Source of the DNA: a virus
Strand: one strand, 5' to 3'
Virus record (IMG/VR): IMGVR_UViG_3300008448_000040
Span: 1 to 64,000 of that record
Length of the DNA stretch: 64,000 nucleotides
The notes beneath the pieces are model-generated. The model was not told the origin of the DNA. It saw nothing but the letters and a program-made list of their open reading frames with translations, and made no database searches. A program made the position numbers and the translations under genes. Within the stretch, counting starts at the first letter, position 1. Each line of letters opens with the position of its first letter. Shown here in pieces: positions 1 to 64,000 of this stretch.

Positions 1-405
1 AGGACCTTTGAATCTACGCCTTGTATCTTGAATCAGATCATATGTTATAAATCCTTTATCATAATCAGAAAACACGATCGCATCATAATCATATCTGTGT
101 AGGTATGTTAATGGTTTACTAATTACATCGTTATCTATTCTTGCTATTTGGTGCTTTGATTTAATATCAACTAATCGTATCTTTGTCGATGAATGTCCGT
201 AAATATGATCAACCTTGACTCCCAGAGCTATTAAATTATTTGTAACATTACCTGCCATTCCCGCATAGCTTTGTTCTTTGTAAGGTGTGAGTACAGGGAC
301 AGGGGCTTCTGGGCTAATCTTTTTAACTGTGTAATACTGATAGACATCGGTACACAAATCACCTACTACTAATACGTTGAATTGTTTTTGTTGTAGAGTA
401 TCCAT
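1..405 (-). CDS. PfkB/HldE-type sugar kinase, N-terminal part (partial)
   Basis: The visible 135 residues begin MDTLQQKQFNVLVVGDLCTD and continue through AGMAGNVTNNLIALG (about residues 49-63), the nucleoside/sugar-binding pattern of the N-terminal kinase domain of HldE (RfaE). VFSDYDKG near residue 115 matches the core strand of the family. In bacteria this domain phosphorylates heptose-7-phosphate on the way to ADP-heptose. The C-terminal part, with the expected GAGD anion-hole motif, lies beyond the left edge. The start codon at 405 lies inside the upstream nucleotidyltransferase gene, giving a 47 bp overlap. Together the two genes look like an HldE split into separate kinase and transferase proteins. 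A different PfkB sugar kinase cannot be excluded, because the substrate cannot be read from the sequence. Confidence 0.8.
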   Translation of the reverse strand, partial: MDTLQQKQFNVLVVGDLCTDVYQYYTVKKISPEAPVPVLTPYKEQSYAGMAGNVTNNLIALGVKVDHIYGHSSTKIRLVDIKSKHQIARIDNDVISKPLTYLHRYDYDAIVFSDYDKGFITYDLIQDTRRRFKGP

Positions 406-754
406 TTATTCTATCAAAAAAATGTAACTGCTTTGCCCATCTTGATCCAATAACCTCTTTATCTTTATAATCACTACCAACGACCATGTGCTTTGGTCGT
501 ATCTTCATTACAAGAGAATCTAGATCTTCATCCGTTTCAAATATAATTACTTCATCTACCCATCTAATAGCTTCCAACATTGTTCTTCTGTAACCCATAT
601 TGTTAATAGGTCTATTACTACCTTTTAGTAATCTAACTCTATCATCACTATCAATAGCAACAAATAATCTTGTTCCCAGTGATGCAGCATAGTTCAAAAG
701 AGCTATATGTCCTGGGTGTAAAATATCAAAAGTTCCATTGACAAATACATTCAT
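359..754 (-). CDS. HldE C-domain-like cytidylyltransferase-fold nucleotidyltransferase
   Basis: A 131-residue protein carrying NGTFDILHPGH (residues 6-16), the HxGH nucleotide-binding motif, and GYSTTKTIQRI near the C-terminus, the ISSTxxR-type motif of the family. VVGSDYKDKEVIG is close to the GxDYxxxxVVG of the HldE adenylyltransferase domain. Its length equals that domain alone. It probably transfers AMP to a sugar-1-phosphate to make an ADP-sugar, in partnership with the kinase downstream. It starts one base inside the stop of the GT9 gene, so it is translationally coupled. ADP-heptose as product is an inference; ADP- or CDP-activation of another sugar remains possible. Confidence 0.88.
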   Translation of the reverse strand: MNVFVNGTFDILHPGHIALLNYAASLGTRLFVAIDSDDRVRLLKGSNRPINNMGYRRTMLEAIRWVDEVIIFETDEDLDSLVMKIRPKHMVVGSDYKDKEVIGSRWAKQLHFFDRINGYSTTKTIQRISSR

Positions 755-1746
755 TATTTTCCCTTACTCATTATTTTATTCCACGATGTGGCGTAGTCAG
801 ATGGTTTAGTTTTAGTAATATCAATGTTGAGATCTTTGGCGATAATGTCAAACATTTCATCTAACTGTGTATCAGAAAAATCCATGATACCCTGATTCAT
901 TCTGTCAGCAAAATCACAATCAATTCCTGCAATTCTTATAGGTGAGTATACTGGCTGTTGATCTTTACGATAAAATTTAAAGTAGTCTGGGTAGGATACA
1001 TTCTTTTCAAAAGTTGATCCCATTACAACTAAACCTGGAGTATCAAGAGCTCTTGCCATATGTTGGCCTACCGAATCACAACCGATGAAATAATCCGCTT
1101 CGTTAATCAACGCTAAGTACATTCTTAGATCCGGTTGCATATTGGAAACATTAAGCATCACAGAGTCTCTTGGATGAACCAATTCCTTTGGTCCAAAGAA
1201 AACCACAATCATGTGCTTGGAAAGCTTCTGTGCTAGGTAAAGTGCCTGATCCGGATCCATACTTCTATTTGAAGGATCGTTTGGTACACCATGATTAAGA
1301 TTCATAGCACTACCATATGGTTGAAATACAACTACTTTATCAATACCTTTTTCTTTCTTCGCTGTGACCAGAAGATTCTTGATAGAAAGGGTCTCTTCTT
1401 TTTGAAGATATAGTTTGGGTGAAGTTAGATCGCTATGATCTCTTGTGTTATTGATCTCTTGATCAAACGCTTCTATCATCGATATATTTTGATTATAGTA
1501 ATCAAAATTTGAATATGGCTCAGGAACAACTAATTTACTGTTTTTAATGTAATCTTCGAACAATCGCTTATGACCCATTCCAAAAGTTCTTTGTTGAAGC
1601 ATTGGATGGTTCCAGTAAAGATTCTCCCACCCTGAAACAACTACCCTGAAGTCATCATTAGGATTTAGCCTAGCGTACTTTTCTAATGCAGGGATAGCAC
1701 AAATTACTCTTCCTGCTCCACCATTGATAGCAAAGATTGTATTCAT
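754..1746 (-). CDS. GT9 (heptosyltransferase-like) glycosyltransferase
   Basis: A 330-residue protein with INGGAGRVICAIPALEKY at the N-terminus (residues 7-24), the glycine-rich start of ADP-heptose:LPS heptosyltransferases. It has ADYFIGCDSVGQHMARALD (217-235), the conserved GT9 donor-binding segment with the D-S-x-x-x-H core. Length is normal for WaaC/WaaF relatives. It would transfer a heptose-like sugar from the ADP-sugar supplied by the two downstream genes to a surface polysaccharide or a phage protein. The gene overlaps the upstream TPR gene by 4 bp and the downstream one by 1 bp. Acceptor identity cannot be inferred. Confidence 0.8.
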   Translation of the reverse strand: MNTIFAINGGAGRVICAIPALEKYARLNPNDDFRVVVSGWENLYWNHPMLQQRTFGMGHKRLFEDYIKNSKLVVPEPYSNFDYYNQNISMIEAFDQEINNTRDHSDLTSPKLYLQKEETLSIKNLLVTAKKEKGIDKVVVFQPYGSAMNLNHGVPNDPSNRSMDPDQALYLAQKLSKHMIVVFFGPKELVHPRDSVMLNVSNMQPDLRMYLALINEADYFIGCDSVGQHMARALDTPGLVVMGSTFEKNVSYPDYFKFYRKDQQPVYSPIRIAGIDCDFADRMNQGIMDFSDTQLDEMFDIIAKDLNIDITKTKPSDYATSWNKIMSKGK

Positions 1747-3086
1747 TTTTTATAAATCTCCAATAATTTTTTCAATTCAGAAATAGGCTCTTTCCATGTT
1801 CTTGGTTTTACTTGTCTAAGTATTTCAACATGATCTCCATACCATGGACTATATTTGGATGAATGACACCATGTATAATAATGAGAAATAGGTGTAAAGA
1901 TATAAGTCTTCTTTCCCATAGCAGCTGCAGCATGTGCAATTGATGTGCATGACGTAATAACAAAATCTAAATCATCTATTACTTTTAGAGTAACCTCAAA
2001 GTTTTTAAGATCCTTTGATATATCTATCAGTCCAGGAAAATCATTGAATTGATCAAACCCATCCTCTTTTTGAAGGCAATAAAAATCAGCATCAATGTGT
2101 TTTACAGCTTGATAAATTTCTCTGACAGGTAATGTTCTATGAAGATCTTGATCATAGAGAGGATTACCTTGCCATCTGATACCAATCTTTAATCTATCAC
2201 TTTTTTTGACTGGACTAACAACATTCTTATCAGCTGAGATGTACGGACCATACCATAAGTCTTTATACTCCATGTTAAGATAAACTGGAATATCCATTGT
2301 GTGAGTCCACAATACCTCACTTTCATCATACCTAATGTAATCCATGTTGTTGATTACATCGAATCCTAATCTTTTGAATATCTGTGTTGTTTGCTTGTTT
2401 GTAGAGAACCAGATAGGTTTCATACCAAGATCTCTGATTGTTTTCATGAACCTGAAATTGACGAACTCGTCCCCAAGTCCTGCTTCAGCTAATAAGATTA
2501 TCTTTTTGTTCTTGACAATCTCGCCTTCCCATCTATCAAATCTAAGCTGAGGTTTTTTCCAGATGTCCATCTTTCTACCCTCAAACAAAAACTTTTTGAG
2601 ACCTGGTAGAAATTGATCCTTCATCATTTCATATGTGCCGAGATTGAAAGTCACAGCTGTTCTCTGCTCCTCAGTCAAATCTTTACGATCTAATAAAGAT
2701 CTCAGTATATCCTCAGCCACATCTTTCTCATTATTAAGAAAGTGCGCAAATGACTTACTCATTAGAAGATCAATATTTGATGGATAGATTGATTCGATCA
2801 TTCTATATGTCTTGATTGCCTTTTCAGGTAAATTAGCACTAGCATAAGCTCCAACAAGATTAAATCTTGCCATACTAACGAGTTCTTGATTCTGAGTGCA
2901 TGCTAATGCTTTCTCAGCAAAATCAACAGATTTCTGATACTGTTTAAGTACGTTGTAACATTCTGCTACCTGCATGAATTCTTCAAAAGTAACTGCATGT
3001 TTTGAAAGAACATCGATTAATTTAATTCCAACGTCAAATTCATTGAATCCCTTCAACGTCTCGCATAATGATCTAAGTGTAAGCAT
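1743..3086 (-). CDS. TPR-repeat glycosyltransferase-like protein
   Basis: A 447-residue protein in two parts. Residues 1-150 form helical TPR-like pairs (VAECYNVLKQYQKSVDFAEK, then ARFNLVGAYASANLPEKAI). Residues 190-447 are a GT-B-like domain with LLAEAGLGDEFVNFRFMK (about 198-215) and VITSCTSIAHAAAAMGKK (about 376-393), the donor-site pattern of GT9 and TPR-type transferases. TPR-GT fusions usually recognise a peptide or bulky acceptor through the TPR part. It sits in the sugar operon between a GT2-like and a GT9-like gene. Function is inferred only from fold and context. Confidence 0.68.
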   Translation of the reverse strand: MLTLRSLCETLKGFNEFDVGIKLIDVLSKHAVTFEEFMQVAECYNVLKQYQKSVDFAEKALACTQNQELVSMARFNLVGAYASANLPEKAIKTYRMIESIYPSNIDLLMSKSFAHFLNNEKDVAEDILRSLLDRKDLTEEQRTAVTFNLGTYEMMKDQFLPGLKKFLFEGRKMDIWKKPQLRFDRWEGEIVKNKKIILLAEAGLGDEFVNFRFMKTIRDLGMKPIWFSTNKQTTQIFKRLGFDVINNMDYIRYDESEVLWTHTMDIPVYLNMEYKDLWYGPYISADKNVVSPVKKSDRLKIGIRWQGNPLYDQDLHRTLPVREIYQAVKHIDADFYCLQKEDGFDQFNDFPGLIDISKDLKNFEVTLKVIDDLDFVITSCTSIAHAAAAMGKKTYIFTPISHYYTWCHSSKYSPWYGDHVEILRQVKPRTWKEPISELKKLLEIYKK

Positions 3087-3087
3087 A

Positions 3088-3888
3088 TTAATCTATATTA
3101 ATAGAGTTCCAAAGTGGTTTCCAATCCTTGTAGGGGTCTTTTTCTGCATCGTATTGCATATGAAAGGTTATACTTTCTACGGGGACAACCATTAGTTCCC
3201 CCCTTGTTGTAAACATTTTATTAAGAGTTTCCGGCTCGAGTTTTTCATATAATGGATCTAGATTGAGAAACCGTTCAATAAGGTCCCAATTTCTAATGTA
3301 ATTTTCTATTGATGTAAGGAACGAACAAGATGTATTGAACGATTGTCGCCAGTATCTTTTTCTACCAAGAATCATGCATATTGGTTCTACTTTATATCTA
3401 TCTCTAGGTTGTTCTTGATAATACCAGTGAGGAGGATGATAGCCAGATACAAACGGTAGAGTGTCTGTATCACTGAATATTTGATAAAAGACGTCCACCA
3501 TTTCGAAAACAGCTTCCTTTTCGAATAGGTAATCATCTTGAACTTGCATTCCTATATTCGACCCGTCATTAACTAAATGACTATAACATGCTCGAATGGA
3601 ATTCATTAATCCAGGATTTTCCAAGGTCCTGAATTCTGGTTTAATGAATTCAGACGAATACTTAGTACATAGCTTATGTAAGTAGTCTACAGTTTCTTTG
3701 TCAGATTGATCATCAATGATAGTAACGTGATGAACAGATTCATGAATAGATACACAATGTTCTATGGACTCAAATAAAGAAGTAACACATTTCTTGGTAA
3801 TTTCGGATTTTGAGTCTGAACAAAATCTCTTCTTACCTTGATTGGATTTTGTTGTGCACGTCTGGACAGCATAGTGAACAGGAATCAT
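3088..3888 (-). CDS. GT2-like (GT-A fold) glycosyltransferase
   Basis: A 266-residue protein. After a basic N-terminal segment comes HVTIIDDQSDKETVDYL (about 54-70), like the VDDxSxDxT nucleotide-binding strand of GT2 enzymes. QVQDDY (115-120) probably supplies the DxD-like metal site. The second half, aromatic and Cys-containing, is not recognised. It is separated by 1 bp from the TPR gene and overlaps the methyltransferase by 4 bp, as in one operon. Donor and acceptor are unknown. Confidence 0.62.
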   Translation of the reverse strand: MIPVHYAVQTCTTKSNQGKKRFCSDSKSEITKKCVTSLFESIEHCVSIHESVHHVTIIDDQSDKETVDYLHKLCTKYSSEFIKPEFRTLENPGLMNSIRACYSHLVNDGSNIGMQVQDDYLFEKEAVFEMVDVFYQIFSDTDTLPFVSGYHPPHWYYQEQPRDRYKVEPICMILGRKRYWRQSFNTSCSFLTSIENYIRNWDLIERFLNLDPLYEKLEPETLNKMFTTRGELMVVPVESITFHMQYDAEKDPYKDWKPLWNSINID

Positions 3889-4427
3889 TTATTGACCATC
3901 ATCAAAACTTTAATTTCTTTCACAGCGTTGTTTGTAGACCTAATCATCCACTCAATGTCTTCGTGAGGGGTGTTCTTGTTTCGTTTTATGAATTCTTCGT
4001 CAAAATCATATTCAAATCTTACGATTTCGAAATCAACATCAAGAATGTTTGCATGACCCGACCAATTAGAAAACTTATCCTTCTCGTAATCACTAATCGT
4101 TTTAGATAGTTGTCTTAAAGACTGAACAGTGATGGGACGCACGTGAGTTAGATCACCATAAAATACATCATGAAAGGGATGTGGAACTACTATGTCGATC
4201 AAAGCACCATCTTTACAAACCCTGTAAAGTTCTTTAATCAAGTGAAAAAATCCAGGACCGATATGCTCAAGGATATTGTGAGCTCTGACTTCTTCGATGG
4301 TGTTATCATCAAAAGGTAGCAAGTCTGTTTCCAGATTGACAATATAATCAGGGTTACAAAGTGAATCACTGTCTACATTCAAAAACCCCTCTATTCTTGC
4401 AATGCCACTACCAATATTAATTTTCAT
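3885..4427 (-). CDS. Class I SAM-dependent methyltransferase (type 11-like)
   Basis: A 180-residue protein with INIGSG (residues 3-8) as the SAM-binding motif I, LPFDDNTIEEV (about 36-46) and HNILEHI (about 50-56), then FFHLIKELYRVCKDGALIDI, the usual strand-helix pattern of small Rossmann methyltransferases in polysaccharide clusters. It is the first gene of the leftward sugar operon and follows a strong sigma70-like promoter. It probably O-methylates a sugar, as such enzymes do in capsule and LPS loci; that role is inferred from the neighbours. Confidence 0.8.
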   Translation of the reverse strand: MKINIGSGIARIEGFLNVDSDSLCNPDYIVNLETDLLPFDDNTIEEVRAHNILEHIGPGFFHLIKELYRVCKDGALIDIVVPHPFHDVFYGDLTHVRPITVQSLRQLSKTISDYEKDKFSNWSGHANILDVDFEIVRFEYDFDEEFIKRNKNTPHEDIEWMIRSTNNAVKEIKVLMMVNK

Positions 4428-4521
4428 TATTTTTCACCTTAACAATAAGAATAATTTCCTGCTCTGAACCCTTATATAGTAGATGTCAAATATTACATGA
4501 TAGTTCTAAGCATGCAATAAG

Positions 4522-4550
4522 ATTATATGATACATCTGAAGTGATGTCAA
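4522..4550 (-). promoter_or_regulatory. Consensus sigma70 promoter of the sugar operon
   Basis: On the minus strand TTGACA (4550-4545), a 17 bp spacer and TATAAT (4527-4522) match the sigma70 consensus at all 12 positions. It lies about 95 bp upstream of the methyltransferase start, in the only real gap (4428-4574) of the left arm. It lets host RNA polymerase transcribe the sugar genes independently of the late tail-fibre genes next door. Confidence 0.85.
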
Positions 4551-4574
4551 CAACTAATTGTAAAGTATTATTGT

Positions 4575-5885
4575 CTACATTAGCTCACGATAGGTATTGT
4601 ACCAATCATATGCGTCGCAAGTAAGAGTGGTTGTTTCGCCTCTAAGCATGTATGTTGGACCATCAGCATAAGGTGAAGTTATACTCACGGCTATCCAGTT
4701 ATTTGCACCAGCTATCTGAACAGGGGTTGAATAACAAACGATTCCTGTACCTCCAAGACCAAGTGCTCCCGTACAACAATCATATCCCCATGCCCACGCT
4801 GACCCATCCTTTTTGATAGCGACTACTCCACCAGATCCAGTGACAGTATTTGTAGAACCTGCGTTTGTGTGGATTGCTAAAGTTTTCCATCCAGTTTCAC
4901 CGCAACAAGGTACAACAGGGGTAGATACAAAAGTTCCATCTGAACAATTGATTCCTAGCAATCCATGACAATTGCGTCCCCACGTGTAAAGTTTACCACT
5001 CCTTGTGATAGCTATACCAAAAACTGCTCCTGTTGCTACTTCACAAAAAGTTTCACTTGTTATAACTTGAACAGGCGAGCTTCTGCAGGTGGTAGTACTA
5101 TCTCCTAGCTGTTGAGAAGTGCCATTCAAACCCCAAGACCATAAAGTACCATCACATTTAATAGCAAAAGATCTTTCACCAGTACCCATGTTTTTGGGTA
5201 GTTTGTACCAATCCCTACAAAAACCGATTTGAATTGGAGTTGATTTACTTACAGTTGTACCGTCTCCAAGTTGGCCCACTCTATTTTTACCCCACGCCCA
5301 CAAGGTACCATCAGTCTTTATTCCTAATGTATGCTCGTAACCCATTGCAACTTCTTTCCAGCAGTTACCACCTGTAGTAGGTAACACTTGTACTGGACTA
5401 TTTGCATTACTGACATTACCATTTCCTAAACGACCACAATCATTTCTACCCCATGCCCACAAAGTACCATCACAACGTATTGCAGCAGCTCCACCAGGAA
5501 AAATACAATTACCTTGACCATACACACACTTCCACTTGAATGGAGTGGTGCCAGCAATCAAAGCTGGAGTAGATCTTGCAGTCGCAATTGTACTACAAGT
5601 TCCAAGTAAGCAGTCTGAATTTGTTCCCCAGGCATAAAGTAGTCCTTCGCAATCAATTGCATAATTATTTGTTGGGCTACCTCCAGATATTTGCTTCCAT
5701 CTTATATAATTACCAGAAACTGTTACAGGAGAAAAAGTTGATGAACATGAAGTTACAGTAATATCATTGAATCTAGCACCGGCAGCATACAAACCACCTT
5801 CAACAACAAAATCTTTTCTAATGAATACATCATCAAGATCAGTTGCAAAATCTCCAAACGCGCATGTATAGAATCTACCTGACAT
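4575..5885 (-). CDS. RCC1-repeat beta-propeller tail adhesin 1
   Basis: A 436-residue protein made almost entirely of RCC1-type blades of about 50-60 residues, each with a core like LWAWGRNDCGRLGNG or LYTWGRNCHGLLG. RCC1 repeats form a seven-bladed beta-propeller. The protein is unusually rich in cysteine, often as N-x-C-G within the blade motif. A short non-repeat N-terminus (about 35 residues, with DDVFIRKDF) probably docks on a fibre. It is encoded between fibre genes and a second RCC1 gene, so a receptor-binding or host-surface role is likely. Similarity to eukaryotic RCC1 is structural only. It starts 1 bp inside the stop of the upstream gene. Confidence 0.78.
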   Translation of the reverse strand: MSGRFYTCAFGDFATDLDDVFIRKDFVVEGGLYAAGARFNDITVTSCSSTFSPVTVSGNYIRWKQISGGSPTNNYAIDCEGLLYAWGTNSDCLLGTCSTIATARSTPALIAGTTPFKWKCVYGQGNCIFPGGAAAIRCDGTLWAWGRNDCGRLGNGNVSNANSPVQVLPTTGGNCWKEVAMGYEHTLGIKTDGTLWAWGKNRVGQLGDGTTVSKSTPIQIGFCRDWYKLPKNMGTGERSFAIKCDGTLWSWGLNGTSQQLGDSTTTCRSSPVQVITSETFCEVATGAVFGIAITRSGKLYTWGRNCHGLLGINCSDGTFVSTPVVPCCGETGWKTLAIHTNAGSTNTVTGSGGVVAIKKDGSAWAWGYDCCTGALGLGGTGIVCYSTPVQIAGANNWIAVSITSPYADGPTYMLRGETTTLTCDAYDWYNTYRELM

Positions 5886-7123
5886 TAGAGATATCCTCCT
5901 CTACCTTCTTTCAAAGCTGCAACGGGATTACTACCTGTTGCCACTGATATCCATCCCTTATCGGTTCCAACTCTGACCGGACAACAATATCTATCCAGTA
6001 GCACGGAATTGTTTGTACCAGACATTTTTGCAATACCCCATGCCCACAATGAGCCATCCATAGCAATACCAAACATAGTGTTATTTACACCTTTGCTGAG
6101 AGCTACCCATCTGAAATTATCTGCTAAAGTTGGAACGCTTATACATCTGGTAGTGTCAGAGTCTCCTATACCCCCAATCATATTACAATTACGACCCCAC
6201 ACAAATCTTCTTCCATATTGATCCAGTGCTTGCATTCCTGATCCTTGACCGGAAGGAATAATACATTTGAACTTTGTTCCAGCAGCTATCTGTATTGGCG
6301 TAGATACTTGTCCGGTTGTAGTTCCATCTCCGCGAATACCACAACATGCTAGACCCCATGACCACAAATCGCCTTGATTATCAATTACAAAGGCGGCGCT
6401 ACTTGCAACAGCTATATCTTTAATTCCTCTGTTTGTGAAGCCACATACTTGTACTGGAGATGATGTAGGATTTGTGTTACCATTTCCCACTAACGCTCCA
6501 AATCCCCACGACCACAGAGTACCATCACATCTCACAGCAAGCGCTGAGACAGTACCCATGGCAACTTTATTCCAAAAACCAGACAAACAAGTTGGAAGAG
6601 CCGTATCATTCGTGGTACCTCTACCTAACTGGCCATTACCACCAATTCCCCATGTCCACAAGGAATTATCAGTTCCAAGCGCAGCTACACTATTAAAATA
6701 CCCATCAACACAAAGCCATCCGGCTGGGGAAGCAGCAGTTATTTGAACTGGAGTACAATACATTGTTGCTGTAGCATTATTACCTAACCAGTAACCATCA
6801 CCCCACCCCCAAAGTGTGTTATCTTTTCTGACAGCCCACACGTTGAAAGCACGAGCGTTGAGGTTTCTCCAATTGCTTGATCCATCAAGATTGAAAAAAC
6901 AATAACATGATCTATTAGTCTCTAGGTTTCCCAATGTCATCTGAGGTATACCAGCATCATAGTCACATCCAGTTACCCAAAGCTCGGAAGTAGAAGCTCC
7001 CAAATCTAGGGAAGGATGTAGCCAATTCACATCTTCTTTTTTGACATATATGTCGTCGGGAGTGCAATAATTATAGGCTTCTCCTGGCCAAATAGAATAA
7101 AACCCTGATTTCTTATCGGTCAT
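5885..7123 (-). CDS. RCC1-repeat beta-propeller tail adhesin 2
   Basis: A 412-residue paralogue of its neighbour, with blades such as LWSWGFGALVGNGN, LWTWGIGGNGQLGRG and LWAWGIAKMSG. The N-terminus again carries an acidic-basic D-D-I-Y-V-K-K segment (about residues 23-29), matching DDVFIRK of the first copy, which suggests a shared attachment site. Blade order and the loop residues differ widely from the other two copies, as expected of receptor-binding surfaces under diversifying selection (inference). It follows the 212-residue fibre-associated gene by 12 bp. Confidence 0.77.
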   Translation of the reverse strand: MTDKKSGFYSIWPGEAYNYCTPDDIYVKKEDVNWLHPSLDLGASTSELWVTGCDYDAGIPQMTLGNLETNRSCYCFFNLDGSSNWRNLNARAFNVWAVRKDNTLWGWGDGYWLGNNATATMYCTPVQITAASPAGWLCVDGYFNSVAALGTDNSLWTWGIGGNGQLGRGTTNDTALPTCLSGFWNKVAMGTVSALAVRCDGTLWSWGFGALVGNGNTNPTSSPVQVCGFTNRGIKDIAVASSAAFVIDNQGDLWSWGLACCGIRGDGTTTGQVSTPIQIAAGTKFKCIIPSGQGSGMQALDQYGRRFVWGRNCNMIGGIGDSDTTRCISVPTLADNFRWVALSKGVNNTMFGIAMDGSLWAWGIAKMSGTNNSVLLDRYCCPVRVGTDKGWISVATGSNPVAALKEGRGGYL

Positions 7124-7135
7124 TAATAATCTCTA

Positions 7136-7774
7136 TTAATTATTTTTTAGACTTTGATAAATCTCAACTAGACCATCAAAATCATTACACTCATCTATTT
7201 GATTTGATAGAGATTGTTCCCAATCAAACAGTTCTTGTACACGATCATCAATTTTAGTTATGATATATTTCAAATGTCCTTTATTGAAATCAAGCCACTT
7301 ACCATTAATTTTGAATGGTATCGTAGATTCATCATCTGCCAAAAGATATTTTTGAAAGTAAATAGACCTACTTTCTCTATTGATTGATATTGATATATCT
7401 TCTTCTCCCACCTTCAAATTTAAACTATCATTTTCTCTATTCCATCTCATAGATGATATTGTTGATTTCAATTCAGATTTTATTGAGGTAATACTTTTTG
7501 GCGTACTGGAATAGGTTGCTGTACCCATAGCTTCAGTAAAAGTCCATGTAGGGCCTGTTCTATCATAAAACAAAGGATTTTGATTATGTTCAACAACCTC
7601 TGCAAATCTAATTTTATAACCTTCAACTGGTTCGTAAGGTACCCTTCTGAAGTCTGAGGGATTGAATTGTAGGTCTTCCCCCACTTCAGATTCAAGCGTG
7701 CTCAAGATAAGTCCAGGACTCCATTCTATTGGTCCCAGTAAAACTACATCATCTTTGTCTGTTAAAACGTACAC
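7136..7774 (-). CDS. Fibre-associated protein, DUF4376-like C-terminus
   Basis: A 212-residue protein. The N-terminal part (about 1-80) has short beta-rich segments including WSPGLILSTLE. Residues 155-212 (INGKWLDFNKGHLKYIITKI, then VQELFDWEQSL) resemble the helical tail of DUF4376 proteins, which occur with tail fibres and fibre-assembly proteins. It lies between two RCC1 adhesin genes, so it may be an assembly chaperone or linker for them. The match is by eye and weak. Confidence 0.45.
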   Translation of the reverse strand: MYVLTDKDDVVLLGPIEWSPGLILSTLESEVGEDLQFNPSDFRRVPYEPVEGYKIRFAEVVEHNQNPLFYDRTGPTWTFTEAMGTATYSSTPKSITSIKSELKSTISSMRWNRENDSLNLKVGEEDISISINRESRSIYFQKYLLADDESTIPFKINGKWLDFNKGHLKYIITKIDDRVQELFDWEQSLSNQIDECNDFDGLVEIYQSLKNN

Positions 7775-7786
7775 TTTGATCTCCGT

Positions 7787-9049
7787 TTATAAAATTCCGA
7801 TGGCGGACCAGCCAATGTGGCCGCCTATGTTTTTCCATCCTTTGAATCCACCATTAGTAACTTGGACGGGGGTAGAAACACAAGGGACTGTACTACCAAT
7901 ACCAAGTTGACCACAGTCGTTACGTCCCCAAGCCCACAACGAACCATCTTTTTTAGTAGCTACCATAAAAAAAGAACCTACACCAGGGGTAATCAATGAG
8001 CCGAAACCACCTACGTGGACATCTACCCAATCACAACTACCACTCGTAACACTTGTACAATAACTACTAACTGTTGTACCGTCTCCAAGGTGACCGTAGC
8101 AATTGCATCCCCATGTATAAAGTTCACCATTTCTTGTTATTCCAGCTCCACTTATGAAACCAAGAGATATTTTTCTCCAGCAATTACCCATTTCAGGTAT
8201 TTGAACTGGAATATTATACTCACAACAATACACTCCTTGGTCACTTTGTAAAGGTATATTCCATCCACACTGATTTCTACCCCAAAAGTAAAGATGGCAA
8301 TCAAGACCAATAGCTAATACAGATGTAGAATTCCTGTGGGTCGACAATTCTCTAAATCTTGTATATCTATCTACGTATGAACAATCTTCGACTATCAAAG
8401 CGCTTGAATTTAAAACTGAGCGAGATATACATCCAGCCGGAGGATTATCGTATGGGACACCAGCTGCTAGTAAACCAAAACAATTTCTTCCAAGAGAATA
8501 CCACTCGTAACTCTCGCTCATTAAATAGCATGCATCACAGTTGGAAATAATGCATTTCCAACCAGTACCATACGTTGTAGCTACAGGAGTTGAAAGAGAG
8601 CCACCAACTCCATTTGAACCCCAGCACCAAACTGATCCATCATTTTTGATACCGTACATATTTAATATACCGTCGGGGTAAACATATCTCCAATCACATC
8701 CGACAACCTGAACTGGAGTTGATTTATCTGCTGTACCTGCAAGAGAATTACCTAGTTGGCCACACTGATTACTACCCCATGTAAAAAGTCTTCCATTACA
8801 GGTTATAGCAGCTGTGTTGTAAAACGATCTACAAACAAACTTCCAGTCCATTCCTCGTGAACAAGTTGGAATAGGAACTGTTCCCGTGTAAGTTGTATTA
8901 TTATTACCTAATTGACCAATATTATCGCAAGTTCGAAATGGAGGGGTACCAACGACCATACCCCCACCATATCTTAGCATGAAATCTTTTTTTTGAATAT
9001 ACTGAAAGCCAATTGGATATAATTGATCAGAACCACAATAGAAATTCAT
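7787..9049 (-). CDS. RCC1-repeat beta-propeller tail adhesin 3
   Basis: A 420-residue protein with RCC1 blades (LFTWGSNQCGQLGN, LYTWGCNCYGHLGDG, LWAWGRNDCGQLGIG) and many cysteines. The N-terminal 30 residues (YIQKKDFMLRYGGG) again carry a KKDF-like element as in the other two copies. It overlaps the S74-type long fibre by 4 bp, so it is made together with it and may sit on that fibre. Third member of the adhesin set at 4.6-9.0 kb. Confidence 0.78.
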   Translation of the reverse strand: MNFYCGSDQLYPIGFQYIQKKDFMLRYGGGMVVGTPPFRTCDNIGQLGNNNTTYTGTVPIPTCSRGMDWKFVCRSFYNTAAITCNGRLFTWGSNQCGQLGNSLAGTADKSTPVQVVGCDWRYVYPDGILNMYGIKNDGSVWCWGSNGVGGSLSTPVATTYGTGWKCIISNCDACYLMSESYEWYSLGRNCFGLLAAGVPYDNPPAGCISRSVLNSSALIVEDCSYVDRYTRFRELSTHRNSTSVLAIGLDCHLYFWGRNQCGWNIPLQSDQGVYCCEYNIPVQIPEMGNCWRKISLGFISGAGITRNGELYTWGCNCYGHLGDGTTVSSYCTSVTSGSCDWVDVHVGGFGSLITPGVGSFFMVATKKDGSLWAWGRNDCGQLGIGSTVPCVSTPVQVTNGGFKGWKNIGGHIGWSAIGIL

Positions 9050-11853
9050 TTATTTTCTAGTTTTTTAATTCGTTGATCTTGTTTTTTGACCACCTCAACT
9101 AACATTGCAATCATCTGAATATAATTAATAGCCTTAAACTCTCCACTATTACTAACCATTTCAGGAATAATCTCCTCAACATCTTGAGCAACAAAACCAT
9201 ATTGAACAGAATCGCTTCCTTTGAAGTTATACTGTTTAGCTGAGAGGTTTAGTATTTTTTCTGGAATATCAATATTATTTATATTCTCCTTCAAAACTGC
9301 ATCAGATGTAGCATAGAAGTTTACTGCGTAAATATCACCAATACCATCACGACTTACTATGGTGCCAGGGGTTGCTGCAGTTGTTCCACTTGGTGGTGCA
9401 GCCCAGTAAGCATTGGCACCTGATCCAGCAGTATATAAAATATGTCCTGAAGTACCAGCAGCATTGTTTGCTAGCAACACTCCAGCAAGTCTACTATGAG
9501 TAGTATTTGCTATTAAGTAAGTTGAGGTAGTGTTGATAACATTTAATACTGGAGATGTAACAGCACTAGATGCTAATTCAGTATTTGAAGTTCCTGCACC
9601 AACTGAAATAGAACCAGATCTGACCACCACTCCGTTACCTGAAGTATGAAGTCCTGAATTATTTGCAACAAATGATGTACCAAAAGATACAGTTGTTGAG
9701 TTTGCTGAGAATCCAAACGGCATTCTAATGAATGAGGTGTTGGCGAAGAAATTCACACCCGAATCATTATTATCAAAACTTATTTCTCTGAATTTAGCTG
9801 TACCAGTGTGTTGAAGATCAGTAGAGTTTGCTATGAAATTGGACCCAATAGTAATCAATGCTGAATTGACACTGGTTGACATATTGGCAACAGTACCAGA
9901 CACTGTACCTGTAAAGTCAGCGGAATTTGCTGATATAACAAACCTTCCAGTGTTATTACCTAAAAGAATAGTATTAGATGTTGGAATGATTGCTGATGTA
10001 TTTGCAACAAACCCTGACGTTGAGAAGCTAGTAGCATTAATACTGCTGGTAAGAGTGATACTCGTTGCATTAATGTCTCCAGATACTTGAAGTGCTACTA
10101 AAGGAGCAGTGTTATTAATACCAATTCTATTATTAGTTGCATCTACGAAAAGTGTTCCAGAATCAAAATTAGTATTGCCTAAGATAGAATTCAAAACACC
10201 ATTTGTAGTCAAATTACCTGAAGCGCGTATACCAGCTGACGATATGATTCCAGAAGTATTTGAAACGAACTTAACTAACTTTGCAAATGTAACACCAGAT
10301 AAATTTGGACCTGTTGTGGACAAGGTTAAACTGGTGTCATTAGTTATGGACTGTACTGTAAAAATAGATGTACATCCTGTGAATACAATCTCGTCACCGG
10401 TAACCAATACTTGAGTGAAATTTGTACCACTACCTGTAACAGATGTTGTACCTGGTACTGTAGCTGTTCCAGATAATGTTATAGTATTATTAGTGGTGAG
10501 ATTTCTCGAGCTAATTGCATTATTAACAATAGCAGAATCAAGTATGTTCAAATTGGCTGTTACGTTAGCAAATGATCTTATTAATAAATTTGCAGAAACA
10601 TCAACGTCACCAGTTACTCTTAATGCTGAATCAGGTGCAGTATTATTGATACCTACTTTGTTACTGATTGAATCTACATACAAAACTCCGGAATCAATAT
10701 TGACATTTCCAGAAATAGTTTGTAAAGATCCACTTAGGGTTGCGTTTCCTTGAATATTTAAAGTACCATTACTCGTTATACCAGTCTTTGTGATAACTGT
10801 ATTTGTTTGACTGTTTCCTACCGTTACTCTCTCACTAGCTAAATTGAAAATAATATTAGCACCAAAGGCTACATTTCCTGTAGCAGAAAGTTCTCCAGTA
10901 ATAGTAGTATTTCCTAAAGCAGTTGCGTTAGAAACATTTAATGTATTTCCAAACAACTCAAATCTTTTAGACACACTTCCAATAACGGTACCATCTTGAG
11001 TAGTGTATATACCTGAAGCATTTGCAATCAAGTAATCAGAGCTTGTACCAATAGCTTGTACTGTGAATGATGACCCAATAAATCCACCATCGTCAGCATT
11101 GATTGTACCATTTGCATTGATACCATTAGTAATGTTAATAGTGTTGGCCCAAATTGACCATGTTGCAGTTGAGTTGCCTAGTCCACCTGTAGCACCTGTT
11201 GTATTTGATGTTGGCCTCAATCCTGTTGAGCTTGCTCCTCCACCAATTAGAACACCAGTATTAGAAATGTGAACATTAGAACCACTATTTCCAACATGTA
11301 CGTCATTAGCGCCTACAGTACCTATAACTCTTAACGATATATCAGGTGCAGTGTTATTTACTCCAACTCTATTATTGATAGCATCTACAAACAAAACTCC
11401 AGAATCAATACTTACATTTGCTGCACCAACAGTCAACGTATTAGCATTAGTTCCTGAATTTGTGTTAACAGTCAAAAGCGAATTAGTTAATGATGTGTTA
11501 CCATTTGCTGTCAGTGTACCTGATACATTTGAAAACCCTGTAATAGATGAGTTTCCAGATGAAAAAGCCTTTGCTACAGATAATGTATCATCAAGTGTAG
11601 CAACACCACCTACCTTCAAAGTATTAGCTACGTTTGCATCATATGCAAACAAGTCCCATCTTTTTAAAGTATTACCTAAATCATTTTTGTCGGCATTTGG
11701 AATTATGTCTGTTAAAGATGTCTGTGTATAAGTCAGTACTCCAGATGTGGAAAGGTTACCTTCAACGACCAGGTCACCTTTGATTCTGGTTTCATTTTCA
11801 CCACCGACCAGTGCTCCAAAAGGAATTTGAAAAGTTGTGTTTGCGTTAGCCAT
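9046..11853 (-). CDS. Tail fibre with C-terminal S74 intramolecular chaperone
   Basis: A 935-residue, Ser/Thr/Asn-rich beta-repeat fibre. The last 86 residues form a peptidase S74 domain: SDAVLKENI near residue 850 supplies the Ser-Lys dyad, followed by YGFVAQDVEEIIPEMV and a final coiled coil (LVEVVKKQDQRIKKLE). S74 domains help trimerise fibres and then cleave themselves off. A module with core DSG(V/T)L(F/Y)VD occurs three times (near 149, 384 and 563) and again in the next gene. A GTN-F-x-GDEIVF module near residue 486 is shared with baseplate proteins. It is likely a trimeric fibre. Confidence 0.85.
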   Translation of the reverse strand: MANANTTFQIPFGALVGGENETRIKGDLVVEGNLSTSGVLTYTQTSLTDIIPNADKNDLGNTLKRWDLFAYDANVANTLKVGGVATLDDTLSVAKAFSSGNSSITGFSNVSGTLTANGNTSLTNSLLTVNTNSGTNANTLTVGAANVSIDSGVLFVDAINNRVGVNNTAPDISLRVIGTVGANDVHVGNSGSNVHISNTGVLIGGGASSTGLRPTSNTTGATGGLGNSTATWSIWANTINITNGINANGTINADDGGFIGSSFTVQAIGTSSDYLIANASGIYTTQDGTVIGSVSKRFELFGNTLNVSNATALGNTTITGELSATGNVAFGANIIFNLASERVTVGNSQTNTVITKTGITSNGTLNIQGNATLSGSLQTISGNVNIDSGVLYVDSISNKVGINNTAPDSALRVTGDVDVSANLLIRSFANVTANLNILDSAIVNNAISSRNLTTNNTITLSGTATVPGTTSVTGSGTNFTQVLVTGDEIVFTGCTSIFTVQSITNDTSLTLSTTGPNLSGVTFAKLVKFVSNTSGIISSAGIRASGNLTTNGVLNSILGNTNFDSGTLFVDATNNRIGINNTAPLVALQVSGDINATSITLTSSINATSFSTSGFVANTSAIIPTSNTILLGNNTGRFVISANSADFTGTVSGTVANMSTSVNSALITIGSNFIANSTDLQHTGTAKFREISFDNNDSGVNFFANTSFIRMPFGFSANSTTVSFGTSFVANNSGLHTSGNGVVVRSGSISVGAGTSNTELASSAVTSPVLNVINTTSTYLIANTTHSRLAGVLLANNAAGTSGHILYTAGSGANAYWAAPPSGTTAATPGTIVSRDGIGDIYAVNFYATSDAVLKENINNIDIPEKILNLSAKQYNFKGSDSVQYGFVAQDVEEIIPEMVSNSGEFKAINYIQMIAMLVEVVKKQDQRIKKLENK

Positions 11854-11863
11854 TTAAAACCTA

Positions 11864-12994
11864 TTAGATTAATGTTGCCGACAATTTGACACCTGTGTTT
11901 ATGTTAGCTTGCTTTATGAAAATCTCGACATTAGCATTGTTAATAGAAGCAGTGGCTTGAAAAACATTTGCTGATCCAGCTGGAACTACAACAGTACCAT
12001 ATACAGATGTAACTGTATCTGTTCCATCATTTACGACAGTCATTTCTGATAACTGAGCTTTTGTTGAGGTGTTTGCAGAAATAAGTATTTTTGCTCCCCT
12101 GAACGTCTTAGGAAATCTCATCACTAAAAGATTAGAAGATGTATCAGATCCTAGATCTGTATTAGATGTAACAAAGGTTGTAACTGTGTTTATGACAAGG
12201 TTACCATTTAACAGAGAAAGATCTGCTCTATTAGAAACAGTTCCCAAATCAACATTTGCTCTCAAAGCCGTATTGGTTGTGACAGTTGTTCCTGAAGCGT
12301 TGATTGTGAATGTATTTGACACAAAGAATACATTACCAGTTACAAGCAGCTCTTTTTGCAAAACAGTGTTACCAGTTACAGTCAATGTATTCTGAGTTGC
12401 TACTGCACCAACCACTCCTAAGGTACCACCAACGTTGGCATTATTCTGTACATTTGCTGTTGAAGAGATGTCGACAGCACCTGTGACTCTTAAAGCAACA
12501 CCAGGAGCTGTATTATTGATACCAACTCTGTTATTAGTAGCATCTACAAATAATGTGCCTGAGTCGAAGTCAGTATTTCCGGAAATAGCGTGAACTGTTC
12601 CACTTATTGTCGTATTACCTGATACACTCAATGCTCCATTAGTATATAATCCAGAAAGGTTTGCTGTAGTTTGAAAGGAGCTGTTTGATAATTTAAGATC
12701 ACCTAAAGTTAGTACAACGGTATTCACTGTACTATTTCCTATTGATACATTACTAGTTATATTAAGTGGACCTGAACCAGCTACTGTGCCACCCCTCAAG
12801 GAGTTGACTGCAATAAGAGTGTTAGCTGAAAAGAAGCCGTTAACAAAAGTGTTGCCAGTGGTGACACCACCAGTTGAGTTGGCAGCTGATGTAACAATTA
12901 CAGTCGAATAAGCATCAAGAAGAATATTGGTTTTATCAACCCAATTTTGAAATGTGTCAGATGTTGTAGTAACATTAGCTGTAAAATTAGCCAT
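11864..12994 (-). CDS. Tail fibre-like structural protein
   Basis: A 376-residue low-complexity beta protein with the same DSGTLFVDATNNR / VGINNTAP module (about residue 145) as the S74 fibre. The N-terminal NFTANVTTTSDTFQNWVDKTN may be the attachment part. No S74 domain follows; the C-terminus (INNANVEIFIKQANINTG) is a short beta domain. It is the proximal neighbour of the S74 fibre gene (10 bp apart), so the two may be proximal and distal segments of one fibre. This is inference from repeats and order. Confidence 0.68.
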   Translation of the reverse strand: MANFTANVTTTSDTFQNWVDKTNILLDAYSTVIVTSAANSTGGVTTGNTFVNGFFSANTLIAVNSLRGGTVAGSGPLNITSNVSIGNSTVNTVVLTLGDLKLSNSSFQTTANLSGLYTNGALSVSGNTTISGTVHAISGNTDFDSGTLFVDATNNRVGINNTAPGVALRVTGAVDISSTANVQNNANVGGTLGVVGAVATQNTLTVTGNTVLQKELLVTGNVFFVSNTFTINASGTTVTTNTALRANVDLGTVSNRADLSLLNGNLVINTVTTFVTSNTDLGSDTSSNLLVMRFPKTFRGAKILISANTSTKAQLSEMTVVNDGTDTVTSVYGTVVVPAGSANVFQATASINNANVEIFIKQANINTGVKLSATLI

Positions 12995-13211
12995 TATTAT
13001 CTCTTTGAATTAAAAGTTTTAATAGATCTTTGATCTCAGTCATCTCGTTTCGGAGGTCTGTGACCTGCTGCTCCAAATGCTTTTGTTTAAGTGACGCATC
13101 CCTTTTCATTTTATAATTTTCATAAGCAGCTGCGTCAGTATTTAGTACGGCATTTGTTCTCACATCCCTCTTGAAATTTTCAAGATTAGTTTTCTCTAGT
13201 ATAGGTTCCAT
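12987..13211 (-). CDS. Small coiled-coil virion-associated protein
   Basis: 74 residues from the ATG at 13211 (MEPILEKTNLENFKRDV); a GTG start at 13220 is also open. The middle is alanine/lysine rich and the C-terminal half (LEQQVTDLRNEMTEIKDLLK) is a heptad coiled coil of about 25 residues. It overlaps the fibre gene downstream and abuts the giant protein upstream. It probably bridges fibre and baseplate, judging by context only. Confidence 0.55.
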   Translation of the reverse strand: MEPILEKTNLENFKRDVRTNAVLNTDAAAYENYKMKRDASLKQKHLEQQVTDLRNEMTEIKDLLKLLIQRDNNG

Positions 13212-13212
13212 A

Positions 13213-16200
13213 TTATACACTCAATGCTAAAGCTCTCACATCTTCCAAGACTGGAACTTTCAACTCATCACTAGACAATAAAACAATCTTGATAGCAAAT
13301 TGTTTATATGTCTTAAAGTATGCTCCGTTAGTGGAATTGTATCTAACGATACCATTATCAAGAGCATACTTGTAAGCAGCTTTAGGTACTGTTACCTTTT
13401 CTAATCCTAAGCCAGCGGAATTGAATACCGTTGACTGAGTAGTTGTAAAGTTTAGTCCATTAGATGCAACAGTTGAAACCGTAGCTATCTCATAATCTGT
13501 TAGAGTACTAGATTTAACAATCTTGACTAGATCGCCAGGAGCTAACTCATCTTCACCAGAAATAGAGTGACCAGTTTCACCTGAACCTGCTGACGTCAAG
13601 TTGATGGCAGATCCACCAATTTTATCAGTCAACTTAATATGAGTTGAATTGGCAAACTGAATGAAGTACGTTGAATTTGCAGTTAAACCAGTTACAGCTG
13701 TATTTCCTGATTGAACAAGATATGTTACTTTCTCTCCAACAGAAAACTTAGTATTTGCTGATGATATCGCAATTGTCTCATTAGTATTACTTACACCAGT
13801 ATCAGAATTGAAATTGTAAGTAAGAACAGCACCTGTTCCAGTAACTGTAGTGTTACCCGATGCAGTAATCGCAGTATCAATCACTTGAGACGGTGGTGTC
13901 TGACTAAAAGTATACTTGTATTCATACATATCATTCTCAGTGAGTGCAGTTGAAGTATAATCATCATTTATGACTACCATTTCAGACCAAGCACCATCTT
14001 CAAATTGATCAGGGTCAGCTGGATTTTTGATTCTTGTATAAACCTTTATTGATGATCCTGCAGGCTTATAAGCAGTCAAGAAAACTTGCATATCTTCTGA
14101 ATCCTGACCATCAGCCAAATCAATTCTCTTGGAAATATACTTAACTTCTGCATTTCCAAAGTTACCTTCCTCACCTGTTGCATCGTTGTTAATTAAGTTC
14201 TCTCCAATAAGGAACATCGATCTCATATCAAGTCTTGGACTGACTTTTGGTACTGGTGATGTTGATGAAAATGGAAATGAAGCTACCACTGATTTTGTAA
14301 TGGTACTTCCAGAAATTTCATTACTCTTACTCTTGATAACTCCCTCATAAGTCATTATATTGACAGATCTCATCAAGTAAGAAGTATTCGCAGCTGTTGC
14401 AGTAGTAGCAGCAATATTTGCACTTAACGAAATATTTGTTCTTGTTGGAGTCAAATATTGAATTTGTGGTGTCAAGTAATGAACTTTTCTATCAAGAACT
14501 TCAGCAATATCTCCTATAGAAAGAGACTCATCTCCAATAATAGTATTACCAGTTACAAATTTAAACGTATCATTTGCAGCGTTTGAAAAATCTACAATAA
14601 TACTGTCAGCTGGAATTGAAGGTTGACCGCTGATTACTCCGGAAACAACCTTCTGCATATTAGCAAATGTTGTCGAGCTAGTTTGCCTTGAAGGTTTCTT
14701 ATCAATTTCCAAAGATGTTGCACTAGCTCTTGATTTGACTTTTGCCACATCATAATCAACCGTCATCTCTCTCAATTCCTGTCCAGTAACTGTGCTGGAA
14801 ATAATACTGTCAAGAGTGAGCTGAGTATTGTTAGCTATACTGTCAACTCTTCTTATGTGAGTGTTTGCAATAACGACCCACTGACCTTCTGTAAGTTCTG
14901 TTGAGAATAATGTTCCGGAGCCTGTTACGGTAGCCGAACCAGAAGAAACAGAAACTGTACCAGTTGTTGTAGTTGTTGTGTGGGCATATACAATGAACGC
15001 ATAATCATCTGGATTAATACCAGAAGTAAAGTTTGTGCCAACACCAGTGATTGTGAAGCAATTATTTGTATTAAGTGTTGTTGATGTTGTAATAGTTCCA
15101 GCTAGATATGTGTTTGATATCTGAGCGATTCTTTCTCCAACATTAAAATCACCCTGCTGGTTAGTAATTTTCAAGAACTCTAAATCACCATTATTGAATC
15201 TTGCTGTTCCACCAGATGCAGTAAATGTAGCAACAAATACTTTCATGGTTAAGTCTTCGTTTTGAATTGGTGTCCAAGCAGTACCGTTTGTTGAATAGAA
15301 CAATGAACCACTACCCCAGTCATTAATTACAACTTGTCTGTATGGTTCACCAGATACTTGTGGTCTCAGATTTTCCTGGCCAGCAACTGCTGTCCAAACC
15401 AAATACTCAGGTGAGAACCCTTCAGGATGAAGCACGATAGCATATTCAAATCCTGTTGCAAGATATACCGGTTCTTTGAATTCAATCTCAGTAAATTCAA
15501 ACTGGCCATCTTCATCAGCTATATTAACTTGTGATGGTCTTAAGTTAGTAGTAGCTAGAACTGTTCTTCCAGGTACTCCATTCTCAGTTTCTCTGATTTG
15601 TACGTTGACACCAAATCTATTATCTTTACGTTTGAAGTATACGTGTACCTTAGTCAGGAATACACCCGATGTTGCCTGATCTTCACTTAGGTCAACTCTA
15701 AAGGTCTGTGCAACTGGAACACATCCTCTAGCAGTATTGAACTGGTGATATGTTGATCTTGTAAACTGACCTCTGTTCTCTGTAAGACCTTCAAATTGGT
15801 ATCTATCATTTTTCATGGTTATCAGAGACTTAGAACCTTCAAAGCTGTAAGCTCTGAACTTAGCAGTAGCCTCTGATGTAGTTGCATCAGCACTGTTAAT
15901 ATTATCAACATCAACAATTCTTATTTGAATTTCACCACAGAAAAATTGATTACCAGAATCTGTTCCTATTTCAATTTCACCAATCAAGACTCCATTTGTA
16001 TCATCTTCTACATTTTGTGAAGAGATGGCCACTGGAACCAATGGGTCACCTTTCACACCAATAGCAGTTAGGTTAGTGGCTTCGCCACTACTATCCAAGA
16101 TAACTCTATCACCTTGAGATGTATCATTGATCTTCATTGGTCTAGTGTAACTAGTCATGTCCTTCTCGTCAATGAAGACGAAGTGTCTAGCACCAGGACG

Positions 16201-19200
16201 AAGACCAACTGCTTGAAAATAAATTTTCTGTGGTCTTATGAAAGGTCTTAATGTCAGGTCATTAAGTACATTACCAAGAATTTGAGTATCAGTAGTTCTC
16301 GTTCCTTTTATTTGAGGGTAAGTAGAGGTAACATTGAGATCAGTTTGTACTTGCCATGTATTTGTTCTGCGTGATTGAGCAATAAGAACTGGAGCATGAA
16401 CTTTAGCAACCGATTCTGACACACTAAAATCACCAACTTTCAATCCAGCTGTAACATTAAACAATCTGTTCTTACCGTCTGCACTGCTACCTTGGAAACC
16501 AGCAACAAGTAGTTTGTTGTAGCTCCTTGCGATCGCATCAATAGCCTTACCATCACCCACATCAAACTGAACAAAGTTCTGTTCAATGTCGTAATAATTG
16601 TCAAATTCAGGTGTAAGATACAACTGCCCTCTGTAATGATACGTATCTTGAGCAAGGTTAACAAACTTTGTTGCCTGTGGTTGCTCGATGAATACAGGGT
16701 CAGAGTGAGTGTATCCTAGAATGATACTATCCCCCTTCTGAGTAACATTTGTTGAAGTATCGCTATTAAATTTCAGAGGAATTCTAGTTTCTAAAACATA
16801 TGGTCTGGCTTTGGAAGCTGTGAAATCAATGAGAATATTCAATTCAGGATCCAATGGATCACATAAATTATAATCATCAAATCCATCTGCAAAGAAACCA
16901 TTTTTGAATCGGTTTAGGTTTGGATCTAAATCACTCTTAACTAAAACTTCAGATGATTTCTTTTCCAACAAGTTCAAAATTGAAATGTATTCCAGTCTTT
17001 CTATTCTTCTTTCAATATCTTTGATATCCTGCATTGTATATCTTCTAGTCTGAAAGTCTTCGACAAGAGTAGCATACTGACCAGCTGCTGTATCGTATGC
17101 TTCTTTTGCAGGTAGTGAAGGAAATTCAGCTACATGGATATTAAATAATCTAGTTGAAGTATCAGGAACTAAGGGTGGTGATGGGTTGTTAGAAGGCTCA
17201 CCTTCAACAACCTCAAAGACTCCTAGAGCATCAACACAGATAGCATCAATTCTTTTCAAGTAAGATTCAATATCAGCTTCGAATAATGTATTAGGAACAG
17301 GAAAGAATTTATTACCAGAGAATACTTCTGTTTTGCTTATTTCTGAAACTGTATTAGCATTTCCAATAGATGTAGCCAGGACTGCGGTATTTGCAGCATA
17401 AGGTCTGAAATCAATGCTATCTCTGAGACTCATATATCTACCGTCTTTTCTCTTGAAAACTTTGATATTTTGAGTTCTTATTTTGTTACTAGGGAGAGAT
17501 GGCGTAGTATCATCAATCGGATACGATTCTGTGGTAACATACTTTCCTGGAGTTGATATTGTAAGTACATCAGCTACAACTGTAAGATTATCAGTTCCAG
17601 TGAGAGTGATAGGATTTTGAGGGTTGATGCTCAAATATCCAAGTCCATAATACGCATCACGTTGTCCATCATCAAGTTGGAAATTTGTTGATATATTTGT
17701 ACCTGTGGTGTTGTACGATGTGCCTGTTCCTCTGTACACCGCTTTAATTTTTTGAATGTCAGGAATACCTAGGCACCATGGTCCTTTTGGATTTGCTGAT
17801 ATTGCTGCACCATCAACTTTAATTAATACATTAGCGGTCAGAGATTTTGCAGTGAGAGTTGGCGCAGTAGTTTTTATATTACAAATAACATTAGCAGCTA
17901 CAGATGTATTCAAACCAACACCCAGACTAACATTAGCCTGATATTGATTTGTTGCGTCTATTTCAATGTTAGCACCCGTTCTATTTTGAAGAGTGAATGG
18001 AACATTTTTGGGGAATGCCAGGGCAATATTAGCATCAATAATTGCAGGGCTATTTGTTCCACTTAGATAAAGTACGGAATCAGAGTCGATTCTTGTAATT
18101 CTTCTGAACTCTGCATTTGCTTGAATAGTGTTAGAAAAACGAATATAATCACCAACATATAAACTGGATAAGAACGACGTACCTGTTCCTGTAACAACAT
18201 TACCACTGTACGAAGAAACTGAACCAGCTATATTTGCTGATGAGTATGAGTTTGCAGCTGGAATGACTATTAAATCAGTCTCTTGAAGACTATTAAGCAC
18301 TGTCCCTACACCATAAGGGAATGTATGCCCTGCACCATATTGAGTAACAGCATCAATTGCTCCTACACCACTCACTGAGAATGTAGTTGGTATGGTTCCT
18401 CTGAATTGATAAGAAGCACTTGATACATTTGAAACCGCATAGGTTCCTGATGAATAGATCAGTGCATCAAATGCTGGGTCCTTGAGCACAGCTTCTTTTG
18501 GACCCTTTGATGCTGATAGAAAGTGTCCTGTCTCACTTACTCCAGCAGTTAGGTTAACTGGAGTTGATCCTGTTGGAGAGGTTCTTAGAGAGATCGAGGT
18601 ACTATTTACAGAGTTAATATAATATCCAGTGCCGTTTTCCAAAGCACTCACCGCTGTGTTTCCAGCAGCTACTGTATACACAACATAGTCACCTTCTGTG
18701 AAATATGCCTTTGCATCTGAAATTGAAATTGTCTCACTCGTATCGTTTACATCACTTGAAGCATTGAAATTGACTGTGAATGATGTTATTCCTCTTGCCG
18801 GCTCTAAAACCAAATCAGCTGAACCAGTCCCTGATTTAAATATTGATCTTACTTGAGAGAAAGAAAATCCTGCCTGCATTTTAACATCAAACAGGTATGC
18901 TCTGTATTGACATTCTGGCGTTCCAATTGCACCACCATCATAAACAATAGATCTAAGTCTTGCGGTTCCAATCAAGGACCCAGTATTGTTAGGTGTTTGA
19001 CCATATCTGGCAGTAATACCATCAGAAGCTTTATTATACAAGTCAACGGTTACCGCTTCTTCGAAATTAAAATTACCAAGATACTCATTTACAATTACAT
19101 ACGATCCAAAATTAATAGACACATCTTGATCAATATCAATTTTTGTTTCTGTTGATTTTCTAATTGGTAATCTGATTGTATCTGTAACTTCAACTCTATG

Positions 19201-20505
19201 TCCTCTGATATAACCAAGGCCTGATGTTACAGCAGCAGTGATATGAGATGTAGAATTTACAGAGTTAGTTCCAACACCAATAAAATCATCAGTATAGACT
19301 CTGAAAGGAATGACGGAGAAGTTACCCATCATATCATCAGTTCTTCTAGCCATTTCTGTCTCAACAGAATTGAATTCTGTACGAGTTCTCTGTCTAGTCA
19401 CTCTTCCGTTTTCAAATTCTACCAGAGAGAAGAATCCTTCTTCAGATTTAGCATCAGCAATAGTTTTTACTACAAGATTAGCTGTTAGCTTAAGTCTATG
19501 CGCACCAGGAGCTGTATAATTACTATATCCTTGAGCTCCATCTAGTAGAGAAGGATCTACGTTATTATTGACAATAGATTCGTTTGTTGTAAATCCAAGA
19601 GCAAGACCATTTGGTAGAGGGGAATATTTTTCCACAATAATTTCTTGTGGATCAACTCTGACAAAATGTCCTTTTTGGAAAATAACACCTTCTGTGACTT
19701 TAGCAGCATATCCCCTACCAATATTAGTAGCCCCACCTGTTTCAAACTGGCTGTTAGCTACAGTTAATTTAGCATAATAGTTTTTAGCAATAAATGCTGC
19801 GCCTGAACCAATGCCAGAAGTACCACCAGAGGTGTTTGTGATTGCAACTGTAGGAGCAGTTACGTAACCTGATCCTTGTGAGGTTAGTACAATAGATCTA
19901 ATCGTACCATTCGAATATGTGACTACGTTTGCAACAGCACCAGTACCATCTCCACCAGTAATACTTACTAGATGTGAGTTATCATAACCAGTACCTCCTG
20001 ATGTAACCGCAATAGATACCAACTTGTAATTTATATCGTATGACGTTAGAACATCATTCAATGCAAATGTTTTCTTTTCGGACCCACTTGAATCACCAGT
20101 GTTCAAATACTTAACGTAAAGTGTGTTAAGATCTGGGGACTGTGATTGTAAGCCAGTGACGGAATTGACGCAGATCGACTGCAGTCCAGAGGCATCGTGA
20201 ACAATGTATGTATTAACATAAGCAGCAACATCTGCAGGGCTACCAACAGGATCTGCTAAAAGATCTAGAACTTTTACATAAAAATATTTGTCGTCATATG
20301 TGAAAGAGCACCCTCTGATAACACTACCTTCTCTAAAAATATTCTGTCCAAATCTTTCTACTTGATTTTGAAGAATATCCTGAAGCTGAGTTAACTCTCT
20401 TGCCTGTACAGGAACAGCAGGTCTGAATAATACCCTATGAAAATTCTTATCTTCATTGTAATCATCGTAATAAGGATCGATGTTTAAATCTGTCTCAAGA
20501 GCCAT
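13213..20505 (-). CDS. Giant baseplate/tail protein, DUF4815-like N-terminus
   Basis: A 2430-residue protein, the largest in the window. The N-terminus (YDDYNEDKNFHRVLFRPAVP, then ARELTQLQDILQNQVERFG) matches the DUF4815 domain of large structural proteins in T4-like marine phages. The body is a chain of beta modules: G-x-GY-x-x-P repeats near 180-230, a GTGTSF/GDYIRF module near 782, a related copy near 1873, and two copies of a module ending in (S)ETGH near 658 and 2310. The latter is shared with the gp8-like protein. A helical segment lies near 1150-1190 (QTRRYTMQDIKDIERRIERL). It probably forms peripheral baseplate arms or fibre sockets; no T4 counterpart is certain. Confidence 0.75.
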   Translation of the reverse strand: MALETDLNIDPYYDDYNEDKNFHRVLFRPAVPVQARELTQLQDILQNQVERFGQNIFREGSVIRGCSFTYDDKYFYVKVLDLLADPVGSPADVAAYVNTYIVHDASGLQSICVNSVTGLQSQSPDLNTLYVKYLNTGDSSGSEKKTFALNDVLTSYDINYKLVSIAVTSGGTGYDNSHLVSITGGDGTGAVANVVTYSNGTIRSIVLTSQGSGYVTAPTVAITNTSGGTSGIGSGAAFIAKNYYAKLTVANSQFETGGATNIGRGYAAKVTEGVIFQKGHFVRVDPQEIIVEKYSPLPNGLALGFTTNESIVNNNVDPSLLDGAQGYSNYTAPGAHRLKLTANLVVKTIADAKSEEGFFSLVEFENGRVTRQRTRTEFNSVETEMARRTDDMMGNFSVIPFRVYTDDFIGVGTNSVNSTSHITAAVTSGLGYIRGHRVEVTDTIRLPIRKSTETKIDIDQDVSINFGSYVIVNEYLGNFNFEEAVTVDLYNKASDGITARYGQTPNNTGSLIGTARLRSIVYDGGAIGTPECQYRAYLFDVKMQAGFSFSQVRSIFKSGTGSADLVLEPARGITSFTVNFNASSDVNDTSETISISDAKAYFTEGDYVVYTVAAGNTAVSALENGTGYYINSVNSTSISLRTSPTGSTPVNLTAGVSETGHFLSASKGPKEAVLKDPAFDALIYSSGTYAVSNVSSASYQFRGTIPTTFSVSGVGAIDAVTQYGAGHTFPYGVGTVLNSLQETDLIVIPAANSYSSANIAGSVSSYSGNVVTGTGTSFLSSLYVGDYIRFSNTIQANAEFRRITRIDSDSVLYLSGTNSPAIIDANIALAFPKNVPFTLQNRTGANIEIDATNQYQANVSLGVGLNTSVAANVICNIKTTAPTLTAKSLTANVLIKVDGAAISANPKGPWCLGIPDIQKIKAVYRGTGTSYNTTGTNISTNFQLDDGQRDAYYGLGYLSINPQNPITLTGTDNLTVVADVLTISTPGKYVTTESYPIDDTTPSLPSNKIRTQNIKVFKRKDGRYMSLRDSIDFRPYAANTAVLATSIGNANTVSEISKTEVFSGNKFFPVPNTLFEADIESYLKRIDAICVDALGVFEVVEGEPSNNPSPPLVPDTSTRLFNIHVAEFPSLPAKEAYDTAAGQYATLVEDFQTRRYTMQDIKDIERRIERLEYISILNLLEKKSSEVLVKSDLDPNLNRFKNGFFADGFDDYNLCDPLDPELNILIDFTASKARPYVLETRIPLKFNSDTSTNVTQKGDSIILGYTHSDPVFIEQPQATKFVNLAQDTYHYRGQLYLTPEFDNYYDIEQNFVQFDVGDGKAIDAIARSYNKLLVAGFQGSSADGKNRLFNVTAGLKVGDFSVSESVAKVHAPVLIAQSRRTNTWQVQTDLNVTSTYPQIKGTRTTDTQILGNVLNDLTLRPFIRPQKIYFQAVGLRPGARHFVFIDEKDMTSYTRPMKINDTSQGDRVILDSSGEATNLTAIGVKGDPLVPVAISSQNVEDDTNGVLIGEIEIGTDSGNQFFCGEIQIRIVDVDNINSADATTSEATAKFRAYSFEGSKSLITMKNDRYQFEGLTENRGQFTRSTYHQFNTARGCVPVAQTFRVDLSEDQATSGVFLTKVHVYFKRKDNRFGVNVQIRETENGVPGRTVLATTNLRPSQVNIADEDGQFEFTEIEFKEPVYLATGFEYAIVLHPEGFSPEYLVWTAVAGQENLRPQVSGEPYRQVVINDWGSGSLFYSTNGTAWTPIQNEDLTMKVFVATFTASGGTARFNNGDLEFLKITNQQGDFNVGERIAQISNTYLAGTITTSTTLNTNNCFTITGVGTNFTSGINPDDYAFIVYAHTTTTTTGTVSVSSGSATVTGSGTLFSTELTEGQWVVIANTHIRRVDSIANNTQLTLDSIISSTVTGQELREMTVDYDVAKVKSRASATSLEIDKKPSRQTSSTTFANMQKVVSGVISGQPSIPADSIIVDFSNAANDTFKFVTGNTIIGDESLSIGDIAEVLDRKVHYLTPQIQYLTPTRTNISLSANIAATTATAANTSYLMRSVNIMTYEGVIKSKSNEISGSTITKSVVASFPFSSTSPVPKVSPRLDMRSMFLIGENLINNDATGEEGNFGNAEVKYISKRIDLADGQDSEDMQVFLTAYKPAGSSIKVYTRIKNPADPDQFEDGAWSEMVVINDDYTSTALTENDMYEYKYTFSQTPPSQVIDTAITASGNTTVTGTGAVLTYNFNSDTGVSNTNETIAISSANTKFSVGEKVTYLVQSGNTAVTGLTANSTYFIQFANSTHIKLTDKIGGSAINLTSAGSGETGHSISGEDELAPGDLVKIVKSSTLTDYEIATVSTVASNGLNFTTTQSTVFNSAGLGLEKVTVPKAAYKYALDNGIVRYNSTNGAYFKTYKQFAIKIVLLSSDELKVPVLEDVRALALSV

Positions 20506-20517
20506 TTGTTCCTCTAA

Positions 20518-22794
20518 TTAAAAATCTAAAATAAGTTTGAAAGTTTCTTTCTGGCCAACTGTCTTTGATATTGGTGTAAAATTTTCCACATATATCACGT
20601 CCCCGGTTCCCTTCACAAGATCACCTTCTATTGTTCCTGTGATCTCTGCCTGTACTCCAGATGTTATACCATCAACATAATATGTAGTTCCCCCAACCTC
20701 GCTTTTATTAAACACACCCTTCTTATTCACAATTCTCATAGTTGAAGAGTTTGCAGAATAAACATAACCGTTTGCATTTGTAGATTGCACGACCAACTCA
20801 TCTTCCTGAAATGGTGGTGATGGTTGAGTTGCAACAATCTTGAAGGTTTGATCAAAGTAAGATGATGGCTGGGTTACATTCGAAACAGGAGATGTTGCTC
20901 CAGATGACTGGCCAATAATCAGACTTCCAGTTGTAAAAAATCCGTAAGCGTTTGTAAGCCTGATGTAATTTGTATCTACTACTGTTATCACTCCACATGC
21001 AGTTACGATACTATCTAAATCTAGCACTGCAGTTGCTGTTGCTGTTTGACCAGTCAAAGTATGACCTGTTTCACTGACAGCACCTGGTGAAAGATTAATT
21101 GGTGATCCTTCTCTTGTAGTGGCTAATTTGACACCGCTAGAGTTTGATGAAACAACCCAGTACGACGTATTGTTTGCAAGGTTTGTCAGGGATGTATTTC
21201 CAGAAGCTACTAGGTACTTAACATAATCATTATCTTGAAATTTGTGTCCGGATATTGTAATGAAATCTGAAGACCCATCAACAGCTGATTGAGCATTGAA
21301 GCTGAGTGCCAGAGGTGCAGCAATAGTAACTGAAGGAACTGATTCATAGCCAGATCCATTGTTGGCAATATTTATAGAAGATATTTTTCCTAATGAATTG
21401 CTTGACGCATTAGCCGAAACTGGAGTGATGTTCGTACCCGTCACTGTAACTGTTGTGTTAGAAGTATATCCAGACCCAGGACTTGTAATAACAATTCCTG
21501 CTACCTCAAAACCAGATGTTTGAGTAACTACTTCTCCATCAGCAAAAGTTCCGCTTCTATCACCTACTGCTGACCCAATCTGAACATTTGAAAATACTGG
21601 GTCTTTAATGATTCCAATTGATCTGAAATCGTTTTCATCAACTACTTTGTTACCAGATACAGTACTGTCAAACTCAACACTAATACCTACATTATGACTT
21701 CCAAGCTCGGCAGCTGCATTACTACCATGTCCACCCTTTGGACTTATGATAACCTTTGCTGTAGCAGTGTTTTCTGGAGTTGGTGAAGCAGTTCCAGTGT
21801 TACCAGACACAATAACATCCGCATAAGAATAGTTTGCACCCCTATTGACAACTTCAATTCTATAGATTGTATTACTGACAGAATTTACAATTGCCCTCGC
21901 TGATGCATCTGTGCCGTCACCATTGATTGTAACGAATGGAGTTATTTCATATGAAGAAGCTGTTGTTGGAGGCGGATCAAATTCTAAATCAACAGTTATA
22001 GTTCTTGTAGCGCCAACTACGTTGTATGATGTAATTTTACGAAGTTGACCACTACCAACACCACTAGTGATCTTGATAGCACATCCCGTGTAGAAATTAG
22101 CGTTACTAGAAGCTGTTGAAGGATCAATCTTGAAAGTTATCTCACTACCACCAACTTGTACTTCCTGAAATGATCCACTTGTATATGATGCATAACCAAC
22201 TCCCCCAAAGGTGATCTGAATATTATCAATGGAACCACCAACGGAATTACTTACTACGTTCTGATTAACGAACACAGGAATATAATCTGATGTTCCAAAT
22301 TTTGACAACTGAGATGGAGTTATCGAATACATATACTTCCACTGATATCCATCACTGGTAAAGTAAAAATCATCATCAGCAGAGGTTTCAGTTAGTAAAG
22401 GAGCATCTGTAGAATTTGCGCCACCATTATTATCAAGGCATTTGAAAATTGAATAGCTTGTTGTCTCATCTACCATAACAAAAAAATCTTCATTGAAGAG
22501 GTTGTTGTTATCGTGAGTGTATTTTTGATAGGCGGTGCCGTTAGTCCAATCGACTCTTCTAACAAGCTTCACCACATCATTGGCTGATATTCTTTTACCA
22601 TAAATCATATTTTCATATGCTTTTATGACAGTAGTATCAATATTATCGTACAGCTGTGGTGGAGTATTGTCGTTTGTGAAAGGCAATGGATTACCAACAA
22701 ACATATAGTAGATGTTGAATCCAGGTTCCGTAAAGGATTCAACAAAGTTATCGCTTGAAAATAATCTTAAATTATTAGTGATTAATGTACTCAT
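20518..22794 (-). CDS. gp8: Baseplate wedge protein, gp8-like
   Basis: A 758-residue protein whose first 180 residues resemble T4 gp8: VVKLVRRVDWTNGTAYQKYT, then YSIFKCLDNNGG and FYFTSDGYQWKYMYSITP follow the same order as gp8 (short strand, R-R-x-D-W, a Y/F-K/R-CLD strand, DGYxWxYxxxI). T4 gp8 is 334 residues; the extra 400 residues here are inserted beta modules: GSGY repeats (about 430-500) and an 85-residue SETGH module near 573. It would sit in the wedge between gp7 and gp6. The assignment rests on the N-terminal part. Confidence 0.72.
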   Translation of the reverse strand: MSTLITNNLRLFSSDNFVESFTEPGFNIYYMFVGNPLPFTNDNTPPQLYDNIDTTVIKAYENMIYGKRISANDVVKLVRRVDWTNGTAYQKYTHDNNNLFNEDFFVMVDETTSYSIFKCLDNNGGANSTDAPLLTETSADDDFYFTSDGYQWKYMYSITPSQLSKFGTSDYIPVFVNQNVVSNSVGGSIDNIQITFGGVGYASYTSGSFQEVQVGGSEITFKIDPSTASSNANFYTGCAIKITSGVGSGQLRKITSYNVVGATRTITVDLEFDPPPTTASSYEITPFVTINGDGTDASARAIVNSVSNTIYRIEVVNRGANYSYADVIVSGNTGTASPTPENTATAKVIISPKGGHGSNAAAELGSHNVGISVEFDSTVSGNKVVDENDFRSIGIIKDPVFSNVQIGSAVGDRSGTFADGEVVTQTSGFEVAGIVITSPGSGYTSNTTVTVTGTNITPVSANASSNSLGKISSINIANNGSGYESVPSVTIAAPLALSFNAQSAVDGSSDFITISGHKFQDNDYVKYLVASGNTSLTNLANNTSYWVVSSNSSGVKLATTREGSPINLSPGAVSETGHTLTGQTATATAVLDLDSIVTACGVITVVDTNYIRLTNAYGFFTTGSLIIGQSSGATSPVSNVTQPSSYFDQTFKIVATQPSPPFQEDELVVQSTNANGYVYSANSSTMRIVNKKGVFNKSEVGGTTYYVDGITSGVQAEITGTIEGDLVKGTGDVIYVENFTPISKTVGQKETFKLILDF

Positions 22795-25700
22795 TAGCTT
22801 AAAGTTGTAATAACCCCATCAGTTGTAATTTGAGTGTTTGCTATAGATACTCTGACAACTCTTCCGAATAGTTTTGTTCCAGCAACATGTAGGAGTTTTT
22901 TGAGTGTATCCGAATAAACTTCTAATCCTAGAGAAGACTGTACCTCGTAAGAAAATGCCTGATAGTAATCACCATCATGAATATATTTATCACTGTTTAG
23001 AAAACCTCTTGTTGATAAAAATCTTCCTTCACCAGTTCCTTCTTGTAGTAATTTTGATAGACCTGTTGCAACATACTGATTACCTTCAGTAGAGAGAGTG
23101 ATTATTTCATCTTCTTCGTATGCATAACCTGAATTGAACACTGAAACAGATTCAATAGATCCATTAACAGTTCCTGCTAGAGATGTAACATTAGCATTAT
23201 AACCCATGCGGGATGAGTCAGCAATTTGAGTGACAGATATCACATTTGCAGTAGCACCAGAGGTTGTTCCTGTTATTGTAACATTAGGAGTAAATGATTG
23301 ATTGAATGATCTTCTCTTAACATTAACGAATCCTGCACTTGCACTTGAAGATAAAACTCTTCCTCTTGACAGTGAAAGTATTGTATCTGTAGTGGCCACA
23401 TTAACAAAGAATATCTTGCCAGATGTCATACCAACAGCTAATTCTGTTACTCTTTGTAATGTGTTTCCTGCACCAATACTCGCACAGTTTGTTGTAAGAG
23501 TTAAGATAGTATTGTTTGTTACAGTATCAACTTGGAAAATTAAATTATTTCCACTAAATTTGATGTAATCACCTTGAGTAAACTCGGATGTAAATAAAGT
23601 GCCCGTACCATTCACCTGTGCACTGTTTATATTTCCTTCAACAGTTCCAGTAGCTACAGTCTGTAACGTAGAATTAACAAATGTATTTGTTGTTGATAAT
23701 TTTACGTTTGTAAGATTAGCAGTTACAACTGATCCGTATGAGTTACTAGCTCCGATATCCTGAGTAACTGTTTCTGTTAGAGTAAATGCATTATTCGATC
23801 CACTTATTGACATTGAAACAGAAGGAGCACTGAAATTCTGTACTATTTCTTCTCCATTAACAAATACGCCAGACTGATTCGAAACAATTAAGTGGAGATC
23901 TCTCTTGTTGAATGCTGCGATACCACCATCTCTCACTCTCAAGAAAGGAGATACGTTATAATCAGAACCAGGATTGATGTTTGTTAGTGAGGCGATTGTA
24001 CCTATCTGGAACACATCTAAATCTAAAGTTAAATTTAGTATAGATGAAAGATTGGCCTGAGGTAATTTTGGAAATCCATATCTGAATGAATCTAAGAAAA
24101 TACTCGTGTATGTACCATTACTACGACTCAATACATTAGCTGAAGAAGCAGGACCATTAGTAGTTAAAAATAATACAGTGTTATTTGTTACATTATTAAC
24201 TTGGAAGATGGTATTATTACCAGAGAACTTTACATAATCACCTCTATAAATTTCCGTAGTAAATGAAGTACTTGTTCCATTAACTTGAGCGCTTGTTATA
24301 TTTGAGGAAACCGTACCTGAGAGTGCTGTAAGAATTATTGAGTTGTTTGATCCAATTAAGTCTGTGTTGAGGTAGACAGCTTCTTCATCTGTAAGACTAC
24401 CAACTTCAAATCCAGCAGAGGCACCTGTACCAATAATATCAACATTAGCGTATACGTTTGATACTGCTCCGTAAATGTAATTATAATTATTTGGTGTAAA
24501 AGTATTAACTACATCTATCAATCCAATAGCAGTACTATTCACTCCCATGACAGTACCGTATGCAGTTGAATTAGCAGTTCCTGTAATTAATGCTGTAGTA
24601 TTCTTGATTCTATCAGCGTCTGTAAATGAACCAGTTATTGGTACCATTCTTAATGTTCCATTAGCAGGAACAACAGTGTTTGCTGTTACATCAGGACCAT
24701 TTGTAGTTAAGAAGAGATGTGTTGCATTAGTTATACCATTGGAAGCTCTCACCTGGAAAATGGTATTATTTGATTGAAACCTGATATAGTCACCACTTTG
24801 AAGTGCTGTAGTGAAATTAGTGTTTATTCCGATCACAACATTTGATGTGGAAGTAGCAGTAACTGTACCGGTAATAGCTATTTGGGATTTACCGACAACT
24901 CTACCAGTACTTACATCTGCCATAGAATTAGATCCTGTAACTAAATCTCCAACGTTGAATACTGTGTTAGATGTAGTGAATGCAATATTAATTAAAGGTT
25001 GATAAACTATTTCATCTTCAATGAAATTAGGTACATAAGAATTAGATGATACAATATTTTCAAGTAACAACATTCTTGAAGCTACTTCAGGAACCGTTGT
25101 AAGTCTGTATCCAGATCCACCGTCAACTAAGTTAAACGTCACCTTTCCTGTAGATCTTCCAACTTCATCAACCCTTGCTTTTCCTAATTTTCCTCGTCTA
25201 TTAGACACAACATCAACAACATCACCTACTTGAAATTCTCTTCCTGAGTCTATGATAGTTATGGATGTGAGAGAACCAACTACCTTTGGGCAACCATCAA
25301 GAAATCCATCTTGAGTAATGATTTCACCAAAATCAAAAGATCCACTGATATTAGAAAGATAAAGTACATCAATATATTTTCCATTGATAACTTTTCTACT
25401 TACTCCCTCAACGAAAGCTGTTGCTCCTGAAGCAGATCCTGTAATTAATCTTCCTAGGAATGTTGATGTTTTTTCTGCAATATCGACTTCTAAGTATTTT
25501 GGAATATACCACTGACCATCAGATGCTCTAAGAACATCCTTGCCAGGAAAGTATACCTCTGCTGATGGATCACCAAATACTCTATTGAAAAATAGTTTTG
25601 TTCCCTGCTCTGATCCTTTAGCTCGGTAGATATCAATGATGTGTTTAATATCAAATCTAGATCTTTGAAAACTTACTGGAGCACCCTTCAAATACTTTTC

Positions 25701-25907
25701 TTCAAAATGATAAAGAAAGTCGTCGACGGTTTTATCAATGTCTCTATAATCTAATAATTTTCTTGAATGATACAGGTGATTGTTAGTCTGCAGCGCCCAA
25801 TTATAATACTCTTTTACAAAAGCAATGAAGTTGTCACCACTTTCTTTATAGAATTCTGGAAAGTGGTTTTGAATCAATAAACTAATGTTATCTTCTATTT
25901 CTTTCAT
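22794..25907 (-). CDS. gp7: Baseplate wedge protein, gp7-like
   Basis: A 1037-residue protein. Residues 20-130 (HFPEFYKESGDNFIAFVKEY, DFLYHFEEKYLKGAP, IIDIYRAKGSEQGTKLFF, EVYFPGKDVLRASDGQW) match the conserved C-terminal core of T4 gp7, here placed at the N-terminus. The rest is beta modules: three copies of a GDY(I/V)xF-G-NNTIFQV module (about 371, 556 and 778) and several GSGY-like units. Length is close to T4 gp7 (1032), but the architecture is rearranged. The gene lies between gp8-like and gp6 genes, with overlaps of 1-4 bp. Confidence 0.7.
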   Translation of the reverse strand: MKEIEDNISLLIQNHFPEFYKESGDNFIAFVKEYYNWALQTNNHLYHSRKLLDYRDIDKTVDDFLYHFEEKYLKGAPVSFQRSRFDIKHIIDIYRAKGSEQGTKLFFNRVFGDPSAEVYFPGKDVLRASDGQWYIPKYLEVDIAEKTSTFLGRLITGSASGATAFVEGVSRKVINGKYIDVLYLSNISGSFDFGEIITQDGFLDGCPKVVGSLTSITIIDSGREFQVGDVVDVVSNRRGKLGKARVDEVGRSTGKVTFNLVDGGSGYRLTTVPEVASRMLLLENIVSSNSYVPNFIEDEIVYQPLINIAFTTSNTVFNVGDLVTGSNSMADVSTGRVVGKSQIAITGTVTATSTSNVVIGINTNFTTALQSGDYIRFQSNNTIFQVRASNGITNATHLFLTTNGPDVTANTVVPANGTLRMVPITGSFTDADRIKNTTALITGTANSTAYGTVMGVNSTAIGLIDVVNTFTPNNYNYIYGAVSNVYANVDIIGTGASAGFEVGSLTDEEAVYLNTDLIGSNNSIILTALSGTVSSNITSAQVNGTSTSFTTEIYRGDYVKFSGNNTIFQVNNVTNNTVLFLTTNGPASSANVLSRSNGTYTSIFLDSFRYGFPKLPQANLSSILNLTLDLDVFQIGTIASLTNINPGSDYNVSPFLRVRDGGIAAFNKRDLHLIVSNQSGVFVNGEEIVQNFSAPSVSMSISGSNNAFTLTETVTQDIGASNSYGSVVTANLTNVKLSTTNTFVNSTLQTVATGTVEGNINSAQVNGTGTLFTSEFTQGDYIKFSGNNLIFQVDTVTNNTILTLTTNCASIGAGNTLQRVTELAVGMTSGKIFFVNVATTDTILSLSRGRVLSSSASAGFVNVKRRSFNQSFTPNVTITGTTSGATANVISVTQIADSSRMGYNANVTSLAGTVNGSIESVSVFNSGYAYEEDEIITLSTEGNQYVATGLSKLLQEGTGEGRFLSTRGFLNSDKYIHDGDYYQAFSYEVQSSLGLEVYSDTLKKLLHVAGTKLFGRVVRVSIANTQITTDGVITTLS

Positions 25908-27694
25908 GACCTGATCGGAACCATTGTTACGTTGATATCTGAAGGATTAATTGTAAGTATGTTTCTGAGAGAAACTGTATAATCAAAACTCACAGGCTTC
26001 ACATATAGTTTAATTCCAGATCCTGCATAAGAAGAAACATTTAAACCAGTAATAATAATTTTTCCTGAATTATAGTCTACTGTACCTACGTTGGTAATTT
26101 TTGTATGAGTTCCATCAGTATTAATTTTCATGATTCGTATGTTACCAATACCATCGTCTTCCAACTGGCAAGTGAACCCTTGATAAACAAAGTTAGTTGA
26201 ATATACTCCTCGCTCAGCTGATGCTGGGTGTGTGTCAGTTGTTGGTGTTGTAATAAGAATCTCAGTATTAAAGTTGAGCGAGAAGCTTGATGGAGTAAAT
26301 GTTATAGGTGTCAGTCTTATAAATGGGGTAACTATTGTATCATTGTTAAGTATGGAATTATCTGATTCATCTATAGCTGCAACAAATTTACTATATCTAA
26401 ATGTCGTATTGAAGTCGTTTAGATTGTTAATGTTGAAAGAACTGATTGCATTCAATACTCTAGTTTTTATTTGATTATCCGATAACGTAGTTATATTATA
26501 ATTGTATTTGACAATTGAATCAACATCAAGGAAAACAAACGAAGGTGATACTATTTCTGTAGTGAATCCTAATGGAACTTTATCCTCCAAGTATGCATTG
26601 TACACTTGTTTTTTACTATCTGAGATTCCATCAGCTCCTTCAATATCAATTGCGAGATATACCTTACCGTACTGAGGTGGATCCTCCTTCTCACCTCCGT
26701 ACACAGATATAGCTTGTATTTCCGGGAACTCTCTTTGTAGAAGAAACTTATAATCGTTTTCTGTGATTGCTCTTTCCTGTGTTTGGAAACTCCTTGGAGC
26801 ATTGAATTTGATTGAGTCAATAGATTCTGAAATTGAACCACTTGTTGCTGCAGAGTTCAAGATAACAGCGACATTTGAGTGACCATCAATAGAAGAGTTG
26901 TTTACAAAAGTATCTGCACCGTTAGGTAGCTCTCCGTTGCACACCCTGTAAGTTACTTCAATTATAGCTGAACTTTTTGGAGGTCTTCCAGTGAAACCAT
27001 CTCCGAACATTACCTCATAAGTGTCGTCCTGAGCTCCCTGAACAAAAAACACGTAAGAATTCGTTGAAAGGCCGTACAATGAAAATGCTTGAGTATATAC
27101 TAAGTTTGAAGAACCACTGTCCTCAGAAACCAATATTTCTATGCTTGTAGTGTCTATGTTTGGGTTTGTAAGAACAAATCTCTGGTTAGAATCAACCCCA
27201 TTCTTCACAAACGTATCAGTAACATATGAACCTTCATATAAATCTACATTGGTTGCTGTATATGTACCATTGTTAGAAGCAGTCAATGCAATAGCTTCTG
27301 ACGTAACAAAATTATAGTTATTTGCACCTAACCTTGATGTGAACGAAGTCTTAGCAGGAATCACCACGGAGGTTACTGACGTTGATGGGGTGATAGAAAT
27401 GTTTACGTTGGCAACTGCAGATCTAAATGATCTTGGAAGATAGTTGAGCTCTTTAGCATGTGATACAACACTGTCACGTAACTGAGCACTATCTAAAAAC
27501 ATTTCGCTTGAGATCATGTTAAGATAGAAAGAGTTCAAGTATGAGTTGTAAGCAAGCACGTCCAAAAGAACGCTCATATTTGATCCCTCAAAATCATAAT
27601 CTTGAAATCTTGATTGTGATCTTAGATGGCTTTTTAATGATGCTTTGATAGAGTCAAAATCAAGATTGACTAGATTTACAGATGAGTTTGCCAT
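25904..27694 (-). CDS. gp6: Baseplate wedge protein gp6 (J-like)
   Basis: A 596-residue protein starting with LVNLDFDSIKASLKSHLRSQ and then YDFEGSNMSVLLDVLAYNSY and DSAQLRDSVVSHAKELNYLP, the hallmark N-terminus of gp6/baseplate-J proteins. RAITENDYKFLLQREFPEIQ (about 305-325) is the second conserved element. Length is close to T4 gp6 (660). Gp6 dimers connect the wedges into the inner baseplate ring. It overlaps gp7-like by 4 bp and directly follows gp25, as in most T4-like phages. Confidence 0.93.
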   Translation of the reverse strand: MANSSVNLVNLDFDSIKASLKSHLRSQSRFQDYDFEGSNMSVLLDVLAYNSYLNSFYLNMISSEMFLDSAQLRDSVVSHAKELNYLPRSFRSAVANVNISITPSTSVTSVVIPAKTSFTSRLGANNYNFVTSEAIALTASNNGTYTATNVDLYEGSYVTDTFVKNGVDSNQRFVLTNPNIDTTSIEILVSEDSGSSNLVYTQAFSLYGLSTNSYVFFVQGAQDDTYEVMFGDGFTGRPPKSSAIIEVTYRVCNGELPNGADTFVNNSSIDGHSNVAVILNSAATSGSISESIDSIKFNAPRSFQTQERAITENDYKFLLQREFPEIQAISVYGGEKEDPPQYGKVYLAIDIEGADGISDSKKQVYNAYLEDKVPLGFTTEIVSPSFVFLDVDSIVKYNYNITTLSDNQIKTRVLNAISSFNINNLNDFNTTFRYSKFVAAIDESDNSILNNDTIVTPFIRLTPITFTPSSFSLNFNTEILITTPTTDTHPASAERGVYSTNFVYQGFTCQLEDDGIGNIRIMKINTDGTHTKITNVGTVDYNSGKIIITGLNVSSYAGSGIKLYVKPVSFDYTVSLRNILTINPSDINVTMVPIRS

Positions 27695-28114
27695 TTATCT
27701 TATTCTTCTTAGGAGAAAGTTTACTGACGCAGTTTCAGTATTATTTATTGTGGTGAAATACAGATATAATCTGAATCCATTATTATTAGAATCATCTCTA
27801 ACCGTTACATTGAGTGTTGTGATTCTTGGTTCAAAATTCTGTATTGCAGTCTGAATTTCAGATTTAATTGTATCAGCCAAAAACTGACTAAAGTTTTCAA
27901 ATAGTAGCCCTCTGATGTTACATCCAAATTCAGGAAAAAATGGGCGCTCGCCCTTGTTAGTGAATATAATATTCTTGAGAGAATTTACAATTGAGTCCTC
28001 ATTGGTTTTTCTAGCAAGATCACCAGATCCAAAATTTTTATCGAAGTTGTTATAGAAGTCACTATATCTTTCTGTTTTAAGAGATGTGACTGTAAATTTA
28101 TCTGCGTATGCCAT
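27695..28114 (-). CDS. gp25: Baseplate wedge protein gp25
   Basis: A 139-residue protein, close to T4 gp25 (132). The conserved GERPFFPEFGCNIRGLLFE (about residues 54-72) is the gp25/GPW core (E-R-x-F-x-P-x-x-G-x-x-x-x-x-L-F-E), and NSLKNIIFTNKG precedes it. Gp25 joins gp6 and gp53 in the wedge core and helps start sheath assembly. It follows the next gene by 1 bp and abuts gp6. Confidence 0.94.
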   Translation of the reverse strand: MAYADKFTVTSLKTERYSDFYNNFDKNFGSGDLARKTNEDSIVNSLKNIIFTNKGERPFFPEFGCNIRGLLFENFSQFLADTIKSEIQTAIQNFEPRITTLNVTVRDDSNNNGFRLYLYFTTINNTETASVNFLLRRIR

Positions 28115-28115
28115 T

Positions 28116-28865
28116 TTATGTTGAAGAGTAGATTTCCGTTAATCTTACAAAGCTGACTGTATTTTCGAAATTGAGTGCGCCAATATTACCAAAAGCTCTG
28201 TTTAATTTAAATGTGTATTGACTAGCATTGATGGAATTTACAAATACAGGCTGATAGCTAATTTCAGATGTAGTATTTGGTTTATCATAATAAAATAATC
28301 TTATATGATTAAGAGTAGAATTACTATCTGCATCATATGGACCTGCAGCAAGACCAGAGAACTGTACGTTACCTGCTGTGTTGTTATAAGATTCATATCC
28401 TGCGGTGGTATTTTTTGAGTTGTTTTTATAAACTCTCCAAACACTCTGAGCACCACCAGCATCATTGGCCTCTCCATGTATCCAAAATTCACAAGTTATG
28501 ATACTCGTTGCGAACTTGGGAGTAATATTAGCTGATAAGTCAGTAATAATTGCTTGGTGAAAGCCATCAACTGTACCTGTGAGATAATCGGTTCTCGCAT
28601 CTGTTCTTTTTAGGATCGTTTGAACCACCATACCGTCAAAAAAAGGAAAGCCAGTAACTACACCAATATTCAAATCTGTGTTGATTGTAGCAGTGTTACA
28701 ATTGAATCCATTGGCAAAGATAGTATTAGAGGTTTGAGAATCGTATGAAAAATTACCAGCAACAATTACACTATTTGAAAAGGTAACTGACCCATTGGTG
28801 TGAAGGGTCATATTATTAGGTGTCGCATCTGCATTTTTGATAGCATTTAATTTTAATAAACTCAT
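28116..28865 (-). CDS. Virion structural protein, short fibre-like
   Basis: A 249-residue protein starting MSLLKLNAIKNADATPNNMT with a short beta-repeat stalk (NGSVTFSNSVIVAGNFS) and a globular C-terminal half (about 85-249) ending LNFENTVSFVRLTEI. That pattern is like C1q/TNF-type or other compact trimeric heads of small phage fibres. The family is not recognised with certainty. Position between gp25 and hub genes suggests a baseplate-attached spike or fibre. Confidence 0.5.
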   Translation of the reverse strand: MSLLKLNAIKNADATPNNMTLHTNGSVTFSNSVIVAGNFSYDSQTSNTIFANGFNCNTATINTDLNIGVVTGFPFFDGMVVQTILKRTDARTDYLTGTVDGFHQAIITDLSANITPKFATSIITCEFWIHGEANDAGGAQSVWRVYKNNSKNTTAGYESYNNTAGNVQFSGLAAGPYDADSNSTLNHIRLFYYDKPNTTSEISYQPVFVNSINASQYTFKLNRAFGNIGALNFENTVSFVRLTEIYSST

Positions 28866-28872
28866 TTATTCC

Positions 28873-29256
28873 TCATGTGATGGTTAAGGTTGCACCGTTC
28901 TCGATTGTCATAACGAACCCTTGGTCAATGGTAATGGGTCCTCCAGCAGTAGAGTTTCTACCAGAACTAAATGTTGTATTCTGAGATACGTTTGAAGAGT
29001 ACTCAACAAAGACGGTTCGAACGATACCGGAATTGATAGCTGCTACAGTCAAACTTGGACTTTGATTTATAACTGTTATATTATTGGCAATAATGTTAGC
29101 AGCTACAATATCCTTTACTGTAATGTTATTATCTGTCACGTTACCATTTTCAGTAACCCTGTCCAGTGTCGTGTCAAATCTTAGATCTCTGAAATTTTCA
29201 TCCATCTCTTCATATGTAAGAGACGATCCTTTAATTATTCTTCTTGTTATTGTCAT
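28873..29256 (-). CDS. Small virion-associated protein, unknown
   Basis: 127 residues beginning MTITRRIIKGSSLTYEEMDE, with NVTDNNITVKDIVAANIIAN in the middle (a beta-stalk-like repeat) and a C-terminal beta domain GFVMTIENGATLTI resembling the tip of small fibres. It overlaps the 85-residue gene by 4 bp. It is probably structural by position; no family is recognised. Confidence 0.5.
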   Translation of the reverse strand: MTITRRIIKGSSLTYEEMDENFRDLRFDTTLDRVTENGNVTDNNITVKDIVAANIIANNITVINQSPSLTVAAINSGIVRTVFVEYSSNVSQNTTFSSGRNSTAGGPITIDQGFVMTIENGATLTIT

Positions 29257-29510
29257 GGTTGCGTTGTACTATAATAAACACCAACATAAGATCTCAATTT
29301 TGTTTTACCGTCTGCAGGATATGGATTCTCATCGGGTATTTTTTGCACTGGAGTTTCAAGATAACCAGTAGCAACATACTCGAATAAATCTATTTCTTCT
29401 GCAGTTAGTGGTTCAGTAAACTTGAGCTCATTTTTGATGGCTGCTTTATCTTCAGGTGTTGTTGCCTGACCATACCTCTGTAATATATCTCTGTAATCTG
29501 GTTTAGCCAT
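29253..29510 (-). CDS. Small baseplate-region protein, unknown
   Basis: 85 residues. The N-terminal half is helical and charged (YRDILQRYGQATTPEDKAAI) and contains LTAEEIDLFEYVATGYLETP. The C-terminus is TKLRSYVGVYYSTTQP. It overlaps the PAAR gene by 8 bp and the next gene by 4 bp. No family is recognised. Confidence 0.5.
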   Translation of the reverse strand: MAKPDYRDILQRYGQATTPEDKAAIKNELKFTEPLTAEEIDLFEYVATGYLETPVQKIPDENPYPADGKTKLRSYVGVYYSTTQP

Positions 29511-29799
29511 TTACAAACACATTCATTGAACCAGTAGCAGCTGCATTTGGTAACCAAGAAGCATGTCCACCAGTAGCATCACCTTGTCTGTGTACGCCTC
29601 TCCCATTTACAAAAACATTGAAAGAAGCACCCACAGCAGGATCCCCGCATCCTGTTTTATCATTCAGTCTGACAACTGGCATGCCATTTACAAAAACATC
29701 ATCTGAACCCTCCACGTAAGGAGTCTTGTGGAAGGGGTTCGGAGTCAGTGACGCATGGCCTATATGACTGTCTAAAAAAGCTCTTACAACTCCTGGCAT
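29503..29799 (-). CDS. gp5.4: PAAR-repeat tail spike tip
   Basis: A 98-residue protein with three PAAR-like units, each bearing VFVNG (DDVFVNGMPVVRLND, FNVFVNGRGVHRQGD, MNVFVNG). His/Cys residues (H13, H16, C51, H69, H79) could bind the metal that shapes the cone tip. PAAR proteins sharpen the spike of gp5/VgrG needles; T4 gp5.4 is the phage form. It is encoded 9 bp downstream of the gp5-like needle, which fits directly. Confidence 0.88.
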   Translation of the reverse strand: MPGVVRAFLDSHIGHASLTPNPFHKTPYVEGSDDVFVNGMPVVRLNDKTGCGDPAVGASFNVFVNGRGVHRQGDATGGHASWLPNAAATGSMNVFVNG

Positions 29800-29808
29800 T
29801 GTTTTTCC

Positions 29809-30636
29809 TTAAGTGGGGTTAATATCTACTCTTGGAGCTTTGAATATCATATTACCCAGCGACTCAAGAATATATGTTCCATTTACTTTAGTTAACACGT
29901 TACCATCTACATACATCGTTACATTACCGTCAATTTTTACATTAGCATTACCACCAATGTATACATTGTTATCCTCTACGGTGATATCAAATCTATCTTT
30001 CATAGATTTTATGACGGTTGTACCCTCTCTGTCAATTTCAACATAAGATCCGTTCTTGTGCATCACATGAATGCGCTCTTCACCAGGAGTATCATCAAGT
30101 TCAACAAGATGACCTGATTCTGTTCTTAAACTCTTGTTATAAGGATATTTAGCATTATATGGAGAATCTGGTTCACCAGGAAACGGCATTGAAATGTTAG
30201 TTTTTAAATTATTTTTAAAGTTTCCTACACTATTTTGCTCATAAGAAGTTTTTGGTAATTCATTTTCCTCTTCATCACCAACCAACCCAGCAATAGTACC
30301 AAAGATCAACGGTATCTGACATTCATTACCATCTGCAAAGAATCCAAATACAGTCGATCCAACCAATAGACCTGTTGTACTTAATCCTATACCATCTTTT
30401 TTGAAGTCACCACCAAAGTTTTTGATGATTCCCGCACTCAGTATAGAATTGATAGGCATAGCCCATGGAAGATGATCCTTAGGGACCTTTACCGTATCGG
30501 GCTCACCACTAGATGTGAAAGGGTGAACATTGTATATTCTTACCCTGACTCTTCCCAATTGTTTGGGATCATCTCTATCTTCAACTTTACCTATAAACCA
30601 CCTGAAACCCTCTTCACCAATAGCTGCTGTCGTCAT
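29809..30636 (-). CDS. gp5: Baseplate central spike gp5 without a visible lysozyme domain
   Basis: 275 residues, against 575 in T4 gp5. Residues 10-120 are the OB-fold (FRWFIGKVEDRDDPKQLGRV, then LPWAMPI and GSTVFGFFADG). After a linker, residues 165-275 contain LRTESGHLVELDDTPGEERI and repeated NVxI/VDGNV strands typical of the gp5/VgrG beta-helix needle. The lysozyme domain that sits between these parts in T4 gp5 has no counterpart. A lytic domain is found instead in the tape-measure-like protein at 36.6-39.1 kb. Confidence 0.86.
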   Translation of the reverse strand: MTTAAIGEEGFRWFIGKVEDRDDPKQLGRVRVRIYNVHPFTSSGEPDTVKVPKDHLPWAMPINSILSAGIIKNFGGDFKKDGIGLSTTGLLVGSTVFGFFADGNECQIPLIFGTIAGLVGDEEENELPKTSYEQNSVGNFKNNLKTNISMPFPGEPDSPYNAKYPYNKSLRTESGHLVELDDTPGEERIHVMHKNGSYVEIDREGTTVIKSMKDRFDITVEDNNVYIGGNANVKIDGNVTMYVDGNVLTKVNGTYILESLGNMIFKAPRVDINPT

Positions 30637-31928
30637 CTTGAGGGAGCTCCTCTATCAAATCTTTTAAGCTGTAAATGTGTCGTATATTTTGAATCTGTGT
30701 AAATATTAAGAGAATGTCTAACTGCTGTAACAAGGTATTTACCACTTGCTACTTTATTGAGATCTTCACCACCAACAGAATCATAGTTGGGTACTTTCAG
30801 TTCTACCACCGAACCAGCATATACCTTAGTATTACCAGGCACATCAATAAATGTAGTTTCCTGATTGAATAAATTTGAATATGCAATTCTCTCTGGAAGT
30901 GAGTCATATAGAAAGTTCAATGTGTTGTTGTCTACGTCCCTATATGTTGCAAAAGGTACAAGCAATGGTAGTATCTCTGTAGTGGAAAAGTCACTTTTTA
31001 TTTGATCAGTTAATAAAGGATTCTGACCGCTAGGGCTGTGAGTGAATTCTCTACTTTCGTATTTCTTTTTAGTGAAATCATACTCTGCTATCTTTGTTTT
31101 ATACCCACCAGCACGTAACAAGTGAGATAAATCTGATAAAGTTTTTACCGTGTAGTTTGCAAATAATAGATGAGCGTCTTTGTCACTTATTTGAGAACTG
31201 GGTCCTTTAATATTAGATGAAACATCTTGCTTTTGAAAGAATTGTAGTGTCTTGGTGCCAAAATCGGAGTTTTCTGATTTTAAAAGATTTTCAACTGTTT
31301 TAAAGAAATATCCTTTTTGGTTTTCAAAGAAAACAAAATTATGAGATTTGTTCTCTGAGGAAACTACCCTTCTTCTTATCATATCTATTGCTGAGAAAGG
31401 ATTCAGAAAAGGTATAACTATTTTAGGTTGAAACTTATTACCTTCTATTTTCAAAGGTTTTTCTGATGATAGAAAGTTTGATAAAATATCATTTAAAATC
31501 TCATCTGCTCCACTTTCGTAACTTTTAGATACTATTTTAGAACTTGCTTCGAGATACTCTTTACTCGCCAACCTCAACCCAATCAACTTTGATCTGAGAT
31601 TTTCATTGGGTTTAAGATAATTAACTTCGGTAACGTACAATGTGTAAGATGTTGAAGAATCATCACCAAAACCTTTAAAATCTATCTTGAACTCTTCTCC
31701 ACCAGAGAAGTTAAAATCTTCGAACAAGGAGGATCCATCAAGCAACATTAAATCTGCAAGGAGATAAGGTCTTTCAATACTTTCAAAAATATCTATAGAG
31801 TGTACATAATCAACAAAGTTTTTAAACTTGTCGGTGCCTTCTTTTATGGAAAGAGTTTTTGATTTTCTGTTGTCTGTTATAGAAATAGATTCTATATCAC
31901 ATTGACCAGGACGAACTGAACTAGACAT
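30633..31928 (-). CDS. gp27: Baseplate hub protein, gp27-like
   Basis: A 431-residue protein (T4 gp27 is 391). The beta-rich N-terminus (VDYVHSIDIFESIERPYLLA, then LMLLDGSSLFEDFNFSGGEE) is the conserved tube-like domain start of gp27 hubs. HNFVFFENQKGYFFKTVENLL (about 196-216) and the C-terminal VVELKVPNYDSVGGEDLNKV fit the rest of the family. The gp27 trimer carries the gp5 spike, whose gene overlaps by 4 bp. Identification is by pattern and gene order. Confidence 0.72.
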   Translation of the reverse strand: MSSSVRPGQCDIESISITDNRKSKTLSIKEGTDKFKNFVDYVHSIDIFESIERPYLLADLMLLDGSSLFEDFNFSGGEEFKIDFKGFGDDSSTSYTLYVTEVNYLKPNENLRSKLIGLRLASKEYLEASSKIVSKSYESGADEILNDILSNFLSSEKPLKIEGNKFQPKIVIPFLNPFSAIDMIRRRVVSSENKSHNFVFFENQKGYFFKTVENLLKSENSDFGTKTLQFFQKQDVSSNIKGPSSQISDKDAHLLFANYTVKTLSDLSHLLRAGGYKTKIAEYDFTKKKYESREFTHSPSGQNPLLTDQIKSDFSTTEILPLLVPFATYRDVDNNTLNFLYDSLPERIAYSNLFNQETTFIDVPGNTKVYAGSVVELKVPNYDSVGGEDLNKVASGKYLVTAVRHSLNIYTDSKYTTHLQLKRFDRGAPSR

Positions 31929-32784
31929 TATTCAACTCTTTGAACAAATCAAGAACGGTAGGTACATAAGAAGTATCAAGAAGTTTAATATTCTTTTTCT
32001 TTTCATTCAATTCATTTTCATAGTCATAAAAAGATACTGGTTCATAGTATAGAAGTTCGTCTGATGGAATGGTTGTTGATAAATTTATAATTGATGATAT
32101 TGTGGCGTTAGCATTACTAGTACTTCCCTTCACAGTTAATGTATTGGCAAATGTACCCTGAATACTATCAATAATCAAAGTACTAGAATTTGCATACTTT
32201 ATATTCCCAATAGCAGTAGTAGTTCCACCAGATAGTTGATAAGAGTTTTCACTGTTTGAGAATTGAGTGCTTCCCTGCAAAGTAATATTCAACTGTTTAA
32301 CCATGTTGGTTGAGTGAATGATTTCTTCTCTCTTTCGTTCGTATGCTGAAATAGCTCCTGAAGCAGTTAGAATCGGATTCCAGTATTTCTTTTTATTTTC
32401 AGAAAGATTATTAAAGGTTATTGGAGATAATACAGAGAAATCTGTTAAATAATTAGACCTGTAAAACTTAATTTTTGACTGAGCATTTGAAACAGATCCA
32501 TATTTGTCATTAATGAACTGTTTGAATGTGTTAGTATCCATATACCAGTCATAATAAGGATCAACAATATTATTACTGAATAATACTATCCAATCAAGCA
32601 TTGGATCACCATAATATAAAAATGCTATAGTATCAGGTCTATCACCTTCTCTTATAGTATACGGATGAAATACGTAGAATCTTTCATCTAGCTTTTCCTG
32701 AAATCCTATTTTTGTTAGTATGTTTGTTGAAACGGTATTACTATAAACATCTAGCGGAAAATTTTTAAAATATTTACCAGCCAT
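31921..32784 (-). CDS. gp53: Baseplate wedge protein gp53
   Basis: A 287-residue protein. The first 110 residues (FYVFHPYTIREGDRPDTIAF, LYYGDPMLDWIVLFSNNIVD, YDWYMDTNTFKQFINDKYGS) are the well-conserved gp53 core with its LysM-like E-G-D-R-P-D-x-I-A. A small beta insert (about 165-245) resembles the modules of the other baseplate proteins. T4 gp53 is 196 residues. It joins adjacent wedges through gp25 and gp6, and overlaps gp27-like by 8 bp. Confidence 0.92.
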   Translation of the reverse strand: MAGKYFKNFPLDVYSNTVSTNILTKIGFQEKLDERFYVFHPYTIREGDRPDTIAFLYYGDPMLDWIVLFSNNIVDPYYDWYMDTNTFKQFINDKYGSVSNAQSKIKFYRSNYLTDFSVLSPITFNNLSENKKKYWNPILTASGAISAYERKREEIIHSTNMVKQLNITLQGSTQFSNSENSYQLSGGTTTAIGNIKYANSSTLIIDSIQGTFANTLTVKGSTSNANATISSIINLSTTIPSDELLYYEPVSFYDYENELNEKKKNIKLLDTSYVPTVLDLFKELNNV

Positions 32785-32787
32785 TAA

Positions 32788-33969
32788 TTAACTCCCTATA
32801 TTAGTTGGAGTTGAGAAGATGCCTCTATTTTCAGGCCTCCTGGCTTCTCTTTCTTCTTCCACTTGATCATCAAGTGAGGCTGCGACTCTAGATTCAAAAA
32901 CAATCTGATTAGCTTTGACGGTATCAATGTAATCAAATCCTTGACTCTCGTTGGTACTAAAATCATTTGCAAGCCAGAGTTCAATTTCTTGGAAGTTGAC
33001 TCTTATAGAAACACCGGCTGGAACTCTCTGTGGATCTGAATTTAAATCTCTTGAGTAAATAAAAGCAGCTCCGTTTGGAGTGTAGTTTACTTCCAATCCA
33101 GTAATCACGCATCTCTTGAATTTTTTTGTATGAGAGTCAGGCTTTAAAGTAATCTCCCAAATTGCTGGAGTTTTAAGTATAGAAGGATTATTTTTATCTT
33201 GTTCTGGTAGCATTTCCCTTCTAAAATAACCGACTATTTTTTTGATCGTCTCCGTCTCTGATGCATCTTCAGGATATAAAGTCCACTCAAAAGAAAAACT
33301 CTTGAATCCTGTTCCCGAATAAATCATAACAGGATAAGGATTAGTTGTTACCTGGAAAGATGTTTTAGCAGCGGCTCCAAGTATACCCATATTTGGATTA
33401 GATAAAGCAGCAACACCAAAAGCTGCCGCCGCCTGCCTTACACCTTGATCAGAACTCAAAGAACTGATGTAGTCAGAAATTCTAGAAGCAGCTCTATTCA
33501 TACCGCCTTGTGAGAACATATTATTGAAACTTGTTGTTCCTTCTGAAGTAGAGACATTTGTTATATCATTCCTGATAGCATTGCCTACAAAGTATAAATT
33601 TTCTGCTGTATAAGATGCACCAAATGAATCGGTGATTGACTGAGGCAAAGGAAGATAAATTGATTTTTCAAAAGAAAACTCTCGTTTAGCTTCTTCAAAT
33701 CTATTTTGTGAGAATTTATATGCATTGAAAGATATATAGAAATCACCAGACAAATCACCAGGAAAAACTATTGGTGAAGAATCTCCATTGAAACTACTGG
33801 ATCTTCTATCTTCAATAGTTTCACTGGGACGTCCGTCGTATTTGTATTGCTGGGATTCAGGCACATAATAGCTATCCCCACTGTTTTGATTAACGTGTTT
33901 GGATATAATATCTTTTTTACTAGCTTCCTGCGCTTGTGTGCTAGAGAAGTCGTTTTGAACTAAGGCCAT
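32788..33969 (-). CDS. gp48: Tail tube cap of baseplate, gp48-like
   Basis: A 393-residue protein (T4 gp48 is 364). NPYPVMIYSGTGFKSFSFEW, then LYPEDASETETIKKIVGYFR and EVNYTPNGAAFI correspond to the tail-tube-like core of gp48 and gp54 proteins. The 90-residue N-terminus is polar and flexible. It is the first leftward gene of the baseplate operon, diverging from gp4 with an 11 bp gap. gp54 is assigned to another gene, so gp48 is the better name here. Confidence 0.78.
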   Translation of the reverse strand: MALVQNDFSSTQAQEASKKDIISKHVNQNSGDSYYVPESQQYKYDGRPSETIEDRRSSSFNGDSSPIVFPGDLSGDFYISFNAYKFSQNRFEEAKREFSFEKSIYLPLPQSITDSFGASYTAENLYFVGNAIRNDITNVSTSEGTTSFNNMFSQGGMNRAASRISDYISSLSSDQGVRQAAAAFGVAALSNPNMGILGAAAKTSFQVTTNPYPVMIYSGTGFKSFSFEWTLYPEDASETETIKKIVGYFRREMLPEQDKNNPSILKTPAIWEITLKPDSHTKKFKRCVITGLEVNYTPNGAAFIYSRDLNSDPQRVPAGVSIRVNFQEIELWLANDFSTNESQGFDYIDTVKANQIVFESRVAASLDDQVEEEREARRPENRGIFSTPTNIGS

Positions 33970-33980
33970 TTAATTTCCTA

Positions 33981-34433
33981 ATGAGTTACAAAGGGATCTT
34001 CAAACCCAAAAACCCCAATAAGTATAAGGGTGATCATACAAATATTATTTATCGCTCTAGTTGGGAGTGTAAATTCATGGATCACCTTGATAGACACCCA
34101 GATGTTATTCAGTGGGCCAGTGAAGAGTTCTCGATACCTTATTTATCGCCATTAGATAATAGAATACACAGATACTTTCCAGATTTCTGGGTCAAAATGA
34201 AAAACAAAAATGGTATCATAGAAACGGTGGTTATAGAGATTAAACCCAAATCCCAAACAGTCCCACCTACACCAAAAACTAGAGTCACAAAAAGATACCT
34301 CAATGAAGTTAAAACCTGGGGAATAAATAGTAGTAAATGGAAATATGCGGAAAGATTCTGCGCAGATAGGAAGTGGAAATTTCAAATACTAACAGAAACG
34401 GAACTAGGCATCAAATATGGCAATAACCTATAG
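33981..34433 (+). CDS. gp4: Head completion protein gp4
   Basis: A 150-residue protein, equal in size to T4 gp4. YKGIFKPKNPNKYKGDHTNI, then RSSWECKFMDHLDRHPDVIQ, and HRYFPDFWVK...VVIEIKPKSQ follow the family's TnsA-like nuclease fold: E29 region, D-F at about 68 and E-x-K at about 86-88. Gp4 (also called gp50/65) completes filled heads before tail joining. First gene of the rightward block, it overlaps the next gene by 17 bp. Confidence 0.92.
   Translation: MSYKGIFKPKNPNKYKGDHTNIIYRSSWECKFMDHLDRHPDVIQWASEEFSIPYLSPLDNRIHRYFPDFWVKMKNKNGIIETVVIEIKPKSQTVPPTPKTRVTKRYLNEVKTWGINSSKWKYAERFCADRKWKFQILTETELGIKYGNNL
34046..34053 (-). promoter_or_regulatory. Candidate T4-type late promoter for gp48 and the baseplate operon
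   Basis: Reads GATAAATA on the minus strand, 77-84 bp upstream of the gp48 start, inside the gp4 gene. The pattern NATAAATA is the late promoter form of T4-like marine phages. A second identical octamer lies at 34140-34147. Both fit leftward late transcription, but the octamer is short and in coding sequence, so support is modest. Confidence 0.4.
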
Positions 34434-34953
34434 TCAAATGCTCGACCAGGCCAGATCACGTGGTCAGATTGCAGATGCTACAAAATGGTTCCAACAAACA
34501 TTTAGTGATCTCAGTCCACCAACTAGTTCTATAATTAACAAGAGCGATAGATATTTAACACGTGACTTACAGATAGGTAAAATGTACCTATTTCACTACG
34601 ATCCTAAACATAAAGAAAAATTACCGCTGTATGATAAATTTCCTATCATCTTTCCTTTTGACCATGCTCCAAACGGATTCATGGGAATAAACTTTCATTA
34701 TATTCCGTACATACAAAGAGCAAGACTTTTAGATAGTCTAATGTCAGCATCCAGTAGCAAGTCCATGACAGAAGCAATGAGATTAAATCTTAGTTATGAT
34801 GTATTGAAGTCGGTTGCCAATTCAAAATATTTTAAGCCTTGTATAAAACGCTACCTAAATAATCACGTTAGATCCAGGTTTCTTTTGATACCACCTTCCC
34901 AGTGGTCAAAGGCATTATTCTTACCTCTAGAACAATTTGTATATAAAAAGTAA
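34417..34953 (+). CDS. Conserved morphogenesis protein, unknown
   Basis: A 178-residue protein with a helical N-terminus (YSQMLDQARSRGQIADATKW) and a beta core GKMYLFHYDPKHKEKLPLYD, then FPIIFPFDHAPNGFMGINFH followed by RARLLDSLM. The aromatic-rich core recurs in T4-like marine phages next to tail genes, as far as I recall, but I cannot name it. It overlaps gp4 by 17 bp and abuts gp54 (1 bp overlap), so it is co-expressed with head-tail assembly genes. Confidence 0.6.
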   Translation: MAITYSQMLDQARSRGQIADATKWFQQTFSDLSPPTSSIINKSDRYLTRDLQIGKMYLFHYDPKHKEKLPLYDKFPIIFPFDHAPNGFMGINFHYIPYIQRARLLDSLMSASSSKSMTEAMRLNLSYDVLKSVANSKYFKPCIKRYLNNHVRSRFLLIPPSQWSKALFLPLEQFVYKK

Positions 34954-35669
34954 TGTTAAATTTAAGAAATTTTCAATCTAAGATTAGCGAATATGATGTT
35001 CAGCGCCCCAATTTATTTGAAGTGAAGTTCAATATACCTCGGAATCTAAAGTTTGGAGGGAATGATCGTAATGTGAGTTCATTAGTTAGAGAAGCTACAG
35101 ATAATGGTTTATTGCTAACTGCTTTTTGTAGATCAGCAACACTCCCAGGTGCTGCTTTAGGTTTAGCTGAAGCAAGAAGATATGGAATTGGTCCAACAGT
35201 TAGAACACCTGTCTTTTCTTCATCAAGTCCTGATGTATCTTTGACATTCATTTCTGATTCTTATCATTTAATAAGATCTGTATTCACCGGTTGGATGAGA
35301 TGTATCTACGAGTGGACTCCTGAGGGAGAGGTTGGCAAGGGTAAAAATTATCAGCTTGGATACAAAAATGATTACTCGTCTACATTAGAGGTGATAGTTT
35401 ATCATGGTGAACCAGGAAAATATGAAGGAAATGGTATTCTCCAATCATTGACAACTGCTGCTTTTTCTGCAGCAGGGGTACCGTTTCTAGCATCTAACCT
35501 TTTGAGTAATGTGCCATCTTTTCCTTTGACACCTATAAAAACAGTAAGTTTGTATAAAGCATTCCCAATTAGTGTAAGTGAAATGTCATTATCACATGAT
35601 TCTACAAATACAGTATCCGAATTCACTGTTAATTTTTCTTACTATGATTGGTCCACCGAGTCATTTTGA
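34953..35669 (+). CDS. gp54: Baseplate tail-tube initiator, gp54-like
   Basis: A 238-residue protein (T4 gp54 is 320). RPNLFEVKFNIPRNLKFG, then AFCRSATLPGAALG and PVFSSSSPDVSLTFISDSYH show the tail-tube (gp19-type) fold. The C-terminal AFPISVSEMSLSHDSTN-x-x-SEFTVNFSY matches the equivalent strand pair of gp54 (PISVSxxELSYD-x-x-N-x-x-T-x-F-x-V-x-F). It caps the gp48 ring and nucleates the tail tube. A tube protein gp19 is the alternative, but the gene company favours gp54. Confidence 0.72.
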   Translation: MLNLRNFQSKISEYDVQRPNLFEVKFNIPRNLKFGGNDRNVSSLVREATDNGLLLTAFCRSATLPGAALGLAEARRYGIGPTVRTPVFSSSSPDVSLTFISDSYHLIRSVFTGWMRCIYEWTPEGEVGKGKNYQLGYKNDYSSTLEVIVYHGEPGKYEGNGILQSLTTAAFSAAGVPFLASNLLSNVPSFPLTPIKTVSLYKAFPISVSEMSLSHDSTNTVSEFTVNFSYYDWSTESF

Positions 35670-35684
35670 TTATAAGGAGTTATT

Positions 35685-36395
35685 ATGGCTTTACCAAAAT
35701 TGATGTACCCTACTTTTGATTTGATTATTCCTTCAACAAAAGAAACTGTAAAATTCAGACCTTTTTTAGTCAAAGAAGAAAAACTTCTTCTGATGGCTAA
35801 GCAAGGAGAGGAAAAGAATGATATTATTAATGTTTTAAAACAAGTAATATCAAATTGCGATGTTGATAGCAAGTTGAATGCAAACAGCTTGGCATCTTTT
35901 GATCTCGAGTACATTTTTTTGAAGTTAAGAGGTAAATCAATCAATAATGTGATTGAGCTTAGCTACACTGATCTTGAAGATGACAAACAATACAATTTTA
36001 AAATAGATGTTGATGAAATACAAATTATACAGAATGAGGAACATAGTAATGTAATAGAATTATCTGACACATCCGGAATAGTAATGAAGTACCCAGATGC
36101 AGCGCTGATGTCGGATGTTGTTAACAAAATTGACATGGCAGATATTTTGTTTGTTATGATTAGAGGTTGTATGGAAAAGTATTATGATGGTGACTCAATT
36201 ACGTATTTCAAAGACTGTTCAGTAAAAGAAGTTGATGATTTTATTGAGAACTTGCCCACAGATGTATTAAGAAAGTTTGAAAAGTTCTTTGATACAATGC
36301 CTAGACTGTATCACAAGTTAGAATATGTTAACTCAAATGGAACTGAGAGAACTATTGAATTAAGAACCCTAGAAGATTTTTTTACGTTGGGCTGA
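35685..36395 (+). CDS. gp26: Baseplate hub assembly protein gp26 (T4 baseplate family)
   Basis: A 236-residue protein. LPKLMYPTFDLIIPSTKETV, then KFRPFLVKEEKLLLMAKQ and FDLEYIFLKLRGKSINNVIE are the signature of the gp26/T4-baseplate family (V-K-F-R-P-F-x-V-K-E-E-K-x-L-L). It starts after a good ribosome site (AAGGAG at about 35675). The zero frame stops at 36393-36395, directly after a run of seven T, and an open -1 frame follows (see next entry). So the short form ends ...DFFTLG and a longer form is likely. In T4, gp26 acts in hub assembly. Confidence 0.88.
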   Translation: MALPKLMYPTFDLIIPSTKETVKFRPFLVKEEKLLLMAKQGEEKNDIINVLKQVISNCDVDSKLNANSLASFDLEYIFLKLRGKSINNVIELSYTDLEDDKQYNFKIDVDEIQIIQNEEHSNVIELSDTSGIVMKYPDAALMSDVVNKIDMADILFVMIRGCMEKYYDGDSITYFKDCSVKEVDDFIENLPTDVLRKFEKFFDTMPRLYHKLEYVNSNGTERTIELRTLEDFFTLG

Positions 36396-36565
36396 GTCAT
36401 AATTCATTAGAAAATTACTATCAAATAATTTTTATATTGGCTCAGCATCATCATTATCAAATATCTGAAATAGAGAACTTGATACCATTTGAACGAGATC
36501 TATATTTGGAGTTTTTACGAGATTTTATTAAAAGACAAGAGGAAGTAGTCAAGAATGGCAACTGA
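36383..36565 (+). CDS. Putative -1 frameshift extension of gp26 (tail chaperone-like)
   Basis: After T-TTT-TTT at 36377-36383 (zero frame GAT TTT TTT ACG), a -1 slip continues as Y-V-G-L-S-H-N-S-L-E-N-Y-Y for 60 codons, to a TGA at 36563-36565. The extension contains AQHHHYQISEIENLIPFERD, then LYLEFLRDFIKRQEE, a helical pattern with the (P/W)-F-E-R-D/E-x-Y motif common in downstream parts of tail assembly chaperones. It has no ATG. It fills the otherwise empty 36396-36554 gap and overlaps the next start by 11 bp. This is the G/GT arrangement of tail genes; frameshifting itself is inferred. Confidence 0.7.
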   Translation, partial: YVGLSHNSLENYYQIIFILAQHHHYQISEIENLIPFERDLYLEFLRDFIKRQEEVVKNGN

Positions 36566-39116
36566 TAATAAACAAAATGTTTATTTTATGGAATCATTGA
36601 GAGAAATGCGTGCTCAGCGTCAGCAACAGCTACGCCAGGCTGGCCAGCAGCAAAATTCACTGTCTCAGTTGAATAGAACCATGTCGTCACTAGTTGCTGT
36701 TACTAATTCTAACAGCCGCATCCTTTCACAAAATCTCAAAGAACAACAAAATGTAGTTAGAACCAATAGAGATCTATCTCGAGATATCAAAGGATTAGCA
36801 TCAAGTATAACCAAGTCAATTTCAAGTCTTACAGCTAGTCTGGGACGTGGACTATCCACAAGTGCTTCTGCTGCAGCCAGAGGAATTGCTTCTACAGCAA
36901 CAGGCGCTGCAGGAATAACTAGCTCCCTGGTTGATGGAATAGCAAAAGCTCTACCAGTTGCAGTGATAGGTATCATGGCAAAAGCTTTTGTGTGGGATAA
37001 ACTTAATAATGATGTGAAAGATAAACTTACTGGTTCTCTGGGTAACTTATTTTCATTCCTTTTCAGAAGTATACAACCAATTTTTGAACAATTAATAGAA
37101 TCTCTGAAGGGATTGTTGAAAATGGCAGCTGTTGAAATAACAGCAGCTATGAAAGCAACAAAAGATATTATAGCACTTGCCTTCAAGGATATAACAAAAC
37201 AATTTAGTGGATTTGTAGAACCACTCAAGCACAACTATAAAGTGTTTGAAAGATTTCTAGAAAGAATGGGTGAGTTTATAAACAACTACGGCCCTGCTCT
37301 AGGAATAGCTACTGCAGGTGCTGGTGCATATGCATTATCTAGATCAACAGTTTCTGGAGCAACATCTGCAGCGACAGCAGCTACAATACGTACACCCTCA
37401 TTGAATGCAGGCGCTGCAGCTGCTGAAGTACAAAGTGGTATAGCTAGTGCTGGAAGAAACAAACAAGCAATCGATTTCATGAAACAAAATGGATTCAAAG
37501 GACCTGTTGGAAGAGCTGAATTAGTTGCGGGTAGAATTTTCCTTCGCATGTTTGAAAAGGTTCCAGAAGCCACAAAAAACATAGTGATAAACTCGATGAA
37601 ATTGAGAGGATTTACTGTGGCCGGTGCATTGACTGTAGCAATGGAATTCTTATGGGTTGACTGGGCAAAAAGTGAAATTGATGTTTTAGAAAAAGAAGCG
37701 TTACTTACTACTGAAGAAGCAGATGAGCTGAGGAAGCAAATAGGAATCAAGGCAGTTGGTTCTGTTACCGGAACACTTGTTGGTGGTGCTCTCACGTACG
37801 CTGGGTCTAGTGTTATAATTGAAGCATTGAAAAAAGTTCCTAAGGTAGGTCGTGTAGTACAGTTTGGAGCGGGCGCACTTAAATTTGGAGCTACACTGTA
37901 TGGTGCTTCAAAAGGAGGAGAACTTGGTGCAGAAGGTGCTGAACAACTTTATAAAGGCCTTTCTGGGATGAATCTTGTTAATTCTTCTGCTGTGGTAGAT
38001 TATGATGAATTGGTTGGAAGGTTCAATGAAGGCCTTGAAAAAGGTATGTCACGTGAAGAGGCAATGAGATATGCAAAAGGTGAGATGCCGCAAGGTGCTG
38101 TCATTCCTTCAACAAATATGTCAGTAACTTCACCAGTGGGTCAGGGTAGTCTTGCAGAGGTTATATCAAAATACGAAAGTGCAACTGGTAGAAGAGGATA
38201 TGATCAGCTATTCCTTGGACCTGGTGGTAAACCTTTTGTCCAAACATCTAAACCATTGACCCAAATGACTGTTGCTGAAATAAGGCAGGTGCAGAAAGAA
38301 CAAGTCGCTAAGACAAGAGAAGCTGGTATTGGTAGAAGCGATAAAACTGGGAAAATCATTGGAACTGGTGCAATAGGCAAATATCAATTCACTCAAACAA
38401 CTTTAGCAGAACTTTTGAAGAAACTTGGCATTAAGGAAGATGCCATCTTTGATGAAGCTCTTCAAGATAGGCTGTTTAAAGCGATGATTCAGGAAGATTA
38501 CGATGCTTTCATCAAAGGCGAATTGACGACACAAGAATTCAGTTTGTTGATTTCTAAGAGATGGGAAGCATTCAGAGGTCCAAAAGCTAAGAAAGAGTTA
38601 GATGCATATCTAGCTAAAACTAAACTAGGAACGAGTGCAGATAGTTTACTTGCCAAAGAAGAAGTTATAAAAAATGAACCAAGTGGAGATGTTGATTATG
38701 GATCCGAGTGGATGAAAAGATTCACATCTTACAGAGAACAAGGATACTCTGAATTGGATGCTGCCAAGAAGACAGAAGAGCGCATGGCTAAAGAAGGAGA
38801 GTCAAAAGCACAAGGATTTGTTTCACCACTAGCTGGTTTAGTATCACCTGGTCAAATTAAAACCTTTATGGGTGGATTTGATATTGAGTCAATCAAAAAG
38901 AACTTACAAGAGGATGCAGCTCTTCTGGCGAACATGGTGAAGATTAAAGAATCTTCTACTGAAGGTGGTAGTAATGTAGTTAATAACTTCAACATTCAAG
39001 GTGGGGGTAGTAGCGGCTATAGTCCTACAACAACTAGCCCACAGCCTGGAATGGTTCGCAGCCATGATGCGTATTTCAGCTTCCACGCAGCTACCAATAG
39101 ATTCAACATGCAATAA
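36555..39116 (+). CDS. Tape-measure-like protein with muralytic domain
   Basis: An 853-residue protein. A helical Gln/Ser-rich N-terminus (about 1-110) is followed by hydrophobic stretches (ALPVAVIGIMAKAFVW about 131-146, ALGIATAGAGAYAL about 250-263, and a Gly/Ala-rich segment about 395-425). Then comes a lysozyme-like domain (about 530-690): LAEVISKYESATGRRGYD with a candidate catalytic Glu near 540, and GTGAIGKYQFTQTTLAELL near 605, a common phage muramidase/transglycosylase motif. The position after gp26 is that of gp29 tape measures. The lytic domain may replace the one missing from gp5. Gp29 identity is not proved. Confidence 0.72.
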   Translation: MATDNKQNVYFMESLREMRAQRQQQLRQAGQQQNSLSQLNRTMSSLVAVTNSNSRILSQNLKEQQNVVRTNRDLSRDIKGLASSITKSISSLTASLGRGLSTSASAAARGIASTATGAAGITSSLVDGIAKALPVAVIGIMAKAFVWDKLNNDVKDKLTGSLGNLFSFLFRSIQPIFEQLIESLKGLLKMAAVEITAAMKATKDIIALAFKDITKQFSGFVEPLKHNYKVFERFLERMGEFINNYGPALGIATAGAGAYALSRSTVSGATSAATAATIRTPSLNAGAAAAEVQSGIASAGRNKQAIDFMKQNGFKGPVGRAELVAGRIFLRMFEKVPEATKNIVINSMKLRGFTVAGALTVAMEFLWVDWAKSEIDVLEKEALLTTEEADELRKQIGIKAVGSVTGTLVGGALTYAGSSVIIEALKKVPKVGRVVQFGAGALKFGATLYGASKGGELGAEGAEQLYKGLSGMNLVNSSAVVDYDELVGRFNEGLEKGMSREEAMRYAKGEMPQGAVIPSTNMSVTSPVGQGSLAEVISKYESATGRRGYDQLFLGPGGKPFVQTSKPLTQMTVAEIRQVQKEQVAKTREAGIGRSDKTGKIIGTGAIGKYQFTQTTLAELLKKLGIKEDAIFDEALQDRLFKAMIQEDYDAFIKGELTTQEFSLLISKRWEAFRGPKAKKELDAYLAKTKLGTSADSLLAKEEVIKNEPSGDVDYGSEWMKRFTSYREQGYSELDAAKKTEERMAKEGESKAQGFVSPLAGLVSPGQIKTFMGGFDIESIKKNLQEDAALLANMVKIKESSTEGGSNVVNNFNIQGGGSSGYSPTTTSPQPGMVRSHDAYFSFHAATNRFNMQ

Positions 39117-39117
39117 A

Positions 39118-39137
39118 AAAGGGCCTTTCGGCCCTTT
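39118..39137. terminator. Bidirectional terminator between convergent tape-measure and gp32 genes
   Basis: A perfect 8 bp stem AAAGGGCC / GGCCCTTT with a TTTC loop, flanked by an A run on the left and a TTT tract on the right, so it can act on both strands. It lies exactly between the stop codons at 39116 and 39139. Confidence 0.9.
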
Positions 39138-39138
39138 C

Positions 39139-40068
39139 TCAATCGTCCTCTAACATTTCCTTGAATCTTGCAAAATCATCATCTTCCTTTTCATCCCATG
39201 GAGCAGATTCCTGCTTCTTAGATGCTGGCTTCGCTGTCTTCTGAGGTTTTGGTGTTTCAAACTCTTCTTCATCCTCACCGAGATCTAGTGATGCTGCTGA
39301 TTTAGCAGGTGATGGGCTACTACCATCCAAAGCTAAGACACGATATAACTTTTGCTTTAGATCCTCATAGCTCTTGAAGTGCTTTTCATCAATAATCTCT
39401 TGTAGAGAGAACTCTGACTTCCAGATTCTTTCTAGTTCGCCATCATCGTCGAGTAGAACTGATGGAGAATCAAAACGAGACTCATCATAGTTACGATACT
39501 TCTCAACTGTACGAATCTTTAGTTTGAAGTTAGCACCCTTCCAGAAATCGAAAGGATTGATTGCTTCTTCATCTTCAAACTCAGGATTCATAGCAGCATT
39601 CAACTTATCAAAGATCTTCTTACCAAACTTGAATAAGAACACTTTGCCTTCATTTTCAGGATGTGCTTTATCGCTAACCACATAGATGTTAGCAATGAAA
39701 GTTAGTTTACGTTTTTGTTTACGAACTTGATCTTGATTTGCTTTGATACCAGTAGCCCAAAGCTGGCTGTTGTATTCTGATACTGGGTCAGCTCTACCAA
39801 GTGTGGTCAAAGATCTTTCAATATACCACTGACCACTTGGACCTTGGAAGCCGTGCTCGAAGATACGAACAAACGGAACATCCTCACCATCTGGTGCTGG
39901 TAAGAAACGAATAACAGCAAAACCGTTGCCAGATTTATCTACGCCAGGTGTCCAGAAGCGATTATCAGCTTCACGTGGGGTACCTTCAGGGTTTGCTAGT
40001 TTTGAAACTTGTTGGGTGATTTTGTCCAGGCTGGACTTGGAAGACTTCTTGAGATTTGCGAAAGACAT
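39139..40068 (-). CDS. gp32: Single-stranded DNA-binding protein gp32, without zinc cysteines
   Basis: A 309-residue protein (T4 gp32 is 301). The N-terminal basic arm (MSFANLKKSSKSSLDKITQQ) is the self-association part. FAVIRFLPAPDGEDVPFVRI, then HGFQG...WYIERSLTTLG and ENEGKVFLFKFGKKIFDKLN are the OB-fold core. The acidic C-terminal tail ends EKEDDDFARFKEMLEDD, the partner-docking segment. In T4, three Cys and one His bind zinc after the WYIE strand; here the segment is RSLTTLGRADPVSEYNSQLW with no Cys. Promoter with TATAAT and ribosome site AAGGAG lie upstream. Confidence 0.95.
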   Translation of the reverse strand: MSFANLKKSSKSSLDKITQQVSKLANPEGTPREADNRFWTPGVDKSGNGFAVIRFLPAPDGEDVPFVRIFEHGFQGPSGQWYIERSLTTLGRADPVSEYNSQLWATGIKANQDQVRKQKRKLTFIANIYVVSDKAHPENEGKVFLFKFGKKIFDKLNAAMNPEFEDEEAINPFDFWKGANFKLKIRTVEKYRNYDESRFDSPSVLLDDDGELERIWKSEFSLQEIIDEKHFKSYEDLKQKLYRVLALDGSSPSPAKSAASLDLGEDEEEFETPKPQKTAKPASKKQESAPWDEKEDDDFARFKEMLEDD

Positions 40069-40095
40069 CGTATGCTCCTTGTATAAACGTATGAA

Positions 40096-40124
40096 ATTAT
40101 ATTATCGTATCCACTTAACCATAA
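40096..40124 (-). promoter_or_regulatory. Promoter upstream of gp32
   Basis: A perfect TATAAT (minus strand, 40101-40096) lies 28 bp upstream of the gp32 ATG. At 17 bp spacing the -35 hexamer is TTATGG, a poor match, as in middle promoters that need an activator. It sits in the 56 bp gap between gp59 and gp32. Confidence 0.5.
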
Positions 40125-40715
40125 TTAATGTGTAACGGACTTGGATAATTCCTGATCCATTATACTCTTATATTTATCTAAGTCAACGGTGATAAAAGGT
40201 GAAAGTTTGATTAATTTATTGTATTCAGTTTGCCATACTGGATCAGCCAATGTATCGTTCCAGTACTTGAACAGGTTACCACCATTCAACATATCAATTA
40301 TAATCAGGGTCTCGGAATTGATTTGTTTACCTAGATATCTCTGAAATAACTTTGGATGTTGACCACCTCTCACTTTATACTCATCAACAATATTATCAAT
40401 ACCTTCAATATCTTGTTTGAAGTAGTATGTGAGAGATTGTTTTCTTTTCTGCCACTCTCTGTAGTTTGATTCTGCTGCAGATTCGTTGACAAGCTCACCG
40501 ATCCACATATCACCAGACTGATAAAGGTTAGCTGCTAAGAATCCAATTGGATCTTTATGTTTTGCTAGCTTAGCAAAGAAGTACTTGTCATTACGCTTTT
40601 CGAAAGCAGCGTACGATACTTTCAGCTTACCGTTATACTTAAAGAAGTCGTACGCTTTTGATTGAAAGTGCCGTTTCAAAGCACAATACAATTTATAGGC
40701 GTCATAGTCTGTCAT
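40125..40715 (-). CDS. gp59: Replicative helicase loader gp59
   Basis: A 196-residue protein (T4 gp59 is 217). DAYKLYCALKRHFQSKAYDF, then FKYNGKLKVSYAAFEKRNDK and YFFAKLAKH follow T4 gp59 (V-Y-K-L-Y ... D-x-x-K-Y-N ... A-x-x-K-R-x-D-K-Y-F-F-x-K-L). FISNL of T4 corresponds to FLAANLYQSGDMWIGEL here. It loads gp41 helicase onto gp32-coated forks. The gene order gp33-gp59-gp32 is the T4 order. Confidence 0.93.
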   Translation of the reverse strand: MTDYDAYKLYCALKRHFQSKAYDFFKYNGKLKVSYAAFEKRNDKYFFAKLAKHKDPIGFLAANLYQSGDMWIGELVNESAAESNYREWQKRKQSLTYYFKQDIEGIDNIVDEYKVRGGQHPKLFQRYLGKQINSETLIIIDMLNGGNLFKYWNDTLADPVWQTEYNKLIKLSPFITVDLDKYKSIMDQELSKSVTH

Positions 40716-40948
40716 ATAGGCAGTTGTTTAGTCTTCGGTAAGTAATTGAGATTTTCAGCTTCTGTCTGAATAGATGCTTTAAGTTTGGAGTTACTTTTGA
40801 TGAGTGATGCAGCTGTCTCTATGTCAATACTATTCTTTTCACAAAAATAGACAACTGCATCAATATACTCCATTTTCTTGTCTGAGACAAGTTTTTCTAT
40901 CTCTTTGGAAAATTCAACAATACTTAAAAAGTTGATATCTTGAATCAT
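40712..40948 (-). CDS. gp33: Late transcription coactivator gp33
   Basis: A small 78-residue acidic helical protein (T4 gp33 is 112) ending LNYLPKTKQLPI. The central EYIDAVVYFCEKNSIDIETA is helical and fits the RNA polymerase flap-binding part. The C-terminus should carry the sliding-clamp contact. The assignment rests on size, the LPKTKxLP tail and the position between gp59 and the next gene, exactly as in T4. It implies sliding-clamp-dependent late transcription from NATAAATA promoters. Confidence 0.85.
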   Translation of the reverse strand: MIQDINFLSIVEFSKEIEKLVSDKKMEYIDAVVYFCEKNSIDIETAASLIKSNSKLKASIQTEAENLNYLPKTKQLPI

Positions 40949-41460
40949 TAGTGCCTCGAGTAGAATACATGCATACCAATTCTAACCTTGCGCTTGAGAT
41001 TCCAGTTAGGTTGAACATATGTTGCATGGAAAAACAGTGAACCTTTAGATGGGTCTTTGTCCCTGATGTTCTTGTGATTCTCAGCAATAATCCTTGCCAT
41101 ATTTTTTATTTGACGATACCTTTGTGGATCGCTGATATGTGGATTCTTACCGAGAATACAGACCCATGAAAACTGGCATACTTCACCTAGTTTTTGATGG
41201 ACTACTCCACAAATGGTGGATGGGAAAGTACCATCAGCAACTCTATTCATTGTTACAAAACCAACTGCACTGACGCCTTTATCAGATTCTGATTTGGCTT
41301 CAAAATACATATTTCTTGCAAGGCACTCAATCTGTTTCTCGGAGTACTTTGTTATGAATGGCTGTTCTTGGACTATGTCGTGATCTGCTTCTGAGAACTC
41401 ATTAGCTGCAAATACTAGTGAACATAGACCAAGCAGTGTTATAAGCACTAGCTTTTTCAT
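40948..41460 (-). CDS. SleB-like cell wall hydrolase (endolysin) with signal peptide
   Basis: A 170-residue protein. Residues 1-19 (KKLVLITLLGLCSLVFA) are a signal peptide, cleavable or of the SAR type. ARNMYFEAKSESDKGVSAVG (about 48-67) contains the catalytic Glu54 region of hydrolase_2/SleB lytic enzymes, and GSLFFHATYVQPNW near 145-158 is the second conserved motif (F-x-x-x-x-x-x-P-x-W). It probably degrades peptidoglycan for lysis. A TATAAATA late promoter lies 130-140 bp upstream. It overlaps gp33 by 1 bp. Confidence 0.82.
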   Translation of the reverse strand: MKKLVLITLLGLCSLVFAANEFSEADHDIVQEQPFITKYSEKQIECLARNMYFEAKSESDKGVSAVGFVTMNRVADGTFPSTICGVVHQKLGEVCQFSWVCILGKNPHISDPQRYRQIKNMARIIAENHKNIRDKDPSKGSLFFHATYVQPNWNLKRKVRIGMHVFYSRH

Positions 41461-41564
41461 GTTAACTTCCTCTTTGATTAATGAAATGAAGGATAGAGGT
41501 GAAACTTTCAGTTATCCGAATTAAGAGTCAAAACGCAATAATTATCAATAAAACATAATATTTC

Positions 41565-41577
41565 GAGCCGTGGGCTC
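41565..41577 (-). other. Small GC hairpin in the 5' leader of the endolysin gene
   Basis: GAGCC-GTG-GGCTC, a 5 bp stem with a 3-base loop, lies in the 150 bp gap 41461-41610. No strong T run follows on either strand, so it is a weak terminator at best for the upstream oxygenase gene. It may instead be a leader stem-loop of the late endolysin transcript. Confidence 0.35.
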
Positions 41578-41592
41578 TATTGTAGATAGAGT

Positions 41593-41600
41593 TATTTATA
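41593..41600 (-). promoter_or_regulatory. T4-type late promoter TATAAATA
   Basis: An exact T4 late promoter octamer on the minus strand, 133-140 bp upstream of the endolysin start and inside an intergenic gap. Timing would fit lysis. It agrees with the presence of gp33. Confidence 0.65.
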
Positions 41601-41610
41601 AAAAATATTT

Positions 41611-42276
41611 TTAAGAATCATAAACATACTTTTTTCTTTGCTCCAAAACTTCTTTTCCTACTGTTTCGTGTAACTCTCTTAGTTTCTTATCGGAAGGAAT
41701 GTCAGGCTTGATTGCTAGTTGATCTCTGCAGTCATACTTGAATTCTTTGAATGGTCCATCAGCATCGACATAATGTAAGAATATTTGAGTCATTTCGTTT
41801 CCGAGATAATTACCAGGTCTCCAATGAGGAACTTCACATCCTTTGTAAATAGCTAAATCACCTGGTTCTAACAATACCCTTTCTTCTGATCCATCATCTT
41901 GATCGAAACACATCTCCCAGGGAATAGGATCATAGTAAGTATTGAGAGTGACTGAATATTCACAGCTAGGCCTATCAATATGTTTAGGTAAGATAGAGTC
42001 TTTATAGTAAATCCTAAAATAGCTGTAAGTGGGATATAGTTTTTTACCAGAAACCTCTTCTACCATTGGCTTCAAGTACTCTAATAATGTTTCAGTACAA
42101 CTCCAGCCATATGCTTTAAAGCATTGCTTAGTCATTTTATCTGAAAAATAAGTCAAATCGGATTTGTCTACTCCGAGATTGTAGTAGTAAGTGTCTCTGA
42201 AGATCTTAACTTGCTGATTTATGAATGAAGTCAGCTCTGGAGAGATAGCATTTCTAATAATGTGATATTTATTCAT
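41611..42276 (-). CDS. 2OG-Fe(II) oxygenase-like protein
   Basis: 221 residues from the ATG at 42276 (MNKYHIIRNAISPELTSFIN). The frame is open to an ATG at 42333, but that codon lies in the tmRNA coding piece, so the internal start is preferred; neither has a clear ribosome site. LPKHIDRPSCEYSVTL supplies the H-x-D pair, and CEVPHWRPGNYLGNEMTQIF the distal His and a possible 2OG-binding basic residue. This is the double-stranded beta-helix pattern of phage dioxygenases. Substrate unknown. Confidence 0.7.
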   Translation of the reverse strand: MNKYHIIRNAISPELTSFINQQVKIFRDTYYYNLGVDKSDLTYFSDKMTKQCFKAYGWSCTETLLEYLKPMVEEVSGKKLYPTYSYFRIYYKDSILPKHIDRPSCEYSVTLNTYYDPIPWEMCFDQDDGSEERVLLEPGDLAIYKGCEVPHWRPGNYLGNEMTQIFLHYVDADGPFKEFKYDCRDQLAIKPDIPSDKKLRELHETVGKEVLEQRKKYVYDS

Positions 42277-42279
42277 AGA

Positions 42280-42323
42280 GTCAAAAATTAATGCCGGCTG
42301 ATTGGGTAATAAGGACAGCCGGC
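42280..42323 (-). terminator. Probable terminator after the tmRNA
   Basis: On the minus strand GCCGGC (42323-42318) pairs with GCCGGC (42298-42293) across a 19-base loop and is followed by ATTAATTTTTGAC, a T-rich tail. It directly follows the tmRNA coding piece and ends a few bases before the oxygenase ATG. Confidence 0.55.
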
Positions 42324-42610
42324 TAAACCCCATCTAGCAATTTAAGCTGCTAGAGCGTAACGCTCGTCATTTGCGTTTACTATTTTGCTTCATTTACGTC
42401 GATCGCCTGACGTGTTGTCCACTCTCCTACTCCTTGCCCTGTCGAAACCATGTCTGGCCCATCAGAAGTGTCCTGCTGTTCACAGGTCGGGAATTCCAAT
42501 CCTCAGAGCTTTGTTAAACCCTTACATATCACCCTAAACAACACTTCTGGTGGACCAGGCGGGAGTCGAACCCGCGTCCAGAACACCTTTTGGTTTGCTT
42601 CATACAACAA
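42313..42610 (-). ncRNA. ssrA: Circularly permuted (two-piece) tmRNA
   Basis: Read on the minus strand. The acceptor piece comes first and holds GCGGG-TTCGACT-CCCGC (T arm), then acceptor strand CTGGTCC and ACCA ending at 42548. An 87-base intervening loop (42547-42461) follows, then the coding piece from 42460: GGGCCAG, which pairs with CTGGTCC over 7 bp with one G-U. Next come GGTTTCGACAGG (D-loop-like), a hairpin ACGTC/GACGT, the tag reading frame, and the P5-like stem CTAGCA/TGCTAG with the tag stop in its loop. The bases after ACCA and before GGGCCAG pair further (AGAAGTGT/ACACTTCT), which would fold the precursor for processing. Ends near 42610 and 42313 are approximate. It would rescue stalled ribosomes with SmpB. 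Confidence 0.93.
42342..42374 (-). other. tmRNA proteolysis-tag reading frame (ANDERYALAA)
   Basis: Begins at the resume codon GCA after ATAGTAAAC and reads A-N-D-E-R-Y-A-L-A-A-stop. The tag ends with ALAA, the degradation signal read by ClpXP, and the surroundings (AGTAAACGCAAATGACGA) are like proteobacterial tmRNAs (E. coli tag ANDENYALAA). Confidence 0.93.
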
Positions 42611-42615
42611 TATCT

Positions 42616-42706
42616 AACACACTATGTAGGATCCACCCCTACGTAACCGACCAGCGGTATCTTAGTCTTGTCGTCGCCTTTGCCACTTCTAGATGAATAG
42701 TGTGTT
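42616..42706 (-). other. 10 bp inverted repeat enclosing 71 bases, upstream of tmRNA
   Basis: AACACACTAT (minus, 42706-42697) and ATAGTGTGTT (42625-42616) are perfect complements. Inside is a second hairpin GTAGG/CCTAC. The closing stem ends a few bases before the tmRNA acceptor piece and overlaps the C-terminal codons of the Bfd-like gene. Such a closed, multi-helix element is what a riboswitch or processing signal looks like. I do not see a clear match to a known aptamer consensus. Confidence 0.5.
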
Positions 42707-42834
42707 CTTTTTTGCTGTTCACAATATTCTACACAGTGTCCACAGCAAATGTCAACATCTTTGAGTCTGTTCAACAGTTCATCTGATGTATCGTAGTCTG
42801 ATTCTTTGATGTTTCTGCAAACACAAACAATCAT
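42622..42834 (-). CDS. Bfd-like [2Fe-2S] ferredoxin
   Basis: A 70-residue protein. C4-V-C6 and C31-G-H-C34 give the C-x-C...C-x-x-C cluster ligands of bacterioferritin-associated ferredoxin (Bfd). In bacteria Bfd passes electrons to bacterioferritin to release stored iron. The C-terminal part after residue 45 is basic and unlike Bfd; its codons overlap a 10 bp inverted repeat. It lies between a rubrerythrin operon and the tmRNA. The redox/iron role is inferred from the motif. Confidence 0.72.
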   Translation of the reverse strand: MIVCVCRNIKESDYDTSDELLNRLKDVDICCGHCVEYCEQQKRTHYSSRSGKGDDKTKIPLVGYVGVDPT

Positions 42835-42846
42835 GAAAACTCCTAG

Positions 42847-42987
42847 TTATCTTATGTAATTTCCTGTCACGACCACATAGATGAACAAGACCCAGCCAAA
42901 CCTAAGAGCAATATCAAACCAACGCTCAAAGTGATCTAACCAAGTCTTGTTCGTTCCAGAGTTTTTAGATTCTGGTGAGAGACTCAT
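42847..42987 (-). CDS. Small single-span membrane protein
   Basis: 46 residues. A polar N-terminus leads to WLDHFERWFDIALRFGWVLF and IYVVVTGNYIR, one hydrophobic helix of about 18 residues near the end. Its ATG overlaps the rubrerythrin stop (ATGA), so the two are coupled. It is short, but frame, ribosome coupling and hydrophobic pattern support it. Function unknown. Confidence 0.6.
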   Translation of the reverse strand: MSLSPESKNSGTNKTWLDHFERWFDIALRFGWVLFIYVVVTGNYIR

Positions 42988-43418
42988 TGTACTCCTGCGT
43001 TGTAAGCGTCGAGAGTTTTCTTGAACTTACCAGCGTGGCTACGCTCTGCCTTAGCAAGAGTTTCAAACCAGTCAGCAATTTCATCAAACCCTTCATCACG
43101 AGCAGTCTTAGCCATACCAGGGTACATATCAGTATATTCGTGTGTTTCACCCTCGATAGCTGACTCTAGTGCCTGTGCAACATTCTTAACTTCCATACCG
43201 GTTGCAGGATCACCAGCAGCACCGTTCAAAAGGTATTCCATGTGACCATGAGCATGGCCAGTCTCACCTTCAGCTGTATGACGGAACACAGCAGCAACTT
43301 CAGGAGATCCTTCAATGTCAGCCATGTTTGCGAAATATAGATAACGACGGTTTGCTTGTGATTCACCAGCAAAAGCCTCTTTGAGGTTCAACTCAGTTTT
43401 TGTGCCTTTTAAATTCAT
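42984..43418 (-). CDS. Rubrerythrin-type diiron protein without rubredoxin domain
   Basis: 144 residues forming a four-helix bundle with the diiron ligand pattern: [31 protein letters not shown] (E-x-x-H), [18 protein letters not shown] and [11 protein letters not shown] (E-x-x-H). The usual C-terminal rubredoxin domain (two C-x-x-C) is absent, as in erythrin-like short forms. Rubrerythrins reduce peroxide or handle iron. The ribosome site GGAG lies right after the U-tail of a terminator hairpin, so expression depends on read-through or processing. It is coupled to a membrane peptide and followed by a Bfd-like protein. Confidence 0.92.
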
Positions 43419-43427
43419 AATATCTCC

Positions 43428-43453
43428 AAAAAAATGAGCCCCGTGAGGGGCTC
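43428..43453 (-). terminator. Rho-independent terminator between pqqA-like and rubrerythrin genes
   Basis: On the minus strand GAGCCCC-TCAC-GGGGCTC (7 bp stem, 4-base loop) is followed by ATTTTTTT, a textbook terminator. It ends only 10 bp before the rubrerythrin ATG, so it ends the pqqA-side transcript or acts as an attenuator for rubrerythrin. Confidence 0.9.
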
Positions 43454-43480
43454 AACTATCTAGTGTTGATTGATAGTTGA
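43452..43480 (-). other. Hairpin directly after the pqqA-like stop
   Basis: TCAACTATC and GATAGTTGA form a perfect 9 bp stem with an 11-base loop, immediately 3' of the pqqA stop codon and sharing 2 bp with the terminator stem. It could protect the mRNA end or compete with the terminator. Confidence 0.6.
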
Positions 43481-43555
43481 TTAACGATTTGCGATATACA
43501 TTGTGATTTCAAAACCAAAACGCATGTCATTTGCAGTTGGTGTAGTCCACTCCAT
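43481..43555 (-). CDS. pqqA: PqqA-like coenzyme PQQ precursor peptide
   Basis: A 24-residue reading frame with a good ribosome site (AGGAG, 7 bp before ATG). It starts MEWTTPTANDMR and ends FGFEITMYIANR. Bacterial PqqA peptides of 23-24 residues have M-x-W-x-x-P...(D/E)-L-R-x-G-F-E-V-T-M-Y-x-x-x-R; here the Trp, Pro, Arg, Gly-Phe-Glu, Thr-Met-Tyr and terminal Arg are kept. The Glu and Tyr cross-linked by PqqE to make pyrroloquinoline quinone are E16 and Y20. No pqqB-E genes are in the window, so the host would have to do the maturation. Size alone makes chance similarity possible, but the aligned positions are many. Confidence 0.85.
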   Translation of the reverse strand: MEWTTPTANDMRFGFEITMYIANR

Positions 43556-43592
43556 TTTTATCTCCTATTGTAAAAGCCACAATTGGCTAGAC

Positions 43593-43622
43593 AGTATCTA
43601 GTAAGTTATGACTAAAATACAA
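43593..43622 (-). promoter_or_regulatory. Possible promoter of the pqqA-like gene
   Basis: TTGTAT, 18 bp, GATACT on the minus strand, about 40 bp upstream of the ATG in the 80 bp gap 43556-43635. A moderate sigma70 match. Confidence 0.4.
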
Positions 43623-43635
43623 CTGGGTAAAAACA

Positions 43636-43758
43636 TTATTTATTGCTAATCCATTCACCTGCTTTTGACAGATCTTTACCTGCACCAGATACAGCACCAC
43701 CAAGGGTGCCGCATCCAGTCATCAAAAGCATCAGAACTACTGATGCTAATTTCTTCAT
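43636..43758 (-). CDS. Entericidin-like small lipoprotein
   Basis: 40 residues: MKKLASVVLMLLMTGCGTLG is a signal peptide with lipobox LMTGC (Cys16), followed by a short mature part GGAVSGAGKDLSKAGEWISN. It resembles entericidin toxin/antidote lipoproteins (T-G-C-N-T...G-x-D-x-x-x-x-G). A ribosome site GGAGG lies 5 bp upstream. It overlaps the DUF932 gene by 4 bp. An outer-membrane spanin (Rz1-like) is an alternative, since these are also tiny lipoproteins. Confidence 0.75.
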   Translation of the reverse strand: MKKLASVVLMLLMTGCGTLGGAVSGAGKDLSKAGEWISNK

Positions 43759-44714
43759 GCTACCTCCGCCATCTCGACAGCGGTCTCAAGTGCCTTCACC
43801 TTCAAAGCCTTGTTAGGACCATACCAAGCCGATGTCAGACGACCTTCTTGTGTACGACCAACAATGTGGTCAGTCAAGAACGTGACAGCATTGAATGCTT
43901 GCCACCAAGATCCCTCAGCAAACTTGGCACCTGGTTGCTCATAGAGAGCTTCCAAAGCCAGCTCTGCAGACTTGGATAGTTCTTTCTTAACTTTGGTCTC
44001 TTCATTCTTAGAACGACCATAGGCATTGACAGGGAAGATACGGCTGAAGTATTCCTTCACAGTCTCTTCCTTGTACTTCTTGCTGCCCAAGAACTTAGCC
44101 ATCTCTTTGTACTTAGCGAGCTTGTCAGAAGCGATACCCAACGTCTGCTTCACTTGGTCACCATCAAATACACGGCGATGGGATACTTTCACCATATTAT
44201 CTGATTTAGTATTGAGTGACAGCGTAAGAGTATTGTTGCAGACCACGCGTATCGGAGTGAAACGAACGTCAATAGACTGACCAAACTTGTGAGGTAGAGT
44301 GAAAAGTAGATATGACTCCACAGTGTCACCATTGAATACATCAAAGCTCTCCTTGATCTTAGCCAGTGCCCACACGATCTGACCATTTTTCAATGAACCA
44401 GCTGTGTGCATTTCCATGTCACCAGAGCATACGAAGTCGTTAAAGAACTCAAATGCTTCGTGATTCTGCATAGGATTCCAATCTTGCGACACAACATCAA
44501 GGATTTTACCATCAGTTGAGCGTACTAGAGCGTCCTTGCCAGTGTAAACTTGCTTGTCAAACACTTTAGCAAACGTAGGAATCTTCTGAACTTGCCAGTC
44601 AAGACCAGCTGCCTCGAGCATTTGATGTGGTGAAAGGTCAGAAGGAACAGGCTTACCAAGACCATGCCATGGAGTTGCGCCTGCGTATGCCATTGTTTCG
44701 ACTAGATGAGCCAT
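43755..44714 (-). CDS. DUF932 (phage/plasmid TIGR03299-like) protein
   Basis: A 319-residue protein. AHLVETMAYAGATPWHGLGK at the N-terminus and VVSQDWNPMQNHEAFEFFND (about 73-92) are the DUF932 signature. TPIRVVCNNTLTLSL (about 155-169) and QEGRLTSAWYGPNKALK near the C-terminus complete it. The family is widespread in phages and plasmids with no settled function. A promoter of the TGTTGAC type lies 50 bp upstream. Confidence 0.85.
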   Translation of the reverse strand: MAHLVETMAYAGATPWHGLGKPVPSDLSPHQMLEAAGLDWQVQKIPTFAKVFDKQVYTGKDALVRSTDGKILDVVSQDWNPMQNHEAFEFFNDFVCSGDMEMHTAGSLKNGQIVWALAKIKESFDVFNGDTVESYLLFTLPHKFGQSIDVRFTPIRVVCNNTLTLSLNTKSDNMVKVSHRRVFDGDQVKQTLGIASDKLAKYKEMAKFLGSKKYKEETVKEYFSRIFPVNAYGRSKNEETKVKKELSKSAELALEALYEQPGAKFAEGSWWQAFNAVTFLTDHIVGRTQEGRLTSAWYGPNKALKVKALETAVEMAEVA

Positions 44715-44758
44715 TTGTTTCTCCTTAAAAGTGTTTAAAGTTGATTACTACAATGGTG

Positions 44759-44787
44759 ATTCTCAACATTAAATGATTTTAAGTCAA
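44759..44787 (-). promoter_or_regulatory. Early promoter of the DUF932 operon
   Basis: TTGACT, 17 bp, GAGAAT on the minus strand, preceded by TG. The -35 box overlaps the stop region of the HAD gene. It shares the TGTTGACYTA core with six other promoters here. Confidence 0.55.
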
Positions 44788-45300
44788 CAGTCTTGGAGAA
44801 GAATCATCGATTGCTGAAAGAATATTGCGAATTGTGTGGTCAAAATCACCGGTATGGTGAACAGCTACCCCTTTTTTGGCGACCCATTGTTCAACATTTT
44901 CCGGTTTATCGTCAATTAGGATGTCGCCTGGCTTGCACCAATTCTGTTTATCACGTGAAAATGGGCCAAAATTGATTGGAAGACCAGGAAAGTACTTGTT
45001 CAACCACCTAGTTTTGTCGTCTCTTGACGTTGGCATCGTTTGTTCACGTGGAATGGCGGTCAAAAAACTGACGTTAAAGCGAGTTGAGAATGATTTGCAA
45101 AGGGCAACAAGTGTAGTTGACTCGGGAATCAATTCTAGTTGGTAGTAAAAATTATCAATTTCTGATATTTTCTGCCATTCTTCAGCTGTAAGGTCGTAAA
45201 CTCCCCATCCAATCTTGCGGCCAAGTAGGTTTGACACGAATTTATCGAAGTCTGCTACGACTCCGTCCATATCAATGTAGATTGATCTTTCGCTATTCAT
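44779..45300 (-). CDS. HAD-family 5'(3')-deoxyribonucleotidase-like phosphatase
   Basis: A 173-residue protein. YIDMDGVVADFDKFV (about 8-22) holds the D-x-D-G-V nucleophile motif, VSFLTAIPREQTM (about 76-88) motif II and GDILIDDKPENVEQW (about 125-139) motif IV. Size and motifs fit NT5C-like enzymes that dephosphorylate nucleotides in phages. Substrate not proved. An 8 bp gap separates it from the upstream phosphatase gene. Confidence 0.78.
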   Translation of the reverse strand: MNSERSIYIDMDGVVADFDKFVSNLLGRKIGWGVYDLTAEEWQKISEIDNFYYQLELIPESTTLVALCKSFSTRFNVSFLTAIPREQTMPTSRDDKTRWLNKYFPGLPINFGPFSRDKQNWCKPGDILIDDKPENVEQWVAKKGVAVHHTGDFDHTIRNILSAIDDSSPRLLT

Positions 45301-45307
45301 AGTATCC

Positions 45308-45700
45308 TCAAAAGTTATCGTCGTATGGTCGTAGGCTTGCTTGATACTCGTTATATTTCTGTTGGATTAATTTAATTAGTTTTGGATCTCTATACTCGTA
45401 GATGTCTTCGATATGAAGAGTTATGATTGGTTTATTGAATGCAAATTCAATCATCTTTTGTCTCACGACAATTTCATGCTCAGATTCCATACAGATAATT
45501 TCATCTGCCCATTGAATTAGATCTTCGGTTAGAGGAATGAGCGCATAGGGAGCCGTCCCAACATTTCTAGTATTGAAATCGTATGGATATTGGCAAAGGA
45601 CGTGAGCAGCAGTTGCAGAACGTAGTATGCCGGCAGAGCAAACACAAAGAACACGTTTATAATCTCCCTGGTAGCTATTAGAACGAACCCCATATGTCAT
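45308..45700 (-). CDS. Low-molecular-weight protein tyrosine phosphatase-like
   Basis: 130 residues. VLCVCSAGILRSATAAHVL (about 18-36) is the P-loop with C21-x5-R27-S, and the C-terminal DIYEYRDPKL holds the D-P general-acid region of the fold. The topology (VGTAPYALIPLTEDLIQWAD, then IICMESEHEIVV) agrees with LMW-PTP/arsenate-reductase folds. It may dephosphorylate host proteins; arsenate reductase is less likely as the other catalytic Cys residues are missing. Confidence 0.78.
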   Translation of the reverse strand: MTYGVRSNSYQGDYKRVLCVCSAGILRSATAAHVLCQYPYDFNTRNVGTAPYALIPLTEDLIQWADEIICMESEHEIVVRQKMIEFAFNKPIITLHIEDIYEYRDPKLIKLIQQKYNEYQASLRPYDDNF

Positions 45701-45867
45701 AGTATACTTCCAATCAATAGTCCTAATAGAAAAGTAATAAAAGGGCTAGTCATCATCATAACAAACCAGTGCTTACCATGGCGTTTACGATATTCCAGGT
45801 AGGCTCTTTCTTCGCAGTCTTTTCCTCCGTGGCATATTCCACCGCAGCACTGTCTTATTAGTCTCAT
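45697..45867 (-). CDS. Small Cys-rich membrane protein
   Basis: 56 residues. RQCCGGICHGGKDCEERAYL gives four Cys and a His in the N-terminal part, followed by SPFITFLLGLLIGSIL, a C-terminal membrane helix. It overlaps the phosphatase start by 4 bp (ATGA). The Cys-His cluster could bind a metal. No family is recognised. Confidence 0.6.
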   Translation of the reverse strand: MRLIRQCCGGICHGGKDCEERAYLEYRKRHGKHWFVMMMTSPFITFLLGLLIGSIL

Positions 45868-45897
45868 TTTACCTTCCCGGAAAAAATTTAAAAAATT

Positions 45898-46197
45898 TTA
45901 GTCTATAGTACCATCGCCATAATCATAATCATCAGAGATACTATTATGGAGAGCCATGAAGCCGCAGTTCATACCTCTTGCGTACATATCAGGCTGAAAC
46001 CCAAAGACTTCGTAGAGGGCGTACCTATATGATCCTTTATCTATCAATTCTGCTTTCACGATTCTGGATACGACAGCGTGGAAAGCGTTACATTTATCCT
46101 CATAGGAGAGATTCTGCCAGAACTTCGCAGCATCGTCGTTATCAGCTATTCTTTGTTTCTCGAATAGTTCTGAGATCTTATTCAGCTCGTCATCCAT
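45898..46197 (-). CDS. Small hypothetical protein
   Basis: 99 residues, acidic and helical (ELNKISELFEKQRIADNDDA, then FWQNLSYEDKCNAFHAVVSR) with an aromatic C-terminal half and an acidic tail (SDDYDYGDGTID). It recurs in T4-like marine phages as I recall, but no function is known to me. Confidence 0.55.
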   Translation of the reverse strand: MDDELNKISELFEKQRIADNDDAAKFWQNLSYEDKCNAFHAVVSRIVKAELIDKGSYRYALYEVFGFQPDMYARGMNCGFMALHNSISDDYDYGDGTID

Positions 46198-46198
46198 T

Positions 46199-46474
46199 TT
46201 ACTGTATCCTATTCGTATTCAGTTCACGATTGTATTGTGATTCGATACTATTGCTAGGATCTGGTCCTCTGTACTTGATATTCGATTCTTCTGGTATGCC
46301 AAATGCATTTCGAATGTTTTTGCGATCTGCTTGGCTCATACAAATAGATGCACAGTGGTTTGCAATCATCTGAGCAAATTTTTCTAGAGTTGATTCCCAT
46401 TTCTCTCGATCCGTACCAAGTCCGTACACGTCGATATGGGATGTTCTTTCGAACTCTCTGATAAGGTTGTTCAT
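46199..46474 (-). CDS. Paralogous small protein family, copy A
   Basis: 91 residues. The core EKFAQMIANHCASICMSQAD, then RKNIRNAFGIPEE is shared with the next gene and with the proteins at 51075 and 51274: F-A-x-x-I/L-x-x-x-C-A-x-x-C...I-x-x-x-F-G-I/V. It overlaps copy B by 4 bp. Function unknown. Confidence 0.6.
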   Translation of the reverse strand: MNNLIREFERTSHIDVYGLGTDREKWESTLEKFAQMIANHCASICMSQADRKNIRNAFGIPEESNIKYRGPDPSNSIESQYNRELNTNRIQ

Positions 46475-46683
46475 TCTTCAACTCCGAAATGTTTCATTAT
46501 TGTCTTATCAATTCTACGCTGGTATTGTTCATCTGTGAACGTCAATGGAAACAATGAGGCACATTCTTGTACGATTAACTTTGCAAATTTTTTTGAATCG
46601 AAATGTAGCTGTCCGTCTACCAGGGTACCATCAACTCGATGACTCCAGCATTGCTTTTCTATCTCTTGGATTATGTCGTTCAT
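46471..46683 (-). CDS. Paralogous small protein family, copy B
   Basis: 70 residues with the core SKKFAKLIVQECASLFPLTF and IDKTIMKHFGVEE of the same family as copy A. It is coupled by 4 bp overlaps to both neighbours. Confidence 0.6.
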   Translation of the reverse strand: MNDIIQEIEKQCWSHRVDGTLVDGQLHFDSKKFAKLIVQECASLFPLTFTDEQYQRRIDKTIMKHFGVEE

Positions 46684-46934
46684 TCTATCAGAGTCCTATT
46701 TTGAATGTCCCAATATCTTTCGACTGCCTTCTTGGCATACTCTTGTTCAAGATAGTGGCCAAGAGGCTTCTCGTCATCCAATTTGAAAGCATACTCAAAG
46801 TTACCAGTATTGACAACAGCTGCCCAGATATCTTGTAGGGCCACCTTAAATGATGACCCTACAATCATTCCGGTTTCAGTATCAAAGTAATGCCACTTTG
46901 AGTTTCTTTCACGCCATTCGAATTTCCTGGCCAT
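46680..46934 (-). CDS. Small hypothetical protein
   Basis: 84 residues, aromatic-rich (WRERNSKWHYFDTETGMIVG) with a helical, charged C-terminus (EQEYAKKAVERYWDIQNRTL). It overlaps its neighbours by 1-4 bp. No family is recognised. Confidence 0.55.
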   Translation of the reverse strand: MARKFEWRERNSKWHYFDTETGMIVGSSFKVALQDIWAAVVNTGNFEYAFKLDDEKPLGHYLEQEYAKKAVERYWDIQNRTLIE

Positions 46935-47104
46935 TATAGATTCTTCGTTTCATAACATAGGAATACACCTAAGCCAAGTACTCCCAACCCTACGATCAAA
47001 TCACCACTAAGTAGAGTCAATACTCCATTAAGAATATTCAACAATCCCAGCGTAAGCATAATAGCAACACGCTTGTTCCAGAAAAATTCACTAATTCTTT
47101 TCAT
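46934..47104 (-). CDS. Small two-helix membrane protein
   Basis: 56 residues from the ATG at 47104, chosen because AAGGAAATAGAG lies before it; the frame is open 13 codons further. VAIMLTLGLLNILNGVLTLL and GDLIVGLGVLGLGVFLCYET are two membrane helices. It may alter the host inner membrane. The start overlaps the small peptide gene upstream. Confidence 0.6.
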   Translation of the reverse strand: MKRISEFFWNKRVAIMLTLGLLNILNGVLTLLSGDLIVGLGVLGLGVFLCYETKNL

Positions 47105-47183
47105 CTCTATTTCCTTTCGAAAGTTTATGTAATACCAACCCAATCACAATACCAATACCCAAATACAATAGATCCATCAGCAT
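47091..47183 (-). CDS. Possible tiny membrane peptide
   Basis: 30 residues, MLMDLLYLGIGIVIGLVLHK followed by a charged tail. A single hydrophobic helix with a weak ribosome site (AGGGG). It follows a promoter and overlaps the next gene by 14 bp. Plausible but short. Confidence 0.42.
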   Translation of the reverse strand: MLMDLLYLGIGIVIGLVLHKLSKGNRDEKN

Positions 47184-47212
47184 ATAACCCCTATCTCAAA
47201 TACAGCAAAGCG

Positions 47213-47241
47213 ATTATACCAGAATTGTAGTAAGAGCACAA
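47213..47241 (-). promoter_or_regulatory. Promoter with extended -10 for the 45.9-47.2 kb operon
   Basis: TGGTATAAT on the minus strand (extended -10 TGn plus perfect TATAAT at 47218-47213), with TTGTGC 17 bp upstream as a weak -35. It lies 30 bp before the small membrane-peptide gene. An AATAAATA octamer (47267-47274, minus) lies farther upstream and could be a late promoter. Confidence 0.55.
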
Positions 47242-47498
47242 CGGTTAATAAAATAGTAACTGCCCATATTTATTGTTTTTTGGCGTGGAAAAATTTTCAT
47301 ACCAGCCAGTTTTTGAAACTCCAGTCTATTTTTGCCCCCGCCAGATGGGTACCAGAGGGGATTCGAATACCGGCCCGTAGTTGACTAGAGCACTACCGCT
47401 GCGGAATCTGCCCCCGCCGCGCAGGGTTCCGCGGCAGCGGTTCCCCTGCCGGCAGCTGCGCTACGCCAGCTGCGGTGTGCTGCAGCCAGCAGCCTTCT
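47242..47498. other. Non-coding gap; start of GC-rich island
   Basis: No gene is convincing here. From about 47330 the base composition rises sharply (CCCCCGCC blocks and inverted repeats such as GCCGGCAGCTGCG). A tRNA-like stretch (GCAGCGGTAGTGC, then TATTCGAATCC, minus strand) lies at about 47355-47400 but does not fold into a proper tRNA. It may be a decayed tRNA or the edge of an inserted segment. Confidence 0.5.
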
Positions 47499-47576
47499 TT
47501 AGGTAAAAAGCAATGTAGCGAAGAAGAAGCCCGCAGCGAACATGCATGCCCACACTACGTAGTCATCGATGTCCAT
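47499..47576 (-). CDS. Possible tiny membrane peptide in GC-rich island
   Basis: 25 residues (MDIDDYVVWACMFAAGFFFA then TLLFT), mostly one hydrophobic helix. Its ATG follows the stop of the upstream small gene by 1 bp. It is weakly supported by coupling and hydrophobic pattern. Confidence 0.4.
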   Translation of the reverse strand: MDIDDYVVWACMFAAGFFFATLLFT

Positions 47577-47577
47577 G

Positions 47578-47697
47578 CTAGTCCCCGCAGAGGCGAGTTG
47601 CAACTAAGTCATACAGCTGCTCCTCGAGTCGTTGTTCAGCCAGCACAGCGGTATCCGTCATCAGCTGCAGTATAGTCCATTCGATTACCTTATTCAT
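47578..47697 (-). CDS. Small hypothetical protein in GC-rich island
   Basis: 39 residues (KVIEWTILQLMTDTAVLAEQ then RLEEQLYDLVATRLCGD), helical and acidic. The start overlaps the stop of the upstream gene (8 bp). No family is recognised. Confidence 0.45.
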   Translation of the reverse strand: MNKVIEWTILQLMTDTAVLAEQRLEEQLYDLVATRLCGD

Positions 47698-47962
47698 TCC
47701 AGCCCTCTCCTTTGAAATATGATACCTGAACCTCGGTGCGTGGCCCGCCGGCATTGTAGTTTCGGTTTACTTTGTAGCCCCGTGCAGCCAGGAACCCATC
47801 GATGTTCTTGCGCTCGTCTGCCGCGCCGCAGTTGACATAGATGCAGGACTTCCTGCCGTACGTCTCGTTAGAGATGCCCTTTGCCTTCAGCCCCTTCTCA
47901 GCGAACTCATTGGTACCGAAGTAGAGCGAGAGGTCGTTGAATAATTGCTTCTTCGATTTCAT
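47690..47962 (-). CDS. Hypothetical protein in GC-rich island
   Basis: 90 residues; NDLSLYFGTNEFAEKGLKAK, then CIYVNCGAADERKNIDGFLA and GYKVNRNYNAGGPRTEVQVS suggest a small alpha/beta fold. Codons are GC-rich, unlike most of the window. It overlaps the next upstream gene by 4 bp. Function unknown. Confidence 0.6.
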   Translation of the reverse strand: MKSKKQLFNDLSLYFGTNEFAEKGLKAKGISNETYGRKSCIYVNCGAADERKNIDGFLAARGYKVNRNYNAGGPRTEVQVSYFKGEGWNE

Positions 47963-48195
47963 AGGGTCACCTTGTAGGAGTCGATTACTACATCGTCGGA
48001 GTTGACTAGATCATACTCTACTTCTACAGGGGCAAACATCTTCGCGCCCTGCCGCATAAACTCCTTCAGCTCGCGACGTACCTCACTCGGAAACTCTTCC
48101 TCATACTCGTTGATGAACATGATGGCTTCCAGGATACCGTAGTTACGTGCTGCGCGAATATAATCAACTTCTGCCATTAGATTTGCAAACATCAT
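47959..48195 (-). CDS. Hypothetical protein in GC-rich island
   Basis: 78 residues from the first of two adjacent ATG codons at 48195, which overlaps the upstream stop (ATGA). Helical N-terminal half (MAEVDYIRAARNYGILEAIM, EEFPSEVRRELKEFMRQGAK) and a beta end VEYDLVNSDDVVIDSYKVTL. No family is recognised. Confidence 0.6.
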   Translation of the reverse strand: MMFANLMAEVDYIRAARNYGILEAIMFINEYEEEFPSEVRRELKEFMRQGAKMFAPVEVEYDLVNSDDVVIDSYKVTL

Positions 48196-48350
48196 TCCAC
48201 CTCCATCGGAACAACACACACATCGTTCTCGCCGCGCGACTCACCCAGCACCTCATCCATATAGATCAGTGCAGGGGCTTCCTTCGCGAAGATCTTACGG
48301 ATCTCATCGAATCCGTCCACGTTCTCAATCACCACAAAAACCTTCTTCAT
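48192..48350 (-). CDS. Small hypothetical protein in GC-rich island
   Basis: 52 residues: MKKVFVVIENVDGFDEIRKI, then FAKEAPALIYMDEVLGESRG and VVPMEVE. Alternating strand-helix-strand pattern. It overlaps both neighbours by a few bp (TAATG at its start, ATGA at its end), as expected of a real operon gene. Confidence 0.6.
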   Translation of the reverse strand: MKKVFVVIENVDGFDEIRKIFAKEAPALIYMDEVLGESRGENDVCVVPMEVE

Positions 48351-48550
48351 TACGCTGCCTCCTTGAAGATTGCTGCGTAGACACGCTCGCGAACCTCTGT
48401 GTCCCCTGCTTCGGCCAGATCAGGCACCTCTGAGATCTGCCGTAGGACACCACACACCTCAGCTGCCGTCCAGCCAATCTGCTTCGCAGCGATCACAACA
48501 CCATCCACGACCCTGTTGCCGTACTCTGAAAACATTCCGTAGTTCATCAT
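48350..48550 (-). CDS. Hypothetical protein in GC-rich island
   Basis: 66 residues (or 65 from the second ATG). GWTAAEVCGVLRQISEVPDL and EVRERVYAAIFKEAA are helical; NYGMFSEYGNRVVDGVVIAA leads. It is coupled by a 1 bp overlap to the gene below and 4 bp to the gene above. No family is recognised. Confidence 0.58.
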   Translation of the reverse strand: MMNYGMFSEYGNRVVDGVVIAAKQIGWTAAEVCGVLRQISEVPDLAEAGDTEVRERVYAAIFKEAA

Positions 48551-48891
48551 ACTGCCTCCTTACCGTAGCCTGCTGGGATATCCTTGAGTGAATCCACCTT
48601 CGCGCGGTACCGTGCTTGCACATCTTCCTCTGCCTCACGGCGATCCATCATCTCGAACACGATGAACTTCGCGATGTTCAACTGCTTGCGGACACTCTCT
48701 GCTGCACGTGCACTCACGATCTTACTGCCGCCTTCGATACCCGAGCCCATCGCTAGCAGCTCCTGGCAGTCACTCAAGATTCCTGCTACGACCATCTCCA
48801 AGCCAGACAACCGTGCGGTCAGTGACTCGAGGTACTCCTCGCGGATGTCTTCCGCGCTCATGCCGTACATGCGCTTTTCTGCTTCATTCAT
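48547..48891 (-). CDS. Helical hypothetical protein, first gene of GC-rich operon
   Basis: 114 residues from the ATG at 48891, which has AAGGAG 8 bp upstream; the frame is open to 48936. Long helices throughout (LESLTARLSGLEMVVAGILS, AESVRKQLNIAKFIVFEMMD, AEEDVQARYRAKVDSLKDIP). GC content is near 55%, against an AT-rich background. A TGTTGATC-type promoter lies upstream. Function unknown. Confidence 0.65.
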   Translation of the reverse strand: MNEAEKRMYGMSAEDIREEYLESLTARLSGLEMVVAGILSDCQELLAMGSGIEGGSKIVSARAAESVRKQLNIAKFIVFEMMDRREAEEDVQARYRAKVDSLKDIPAGYGKEAV

Positions 48892-48922
48892 TTTTGTCTC
48901 CTTTCGTTTGTTCATGTAGCCC

Positions 48923-48951
48923 ACTATCAACTTCAAACGAAATTAGATCAA
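48923..48951 (-). promoter_or_regulatory. Early promoter of the GC-rich operon
   Basis: TTGATC, 17 bp, GATAGT on the minus strand, in the context TGTTGATCTAATTTC. The -10 is identical to that at 50516. It is 32 bp upstream of the preferred start codon, in the gap 48892-48997. Confidence 0.65.
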
Positions 48952-48997
48952 CATGCAAAACACCGCAGAAAACCAGGCTGGTTGCAATTATTTTCTG

Positions 48998-49354
48998 TTA
49001 CAAGTATAGTAACTGGTTTCTCGCTAACTCGAGGTGCCGGCAGTCGCTGCGGAACTGAAACCCCTGGCAGGTACACGTAGCAGAGTCGTCCTGCAGGATA
49101 ACAGTATACTCAGCTCCCCTGCTACCCTCTACCTGCACGGAGACAATGTGCTTTACATTCTCCTTAGTCTCCCCTGCATAGTGCGAGACAAACTGGAATG
49201 TTCTGCCGCGTGTAGAGAAGCGTATAGGCTGCTTGAACATCTGCAGCGGCTCTTCTCCGAGTATAGAGTATCCATGCATATATTGCTTCGATTCATCCAG
49301 CAAATACACATGGTTCGGAGTAGTCCAATCAGTTGTCTCTCTATAAAGATTCAT
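48998..49354 (-). CDS. SWIM zinc-finger protein
   Basis: 118 residues. The C-terminal SATCTCQGFQFRSDCRHLEL has the C-x-C-x8-C-x-H metal pattern of SWIM domains, which bind DNA or proteins. The N-terminal part (TPNHVYLLDESKQYMHGYSI, then FVSHYAGETKENVKHIVSVQ) is a beta-rich unknown. The gene is GC-rich and ends the GC-rich block. Upstream, 49355-49425 holds two TATAAT-like repeats (CACGCTATAATAT and CACACGATATAATAT). Confidence 0.72.
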   Translation of the reverse strand: MNLYRETTDWTTPNHVYLLDESKQYMHGYSILGEEPLQMFKQPIRFSTRGRTFQFVSHYAGETKENVKHIVSVQVEGSRGAEYTVILQDDSATCTCQGFQFRSDCRHLELARNQLLYL

Positions 49355-49425
49355 GTTTTCCCGCTGTATCTAATAGGTGCGATTCTACGAAATATTATAT
49401 CGTGTGATACTAGTTTAAGGATATA

Positions 49426-49620
49426 TTATAGCGTGATAGAGTATTTCTCTGACTCTAATTCCAGCTCTTCTATTGCTTGGTCTAGAGTCTCAAATCCTGT
49501 CACTGTATACCGCTCACCAAACTCCGGAGTCATTTTAAAATAATACTCTCCGTCTCCGTAGGCAGGATCTGTATCTCTACCTGCTTCTCCGTAAGCATTG
49601 TAGTATAAACAAATTTCCAT
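49426..49620 (-). CDS. Small hypothetical protein
   Basis: 64 residues: MEICLYYNAYGEAGRDTDPA, a short aromatic beta core (YYFKMTPEFGERYTVTGFET) and a helix LDQAIEELELESEKYS. It starts 1 bp inside the upstream stop. No family is recognised. Confidence 0.55.
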   Translation of the reverse strand: MEICLYYNAYGEAGRDTDPAYGDGEYYFKMTPEFGERYTVTGFETLDQAIEELELESEKYSITL

Positions 49621-49781
49621 TAATTTGTATTCTCCAATCGTGCTTGCTCGACAAGGGTCAGAATATCGGCTATCTGTACTTCTGTTATGTGATTAGAGTA
49701 TGAATCTAGCTGCCCTCTGATCTCACACAAGTAGATAAACTTGTTCATTAGCTTGTCAATGTACTCTTGATTGTTATTCAT
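49620..49781 (-). CDS. Small hypothetical protein
   Basis: 53 residues, helical: NQEYIDKLMNKFIYLCEIRG, then SNHITEVQIADILTLVEQAR. It overlaps the upstream gene by 8 bp and the downstream start by 1 bp, which supports it despite its size. Confidence 0.52.
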   Translation of the reverse strand: MNNNQEYIDKLMNKFIYLCEIRGQLDSYSNHITEVQIADILTLVEQARLENTN

Positions 49782-49947
49782 TCTCTAGCTCCTCTTCTTT
49801 GGACAGTAGGAAGTCGTTGTATAGTACATCGAAGAATATTGGATCTACTTCGCGCAGGACTCTTCCCGCAGCGAATTCAACTCCTAGTATTTTGTAGGGA
49901 GGATACGTCTCATCCATCATATCTTGGAAGTCATCTTTGGTGAACAT
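49774..49947 (-). CDS. Small hypothetical protein
   Basis: 57 residues: MFTKDDFQDMMDETYPPYKI, then LGVEFAAGRVLREVDPIFFD and an acidic end. Coupled to both neighbours by overlaps. Confidence 0.52.
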   Translation of the reverse strand: MFTKDDFQDMMDETYPPYKILGVEFAAGRVLREVDPIFFDVLYNDFLLSKEEELENE

Positions 49948-50135
49948 TACTCTGCTCCTAGTAGGATTAATTCGATCTTTTTCATCTGATCAGCATTGAT
50001 ACGAAGGAAGTTGGTCTTCTTGCCCAGCGTTAGAATTTGAATGTCAAATCCGTACGGAAAGTTCTCATCTGTCAGCGGAATCGGAGCAACCTGAAATAAT
50101 TGCTGCTCAATGTAATTCTGTTCAGCTAGCGTCAT
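49947..50135 (-). CDS. Small hypothetical protein
   Basis: 62 residues: TLAEQNYIEQQLFQVAPIPL, then PYGFDIQILTLGKKTNFLRI and a helix ADQMKKIELILL. Overlaps the next start by 1 bp. Confidence 0.52.
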   Translation of the reverse strand: MTLAEQNYIEQQLFQVAPIPLTDENFPYGFDIQILTLGKKTNFLRINADQMKKIELILLGAE

Positions 50136-50144
50136 AGTATCCTC

Positions 50145-50306
50145 TTAGTAAGCAATAGTGTGAACTGGCTCGAGCTTGCTGATATAGAAGATCTTGCCGT
50201 TTGAAAGCATGCGTGCAGTACGCGATGAGTTCTTCATGTAATCATTGCCGTTTAGATGAAACAAGCGGCCGATTCGAATGTACGAGAATTCTACTGCTGG
50301 ATTCAT
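50145..50306 (-). CDS. Small hypothetical protein
   Basis: 53 residues: PAVEFSYIRIGRLFHLNGND, then SSRTARMLSNGKIFYISKLE, a small beta-rich protein. Overlaps the upstream stop by 4 bp. Confidence 0.5.
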   Translation of the reverse strand: MNPAVEFSYIRIGRLFHLNGNDYMKNSSRTARMLSNGKIFYISKLEPVHTIAY

Positions 50307-50482
50307 ACACGCTCCATGTCAATCACAAAATCAACCAGCTCGGCGAACAAATCATATGCCTCGCCAAACGAAAGACCCTCATCAACCATCCTATCAAGAA
50401 TGATTTCCATGTACTCAAACCCCATGTCCTTGGGCATCGACAAGTACGTGCGAACTGGCTCGTAGTAAGTGCTTATTACCAT
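50303..50482 (-). CDS. Small hypothetical protein, first gene of operon
   Basis: 59 residues from the ATG at 50482, chosen for GGAG 9 bp upstream (an in-frame ATG at 50500 lacks one). MVISTYYEPVRTYLSMPKDM, then GLSFGEAYDLFAELVDFVID. A TGTTGACC promoter lies 34 bp upstream. Confidence 0.55.
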   Translation of the reverse strand: MVISTYYEPVRTYLSMPKDMGFEYMEIILDRMVDEGLSFGEAYDLFAELVDFVIDMERV

Positions 50483-50515
50483 TTTTGTATCTCCATTCAT
50501 CGTTTCAGTACCCCC

Positions 50516-50544
50516 ACTATCGCGAAACGATGAAATTAGGTCAA
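50516..50544 (-). promoter_or_regulatory. Early promoter
   Basis: TTGACC, 17 bp, GATAGT on the minus strand in TGTTGACCTAATTTC; 14 bases around the -35 are identical to the promoters at 52618 and 54287. Confidence 0.75.
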
Positions 50545-50549
50545 CAACG

Positions 50550-50571
50550 AAAAGCCCGCAGAAATGCAGGC
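50550..50571 (-). terminator. Terminator just upstream of the 50.5 kb promoter
   Basis: GCCTGCA-TTTC-TGCGGGC (7 bp with one G-T) followed by TTTT on the minus strand. It ends the 50629 operon; the next promoter begins 6 bp later. The gap 50572-50628 is AT-rich with no gene. Confidence 0.65.
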
Positions 50572-50628
50572 TGTTGAATTAATTAATTTGAAATAGTAAA
50601 ATGCTAACTTTTTTACTGCTGCGGGACG

Positions 50629-50868
50629 TTAATGCAGCTGCAAATCATCAGTTGCTTGAAAGATAGGAATTGAGTCTCTCGTCTTGTGAATATGATCAGT
50701 GATTTTGATGAAATCTTCATCTGGCAAGACTGTCTTGTAAATCATCATTCCAAGCTGAATAGCACTTGCTGCCACAATAAGAGGATCTTTAGTCTCCTCT
50801 ACCAACTCAGTAGATAGATTGGTAAACCTAGTAAATGTTTTTAGCATTGCTTCATCAGCTTTAGACAT
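50629..50868 (-). CDS. Small helical hypothetical protein
   Basis: 79 residues from the ATG at 50868, preceded by AAGGA at 8 bp; earlier in-frame starts overlap the upstream gene more. SKADEAMLKTFTRFTNLSTE, then DPLIVAASAIQLGMMIYKTV. It recurs in T4-like marine phages as I recall; function unknown. Confidence 0.57.
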   Translation of the reverse strand: MSKADEAMLKTFTRFTNLSTELVEETKDPLIVAASAIQLGMMIYKTVLPDEDFIKITDHIHKTRDSIPIFQATDDLQLH

Positions 50869-51097
50869 TTGTTTCATCCTTGTAATTAACGAGCGTAGCA
50901 AAACACTCAAAGTCACCCCACGTCATAGAGAACGATTGCCTAGTACCATTCTTCTCAATAATGCAATCAAACCCCTCAGTGTTAGACCATTCCGTCACTT
51001 CCATAAAACAATCTTCACCAGAGAAAAAACAATATGGCTTGATCCGCTGAGACTTGGCCAACCTTCTATACTTTTCAATCACAACTCTCTCCTTCAC
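50861..51097 (-). CDS. Small hypothetical protein
   Basis: 78 residues: KERVVIEKYRRLAKSQRIKP, then CFFSGEDCFMEVTEWSNTEG and SFSMTWGDFECFATLVNYKD, an alpha/beta pattern. Overlaps both neighbours. Confidence 0.55.
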   Translation of the reverse strand: MKERVVIEKYRRLAKSQRIKPYCFFSGEDCFMEVTEWSNTEGFDCIIEKNGTRQSFSMTWGDFECFATLVNYKDETNV

Positions 51098-51305
51098 TTG
51101 GATTCAATACATCTGGAGGCACACTAATGTTAAAATGCCTAAAGATCGCTGCCTTGTCATGCTTCGATCTACAAAAAGAAGCACACTCTAAACAAACAAG
51201 ATATAAGAACTTCTCGTTGTACACTTCTATCCACTTGTCAGTCGATACCCCATGCGGCACTAACCTCTTCGCCTCAAGCGATATCCTCTTTGCTATCGTT
51301 TCCAT
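51075..51305 (-). CDS. Paralogous small protein family, copy C
   Basis: 76 residues. NEKFLYLVCLECASFCRSKH, then DKAAIFRHFNISVPPD matches copies A and B (F-x-x-L-x-x-x-E-C-A-S-x-x-x...I-x-x-H-F-x-I/V). Overlaps the gene at 51274 by 32 bp and the downstream gene by 23 bp. Confidence 0.58.
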   Translation of the reverse strand: METIAKRISLEAKRLVPHGVSTDKWIEVYNEKFLYLVCLECASFCRSKHDKAAIFRHFNISVPPDVLNPSEGESCD

Positions 51306-51534
51306 GTATAAAGTACCCCTCTATCCTCCTAGCAGCTCCAGCACTAGTCATCTGCGTATTGGTTCCCTCATTACATATCTGCACACACTTCGCAATAATC
51401 AACCACGCAAATAGTTCCAACTCATAATCATAATTACACGACCAATCAACACCACCCCCAGAAGGTCCCCAAGGCTCATCCATCCACAAATTGAACCCAG
51501 CCTCCTCCACAAAAGATAATATCCGCTCGTTCAT
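51274..51534 (-). CDS. Paralogous small protein family, copy D (longer)
   Basis: 86 residues from the ATG at 51534, which overlaps the upstream stop. FVEEAGFNLWMDEPWGPSGG precedes the family core LELFAWLIIAKCVQICNEGT and AARRIEGYFIHG. The N-terminal extension is Trp/Gly-rich. Confidence 0.55.
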   Translation of the reverse strand: MNERILSFVEEAGFNLWMDEPWGPSGGGVDWSCNYDYELELFAWLIIAKCVQICNEGTNTQMTSAGAARRIEGYFIHGNDSKEDIA

Positions 51535-51641
51535 CGTGCAATCGCAATCAAACAAAATACAAAGAACCCAACATACAAACAGAACTTACTCAAGAACGGA
51601 AAGAACTTGACTGGCGGATGATTAACGATCTTCGTTTCCAT
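51531..51641 (-). CDS. Tiny membrane peptide
   Basis: 36 residues: METKIVNHPPVKFFPFLSKF then CLYVGFFVFCLIAIAR, one membrane helix. A clear AGGAG 6 bp before the ATG, and an ATGA overlap with the gene below support it. Confidence 0.55.
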   Translation of the reverse strand: METKIVNHPPVKFFPFLSKFCLYVGFFVFCLIAIAR

Positions 51642-51846
51642 ATCTGACTCCTGTATATTTGTAAAATTTACGCAATGCCTTACCATACTCAAGGTCTAAT
51701 TCTAAGACAACATCCCCGACAAAACTCTCACCACTTTCGAGTACATTGATCTCATAAATTGAATACTTCCTCGTTCTACAATCATATCCGAGCGTTGGTG
51801 ATAACCACATATCTGCCTCTTCCTCCATAATGACATCAGAACTCAC
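51622..51846 (-). CDS. Small hypothetical protein
   Basis: 74 residues from a GTG at 51846 (AGGA 8 bp upstream); the first ATG is at 51828. ADMWLSPTLGYDCRTRKYSI, then GDVVLELDLEYGKALRKFYK. It overlaps the gene above by 11 bp. Confidence 0.52.
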   Translation of the reverse strand: MSSDVIMEEEADMWLSPTLGYDCRTRKYSIYEINVLESGESFVGDVVLELDLEYGKALRKFYKYTGVRYGNEDR

Positions 51847-52054
51847 CTAACTTTCCTGCTAGCATCTTGACAGCACGACTAGCAGATTCGTTTGCACTAG
51901 CATGAGCATAATCATTCGACAGCGAATTAAACCCATCAAAAAATACCCACTCACCAGATTCATTCTTCGTCTCAACAACGATATCATACTGCTTGTCAAA
52001 AGGACTCCCATCATGAACAATCCTCACATTACCAAAATCTTGAGCAACATACAT
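51836..52054 (-). CDS. Small hypothetical protein
   Basis: 72 residues: MYVAQDFGNVRIVHDGSPFD, then YDIVVETKNESGEWVFFDGF and a helical Ala/Ser-rich end. A beta-strand-rich small domain. It begins 1 bp inside the upstream stop. Confidence 0.55.
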   Translation of the reverse strand: MYVAQDFGNVRIVHDGSPFDKQYDIVVETKNESGEWVFFDGFNSLSNDYAHASANESASRAVKMLAGKLGEF

Positions 52055-52239
52055 TATTTGATCCTCCTACGCGATGGCATTGCGAACATACTATCCTCTG
52101 GAATACCACGCTTAGCAATCGCACCAAGCAACGCATACGATCCACCAAACGCTTGATAAGGATTACGCTTCACCTTCTTCTCTGGATATACTGTAACAGT
52201 AATACCCTCTGCATTGACATAAGAACCAATCGGCTTCAT
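52054..52239 (-). CDS. Small basic hypothetical protein
   Basis: 61 residues: KPIGSYVNAEGITVTVYPEK, then NPYQAFGGSYALLGAIAKRG and a basic end SRRRIK. Overlaps its upstream neighbour by 4 bp. Confidence 0.53.
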   Translation of the reverse strand: MKPIGSYVNAEGITVTVYPEKKVKRNPYQAFGGSYALLGAIAKRGIPEDSMFAMPSRRRIK

Positions 52240-52589
52240 ACGTACCCCATCTTCTTTAGATAACCAAACGGAAGACCATTAACGAACTCGAAACTCTCGA
52301 TTTCATTTTCAAAATTTTCTGCTCGCAAGAACCAACCTACAATAGCCTTACGATTAGAACAATCATGCATCAGATTGTCAATGCGATCTTCAAATTCTTC
52401 TGCAGCCATCTTGAAACCTTCTTCTTCATCCTCAATAGCACGATTAAGATCAGCTAGCATGCTATCCCACAACGCTTGCTTCTGCTCAGGATTGAATGCT
52501 GCAAATGTAGCCCAGAAACCACTGTCCGGACGAAACCCATACGCGTCCTTGTGCAAATCGCTAATGACGTTCTCATCGAATGTGTACAT
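52236..52589 (-). CDS. Hypothetical protein, first gene of operon
   Basis: 117 residues, acidic and helical: MYTFDENVISDLHKDAYGFR, PEQKQALWDSMLADLNRAIE and FEDRIDNLMHDCSNRKAIVG. Ribosome site GAGGAG precedes the ATG, with the promoter 29 bp upstream. It recurs in marine T4-like phages as I recall; no function. Confidence 0.6.
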   Translation of the reverse strand: MYTFDENVISDLHKDAYGFRPDSGFWATFAAFNPEQKQALWDSMLADLNRAIEDEEEGFKMAAEEFEDRIDNLMHDCSNRKAIVGWFLRAENFENEIESFEFVNGLPFGYLKKMGYV

Positions 52590-52617
52590 ATCAACTCCTC
52601 ATCAATTCAGTAAGGCA

Positions 52618-52646
52618 AGTATGAGGGTATTTCGAAATTAGGTCAA
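52618..52646 (-). promoter_or_regulatory. Early promoter
   Basis: TTGACC, 17 bp, CATACT on the minus strand in TGTTGACCTAATTTCG. It lies in the 61 bp gap 52590-52650 and reads into the operon down to 50629. Confidence 0.75.
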
Positions 52647-52650
52647 CATG

Positions 52651-53043
52651 CTAAACATCGCATTCTACGCGGTATTCCAGTTCTTTTTCAAATAATTCTG
52701 CTAACCAATCAGTAAGATCTTGTGTTTCTAAAATAGCAAATATATGATCGGTCGTGAGCTCACAGAGCGGAACCCACGTAAGTGGCTTCTTACCATCCTT
52801 GCCTCGGGTGCCCCACGCAAATCCTTGCCGTATATCTTCGAAGGGATCATCTACAGTGAGCGAGAACTCAGTGTACGGAGCATCATCATGAATTATACGT
52901 CTTGTATAGTCGAGACCACCATCAACCATGTACTCTCTACCATTCTTATCAGTGTATACTTTATAGTCATGTCTATGATAAGATTGCAGAACAGTACCAT
53001 CTGGAGTGATGATTCTGTTACAAACGAGTTGTGGATTAGCCAT
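52651..53043 (-). CDS. Conserved phage protein of unknown function
   Basis: 130 residues: ANPQLVCNRIITPDGTVLQS, then HRHDYKVYTDKNGREYMVDG and FAWGTRGKDGKKPLTWVPLC. This pattern (C-N-R-x-I-T-P-D-G-T-x-L-Q-S...H-D-Y-x-x-Y...Y-M-V-D-G-G) is familiar from many large phages, but no function is known to me. Confidence 0.68.
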   Translation of the reverse strand: MANPQLVCNRIITPDGTVLQSYHRHDYKVYTDKNGREYMVDGGLDYTRRIIHDDAPYTEFSLTVDDPFEDIRQGFAWGTRGKDGKKPLTWVPLCELTTDHIFAILETQDLTDWLAELFEKELEYRVECDV

Positions 53044-53209
53044 AGTATTTTACTCTCACATTGGTTATATCTTCACAAGTTAGATAGTAGGCAACAGTCT
53101 GTTCTGTTGTCTTTTTATCCAAAGTTCTAAGATAGTCTTCGTATTTTACTTTACCGCCATACAACAAACGAGTAAAGTAAATACAAAACTTATACCCTCC
53201 GTTCTTCAT
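53036..53209 (-). CDS. Small hypothetical protein
   Basis: 57 residues: NGGYKFCIYFTRLLYGGKVK, then YEDYLRTLDKKTTEQTVAYY. The end overlaps the next start by 8 bp. The short gap before it holds a ribosome site (AGGAG) after the AAA gene. Confidence 0.55.
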   Translation of the reverse strand: MKNGGYKFCIYFTRLLYGGKVKYEDYLRTLDKKTTEQTVAYYLTCEDITNVRVKYYG

Positions 53210-53218
53210 ACAAACTCC

Positions 53219-54097
53219 TTAGTTGACCAACATATACTTAGCAAGTTGCTCCCAGTCCTTATCACCAGCCTGACGAATCTTAGCTACATTGATAAGAGTA
53301 CGCAGGTTGATCTCACGAGCCTCGTTACGATTAGTCTTCAGAAACTCAAACGCCTCGAACTTCATTACAGAAGGAACATTAGGCAAGAAGTTATCACGAT
53401 TGACAATAAACTCCATACGATCGATCTTCTGATCAACAGTCATCGATAAGTCTACACACATCGAACGACTACGAATAGCCTGATTGATCTTATCCTGAGT
53501 CAAGTTAGATACAAAGATCACACCACCAGTAAACTGGAACATAGACGGAATGTTATCGTCCGAGAAGCTAGTGTTCCAAGTAATATAACGCTTGTCGTAC
53601 GAGTCAAGAGCACCCTTCAGAAGGTTCAACGCATCTGGATCCTTCAGAATAGAATCACAATCGTCAAACACAACAGTAGCATTCCTGTGCTCATACAACA
53701 ACTTGAACAAACCCTTAGGTGTAGAGTATCCCTTGATCACAACGAACATAGTCTCGTCAGTCTCAACAGAACCGATATCTACATCCGCAATAAGATCCGT
53801 CACATTACGAAGACCAGCGCGCTCCAAAGAATCAATAACAGTGTGAGTCTTACCTAGACCACCTTCACCAGTAATCACAACCGATGGAGTAATACGCTTA
53901 GCGATCATGTCGACGATCTTACCGACGAACTCAAAACGTTGATTGATAGGAAACTCAACAGCCTTGTTGTCAACCGCAGGCTCGTCAACATATCCATCGA
54001 TCTTCTGCTTCAAGTAATACTTAGACTTGGAACGAGCAACCTCGATACCAGCAGAGTTATAAGCAACAAATACACCACCTAAGTTCTTGATTTCCAT
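53219..54097 (-). CDS. AAA+ ATPase
   Basis: 292 residues from the ATG at 54097, chosen because the upstream gene ends one base before it; the frame stays open to 54148. GEGGLGKTHTV (about 77-87) is Walker A, VVFDDCDSIL (about 142-151) Walker B, and FVSNLTQDKINQAIRSRSMC (about 205-224) holds sensor 1 and the arginine finger. The N-terminal 60 residues (FVAYNSAGIEVARSKSKYYL) are a separate small domain. Such P-loop proteins occur in T4-like phages; target unknown. T4 gp44-type clamp loader is excluded by the domain order. Confidence 0.78.
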   Translation of the reverse strand: MEIKNLGGVFVAYNSAGIEVARSKSKYYLKQKIDGYVDEPAVDNKAVEFPINQRFEFVGKIVDMIAKRITPSVVITGEGGLGKTHTVIDSLERAGLRNVTDLIADVDIGSVETDETMFVVIKGYSTPKGLFKLLYEHRNATVVFDDCDSILKDPDALNLLKGALDSYDKRYITWNTSFSDDNIPSMFQFTGGVIFVSNLTQDKINQAIRSRSMCVDLSMTVDQKIDRMEFIVNRDNFLPNVPSVMKFEAFEFLKTNRNEAREINLRTLINVAKIRQAGDKDWEQLAKYMLVN

Positions 54098-54098
54098 G

Positions 54099-54263
54099 TT
54101 ATTGCATCCCATAGTAAGTAGCATCCATATCGTACGAGTAAGATGCATATCGCATCATCTCTTCGTTAGCACACAATGCATCAACATACTCATTATACAC
54201 AATCTCAGCCTGCTCGTCAATAGCAAGCTGAGCTAGGTCTCTTAACAAAGTATTAACATCCAT
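54099..54263 (-). CDS. Small acidic hypothetical protein
   Basis: 54 residues: DVNTLLRDLAQLAIDEQAEI, then YNEYVDALCANEEMMRYASY. Ribosome site GGGAGG 5 bp before ATG, and a consensus promoter 24 bp upstream. First gene of the AAA ATPase operon. Confidence 0.62.
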   Translation of the reverse strand: MDVNTLLRDLAQLAIDEQAEIVYNEYVDALCANEEMMRYASYSYDMDATYYGMQ

Positions 54264-54286
54264 GATTCCTCCCAAACAATAAGGAG

Positions 54287-54315
54287 ATTATATTGGAGCG
54301 TGGAAATTAGGTCAA
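54287..54315 (-). promoter_or_regulatory. Strong early promoter
   Basis: TTGACC, exactly 17 bp, TATAAT on the minus strand, 11 of 12 consensus positions. Context TGTTGACCTAATTTCCACG. The 81 bp gap 54264-54344 holds nothing else. Confidence 0.88.
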
Positions 54316-54344
54316 CAAAAAAGTTCTTCTGTAAAATCAAGGAG

Positions 54345-54695
54345 TTAGTCGCAATCGAACCAAATATCTCTGCCTGATCTCTTAGATCTCAGGTCTTCCT
54401 CATAGTAATCTGGAGCGATTGGTTCACCCATATCTTCCTCTGTGGGCATTTCGATTGTGGAGTCGTTCTTGATTAGCCTAGCGGCATTGGCGATGTGGGA
54501 TAGTTTCCACTTGTGAGTCTCTGCTGCTTCAGTCTTGTAGTACGCAGCAACAGAGATTGATTTGTTTATCTTGTCAAGATCAGAGTGCTCTCTGACGTTC
54601 GCACAGCTCCTACTACAAAACAATCCTGGTTTTGTATGCTGTGCATTGCAGCGAGGACACTGCTTGCTAGAAATAATCTTCTTCGGGCGGCCCAT
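54345..54695 (-). CDS. Zinc-ribbon protein with AT-hook-like start
   Basis: 116 residues. GRPKK at residues 2-6 is AT-hook-like. CPRCNAQHTKPGLFCSRSCA (13-32) is a C-x2-C...C-x3-C zinc ribbon, as found at the front of phage HNH-type endonucleases; no HNH motif follows. The rest is helical and acidic. It probably binds DNA, perhaps as the stand-alone remnant of a homing nuclease. Overlaps the next gene by 29 bp. Confidence 0.6.
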   Translation of the reverse strand: MGRPKKIISSKQCPRCNAQHTKPGLFCSRSCANVREHSDLDKINKSISVAAYYKTEAAETHKWKLSHIANAARLIKNDSTIEMPTEEDMGEPIAPDYYEEDLRSKRSGRDIWFDCD

Positions 54696-54894
54696 TGAAA
54701 TACTTCTTAGCTTTATCTACAGCTTCTTCTAGAGTAACGGCAAGAACTTTAACATAAGCTACTCCATTGTTGATGTACATATCAAAAGGAACTTCACCCT
54801 GAAACGAGAATCCTTCTGGAACCTTCACAACAACTTCCCACTCTTTAAGATTCTTTATTCTGGTTATAACTTTGTCGATGTCTTGCCTATTCAT
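54667..54894 (-). CDS. Small hypothetical protein
   Basis: 75 residues from the ATG at 54894 (GGAG 6 bp before; a GTG at 54900 is also open). KVITRIKNLKEWEVVVKVPE, then DMYINNGVAYVKVLAVTLEE. A small alpha/beta domain. It is coupled to the upstream oxygenase. Confidence 0.57.
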   Translation of the reverse strand: MNRQDIDKVITRIKNLKEWEVVVKVPEGFSFQGEVPFDMYINNGVAYVKVLAVTLEEAVDKAKKYFNGPPEEDYF

Positions 54895-54896
54895 GA

Positions 54897-55454
54897 TCAC
54901 TCCATTTGGTCAAAGTTTCTTGTAAACCACATTGCGAGAGTAAATCTTGTACCACTCATGATCTCCTTGACACCATGCTTCATGTCCGAAGGAAATACTG
55001 CGAGAGATCCTACCTCTGGTTTTACTTCATAACCAGACTCAAAAAAAGTCTCTCCACCAAAGTAATTGGTATTAAGATAAAGTACGCAGCTGAAGTGTCT
55101 GTTTTTTAAGTAACTATCTCTGGGATCATTTTTACCCATACCATTATCAACATGGAGATCCATCCTCCTACCTTCAACCCACATCACAAGATCTGTGTAG
55201 TGGGGATAGACTGGCTCATTAGCATATAAACAAACCCTTTGACCTATTGCATATCTGACTTTGTCTAACTGCTTTTTGATGTGAGCATCGACGTCTTGAT
55301 ATCCAACCGAATCATTTTCATGCCAAGGAAAATTGTTTAAGTTTCTGTCCTTAGGTGTAGAAACTTTGTCTAAAATGTAGTTCATTAACGAATCACATTG
55401 TATGTCGTCAAGTACATTATGGTAAGTTTTCATTTCGTTATAGTTCCTATACAT
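54897..55454 (-). CDS. Prolyl-4-hydroxylase-like 2OG-Fe(II) oxygenase
   Basis: A 185-residue protein. MDLHVDNGMGKND holds H-x-D, FSCVLYLNTNYFGGETFFES is the strand before the metal site, and SDMKHGVKEIMSGTRFTLAM supplies the distal His and the 2OG-binding Arg (G-T-R). All metal and cofactor ligands are present. These enzymes are common in T4-like marine phages and may hydroxylate protein or nucleic acid; substrate unknown. It lies 2 bp from a second oxygenase. Confidence 0.83.
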   Translation of the reverse strand: MYRNYNEMKTYHNVLDDIQCDSLMNYILDKVSTPKDRNLNNFPWHENDSVGYQDVDAHIKKQLDKVRYAIGQRVCLYANEPVYPHYTDLVMWVEGRRMDLHVDNGMGKNDPRDSYLKNRHFSCVLYLNTNYFGGETFFESGYEVKPEVGSLAVFPSDMKHGVKEIMSGTRFTLAMWFTRNFDQME

Positions 55455-55456
55455 AA

Positions 55457-56113
55457 TTAAAGTTCATCAGCCTGCATTCTTTTCATAACAGCATGAGCTG
55501 ATTTTCTAATAATATCAAGCTCAGTTTTATCTTCAGTATGAAAATGAAACCAGCTAGTAACAATAGTTTTGTATTGTGTGTTGGAAATGTTTCCTCTATG
55601 AGTGAACATCCATTCAGCAGGAGCAATCAGAGTCAATCCTCTTTCTGGCTTAATTTTTATTTTTTGATACATGAACTCTGTTTCACCACAGTCATCAATA
55701 TCATTCAAATAGGTTATCCAAAAAAAAGCTCTTAGCAAATTAGGTAATGTGATAGTAGAACGCTCACAGTGCCAAGCAGGATAACCTCCTCCAGGAGGGT
55801 ACCGCTGAATGTTAACACTTTCCATGTGAGCTATACCACAAATATTCTCTAAACACCTTGTCTCTTTTATGTAAGTATCCATACATGGAGTTACAATATT
55901 CTGCATGTAGTTGTTGAATACATCTGGATCAAGTAACGGTAAATCAAAGCTGTGTTTTACATCTTTATTGACAATAAAATGAGAAGTTTTTCCTTCCTCT
56001 GCCATATGAGTGTGTTCGTTATAATAAAGAGTAATATCTTCAATTATATCTAATCTCTCAGTGTAATATGCTTTAATAAAATCTTGCGATTCATTTATTT
56101 CATGTGGCCTCAT
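55457..56113 (-). CDS. 2OG-Fe(II) oxygenase-like protein with H-x-E
   Basis: A 218-residue protein. GGYPAWHCERSTITL places H-x-E where H-x-D is usual. ITYLNDIDDCGETEFMYQKI is the family strand pattern, and LIAPAEWMFTHRGNISNTQY holds the distal His and Arg. Related proteins lie near tail or surface genes of T4-like phages. The Glu in the facial triad is unusual but fits some halogenase/oxygenase variants. A clear ribosome site (GGGAGA) precedes the ATG. Confidence 0.72.
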   Translation of the reverse strand: MRPHEINESQDFIKAYYTERLDIIEDITLYYNEHTHMAEEGKTSHFIVNKDVKHSFDLPLLDPDVFNNYMQNIVTPCMDTYIKETRCLENICGIAHMESVNIQRYPPGGGYPAWHCERSTITLPNLLRAFFWITYLNDIDDCGETEFMYQKIKIKPERGLTLIAPAEWMFTHRGNISNTQYKTIVTSWFHFHTEDKTELDIIRKSAHAVMKRMQADEL

Positions 56114-56123
56114 GTTTCTCCCA

Positions 56124-56158
56124 ATAAAAAAACCCTGCCACTGTATTTAGTGGCAGGG
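56124..56158 (-). terminator. Rho-independent terminator
   Basis: CCCTGCCACT / AGTGGCAGGG, a 10 bp perfect stem with a 6-base loop, followed by TTTTTTTATTGG on the minus strand. It ends the transcript of the 56174 gene before the oxygenase genes. Confidence 0.92.
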
Positions 56159-56173
56159 AACAAGCTCTATGTG

Positions 56174-56686
56174 TTAGCGCTTGAAGACTCGTGAAACATA
56201 GTAATATGCATTTGCATATGTAATGTTAAGATCAGAAGCAATCATCTGAGCGATCTCTCCATTGGTCTTGTCCTTGTTTGCATCAAAGATAGCCTTAGCA
56301 CGATCCTTTTTGTCATTAGACTTAGTAGACTTGATAGCCTTAACTCTGGTCGTGGATGTAGATGATGCTACCTCATCTGGATTGAACACATAAGGCATAG
56401 TCTTCTTGATCTTCTCGAGCTTAGAGTCAGCGACTGCAATAGCTTCAGGACGATCGTAATCAGGTTGAATTATTGCTTGCTCAACAAGCGCTTTGGCAAT
56501 AATACGAGCAGAAGCGAGATCATACTGATCACTACCGCCAAGATCAGAGATGATAGAGTTAGCATAAGATAACGGATCTGAGGATAGTCCAATATCTTCA
56601 CCAACTTGTTGAATAGCTTTGACAACTGAATCAGTCTTGATACCATATTGTTTGAGTACTTGCTTACCATTGATCACAGCAGACAT
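56174..56686 (-). CDS. Probable DNA-binding protein with C-terminal HTH-like region
   Basis: 170 residues from the ATG at 56686 (GGAG 7 bp upstream). The middle is helical; a Ser/Thr/Lys-rich linker (about 110-130) leads to AKAIFDANKDKTNGEIAQMI and ASDLNITYANAYYYVSRVFK, a helix-turn-helix-like end found in several phage proteins. It is its own transcription unit with promoter and terminator, as expected of an abundant early regulator. Function inferred. Confidence 0.6.
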   Translation of the reverse strand: MSAVINGKQVLKQYGIKTDSVVKAIQQVGEDIGLSSDPLSYANSIISDLGGSDQYDLASARIIAKALVEQAIIQPDYDRPEAIAVADSKLEKIKKTMPYVFNPDEVASSTSTTRVKAIKSTKSNDKKDRAKAIFDANKDKTNGEIAQMIASDLNITYANAYYYVSRVFKR

Positions 56687-56728
56687 ATATTTCTCCATAA
56701 TAAAATATTAACTAAGTACAACAATGTT

Positions 56729-56757
56729 ATAGTAAGTTATTTGGAAAAATAAGTCAA
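56729..56757 (-). promoter_or_regulatory. Early promoter of the 56174 gene
   Basis: TTGACT, 17 bp, TACTAT on the minus strand, in TGTTGACTTATTTTTC. It is 43 bp upstream of the start codon in the 88 bp gap 56687-56774. Confidence 0.6.
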
Positions 56758-56774
56758 CACCCTGGTTTCATGCG

Positions 56775-57161
56775 CTATTTGATGAACATCATCATCAGTC
56801 CTGGAACAACTTTGCCAAAGTTTTCTGATGTTTTTTTGAAGAAATCACGATCTGCATCATAATTATCATTGGAACGTACTGCATCAAAACGAGGAATACC
56901 ACCTTGCACGGACTGACTCATGTGAACAGAGTTATCGACTTTCGCGCCAGGAGAATTGACAATCATTGTACCAATCGTAATGTTATCACCACTGACGATT
57001 GGACCACCTCGAGGTCTAGGAGTATTTGATGTTGATCTAACTATCTTATGCTCAACAATAACATCTTCCATGTAAACAGAACCTTGTTCTTGTTTAGTGG
57101 ATGCACAACCAACAACACTAGTTATTGTCAAAAATGTTAATGCAGCTCTCAATGTATTCAC
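56775..57161 (-). CDS. Lipoprotein of unknown function
   Basis: 128 residues. MNTLRAALTFLTITSVVGCA is a signal peptide with lipobox SVVGC (Cys19). The mature part is polar (VSGDNITIGTMIVNSPGAKV) and ends DFFKKTSENFGKVVPG then a hydrophobic tail. The signal-peptide codons overlap the last 44 bp of the exonuclease gene in another frame. Outer-membrane or spanin-type roles are possible. Confidence 0.65.
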   Translation of the reverse strand: MNTLRAALTFLTITSVVGCASTKQEQGSVYMEDVIVEHKIVRSTSNTPRPRGGPIVSGDNITIGTMIVNSPGAKVDNSVHMSQSVQGGIPRFDAVRSNDNYDADRDFFKKTSENFGKVVPGLMMMFIK

Positions 57162-57774
57162 TTGGATCTTTCACATACACCTGAGGACTATCGTTGTCCA
57201 CGGCGATCATAATAACAATCTGTTCAACATCTAGATCATATCTCTCTTTCACCATCAAAGCATAGGCAGTAGATTGTATGAAATAGTTCTGGATCCATTC
57301 TTCTCTTTTAGGTTTGTTTGCAGTCTTGTAATCTAGAACTGTAACTTTACCATTGTACTTACAGATAAGATCGGAAGTACCTGCTGCACGTAGTCTATCT
57401 GAGTAGAGTGGATATTCGATACCATACACCTCATCAACATATTTGTCAACAAAAGGTTGAAGATCTAGAAACAAAGAGGTTGTTGTTGGCATTTTGTTCA
57501 ACGCAAAGTCTTCTGAGTTACCAATGTAGTCTTCCATCATTGTATGTAACTTAGTTCCTCTGTTCGATGCTTTGCTAGCAATTCGATTGGCTTCTTGTTC
57601 ACCGACCTTACTTCTCCACTTTGCTATGCCATCTGCAGATAGTTTTGAAAGTATGGTAGTGACAGAACGATATCTGTCACCATTTGGAGTTACATAGTAT
57701 CTTTTACCATCAACCTCTACTCTCGGTATTTCAAGTCTAGGAAGTAATTTATGCTCGAAGTATTTTGTTCTCAC
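57118..57774 (-). CDS. RecB/Cas4-like PD-(D/E)XK exonuclease
   Basis: A 218-residue protein. AAGTSDLICKYNGKVTVLDY gives D135 and, after the strand, D148-Y-K150-T, the (D)...(D/E)-x-K core. RGTKLHTMMEDYIG (about 72-85) is the helix with the first acidic residue, and QNYFIQSTAYAL the Q-x3-Y RecB motif. Length is right for single-domain phage nucleases. It acts on DNA ends in recombination or host DNA degradation. It starts 1 bp inside the stop of the next upstream gene. Confidence 0.85.
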   Translation of the reverse strand: MRTKYFEHKLLPRLEIPRVEVDGKRYYVTPNGDRYRSVTTILSKLSADGIAKWRSKVGEQEANRIASKASNRGTKLHTMMEDYIGNSEDFALNKMPTTTSLFLDLQPFVDKYVDEVYGIEYPLYSDRLRAAGTSDLICKYNGKVTVLDYKTANKPKREEWIQNYFIQSTAYALMVKERYDLDVEQIVIMIAVDNDSPQVYVKDPSEYIESCINIFDNN

Positions 57775-58073
57775 TAACCTAACCCATGTTTCTTTTTAAC
57801 TTGATCAGTTTTCACTTGAGCAGCTGTCCTTGTAACAGTTTTATTTGCCAATTGACTACTGGGATGCGCTTCTGCAACTTTAGAAATAACTTCTTTGAAA
57901 CCAGAATCGGTTTTGATGCCTCCCACACCACCAATTATGTTAAGTGTATCAGAGGGATCAAAGTATCTTTGGAGATGAGGATTGTCTTTGATGAACGAAT
58001 CATAGTCAGATATACGGACTATATGTTCCTCAACATTATTCGAAAGTGTATTTAGGAAAGTATACTTTGCCAT
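57774..58073 (-). CDS. Conserved small phage protein, FmdB-like N-terminus
   Basis: 99 residues. MAKYTFLNTLSNNVEEHIVR then ISDYDSFIKDNPHLQRYFDP is the N-terminal pattern of FmdB-type small proteins, without the C-x-x-C zinc ribbon. The C-terminal half is polar (SGFKEVISKVAEAHPSSQLA, then KTDQVKKKHG). It is common in T4-like marine phages as I recall. The start overlaps the carbamoyltransferase end by 38 bp. Confidence 0.62.
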   Translation of the reverse strand: MAKYTFLNTLSNNVEEHIVRISDYDSFIKDNPHLQRYFDPSDTLNIIGGVGGIKTDSGFKEVISKVAEAHPSSQLANKTVTRTAAQVKTDQVKKKHGLG

Positions 58074-59571
58074 ATTGTTCAGTATAAATTTTGTTACCTA
58101 TCACAAGATAGTCTAGATGTGTATTGTAATAAAGTTGTTCAGCGTTATGGGTATAGCCAGCAATAGGCTTTCCACCGAGATTCAAACTTGTATTGAGAAG
58201 AACAGGACATCCTGTCAACTCATGAAACTTCTCTAATAACTTTCTGAAGTGGCCACTATCAGGTTCTACAGTCTGTACCCTGCACGTACCATCAACATGA
58301 GTAATAGCATCTAGTTTATCAGTCTTGGCTTTACCAACATAAAGCATGTATGGGTTATCAAACTCTAGATCAAAATACTCTTCACGATATTCTGAAAGAA
58401 TAGAAGCACCAAATGGTCTGTACTGCTCTCTCTTTTTGATCTTGTTGATAATCTCTCTTCCGTTTTGTATTCTTGGATCCATTAGAATAGATCTATTACC
58501 AAGAGCTCTGGGACCAATCTCCCCACTACCTTGATACCAAGCTACTGTTTTGCCATGTGATAGAACTTTTGCTACAAAGTCTATCACATCGTCTGTGGGC
58601 TCATCGCTAGGAGCTTCATCTGTCTGACTGAATGGAAAATTGGTAAGTTCAATTCTAGGTTGATCATATTTTCTTCTAAGCCACTCCACTGCACCTATGC
58701 TGATGCCATCATCTGCTGAGTGGGGTAAGATAACTAAGTTCTTGAAATGTTTCTTGAGAACAGTGTTCCATATTACATTCTGAGCAACTCCACCAGAATA
58801 AAAAATGACGTCATCTGGCTTACAGTGTTTTTGGAAAAACGATAGAATAACTTCGCCAGCTTTAACATGAACTGTATTGATCCAGTCAAGCATGCGTTGT
58901 TTACCCAGCAAAGGATCTCCAATATAGTCATTCCATCTATTAAAGTTGAACAACATCTTGGCGTTGTAGATGTCGGCAAAACTTAGTGTGTCAAAATACT
59001 TTTTATCAAACTTACCATATGACTGGAGTCCCATGACTTTACCAGCAATATCTACTTCATGTCCGTAGCTAATGCCGGCAAACTTTCCAAACTCATTCAT
59101 TAACAACCCAATCGACCCATGTGCCCATACATCACCCGCTTCGACAAGATTACCTTTCTTGAATACTGACCAAGGAACTTCATTGTCACCAATACCATCA
59201 ATGATAATTGAGACGTCAGGTTCCATATATGGAACATAACTTAAGGCGTGAGCATAGTGATGGTCTATCTGATAGACATCACATGGAACAGGAAACCCCG
59301 TGCATTTTTTGACTAGATCAGATGAAGCACCTTGAGCGTCAGAAATAAACTCGTTGATTGTAGTCTCTTCCATAGAGATACATATTTTATCTATCTCATC
59401 AACAGAGACTCCGAACGCTCGTTTAACATCACCCCTCCAATCAAATAGACCCATTGAAGCGTGATGCTTTTCTTGTTTACTTCTTTCAGTTTTGTGGTAC
59501 CTTAACTTTTCACCATCATATAAAGTAAAGTTACTATCATGAGCGTTGATTCTCAATCCCAATAATTTCAT
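58036..59571 (-). CDS. NodU/TobZ-type carbamoyltransferase
   Basis: A 511-residue protein. LGLRINAHDSNFTLYDGEKL at the N-terminus has the family (G)HDS; HHYAHALSYVP (about 102-112) is the H-H-x-x-H-A metal motif. FYSGGVAQN (about 258-266) and SGEIGPRALGNRSILMDPRI (about 351-370) are the Kae1-like and C-terminal motifs. It makes carbamoyl esters on a sugar or other hydroxyl from carbamoyl phosphate and ATP. Similar enzymes occur in cyanophage-type phages. Acceptor unknown; a link to surface sugars or DNA modification is possible. Confidence 0.88.
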   Translation of the reverse strand: MKLLGLRINAHDSNFTLYDGEKLRYHKTERSKQEKHHASMGLFDWRGDVKRAFGVSVDEIDKICISMEETTINEFISDAQGASSDLVKKCTGFPVPCDVYQIDHHYAHALSYVPYMEPDVSIIIDGIGDNEVPWSVFKKGNLVEAGDVWAHGSIGLLMNEFGKFAGISYGHEVDIAGKVMGLQSYGKFDKKYFDTLSFADIYNAKMLFNFNRWNDYIGDPLLGKQRMLDWINTVHVKAGEVILSFFQKHCKPDDVIFYSGGVAQNVIWNTVLKKHFKNLVILPHSADDGISIGAVEWLRRKYDQPRIELTNFPFSQTDEAPSDEPTDDVIDFVAKVLSHGKTVAWYQGSGEIGPRALGNRSILMDPRIQNGREIINKIKKREQYRPFGASILSEYREEYFDLEFDNPYMLYVGKAKTDKLDAITHVDGTCRVQTVEPDSGHFRKLLEKFHELTGCPVLLNTSLNLGGKPIAGYTHNAEQLYYNTHLDYLVIGNKIYTEQYGKVYFPKYTFE

Positions 59572-59572
59572 A

Positions 59573-59797
59573 TTATTCTTTCACTGACCACTCATCCTTT
59601 TTCTGAGTCTTAGTATTTTTTCTAGGAGTTCTTTTTTTAGGCGTGTTCTCTTTCGGAATTTCATCTAGTGTAGGCGCTATGCGCGGTTTAGGGGTTGGTG
59701 GATGTCTTTTCTTCCAGACCCAGTTGGAAAGGGAAATGAGTCCGCTTTCAACCCAGTCCATTACTTTATTGTGCCAAAACCAATCTTTATCGTTCAT
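59573..59797 (-). CDS. Small basic, Pro-rich protein
   Basis: 74 residues from the ATG at 59797, preceded by GAGGAG at 8 bp. DKDWFWHNKVMDWVESGLIS is amphipathic; the rest is a basic Pro/Lys/Thr-rich tail (KKRHPPTPKPRI, KNTPKKRTPRKNTKTQKK). It may bind membrane or nucleic acid. No family is recognised. Confidence 0.55.
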   Translation of the reverse strand: MNDKDWFWHNKVMDWVESGLISLSNWVWKKRHPPTPKPRIAPTLDEIPKENTPKKRTPRKNTKTQKKDEWSVKE

Positions 59798-59975
59798 CCC
59801 AGTGCTCCTCTTCTCTAGCAAAATCTAGTTCGTCGTAAAAAACCTCATATCGTTTATTTTTTAAAGCTCTATCTATGTATTTAACCGATTTATCACTAGC
59901 TTCTTTTTTTATTGCTTTTGAAACATGGTGTTGTTTCTCGTCAATAGAACGAAACTGTTTATTAGTCTTTCCCAT
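59787..59975 (-). CDS. Small charged hypothetical protein
   Basis: 62 residues: KQFRSIDEKQHHVSKAIKKE, then YIDRALKNKRYEVFYDELDF. Highly charged and helical. Overlaps the next gene by 11 bp. Confidence 0.52.
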   Translation of the reverse strand: MGKTNKQFRSIDEKQHHVSKAIKKEASDKSVKYIDRALKNKRYEVFYDELDFAREEEHWDER

Positions 59976-59976
59976 C

Positions 59977-60393
59977 TCAATTCTCTAGTAGTCCTGGATA
60001 TATCTCTTGAACAAATTTCTTAGTTATATTCTTGTAAGGTATCTTTTTATCTTTGACACCTAACAACAGCTTAGCATCGTTTTGATCAACAGTTTCAAGA
60101 AGCTGAACAAACAAATACTCTCTTCTAGAAGGTTTGAGGTTTGGATTACCACCTTCTATGAACAAATAAAGTCTTCGAAGCTCACTATACAAAATTCCTT
60201 CTTGATCAGGAAGTGTATTTGGTTTGTATGGAGGCTCGCCTTCTGGAAGAAGGAATTTGACCTTTTCATCGTATGTATATTTAAGCAATGCTCTCAAAGC
60301 TGGAGAGTCATTTCTTCTTAAATACTCTATACGTTCTTGTTTAGTTTCAAGCTCCGAAGCAGTCTTCAGGATTTCAGACAAACTATATTTCAT
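59977..60393 (-). CDS. Conserved T4-like marine phage protein (DUF6433-like)
   Basis: 138 residues: MKYSLSEILKTASELETKQE, then ALLKYTYDEKVKFLLPEGEP, PYKPNTLPDQEGILYSELRR and REYLFVQLLETVDQNDAKLL. The sequence resembles DUF6433 (family number from memory), an uncharacterised protein found next to replication genes. It starts 1 bp inside the RNase H stop. Confidence 0.68.
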   Translation of the reverse strand: MKYSLSEILKTASELETKQERIEYLRRNDSPALRALLKYTYDEKVKFLLPEGEPPYKPNTLPDQEGILYSELRRLYLFIEGGNPNLKPSRREYLFVQLLETVDQNDAKLLLGVKDKKIPYKNITKKFVQEIYPGLLEN

Positions 60394-61238
60394 TAAAAAT
60401 CTCCAGCGTGTTCCATTAATATTTTCAACTTATGTTCCTGAAGGTAACCAATAATATTTACCTTTTTAGGTGTCGCAAGCTGAGCTTTGTATTCGTCAAG
60501 AATCTTTTTGACTATTGTTTCAGGTATGTGAGCAAGGCTAATTAGTTTTAGATTTCTTTCAATACCAATTTTAAGTTCTGGTACATTCATAACATCTGCC
60601 CAAGGCATATCAAGCCACATATTGAGCTTTTGTTTATTGACTGGCCTTTGTCGTATGCCATCCACAAAACAATTATCACTAGACAGAGCATTAGGAATCC
60701 CATCACCACTATCACCTTTGATCACTAACTCTTTCAAGTAGCGTTTAGGATCTTCGACTTGTACATTTCGTTTGCGAATAGGATCAAACTGAATCACTCG
60801 TTCATTGTGAAGTTGAATGAAGTCTTTGTCAGCAGAGAGAATCAATACATCCTCTTCACTGTTCATACAGAGAGCTGCAATAATGTCATCAGCCTCACAG
60901 TTATCTATTTGAATAACAGTGTATGGTAGATATTGTTTAACTTCATCTCTAATCTTGTTTAGAGTCTCAAAGAGAGATGGCCAGTCAATATCACTTTCCT
61001 CTCTAGCTTTCTTTCTACCTGCTTTGTAGTAAGGAAATATTTCTTTACGCCAATAGTTCTTATCATCACAAGCAATAACCATTTGACCATATATCTTGCC
61101 AAATTTCTGATTGTATAGACGAAGTGAGTTGAGGATCATGTGGCGAACAAGACCCTCCTCAACAGCAAGGTTAGTATGGTTACCAATCTGCATCATCAAG
61201 TTAGAGATGCAGACTTGGTTAAAGTCAATGATAATCAT
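60393..61238 (-). CDS. rnh: RNase H / 5'-3' exonuclease (T4 Rnh family)
   Basis: A 281-residue protein. IIIDFNQVCI (D5), VIACDDKNYWRKEIFPYYKA (about 53-72), DNCEADDIIAALC (about 111-123) and SADKDFIQL (about 134-142) are the acidic metal sites of the FEN-1-like family. KGDSGDGIPNALSSD (about 172-186) is the helix-3-turn DNA-binding part with G-D-x-G-D-G-I. It removes RNA primers on the lagging strand. It overlaps the glycosyltransferase gene by 4 bp. Confidence 0.93.
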   Translation of the reverse strand: MIIIDFNQVCISNLMMQIGNHTNLAVEEGLVRHMILNSLRLYNQKFGKIYGQMVIACDDKNYWRKEIFPYYKAGRKKAREESDIDWPSLFETLNKIRDEVKQYLPYTVIQIDNCEADDIIAALCMNSEEDVLILSADKDFIQLHNERVIQFDPIRKRNVQVEDPKRYLKELVIKGDSGDGIPNALSSDNCFVDGIRQRPVNKQKLNMWLDMPWADVMNVPELKIGIERNLKLISLAHIPETIVKKILDEYKAQLATPKKVNIIGYLQEHKLKILMEHAGDF

Positions 61239-62185
61239 TTTGGAATATAGTCTATCCGTTTGAGATCTTTGAGCATGGATGACAACAGATTAGTCCATTG
61301 ATGTTTTCTGTTATGCCAACCATAGAAAGCATCTATGTAGGCCTTTTGAGCACCTAGAGTTGTTGCAACGTCATTACTATTGTACATCCGAATCGCTTCA
61401 CGAGTCAACTCATAAAATACTTTAGCATGATCACGTTGATTCTCATGCCACTGATACATCCACGTCCAGTTAGAAGCAGTCTCATACAATGCAGCATAGT
61501 TAGGATGAATACAGAACACTCCTGCAGACATAGCTTCGATCAAACTAATACAAGATGTCTCCATCCAAATGTTTGGATAAGCATAGATGTGAGCTTGTTG
61601 AAGTGCTTCTCTGATCTGTTCATTAGGAACAGAACCATGATAGTTGATCTTAGGATGTGATTTACAAACATCGAAGAGAGGTTTGTATGGTTCATCTCTT
61701 TGTTCCCATCCATAGATCTTGAAGCTCGAGTAAACATCTAGTTCAATGTTATCGAACTCTTCTGCTAACTTCTCAAACACAGGAACAAGAATCTCCAAAC
61801 CTCGATGAGGTGTCGTGTGATAGATCAACTTGATCTTGTCTTTAGGTTTCTCTACTTGTGGAATTGGTTCGATAGCATTGTGTAGAACAATACATTTGTG
61901 CCATGGCATACCATAATGTTTTTGATACGCTTGCATCTGCCAATTAGAGACAAACACAAGTTTGTCAAATCGATTCCATCCACCATTTTTGAGATGCTCG
62001 GATTCAGGATCGCCTGGTAAATCATGGAGCCAATATATTTTAATCTTTGAGTCATCTACCTCTCTGACTCTTGAAGGAATGATTTGAAAATATTGAAGAA
62101 GATCTTCTGAGACGTTACGATGCAATGCCTCGAGCATGAGTTCAGTACCACCCTTAGCATTTTTTGAGAGTTCATTAACTTCCAT
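61235..62185 (-). CDS. Group 1 (GT4) glycosyltransferase
   Basis: A 316-residue protein. DLPGDPESEHLKNGGWNRFD, then KLVFVSNWQMQAYQKHYGMP are the GT-B N-domain. KLIYHTTPHRGLEILVPVFE (about 118-137) and the C-domain ASCI-type motif (AYPNIWMETSCISLIEAMSA, about 213-232) match GT4 enzymes with E-x7-E. Phage enzymes of this class glucosylate DNA or act on surface sugars. It lies beside RNase H and a phosphomannomutase-like gene. Confidence 0.85.
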   Translation of the reverse strand: MEVNELSKNAKGGTELMLEALHRNVSEDLLQYFQIIPSRVREVDDSKIKIYWLHDLPGDPESEHLKNGGWNRFDKLVFVSNWQMQAYQKHYGMPWHKCIVLHNAIEPIPQVEKPKDKIKLIYHTTPHRGLEILVPVFEKLAEEFDNIELDVYSSFKIYGWEQRDEPYKPLFDVCKSHPKINYHGSVPNEQIREALQQAHIYAYPNIWMETSCISLIEAMSAGVFCIHPNYAALYETASNWTWMYQWHENQRDHAKVFYELTREAIRMYNSNDVATTLGAQKAYIDAFYGWHNRKHQWTNLLSSMLKDLKRIDYIPK

Positions 62186-62361
62186 TATTCTTCACCAGAG
62201 TCAACTCGTTTCATTTTAAAGGCTTCACGCTTAGCTTTTTCATATGCTAGCTGAGCACCGACCATTGTTCGAAGGTACTCTCCACGCTCATGTCGATCAA
62301 TGAAGGTAGCGAGTACGCGTTTTGTTTCTTTATTAATTTTAAAGTTACTTGAAGCTTTCAT
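62185..62361 (-). CDS. Small basic protein
   Basis: 58 residues: KASSNFKINKETKRVLATFI, then DRHERGEYLRTMVGAQLAYE and a basic helix. It overlaps the start of the glycosyltransferase by 1 bp and the phosphatase stop by 1 bp. The pattern recurs in T4-like marine phages as I recall. Confidence 0.62.
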   Translation of the reverse strand: MKASSNFKINKETKRVLATFIDRHERGEYLRTMVGAQLAYEKAKREAFKMKRVDSGEE

Positions 62362-63098
62362 TACTTTTTCTCCATCTTCTGTAAATAATCAAATGTATCT
62401 TTCCACGACTTCACTTTCACTGTGGTGGCCTTACTTTGCCCCATCTGTATATATGCTTCTTTCAAAGATACAGCAAGCGGATAATCATTACCGCCTTCAT
62501 CCATCTGGTCACCAAAAAAATACACGTGAACGAATGGTTCAATGAAGTACTGAGCAATCTGACCCTTGTCTTTTCCTGGTTCCATAATATCAATACCAGT
62601 CTCTCCAGCAACCTGGGCTATGGCTTGACCACCAAACTTATCGTTGAACAGTTTAGCTATTTTTTTACGTTCACCATTCTTTTTATCATACTCCACATAC
62701 TTAGCGCGCTGTTCTTTATCTGCAGCTCTACCAACAATGCTGAAATTGACTAGACCAATACGGTTTTCTATATGACGTTCTGTTTTACCTGTGAAAAGAC
62801 TTTTGAAAAGCTGCTCATTGAGCCACTGTACAGCTGGCTCTTTCAAAGTCCATTTACTCTGGTACATCAGCTTTCCTTTGTGATAAATAGCATTCCCAGC
62901 ACAGCAGAACACAGCTTGTGCAATGTCTAGAACATCATTACCGAGTTGTTCTTGAGTTTTAGCATAATCACTACCAGTAGCAAAATACACCTGTTTGTTG
63001 CGCATCCAGTTTTTCAACCACTTGCGGAATACAGGATCTATAGCATCCCTACTGGGTGTTACAGTACCATCTACATCAAAAATAAATACTTGTTTCAT
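62361..63098 (-). CDS. Phosphomannomutase-like HAD phosphatase
   Basis: A 245-residue protein. FIFDVDGTVTPS (D8-V-D10 nucleophile pair), YFATGSDYAKTQEQL (motif II) and VYFFGDQMDEGGNDYPLAVS (motif IV) mark a HAD IIB enzyme. RHIENRIGLVNFSIVGRAAD (about 109-128) and AGETGIDIMEPGKDKGQIAQ are the eukaryote-type PMM pattern (E-x-R-x-G-x-x-N-x-S-x-x-G-R). It would interconvert mannose-6- and -1-phosphate or be a related sugar phosphatase, feeding nucleotide-sugar synthesis. It is the first gene of the operon. Confidence 0.82.
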   Translation of the reverse strand: MKQVFIFDVDGTVTPSRDAIDPVFRKWLKNWMRNKQVYFATGSDYAKTQEQLGNDVLDIAQAVFCCAGNAIYHKGKLMYQSKWTLKEPAVQWLNEQLFKSLFTGKTERHIENRIGLVNFSIVGRAADKEQRAKYVEYDKKNGERKKIAKLFNDKFGGQAIAQVAGETGIDIMEPGKDKGQIAQYFIEPFVHVYFFGDQMDEGGNDYPLAVSLKEAYIQMGQSKATTVKVKSWKDTFDYLQKMEKK

Positions 63099-63124
63099 TA
63101 AAATCTCCGATCACAGATTTAGGG

Positions 63125-63153
63125 ATCTTAGTGTAAACTTTTAAATAAGTCAA
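63125..63153 (-). promoter_or_regulatory. Early promoter for the 54.9-63.1 kb operon
   Basis: TTGACT, 17 bp, TAAGAT on the minus strand in TGTTGACTTATTTAAA, 27 bp upstream of the phosphomannomutase-like start. Confidence 0.6.
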
Positions 63154-63161
63154 CATAAATA
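63154..63161 (+). promoter_or_regulatory. Late promoter CATAAATA on the plus strand
   Basis: A NATAAATA octamer at the end of the divergent gap 63099-63206, about 46 bp before the first rightward start. It abuts the leftward early promoter, so the two directions would be used at different times. Confidence 0.5.
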
Positions 63162-63206
63162 CCACTAGTAGTGCAGTTTTTATTATTTTTAACATATGGA
63201 GTTTTT

Positions 63207-63407
63207 ATGACCAAAATCAAACTTGAATTGACCCTTGAAGAAATTAACTTTATGATGAAGCCATTTCTAAGAATGCCATTTCAGGACGTGGCAAATTTCA
63301 TAAATTACATTCAGGACCAAATTGATCCTCAGCTCGAAGAACTAAACCTTCTTGATTCTGCTGATCCTTCCATTGGACCTGGAGAAACACCAGAAAAAGA
63401 GGAATAA
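63207..63407 (+). CDS. Small hypothetical protein
   Basis: 66 residues from the ATG at 63207 (GGAG 7 bp before; the frame is open from 63171). TKIKLELTLEEINFMMKPFL, then FINYIQDQIDPQLEELNLLD, ending acidic. It recurs in T4-like marine phages as I recall; function unknown. Confidence 0.65.
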   Translation: MTKIKLELTLEEINFMMKPFLRMPFQDVANFINYIQDQIDPQLEELNLLDSADPSIGPGETPEKEE

Positions 63408-63638
63408 ATGTTATATGGTTTTCAAATCCCAACTTTCAATATTGAGACTGTAGTGGATAAAAATGCAACTTTCTATTGTGAGTTCGTTGATTTGAAGAGG
63501 AATGGGTATCACCATTTCACTAAAGCTATTAATAATCTTACATATGATTTTTGGAGACCGTGGTTAGATATTACTGATAAAAATGTGACCCTCTATGCAG
63601 ACTCATTGAAGAAAGTAATAAAATACAAAATAACCTAA
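63408..63638 (+). CDS. Small hypothetical protein
   Basis: 76 residues: MLYGFQIPTFNIETVVDKNA, then TFYCEFVDLKRNGYHHFTKA and WRPWLDITDKNVTLYADSLK, beta-rich. It directly follows the previous stop, so it is in the same operon. No family is recognised. Confidence 0.6.
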   Translation: MLYGFQIPTFNIETVVDKNATFYCEFVDLKRNGYHHFTKAINNLTYDFWRPWLDITDKNVTLYADSLKKVIKYKIT

Positions 63639-63649
63639 AGGATTCAAAA

Positions 63650-64000
63650 ATGTTTCAATATAGATGCAGGATTAACAAAGTATTAGATGGTGATACCGTT
63701 GATATTGATCTTGACTTGGGTTTCAATATCATTCTTGCCAATCAAAGAGTCAGAATGGCAGGAATCGACACACCGGAATCTAGAACCTCTAACGAAGAGG
63801 AAAAACCTAGAGGACTCCTTTCAAAAAAGAAACTAGCAGAAAAGTTACCACTAGGATCTTGGCAAACAATTAGAACTTTGAAGTCGACAGATGTCGATGA
63901 CAAGTTTGGAAGAATACTTGGTGTATTTGTAATGGAAGATGGTAAAAGTCTTAATGAATGGTTGTGTCAAAACAACTATGCTGTGGCGTACCAAGGAGAG
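63650..64000 (+). CDS. Staphylococcal nuclease-like (SNase) protein (partial)
   Basis: 117 residues visible, cut by the right edge. NKVLDGDTVDIDLDLGF (about 9-25) is the SNase nucleotide-binding strand pair. RVRMAGIDTPESR (about 33-45) is the R-x-x-x-x-D-T-P-E-S/T motif with the catalytic Arg and Asp; DKFGRILGVFV (about 84-94) is the third element. It probably cleaves host or phage nucleic acid. A ribosome site (AAAGGA) precedes the start. Confidence 0.88.
   Translation, partial: MFQYRCRINKVLDGDTVDIDLDLGFNIILANQRVRMAGIDTPESRTSNEEEKPRGLLSKKKLAEKLPLGSWQTIRTLKSTDVDDKFGRILGVFVMEDGKSLNEWLCQNNYAVAYQGE

Follow-up and report, generated by a model that had tools for sequence, protein, structure and literature searches.

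We found that a phage genome encodes PqqA, the precursor peptide of PQQ, and that the gene, judged by its sequence and conservation, is a genuine and selected phage pqqA. Public data contain hundreds to thousands of related phage copies, hardly any of which carry an annotation. The window analysed here is a stretch of 64,000 nucleotides, positions 1 to 64,000 of the 78,724-base IMG/VR record IMGVR_UViG_3300008448_000040. For phage pqqA we observed its identity, its phage context, its conservation, its solitary state, its host-like sequence and its own terminator. With a probability of about 0.75, we propose that the phage supplies the consumed, stoichiometric part of PQQ synthesis while the host enzymes persist; a sequence-only reading of this DNA had already suggested that the phage raises the supply of precursor to host PQQ synthesis, and this is still the best explanation.

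The open reading frame occupies positions 43481-43555, exactly where it had been placed before, and lies on the minus strand, with the ATG at 43555 and the stop codon at 43481. Its product, MEWTTPTANDMRFGFEITMYIANR, has 24 residues, and the plus-strand translation of the same interval is unrelated to PqqA. When the peptide was compared with Pfam PF08042 we obtained 37.9 bits (E 1.7e-9; cut-off 21.1 bits) over the full profile (1-19/19), and with the NCBIfam equivalog model TIGR02107 39.3 bits (E 3.9e-10; cut-off 20 bits), also over its full length (1-21/21). Two curated models thus identify the gene as a genuine PqqA; the profile search that had been proposed as a check gave a significant, full-length match, and the PqqA-like motifs listed from the sequence are present, including E-x-x-x-Y in the form E-I-T-M-Y. 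The Glu and the Tyr of this motif are the residues turned into PQQ. A six-frame profile search of the whole record returned this single PqqA match (E 1.2e-9), and the same search of 14 control genomes returned none. A Shine-Dalgarno-like AGGAGA is found at 43561..43566 (minus strand), 5 bases before the ATG, and a terminator-like hairpin, TGAGCCCCTCACGGGGCTCA-TTTTTTT, at 43454-43435 (minus strand), 27-46 bases past the pqqA stop and ahead of the next gene, which encodes a rubrerythrin. No sigma-70 promoter for the window pqqA scored above threshold, and promoter-like motifs upstream of viral pqqA were only modestly enriched among the matches listed.

The large baseplate and tail genes of the record, together with RNase H and with gp32 and gp59, mark it as a T4-like phage. 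The features around pqqA that are given below with coordinates are all on the minus strand. The T4-like replication region (39139..40715) contains gp32 at 39139-40068 (PF08804, 151.5 bits) and gp59 at 40125-40715 (PF08993, 58.7 bits). The two conserved flanks of the pqqA site, as defined by synteny, are a cell wall hydrolase gene at 40948..41460 (PF07486, 74.8 bits) and a DUF932 gene at 43755..44714 (PF06067, 138.4 bits). Directly downstream of pqqA lies the rubrerythrin gene (42984..43418; PF02915, 96.1 bits), and upstream of it a gene for an entericidin-like lipoprotein of 40 residues (43636..43758), whose PF08085 score of 24.4 bits is barely over the cut-off of 23.3. The order DUF932 - pqqA - cell wall hydrolase - gp59 is common to seven IMG/VR relatives, which carry pqqA at the same site (L011, L072, L085, L094, L096, L107 and L108), whereas other relatives, for example L424, L452 and L455, have the same flanks without pqqA, indicating that the gene was gained or lost at a conserved site. 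Among 50 records related by gp32, one gave a PqqA profile match. The gene is therefore a trait of some phage lineages, which fits host dependence. Phage portal, UvsX and tail proteins are also encoded near several of the other viral pqqA copies. The profile score, the conservation at the same locus in relatives and the independent features of the 240 other listed viral copies, given below, together make the window pqqA more than a chance reading frame. When the closest cultured phage was sought with baseplate gp6, we obtained Caulobacter phage Cr30 at only 40% identity, which is no useful relative. Elsewhere in the window, three RCC1-type repeat proteins, perhaps adhesins, are encoded among the tail genes (4575-9049, minus strand); the repeats of 4575-5885 were confirmed by Pfam and the remaining two proteins were judged by eye. 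A carbamoyltransferase gene (58036-59571, minus strand; PF16861, PF02543) may serve DNA or sugar modification.

No pqqB, C, D or E gene is found near the window pqqA, and no PQQ-repeat dehydrogenase is encoded anywhere in the whole record. The same solitary state was observed in all the viral loci listed, since none of 352 had pqqB, C, D or E near the gene, in flanks that are partial, compared with 63 of 80 cellular control loci where pqqB-E was nearby. The missing link to pqqBCDE does not exclude membership in the PqqA family, because separate copies are normal in methylotroph genomes. Indeed, Methylophilaceae have 3 to 12 pqqA genes for usually one pqqBCDE (PMC4109929), solitary copies are present in their genomes (PMC4109929, PMC9851590), and in one PQQ producer grown on methanol, three of the five pqqA copies are separate (PMC9851590). 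The window peptide resembles bacterial PqqA in sequence, length, E-x-x-x-Y, invariant W/P/R/G/T, ribosome site and own terminator, and differs in being phage-encoded without pqqB-E nearby. What the sequence-only reading had said of this locus thus holds: it had taken the gene to be phage-encoded, and gp32, gp59, RNase H and the cell wall hydrolase surround it; it had described a good ribosome site, an own terminator and the absence of pqqB-E nearby, all of which we found; and it had named absence from close relatives as a refutation, whereas seven relatives have pqqA at the same site.

Viral pqqA is abundant in IMG/VR. The PqqA core, written as the degenerate pattern G-[FL]-E-[IVM]-T-x-Y-[IVM]-[AS]-N-R, matched at least 120 stretches, and at least 120 matches were likewise obtained with a second pattern, which describes peptides that end in Y-V-x-N-K. 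Part of the conservation of these peptides follows from the search patterns; however, neither pattern demanded the W..P motif, the stop codon or the ribosome site, which are thus independent of them. Among the matches listed, a stop codon directly follows the core in 240 of 240, and in the 234 copies with enough upstream sequence to be testable, W..P is kept in 234 and a ribosome site is present in 233. In a further scan, stop and W..P were found in 112/112 matches. W, P, R, G, E, T and Y are invariant in the 211 distinct viral sequences among the matches listed. When 4,000 random pairs of the viral copies listed were compared, codon differences of a single base were synonymous in 23,740 cases and not in 6,062; for the first ten codons, which lie outside the first pattern, the figures were 7,747 and 5,040. 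A strict hairpin terminator within 60 nt of pqqA was detected in 93 of the 240 viral copies listed, compared with 57 of 135 cellular pqqA genes and 0-1.4% at control offsets; these hairpins suggest a short independent transcript. A narrower version of the second pattern, which fits 7 of the 120 second-pattern matches listed, gave 119 matches in IMG/VR, from which we estimate, presuming that the matches listed are representative, about 2,000 contigs of the Methylophilaceae-like (Y-V-x-N-K) type, with a 95% range of 1,000 to 5,000. Four contigs (L041, L051, L053 and L109) encode a Pseudomonas-type PqqA (MWKKPAFIDMRLGLEVTLYISNR or similar) with no pqqB-E in the available flank, and in one of these contigs pqqA lies beside a J-type tail protein gene. 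These may be genes of phages, edges of prophages or DNA of a host; the 240-match totals include them, and no separate claim is built on them.

Cultured phages carry the gene as well. We compared three different PqqA peptides with 50,697 phage records by tblastn, and all three queries returned the same 12 records. Nine are from Methylophilales/Methylophilaceae phages (four Melnitz records, P19250A, Venkman, MEP301, MEP401 and MEP402), representing every methylophage isolate named in the literature found, though not strictly all cultured methylophages; another true carrier is a podovirus from Manatee Spring. Two contigs of Acinetobacter phage MD-2021a were treated as mislabelled bacterial DNA and left out of the count, because pqqBCDE and a polyphosphate kinase gene adjoin their pqqA; the contig of that title under CAKLQF020000010.1 (L249) contains a bacterial pqqABCDE operon and ppk. 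The pelagiphages in the same collection gave no PqqA match, including Mosig and HTVC008M, which are the nearest relatives of Melnitz according to the literature. As in the window, PqqA of the cultured methylophages is solitary and was found here unannotated; it ends in VMNK, VLNK or IMTR as opposed to IANR in the window, and belongs to other phage lineages. None of the nine methylophage records nor that of the spring podovirus has a PqqA annotation. The expectation that annotation would easily miss so tiny a gene is borne out, since five of the nine methylophage records (P19250A, Venkman, MEP301, MEP401 and MEP402) have no feature annotated at the pqqA site, and in the Melnitz record examined an opposite-strand reading frame is called there. 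PQQ is absent from the papers on MEP301, MEP401/402 and Venkman, and in the Melnitz paper it appears solely as a medium supplement.

The sequence-only reading did not recall a described phage PqqA; on this point it has to be revised. Coutinho et al. reported in 2020 PqqA and methanol dehydrogenase in T4-like phages of Lake Baikal methylotrophs (PMC7678222), and a 2026 reservoir study reported viral pqqA, pqqD and pqqE in sediments (PMC13188868). The Baikal phage VP_266 resembles the phage of the window, as it is a T4-like phage of a betaproteobacterium with PqqA, for which a boost of PQQ was proposed, but it also encodes a methanol dehydrogenase (PMC7678222), which the window record does not. 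The same paper stated that P19250A lacks PqqA and methanol dehydrogenase genes (PMC7678222); P19250A does carry an unannotated pqqA, which corrects this statement for PqqA.

The peptide of P19250A, MWTTPAATEMRFGFEVTMYVMNK, is identical to that of Methylophilaceae-like genomes of about 1.3 Mb. Six such genomes, with two or three pqqA genes each, mostly encode this very peptide, and over 72 bases, 3 to 8 differences separate the P19250A gene from the cellular copies sampled. In these small genomes PqqA ends in VMNK/VCNK. By contrast, the window PqqA ends in IANR, the type of non-Methylophilaceae Burkholderiales such as Thauera and Comamonadaceae, and the best Burkholderiales peptide matches it at 20 of 22 residues. 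The window also contains a two-piece (permuted) tmRNA of betaproteobacterial type at 42251..42661 (minus strand; ARAGORN; RF04321, 144.9 bits; RF01850, 140 bits). From the tmRNA and the PqqA type, the host of the window phage is likely a PQQ-making betaproteobacterium and not evidently a methylotroph. We also tried to name the host more precisely. The best cellular matches of the phage tmRNA reach 75-80% over about 110 bases, so that only "betaproteobacterial" is safe, and rubrerythrin, present in 229 of 399 Burkholderiales genomes at up to 78% identity, is not discriminating. The tag of the tmRNA was read as ANDERYALAA, and the tmRNA overlaps the ends of two predicted open reading frames (41611-42333 and 42622-42834).

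PqqA is consumed one-for-one for each PQQ made, while the enzymes of the pathway are catalytic and persist. PqqA would therefore run out once host transcription stops, and fresh PqqA would be the first component to be exhausted should the phage silence or degrade the chromosome of its host. We propose that pqqA is transcribed in infection as a small unit closed by its own hairpin and then translated, and that host PqqD, PqqE, PqqB and PqqC together with a protease convert the phage peptide to PQQ, the Glu and Tyr of E-x-x-x-Y being cross-linked and then trimmed out. A single 75-base phage gene would then suffice to keep the PQQ dehydrogenases of the periplasm supplied with PQQ. Expression in infection, processing by host PqqDE and a benefit to the phage are what the sequences lead us to expect. 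The recipient would be XoxF-type methanol dehydrogenase in Methylophilaceae hosts and some PQQ enzyme in the host of the window phage. Hosts multiply pqqA alone, the same asymmetry as in phages that take the substrate only; against the supply view, hosts with 3 to 12 pqqA genes may not be short of PqqA. Thus pqqA-carrying phages probably top up a supply that the infected host keeps using up. Cyanophage psbA offers a parallel: it encodes the photosystem II protein D1, the one fast-turnover protein of the photosystem, which the phage supplies. In both cases the phage would provide the component used fastest, and host energy metabolism would continue in infection; D1, however, is a damaged protein and PqqA a consumed substrate.

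OM43 has a high demand for PQQ, as among its transcripts xoxF always ranks first in abundance (PMC5120137). One phage contig, G422 (L500), encodes pqqA together with a PQQ dehydrogenase of the methanol/ethanol type (1084-2955; 624 residues; TIGR03075, 607.9 bits); the gene next to the dehydrogenase encodes a curlin-like repeat protein. Its DYDG motif presumably marks a lanthanide-dependent XoxF type. This was the only one of 50 pqqA-carrying records examined with a PQQ dehydrogenase above cut-off, and in the annotated collection an enzyme of this type is encoded by no record that is truly from a phage. G422 resembles Baikal VP_266 in having pqqA and a PQQ dehydrogenase on one phage (PMC7678222).

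Methanol oxidation may not be the use to which the extra PQQ is put. It is possible, although we hold it doubtful, that PQQ is raised for another PQQ dehydrogenase (ethanol, glucose or other alcohol) or as an antioxidant together with rubrerythrin. Rubrerythrin is a peroxide-reducing enzyme. Its gene lies beside or near pqqA in 17 of the IANR-type phage loci listed and in none of the VMNK type, and the IANR ending of the window peptide is itself that of non-Methylophilaceae Burkholderiales and not VMNK/VCNK. These loci include the window (42984-43418, minus strand), L020, L027, L045, L095, L100, L101 and L116, and in several of the 17 the two genes are directly adjacent. Yet the pairing is found in a minority of loci, the cultured carriers are all phages of methylotrophs, and the sole clear PQQ enzyme on a phage contig with pqqA is of the methanol/ethanol type. 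The pqqA-linked rubrerythrins are mostly 70-94% identical and occur in both gene orders and in differing phage contexts; the pelagiphage Mosig encodes a rubrerythrin of 71% identity but gave no pqqA match.

The peptide itself could also act in phage-host conflict, either as a decoy for PqqD/PqqE or by yielding PQQ that shuts a PQQ-gated receptor against competing phages. In E. coli the receptor PqqU is closed by PQQ, and phage IsaakIselin is blocked (PMC12124388); moreover, a marine PqqA family is co-expressed with defence systems (PMC11118758). We regard this as improbable, since a decoy needs neither Glu nor Tyr, yet both are invariant in the 211 distinct viral sequences listed, and the phage peptide can equal that of the host, as in P19250A; the receptor effect is known only for E. 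coli, which is itself no PQQ maker. Even further from what we observed is the idea that the gene is host DNA passively left in the phage, or a reading frame that arose by chance. Methylophilaceae do hold several solitary pqqA genes that a phage could acquire by accident (PMC4109929), but profile E-values near 1e-9, the hundreds of viral copies in which start region, ribosome site, W..P and stop are all intact, the synonymous excess and the syntenic conservation make this very hard to believe.

The supply of a consumed precursor is therefore the reading that we retain. Phage PqqA was previously known from scattered metagenomic reports. As far as the open-licence literature reaches, it is new how widespread the gene is, that every methylophage isolate record found has it, that a phage peptide is identical to a host-type one, that the gene consistently stands alone, that it has a terminator, and that it extends to a phage whose host is probably not one of the Methylophilaceae. 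On balance we favour, as one joint statement, that pqqA is among the commonest and most overlooked auxiliary genes of aquatic phages, gained by several unrelated lineages infecting PQQ-making betaproteobacteria, always as the lone consumed substrate and often host-matched, and that it defines a "consumable precursor" class that outlasts host shut-off and reaches beyond methylotrophs, the window phage being an example. Surveys of auxiliary metabolic genes that set a minimum length miss the smallest of them. The idea is testable now, since some of these phages are in culture together with their hosts: Melnitz and Venkman with H5P1, and MEP301 and MEP401/402 with OM43 strains. Our results suggest that phages of planktonic methylotrophs carry pqqA very commonly, perhaps almost universally, and that the gene occurs in other phages too. 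When OM43 and related bacteria oxidize methanol they carry out a step of the aquatic carbon cycle, and a phage gene that keeps this step going in infection would therefore matter for flux models.
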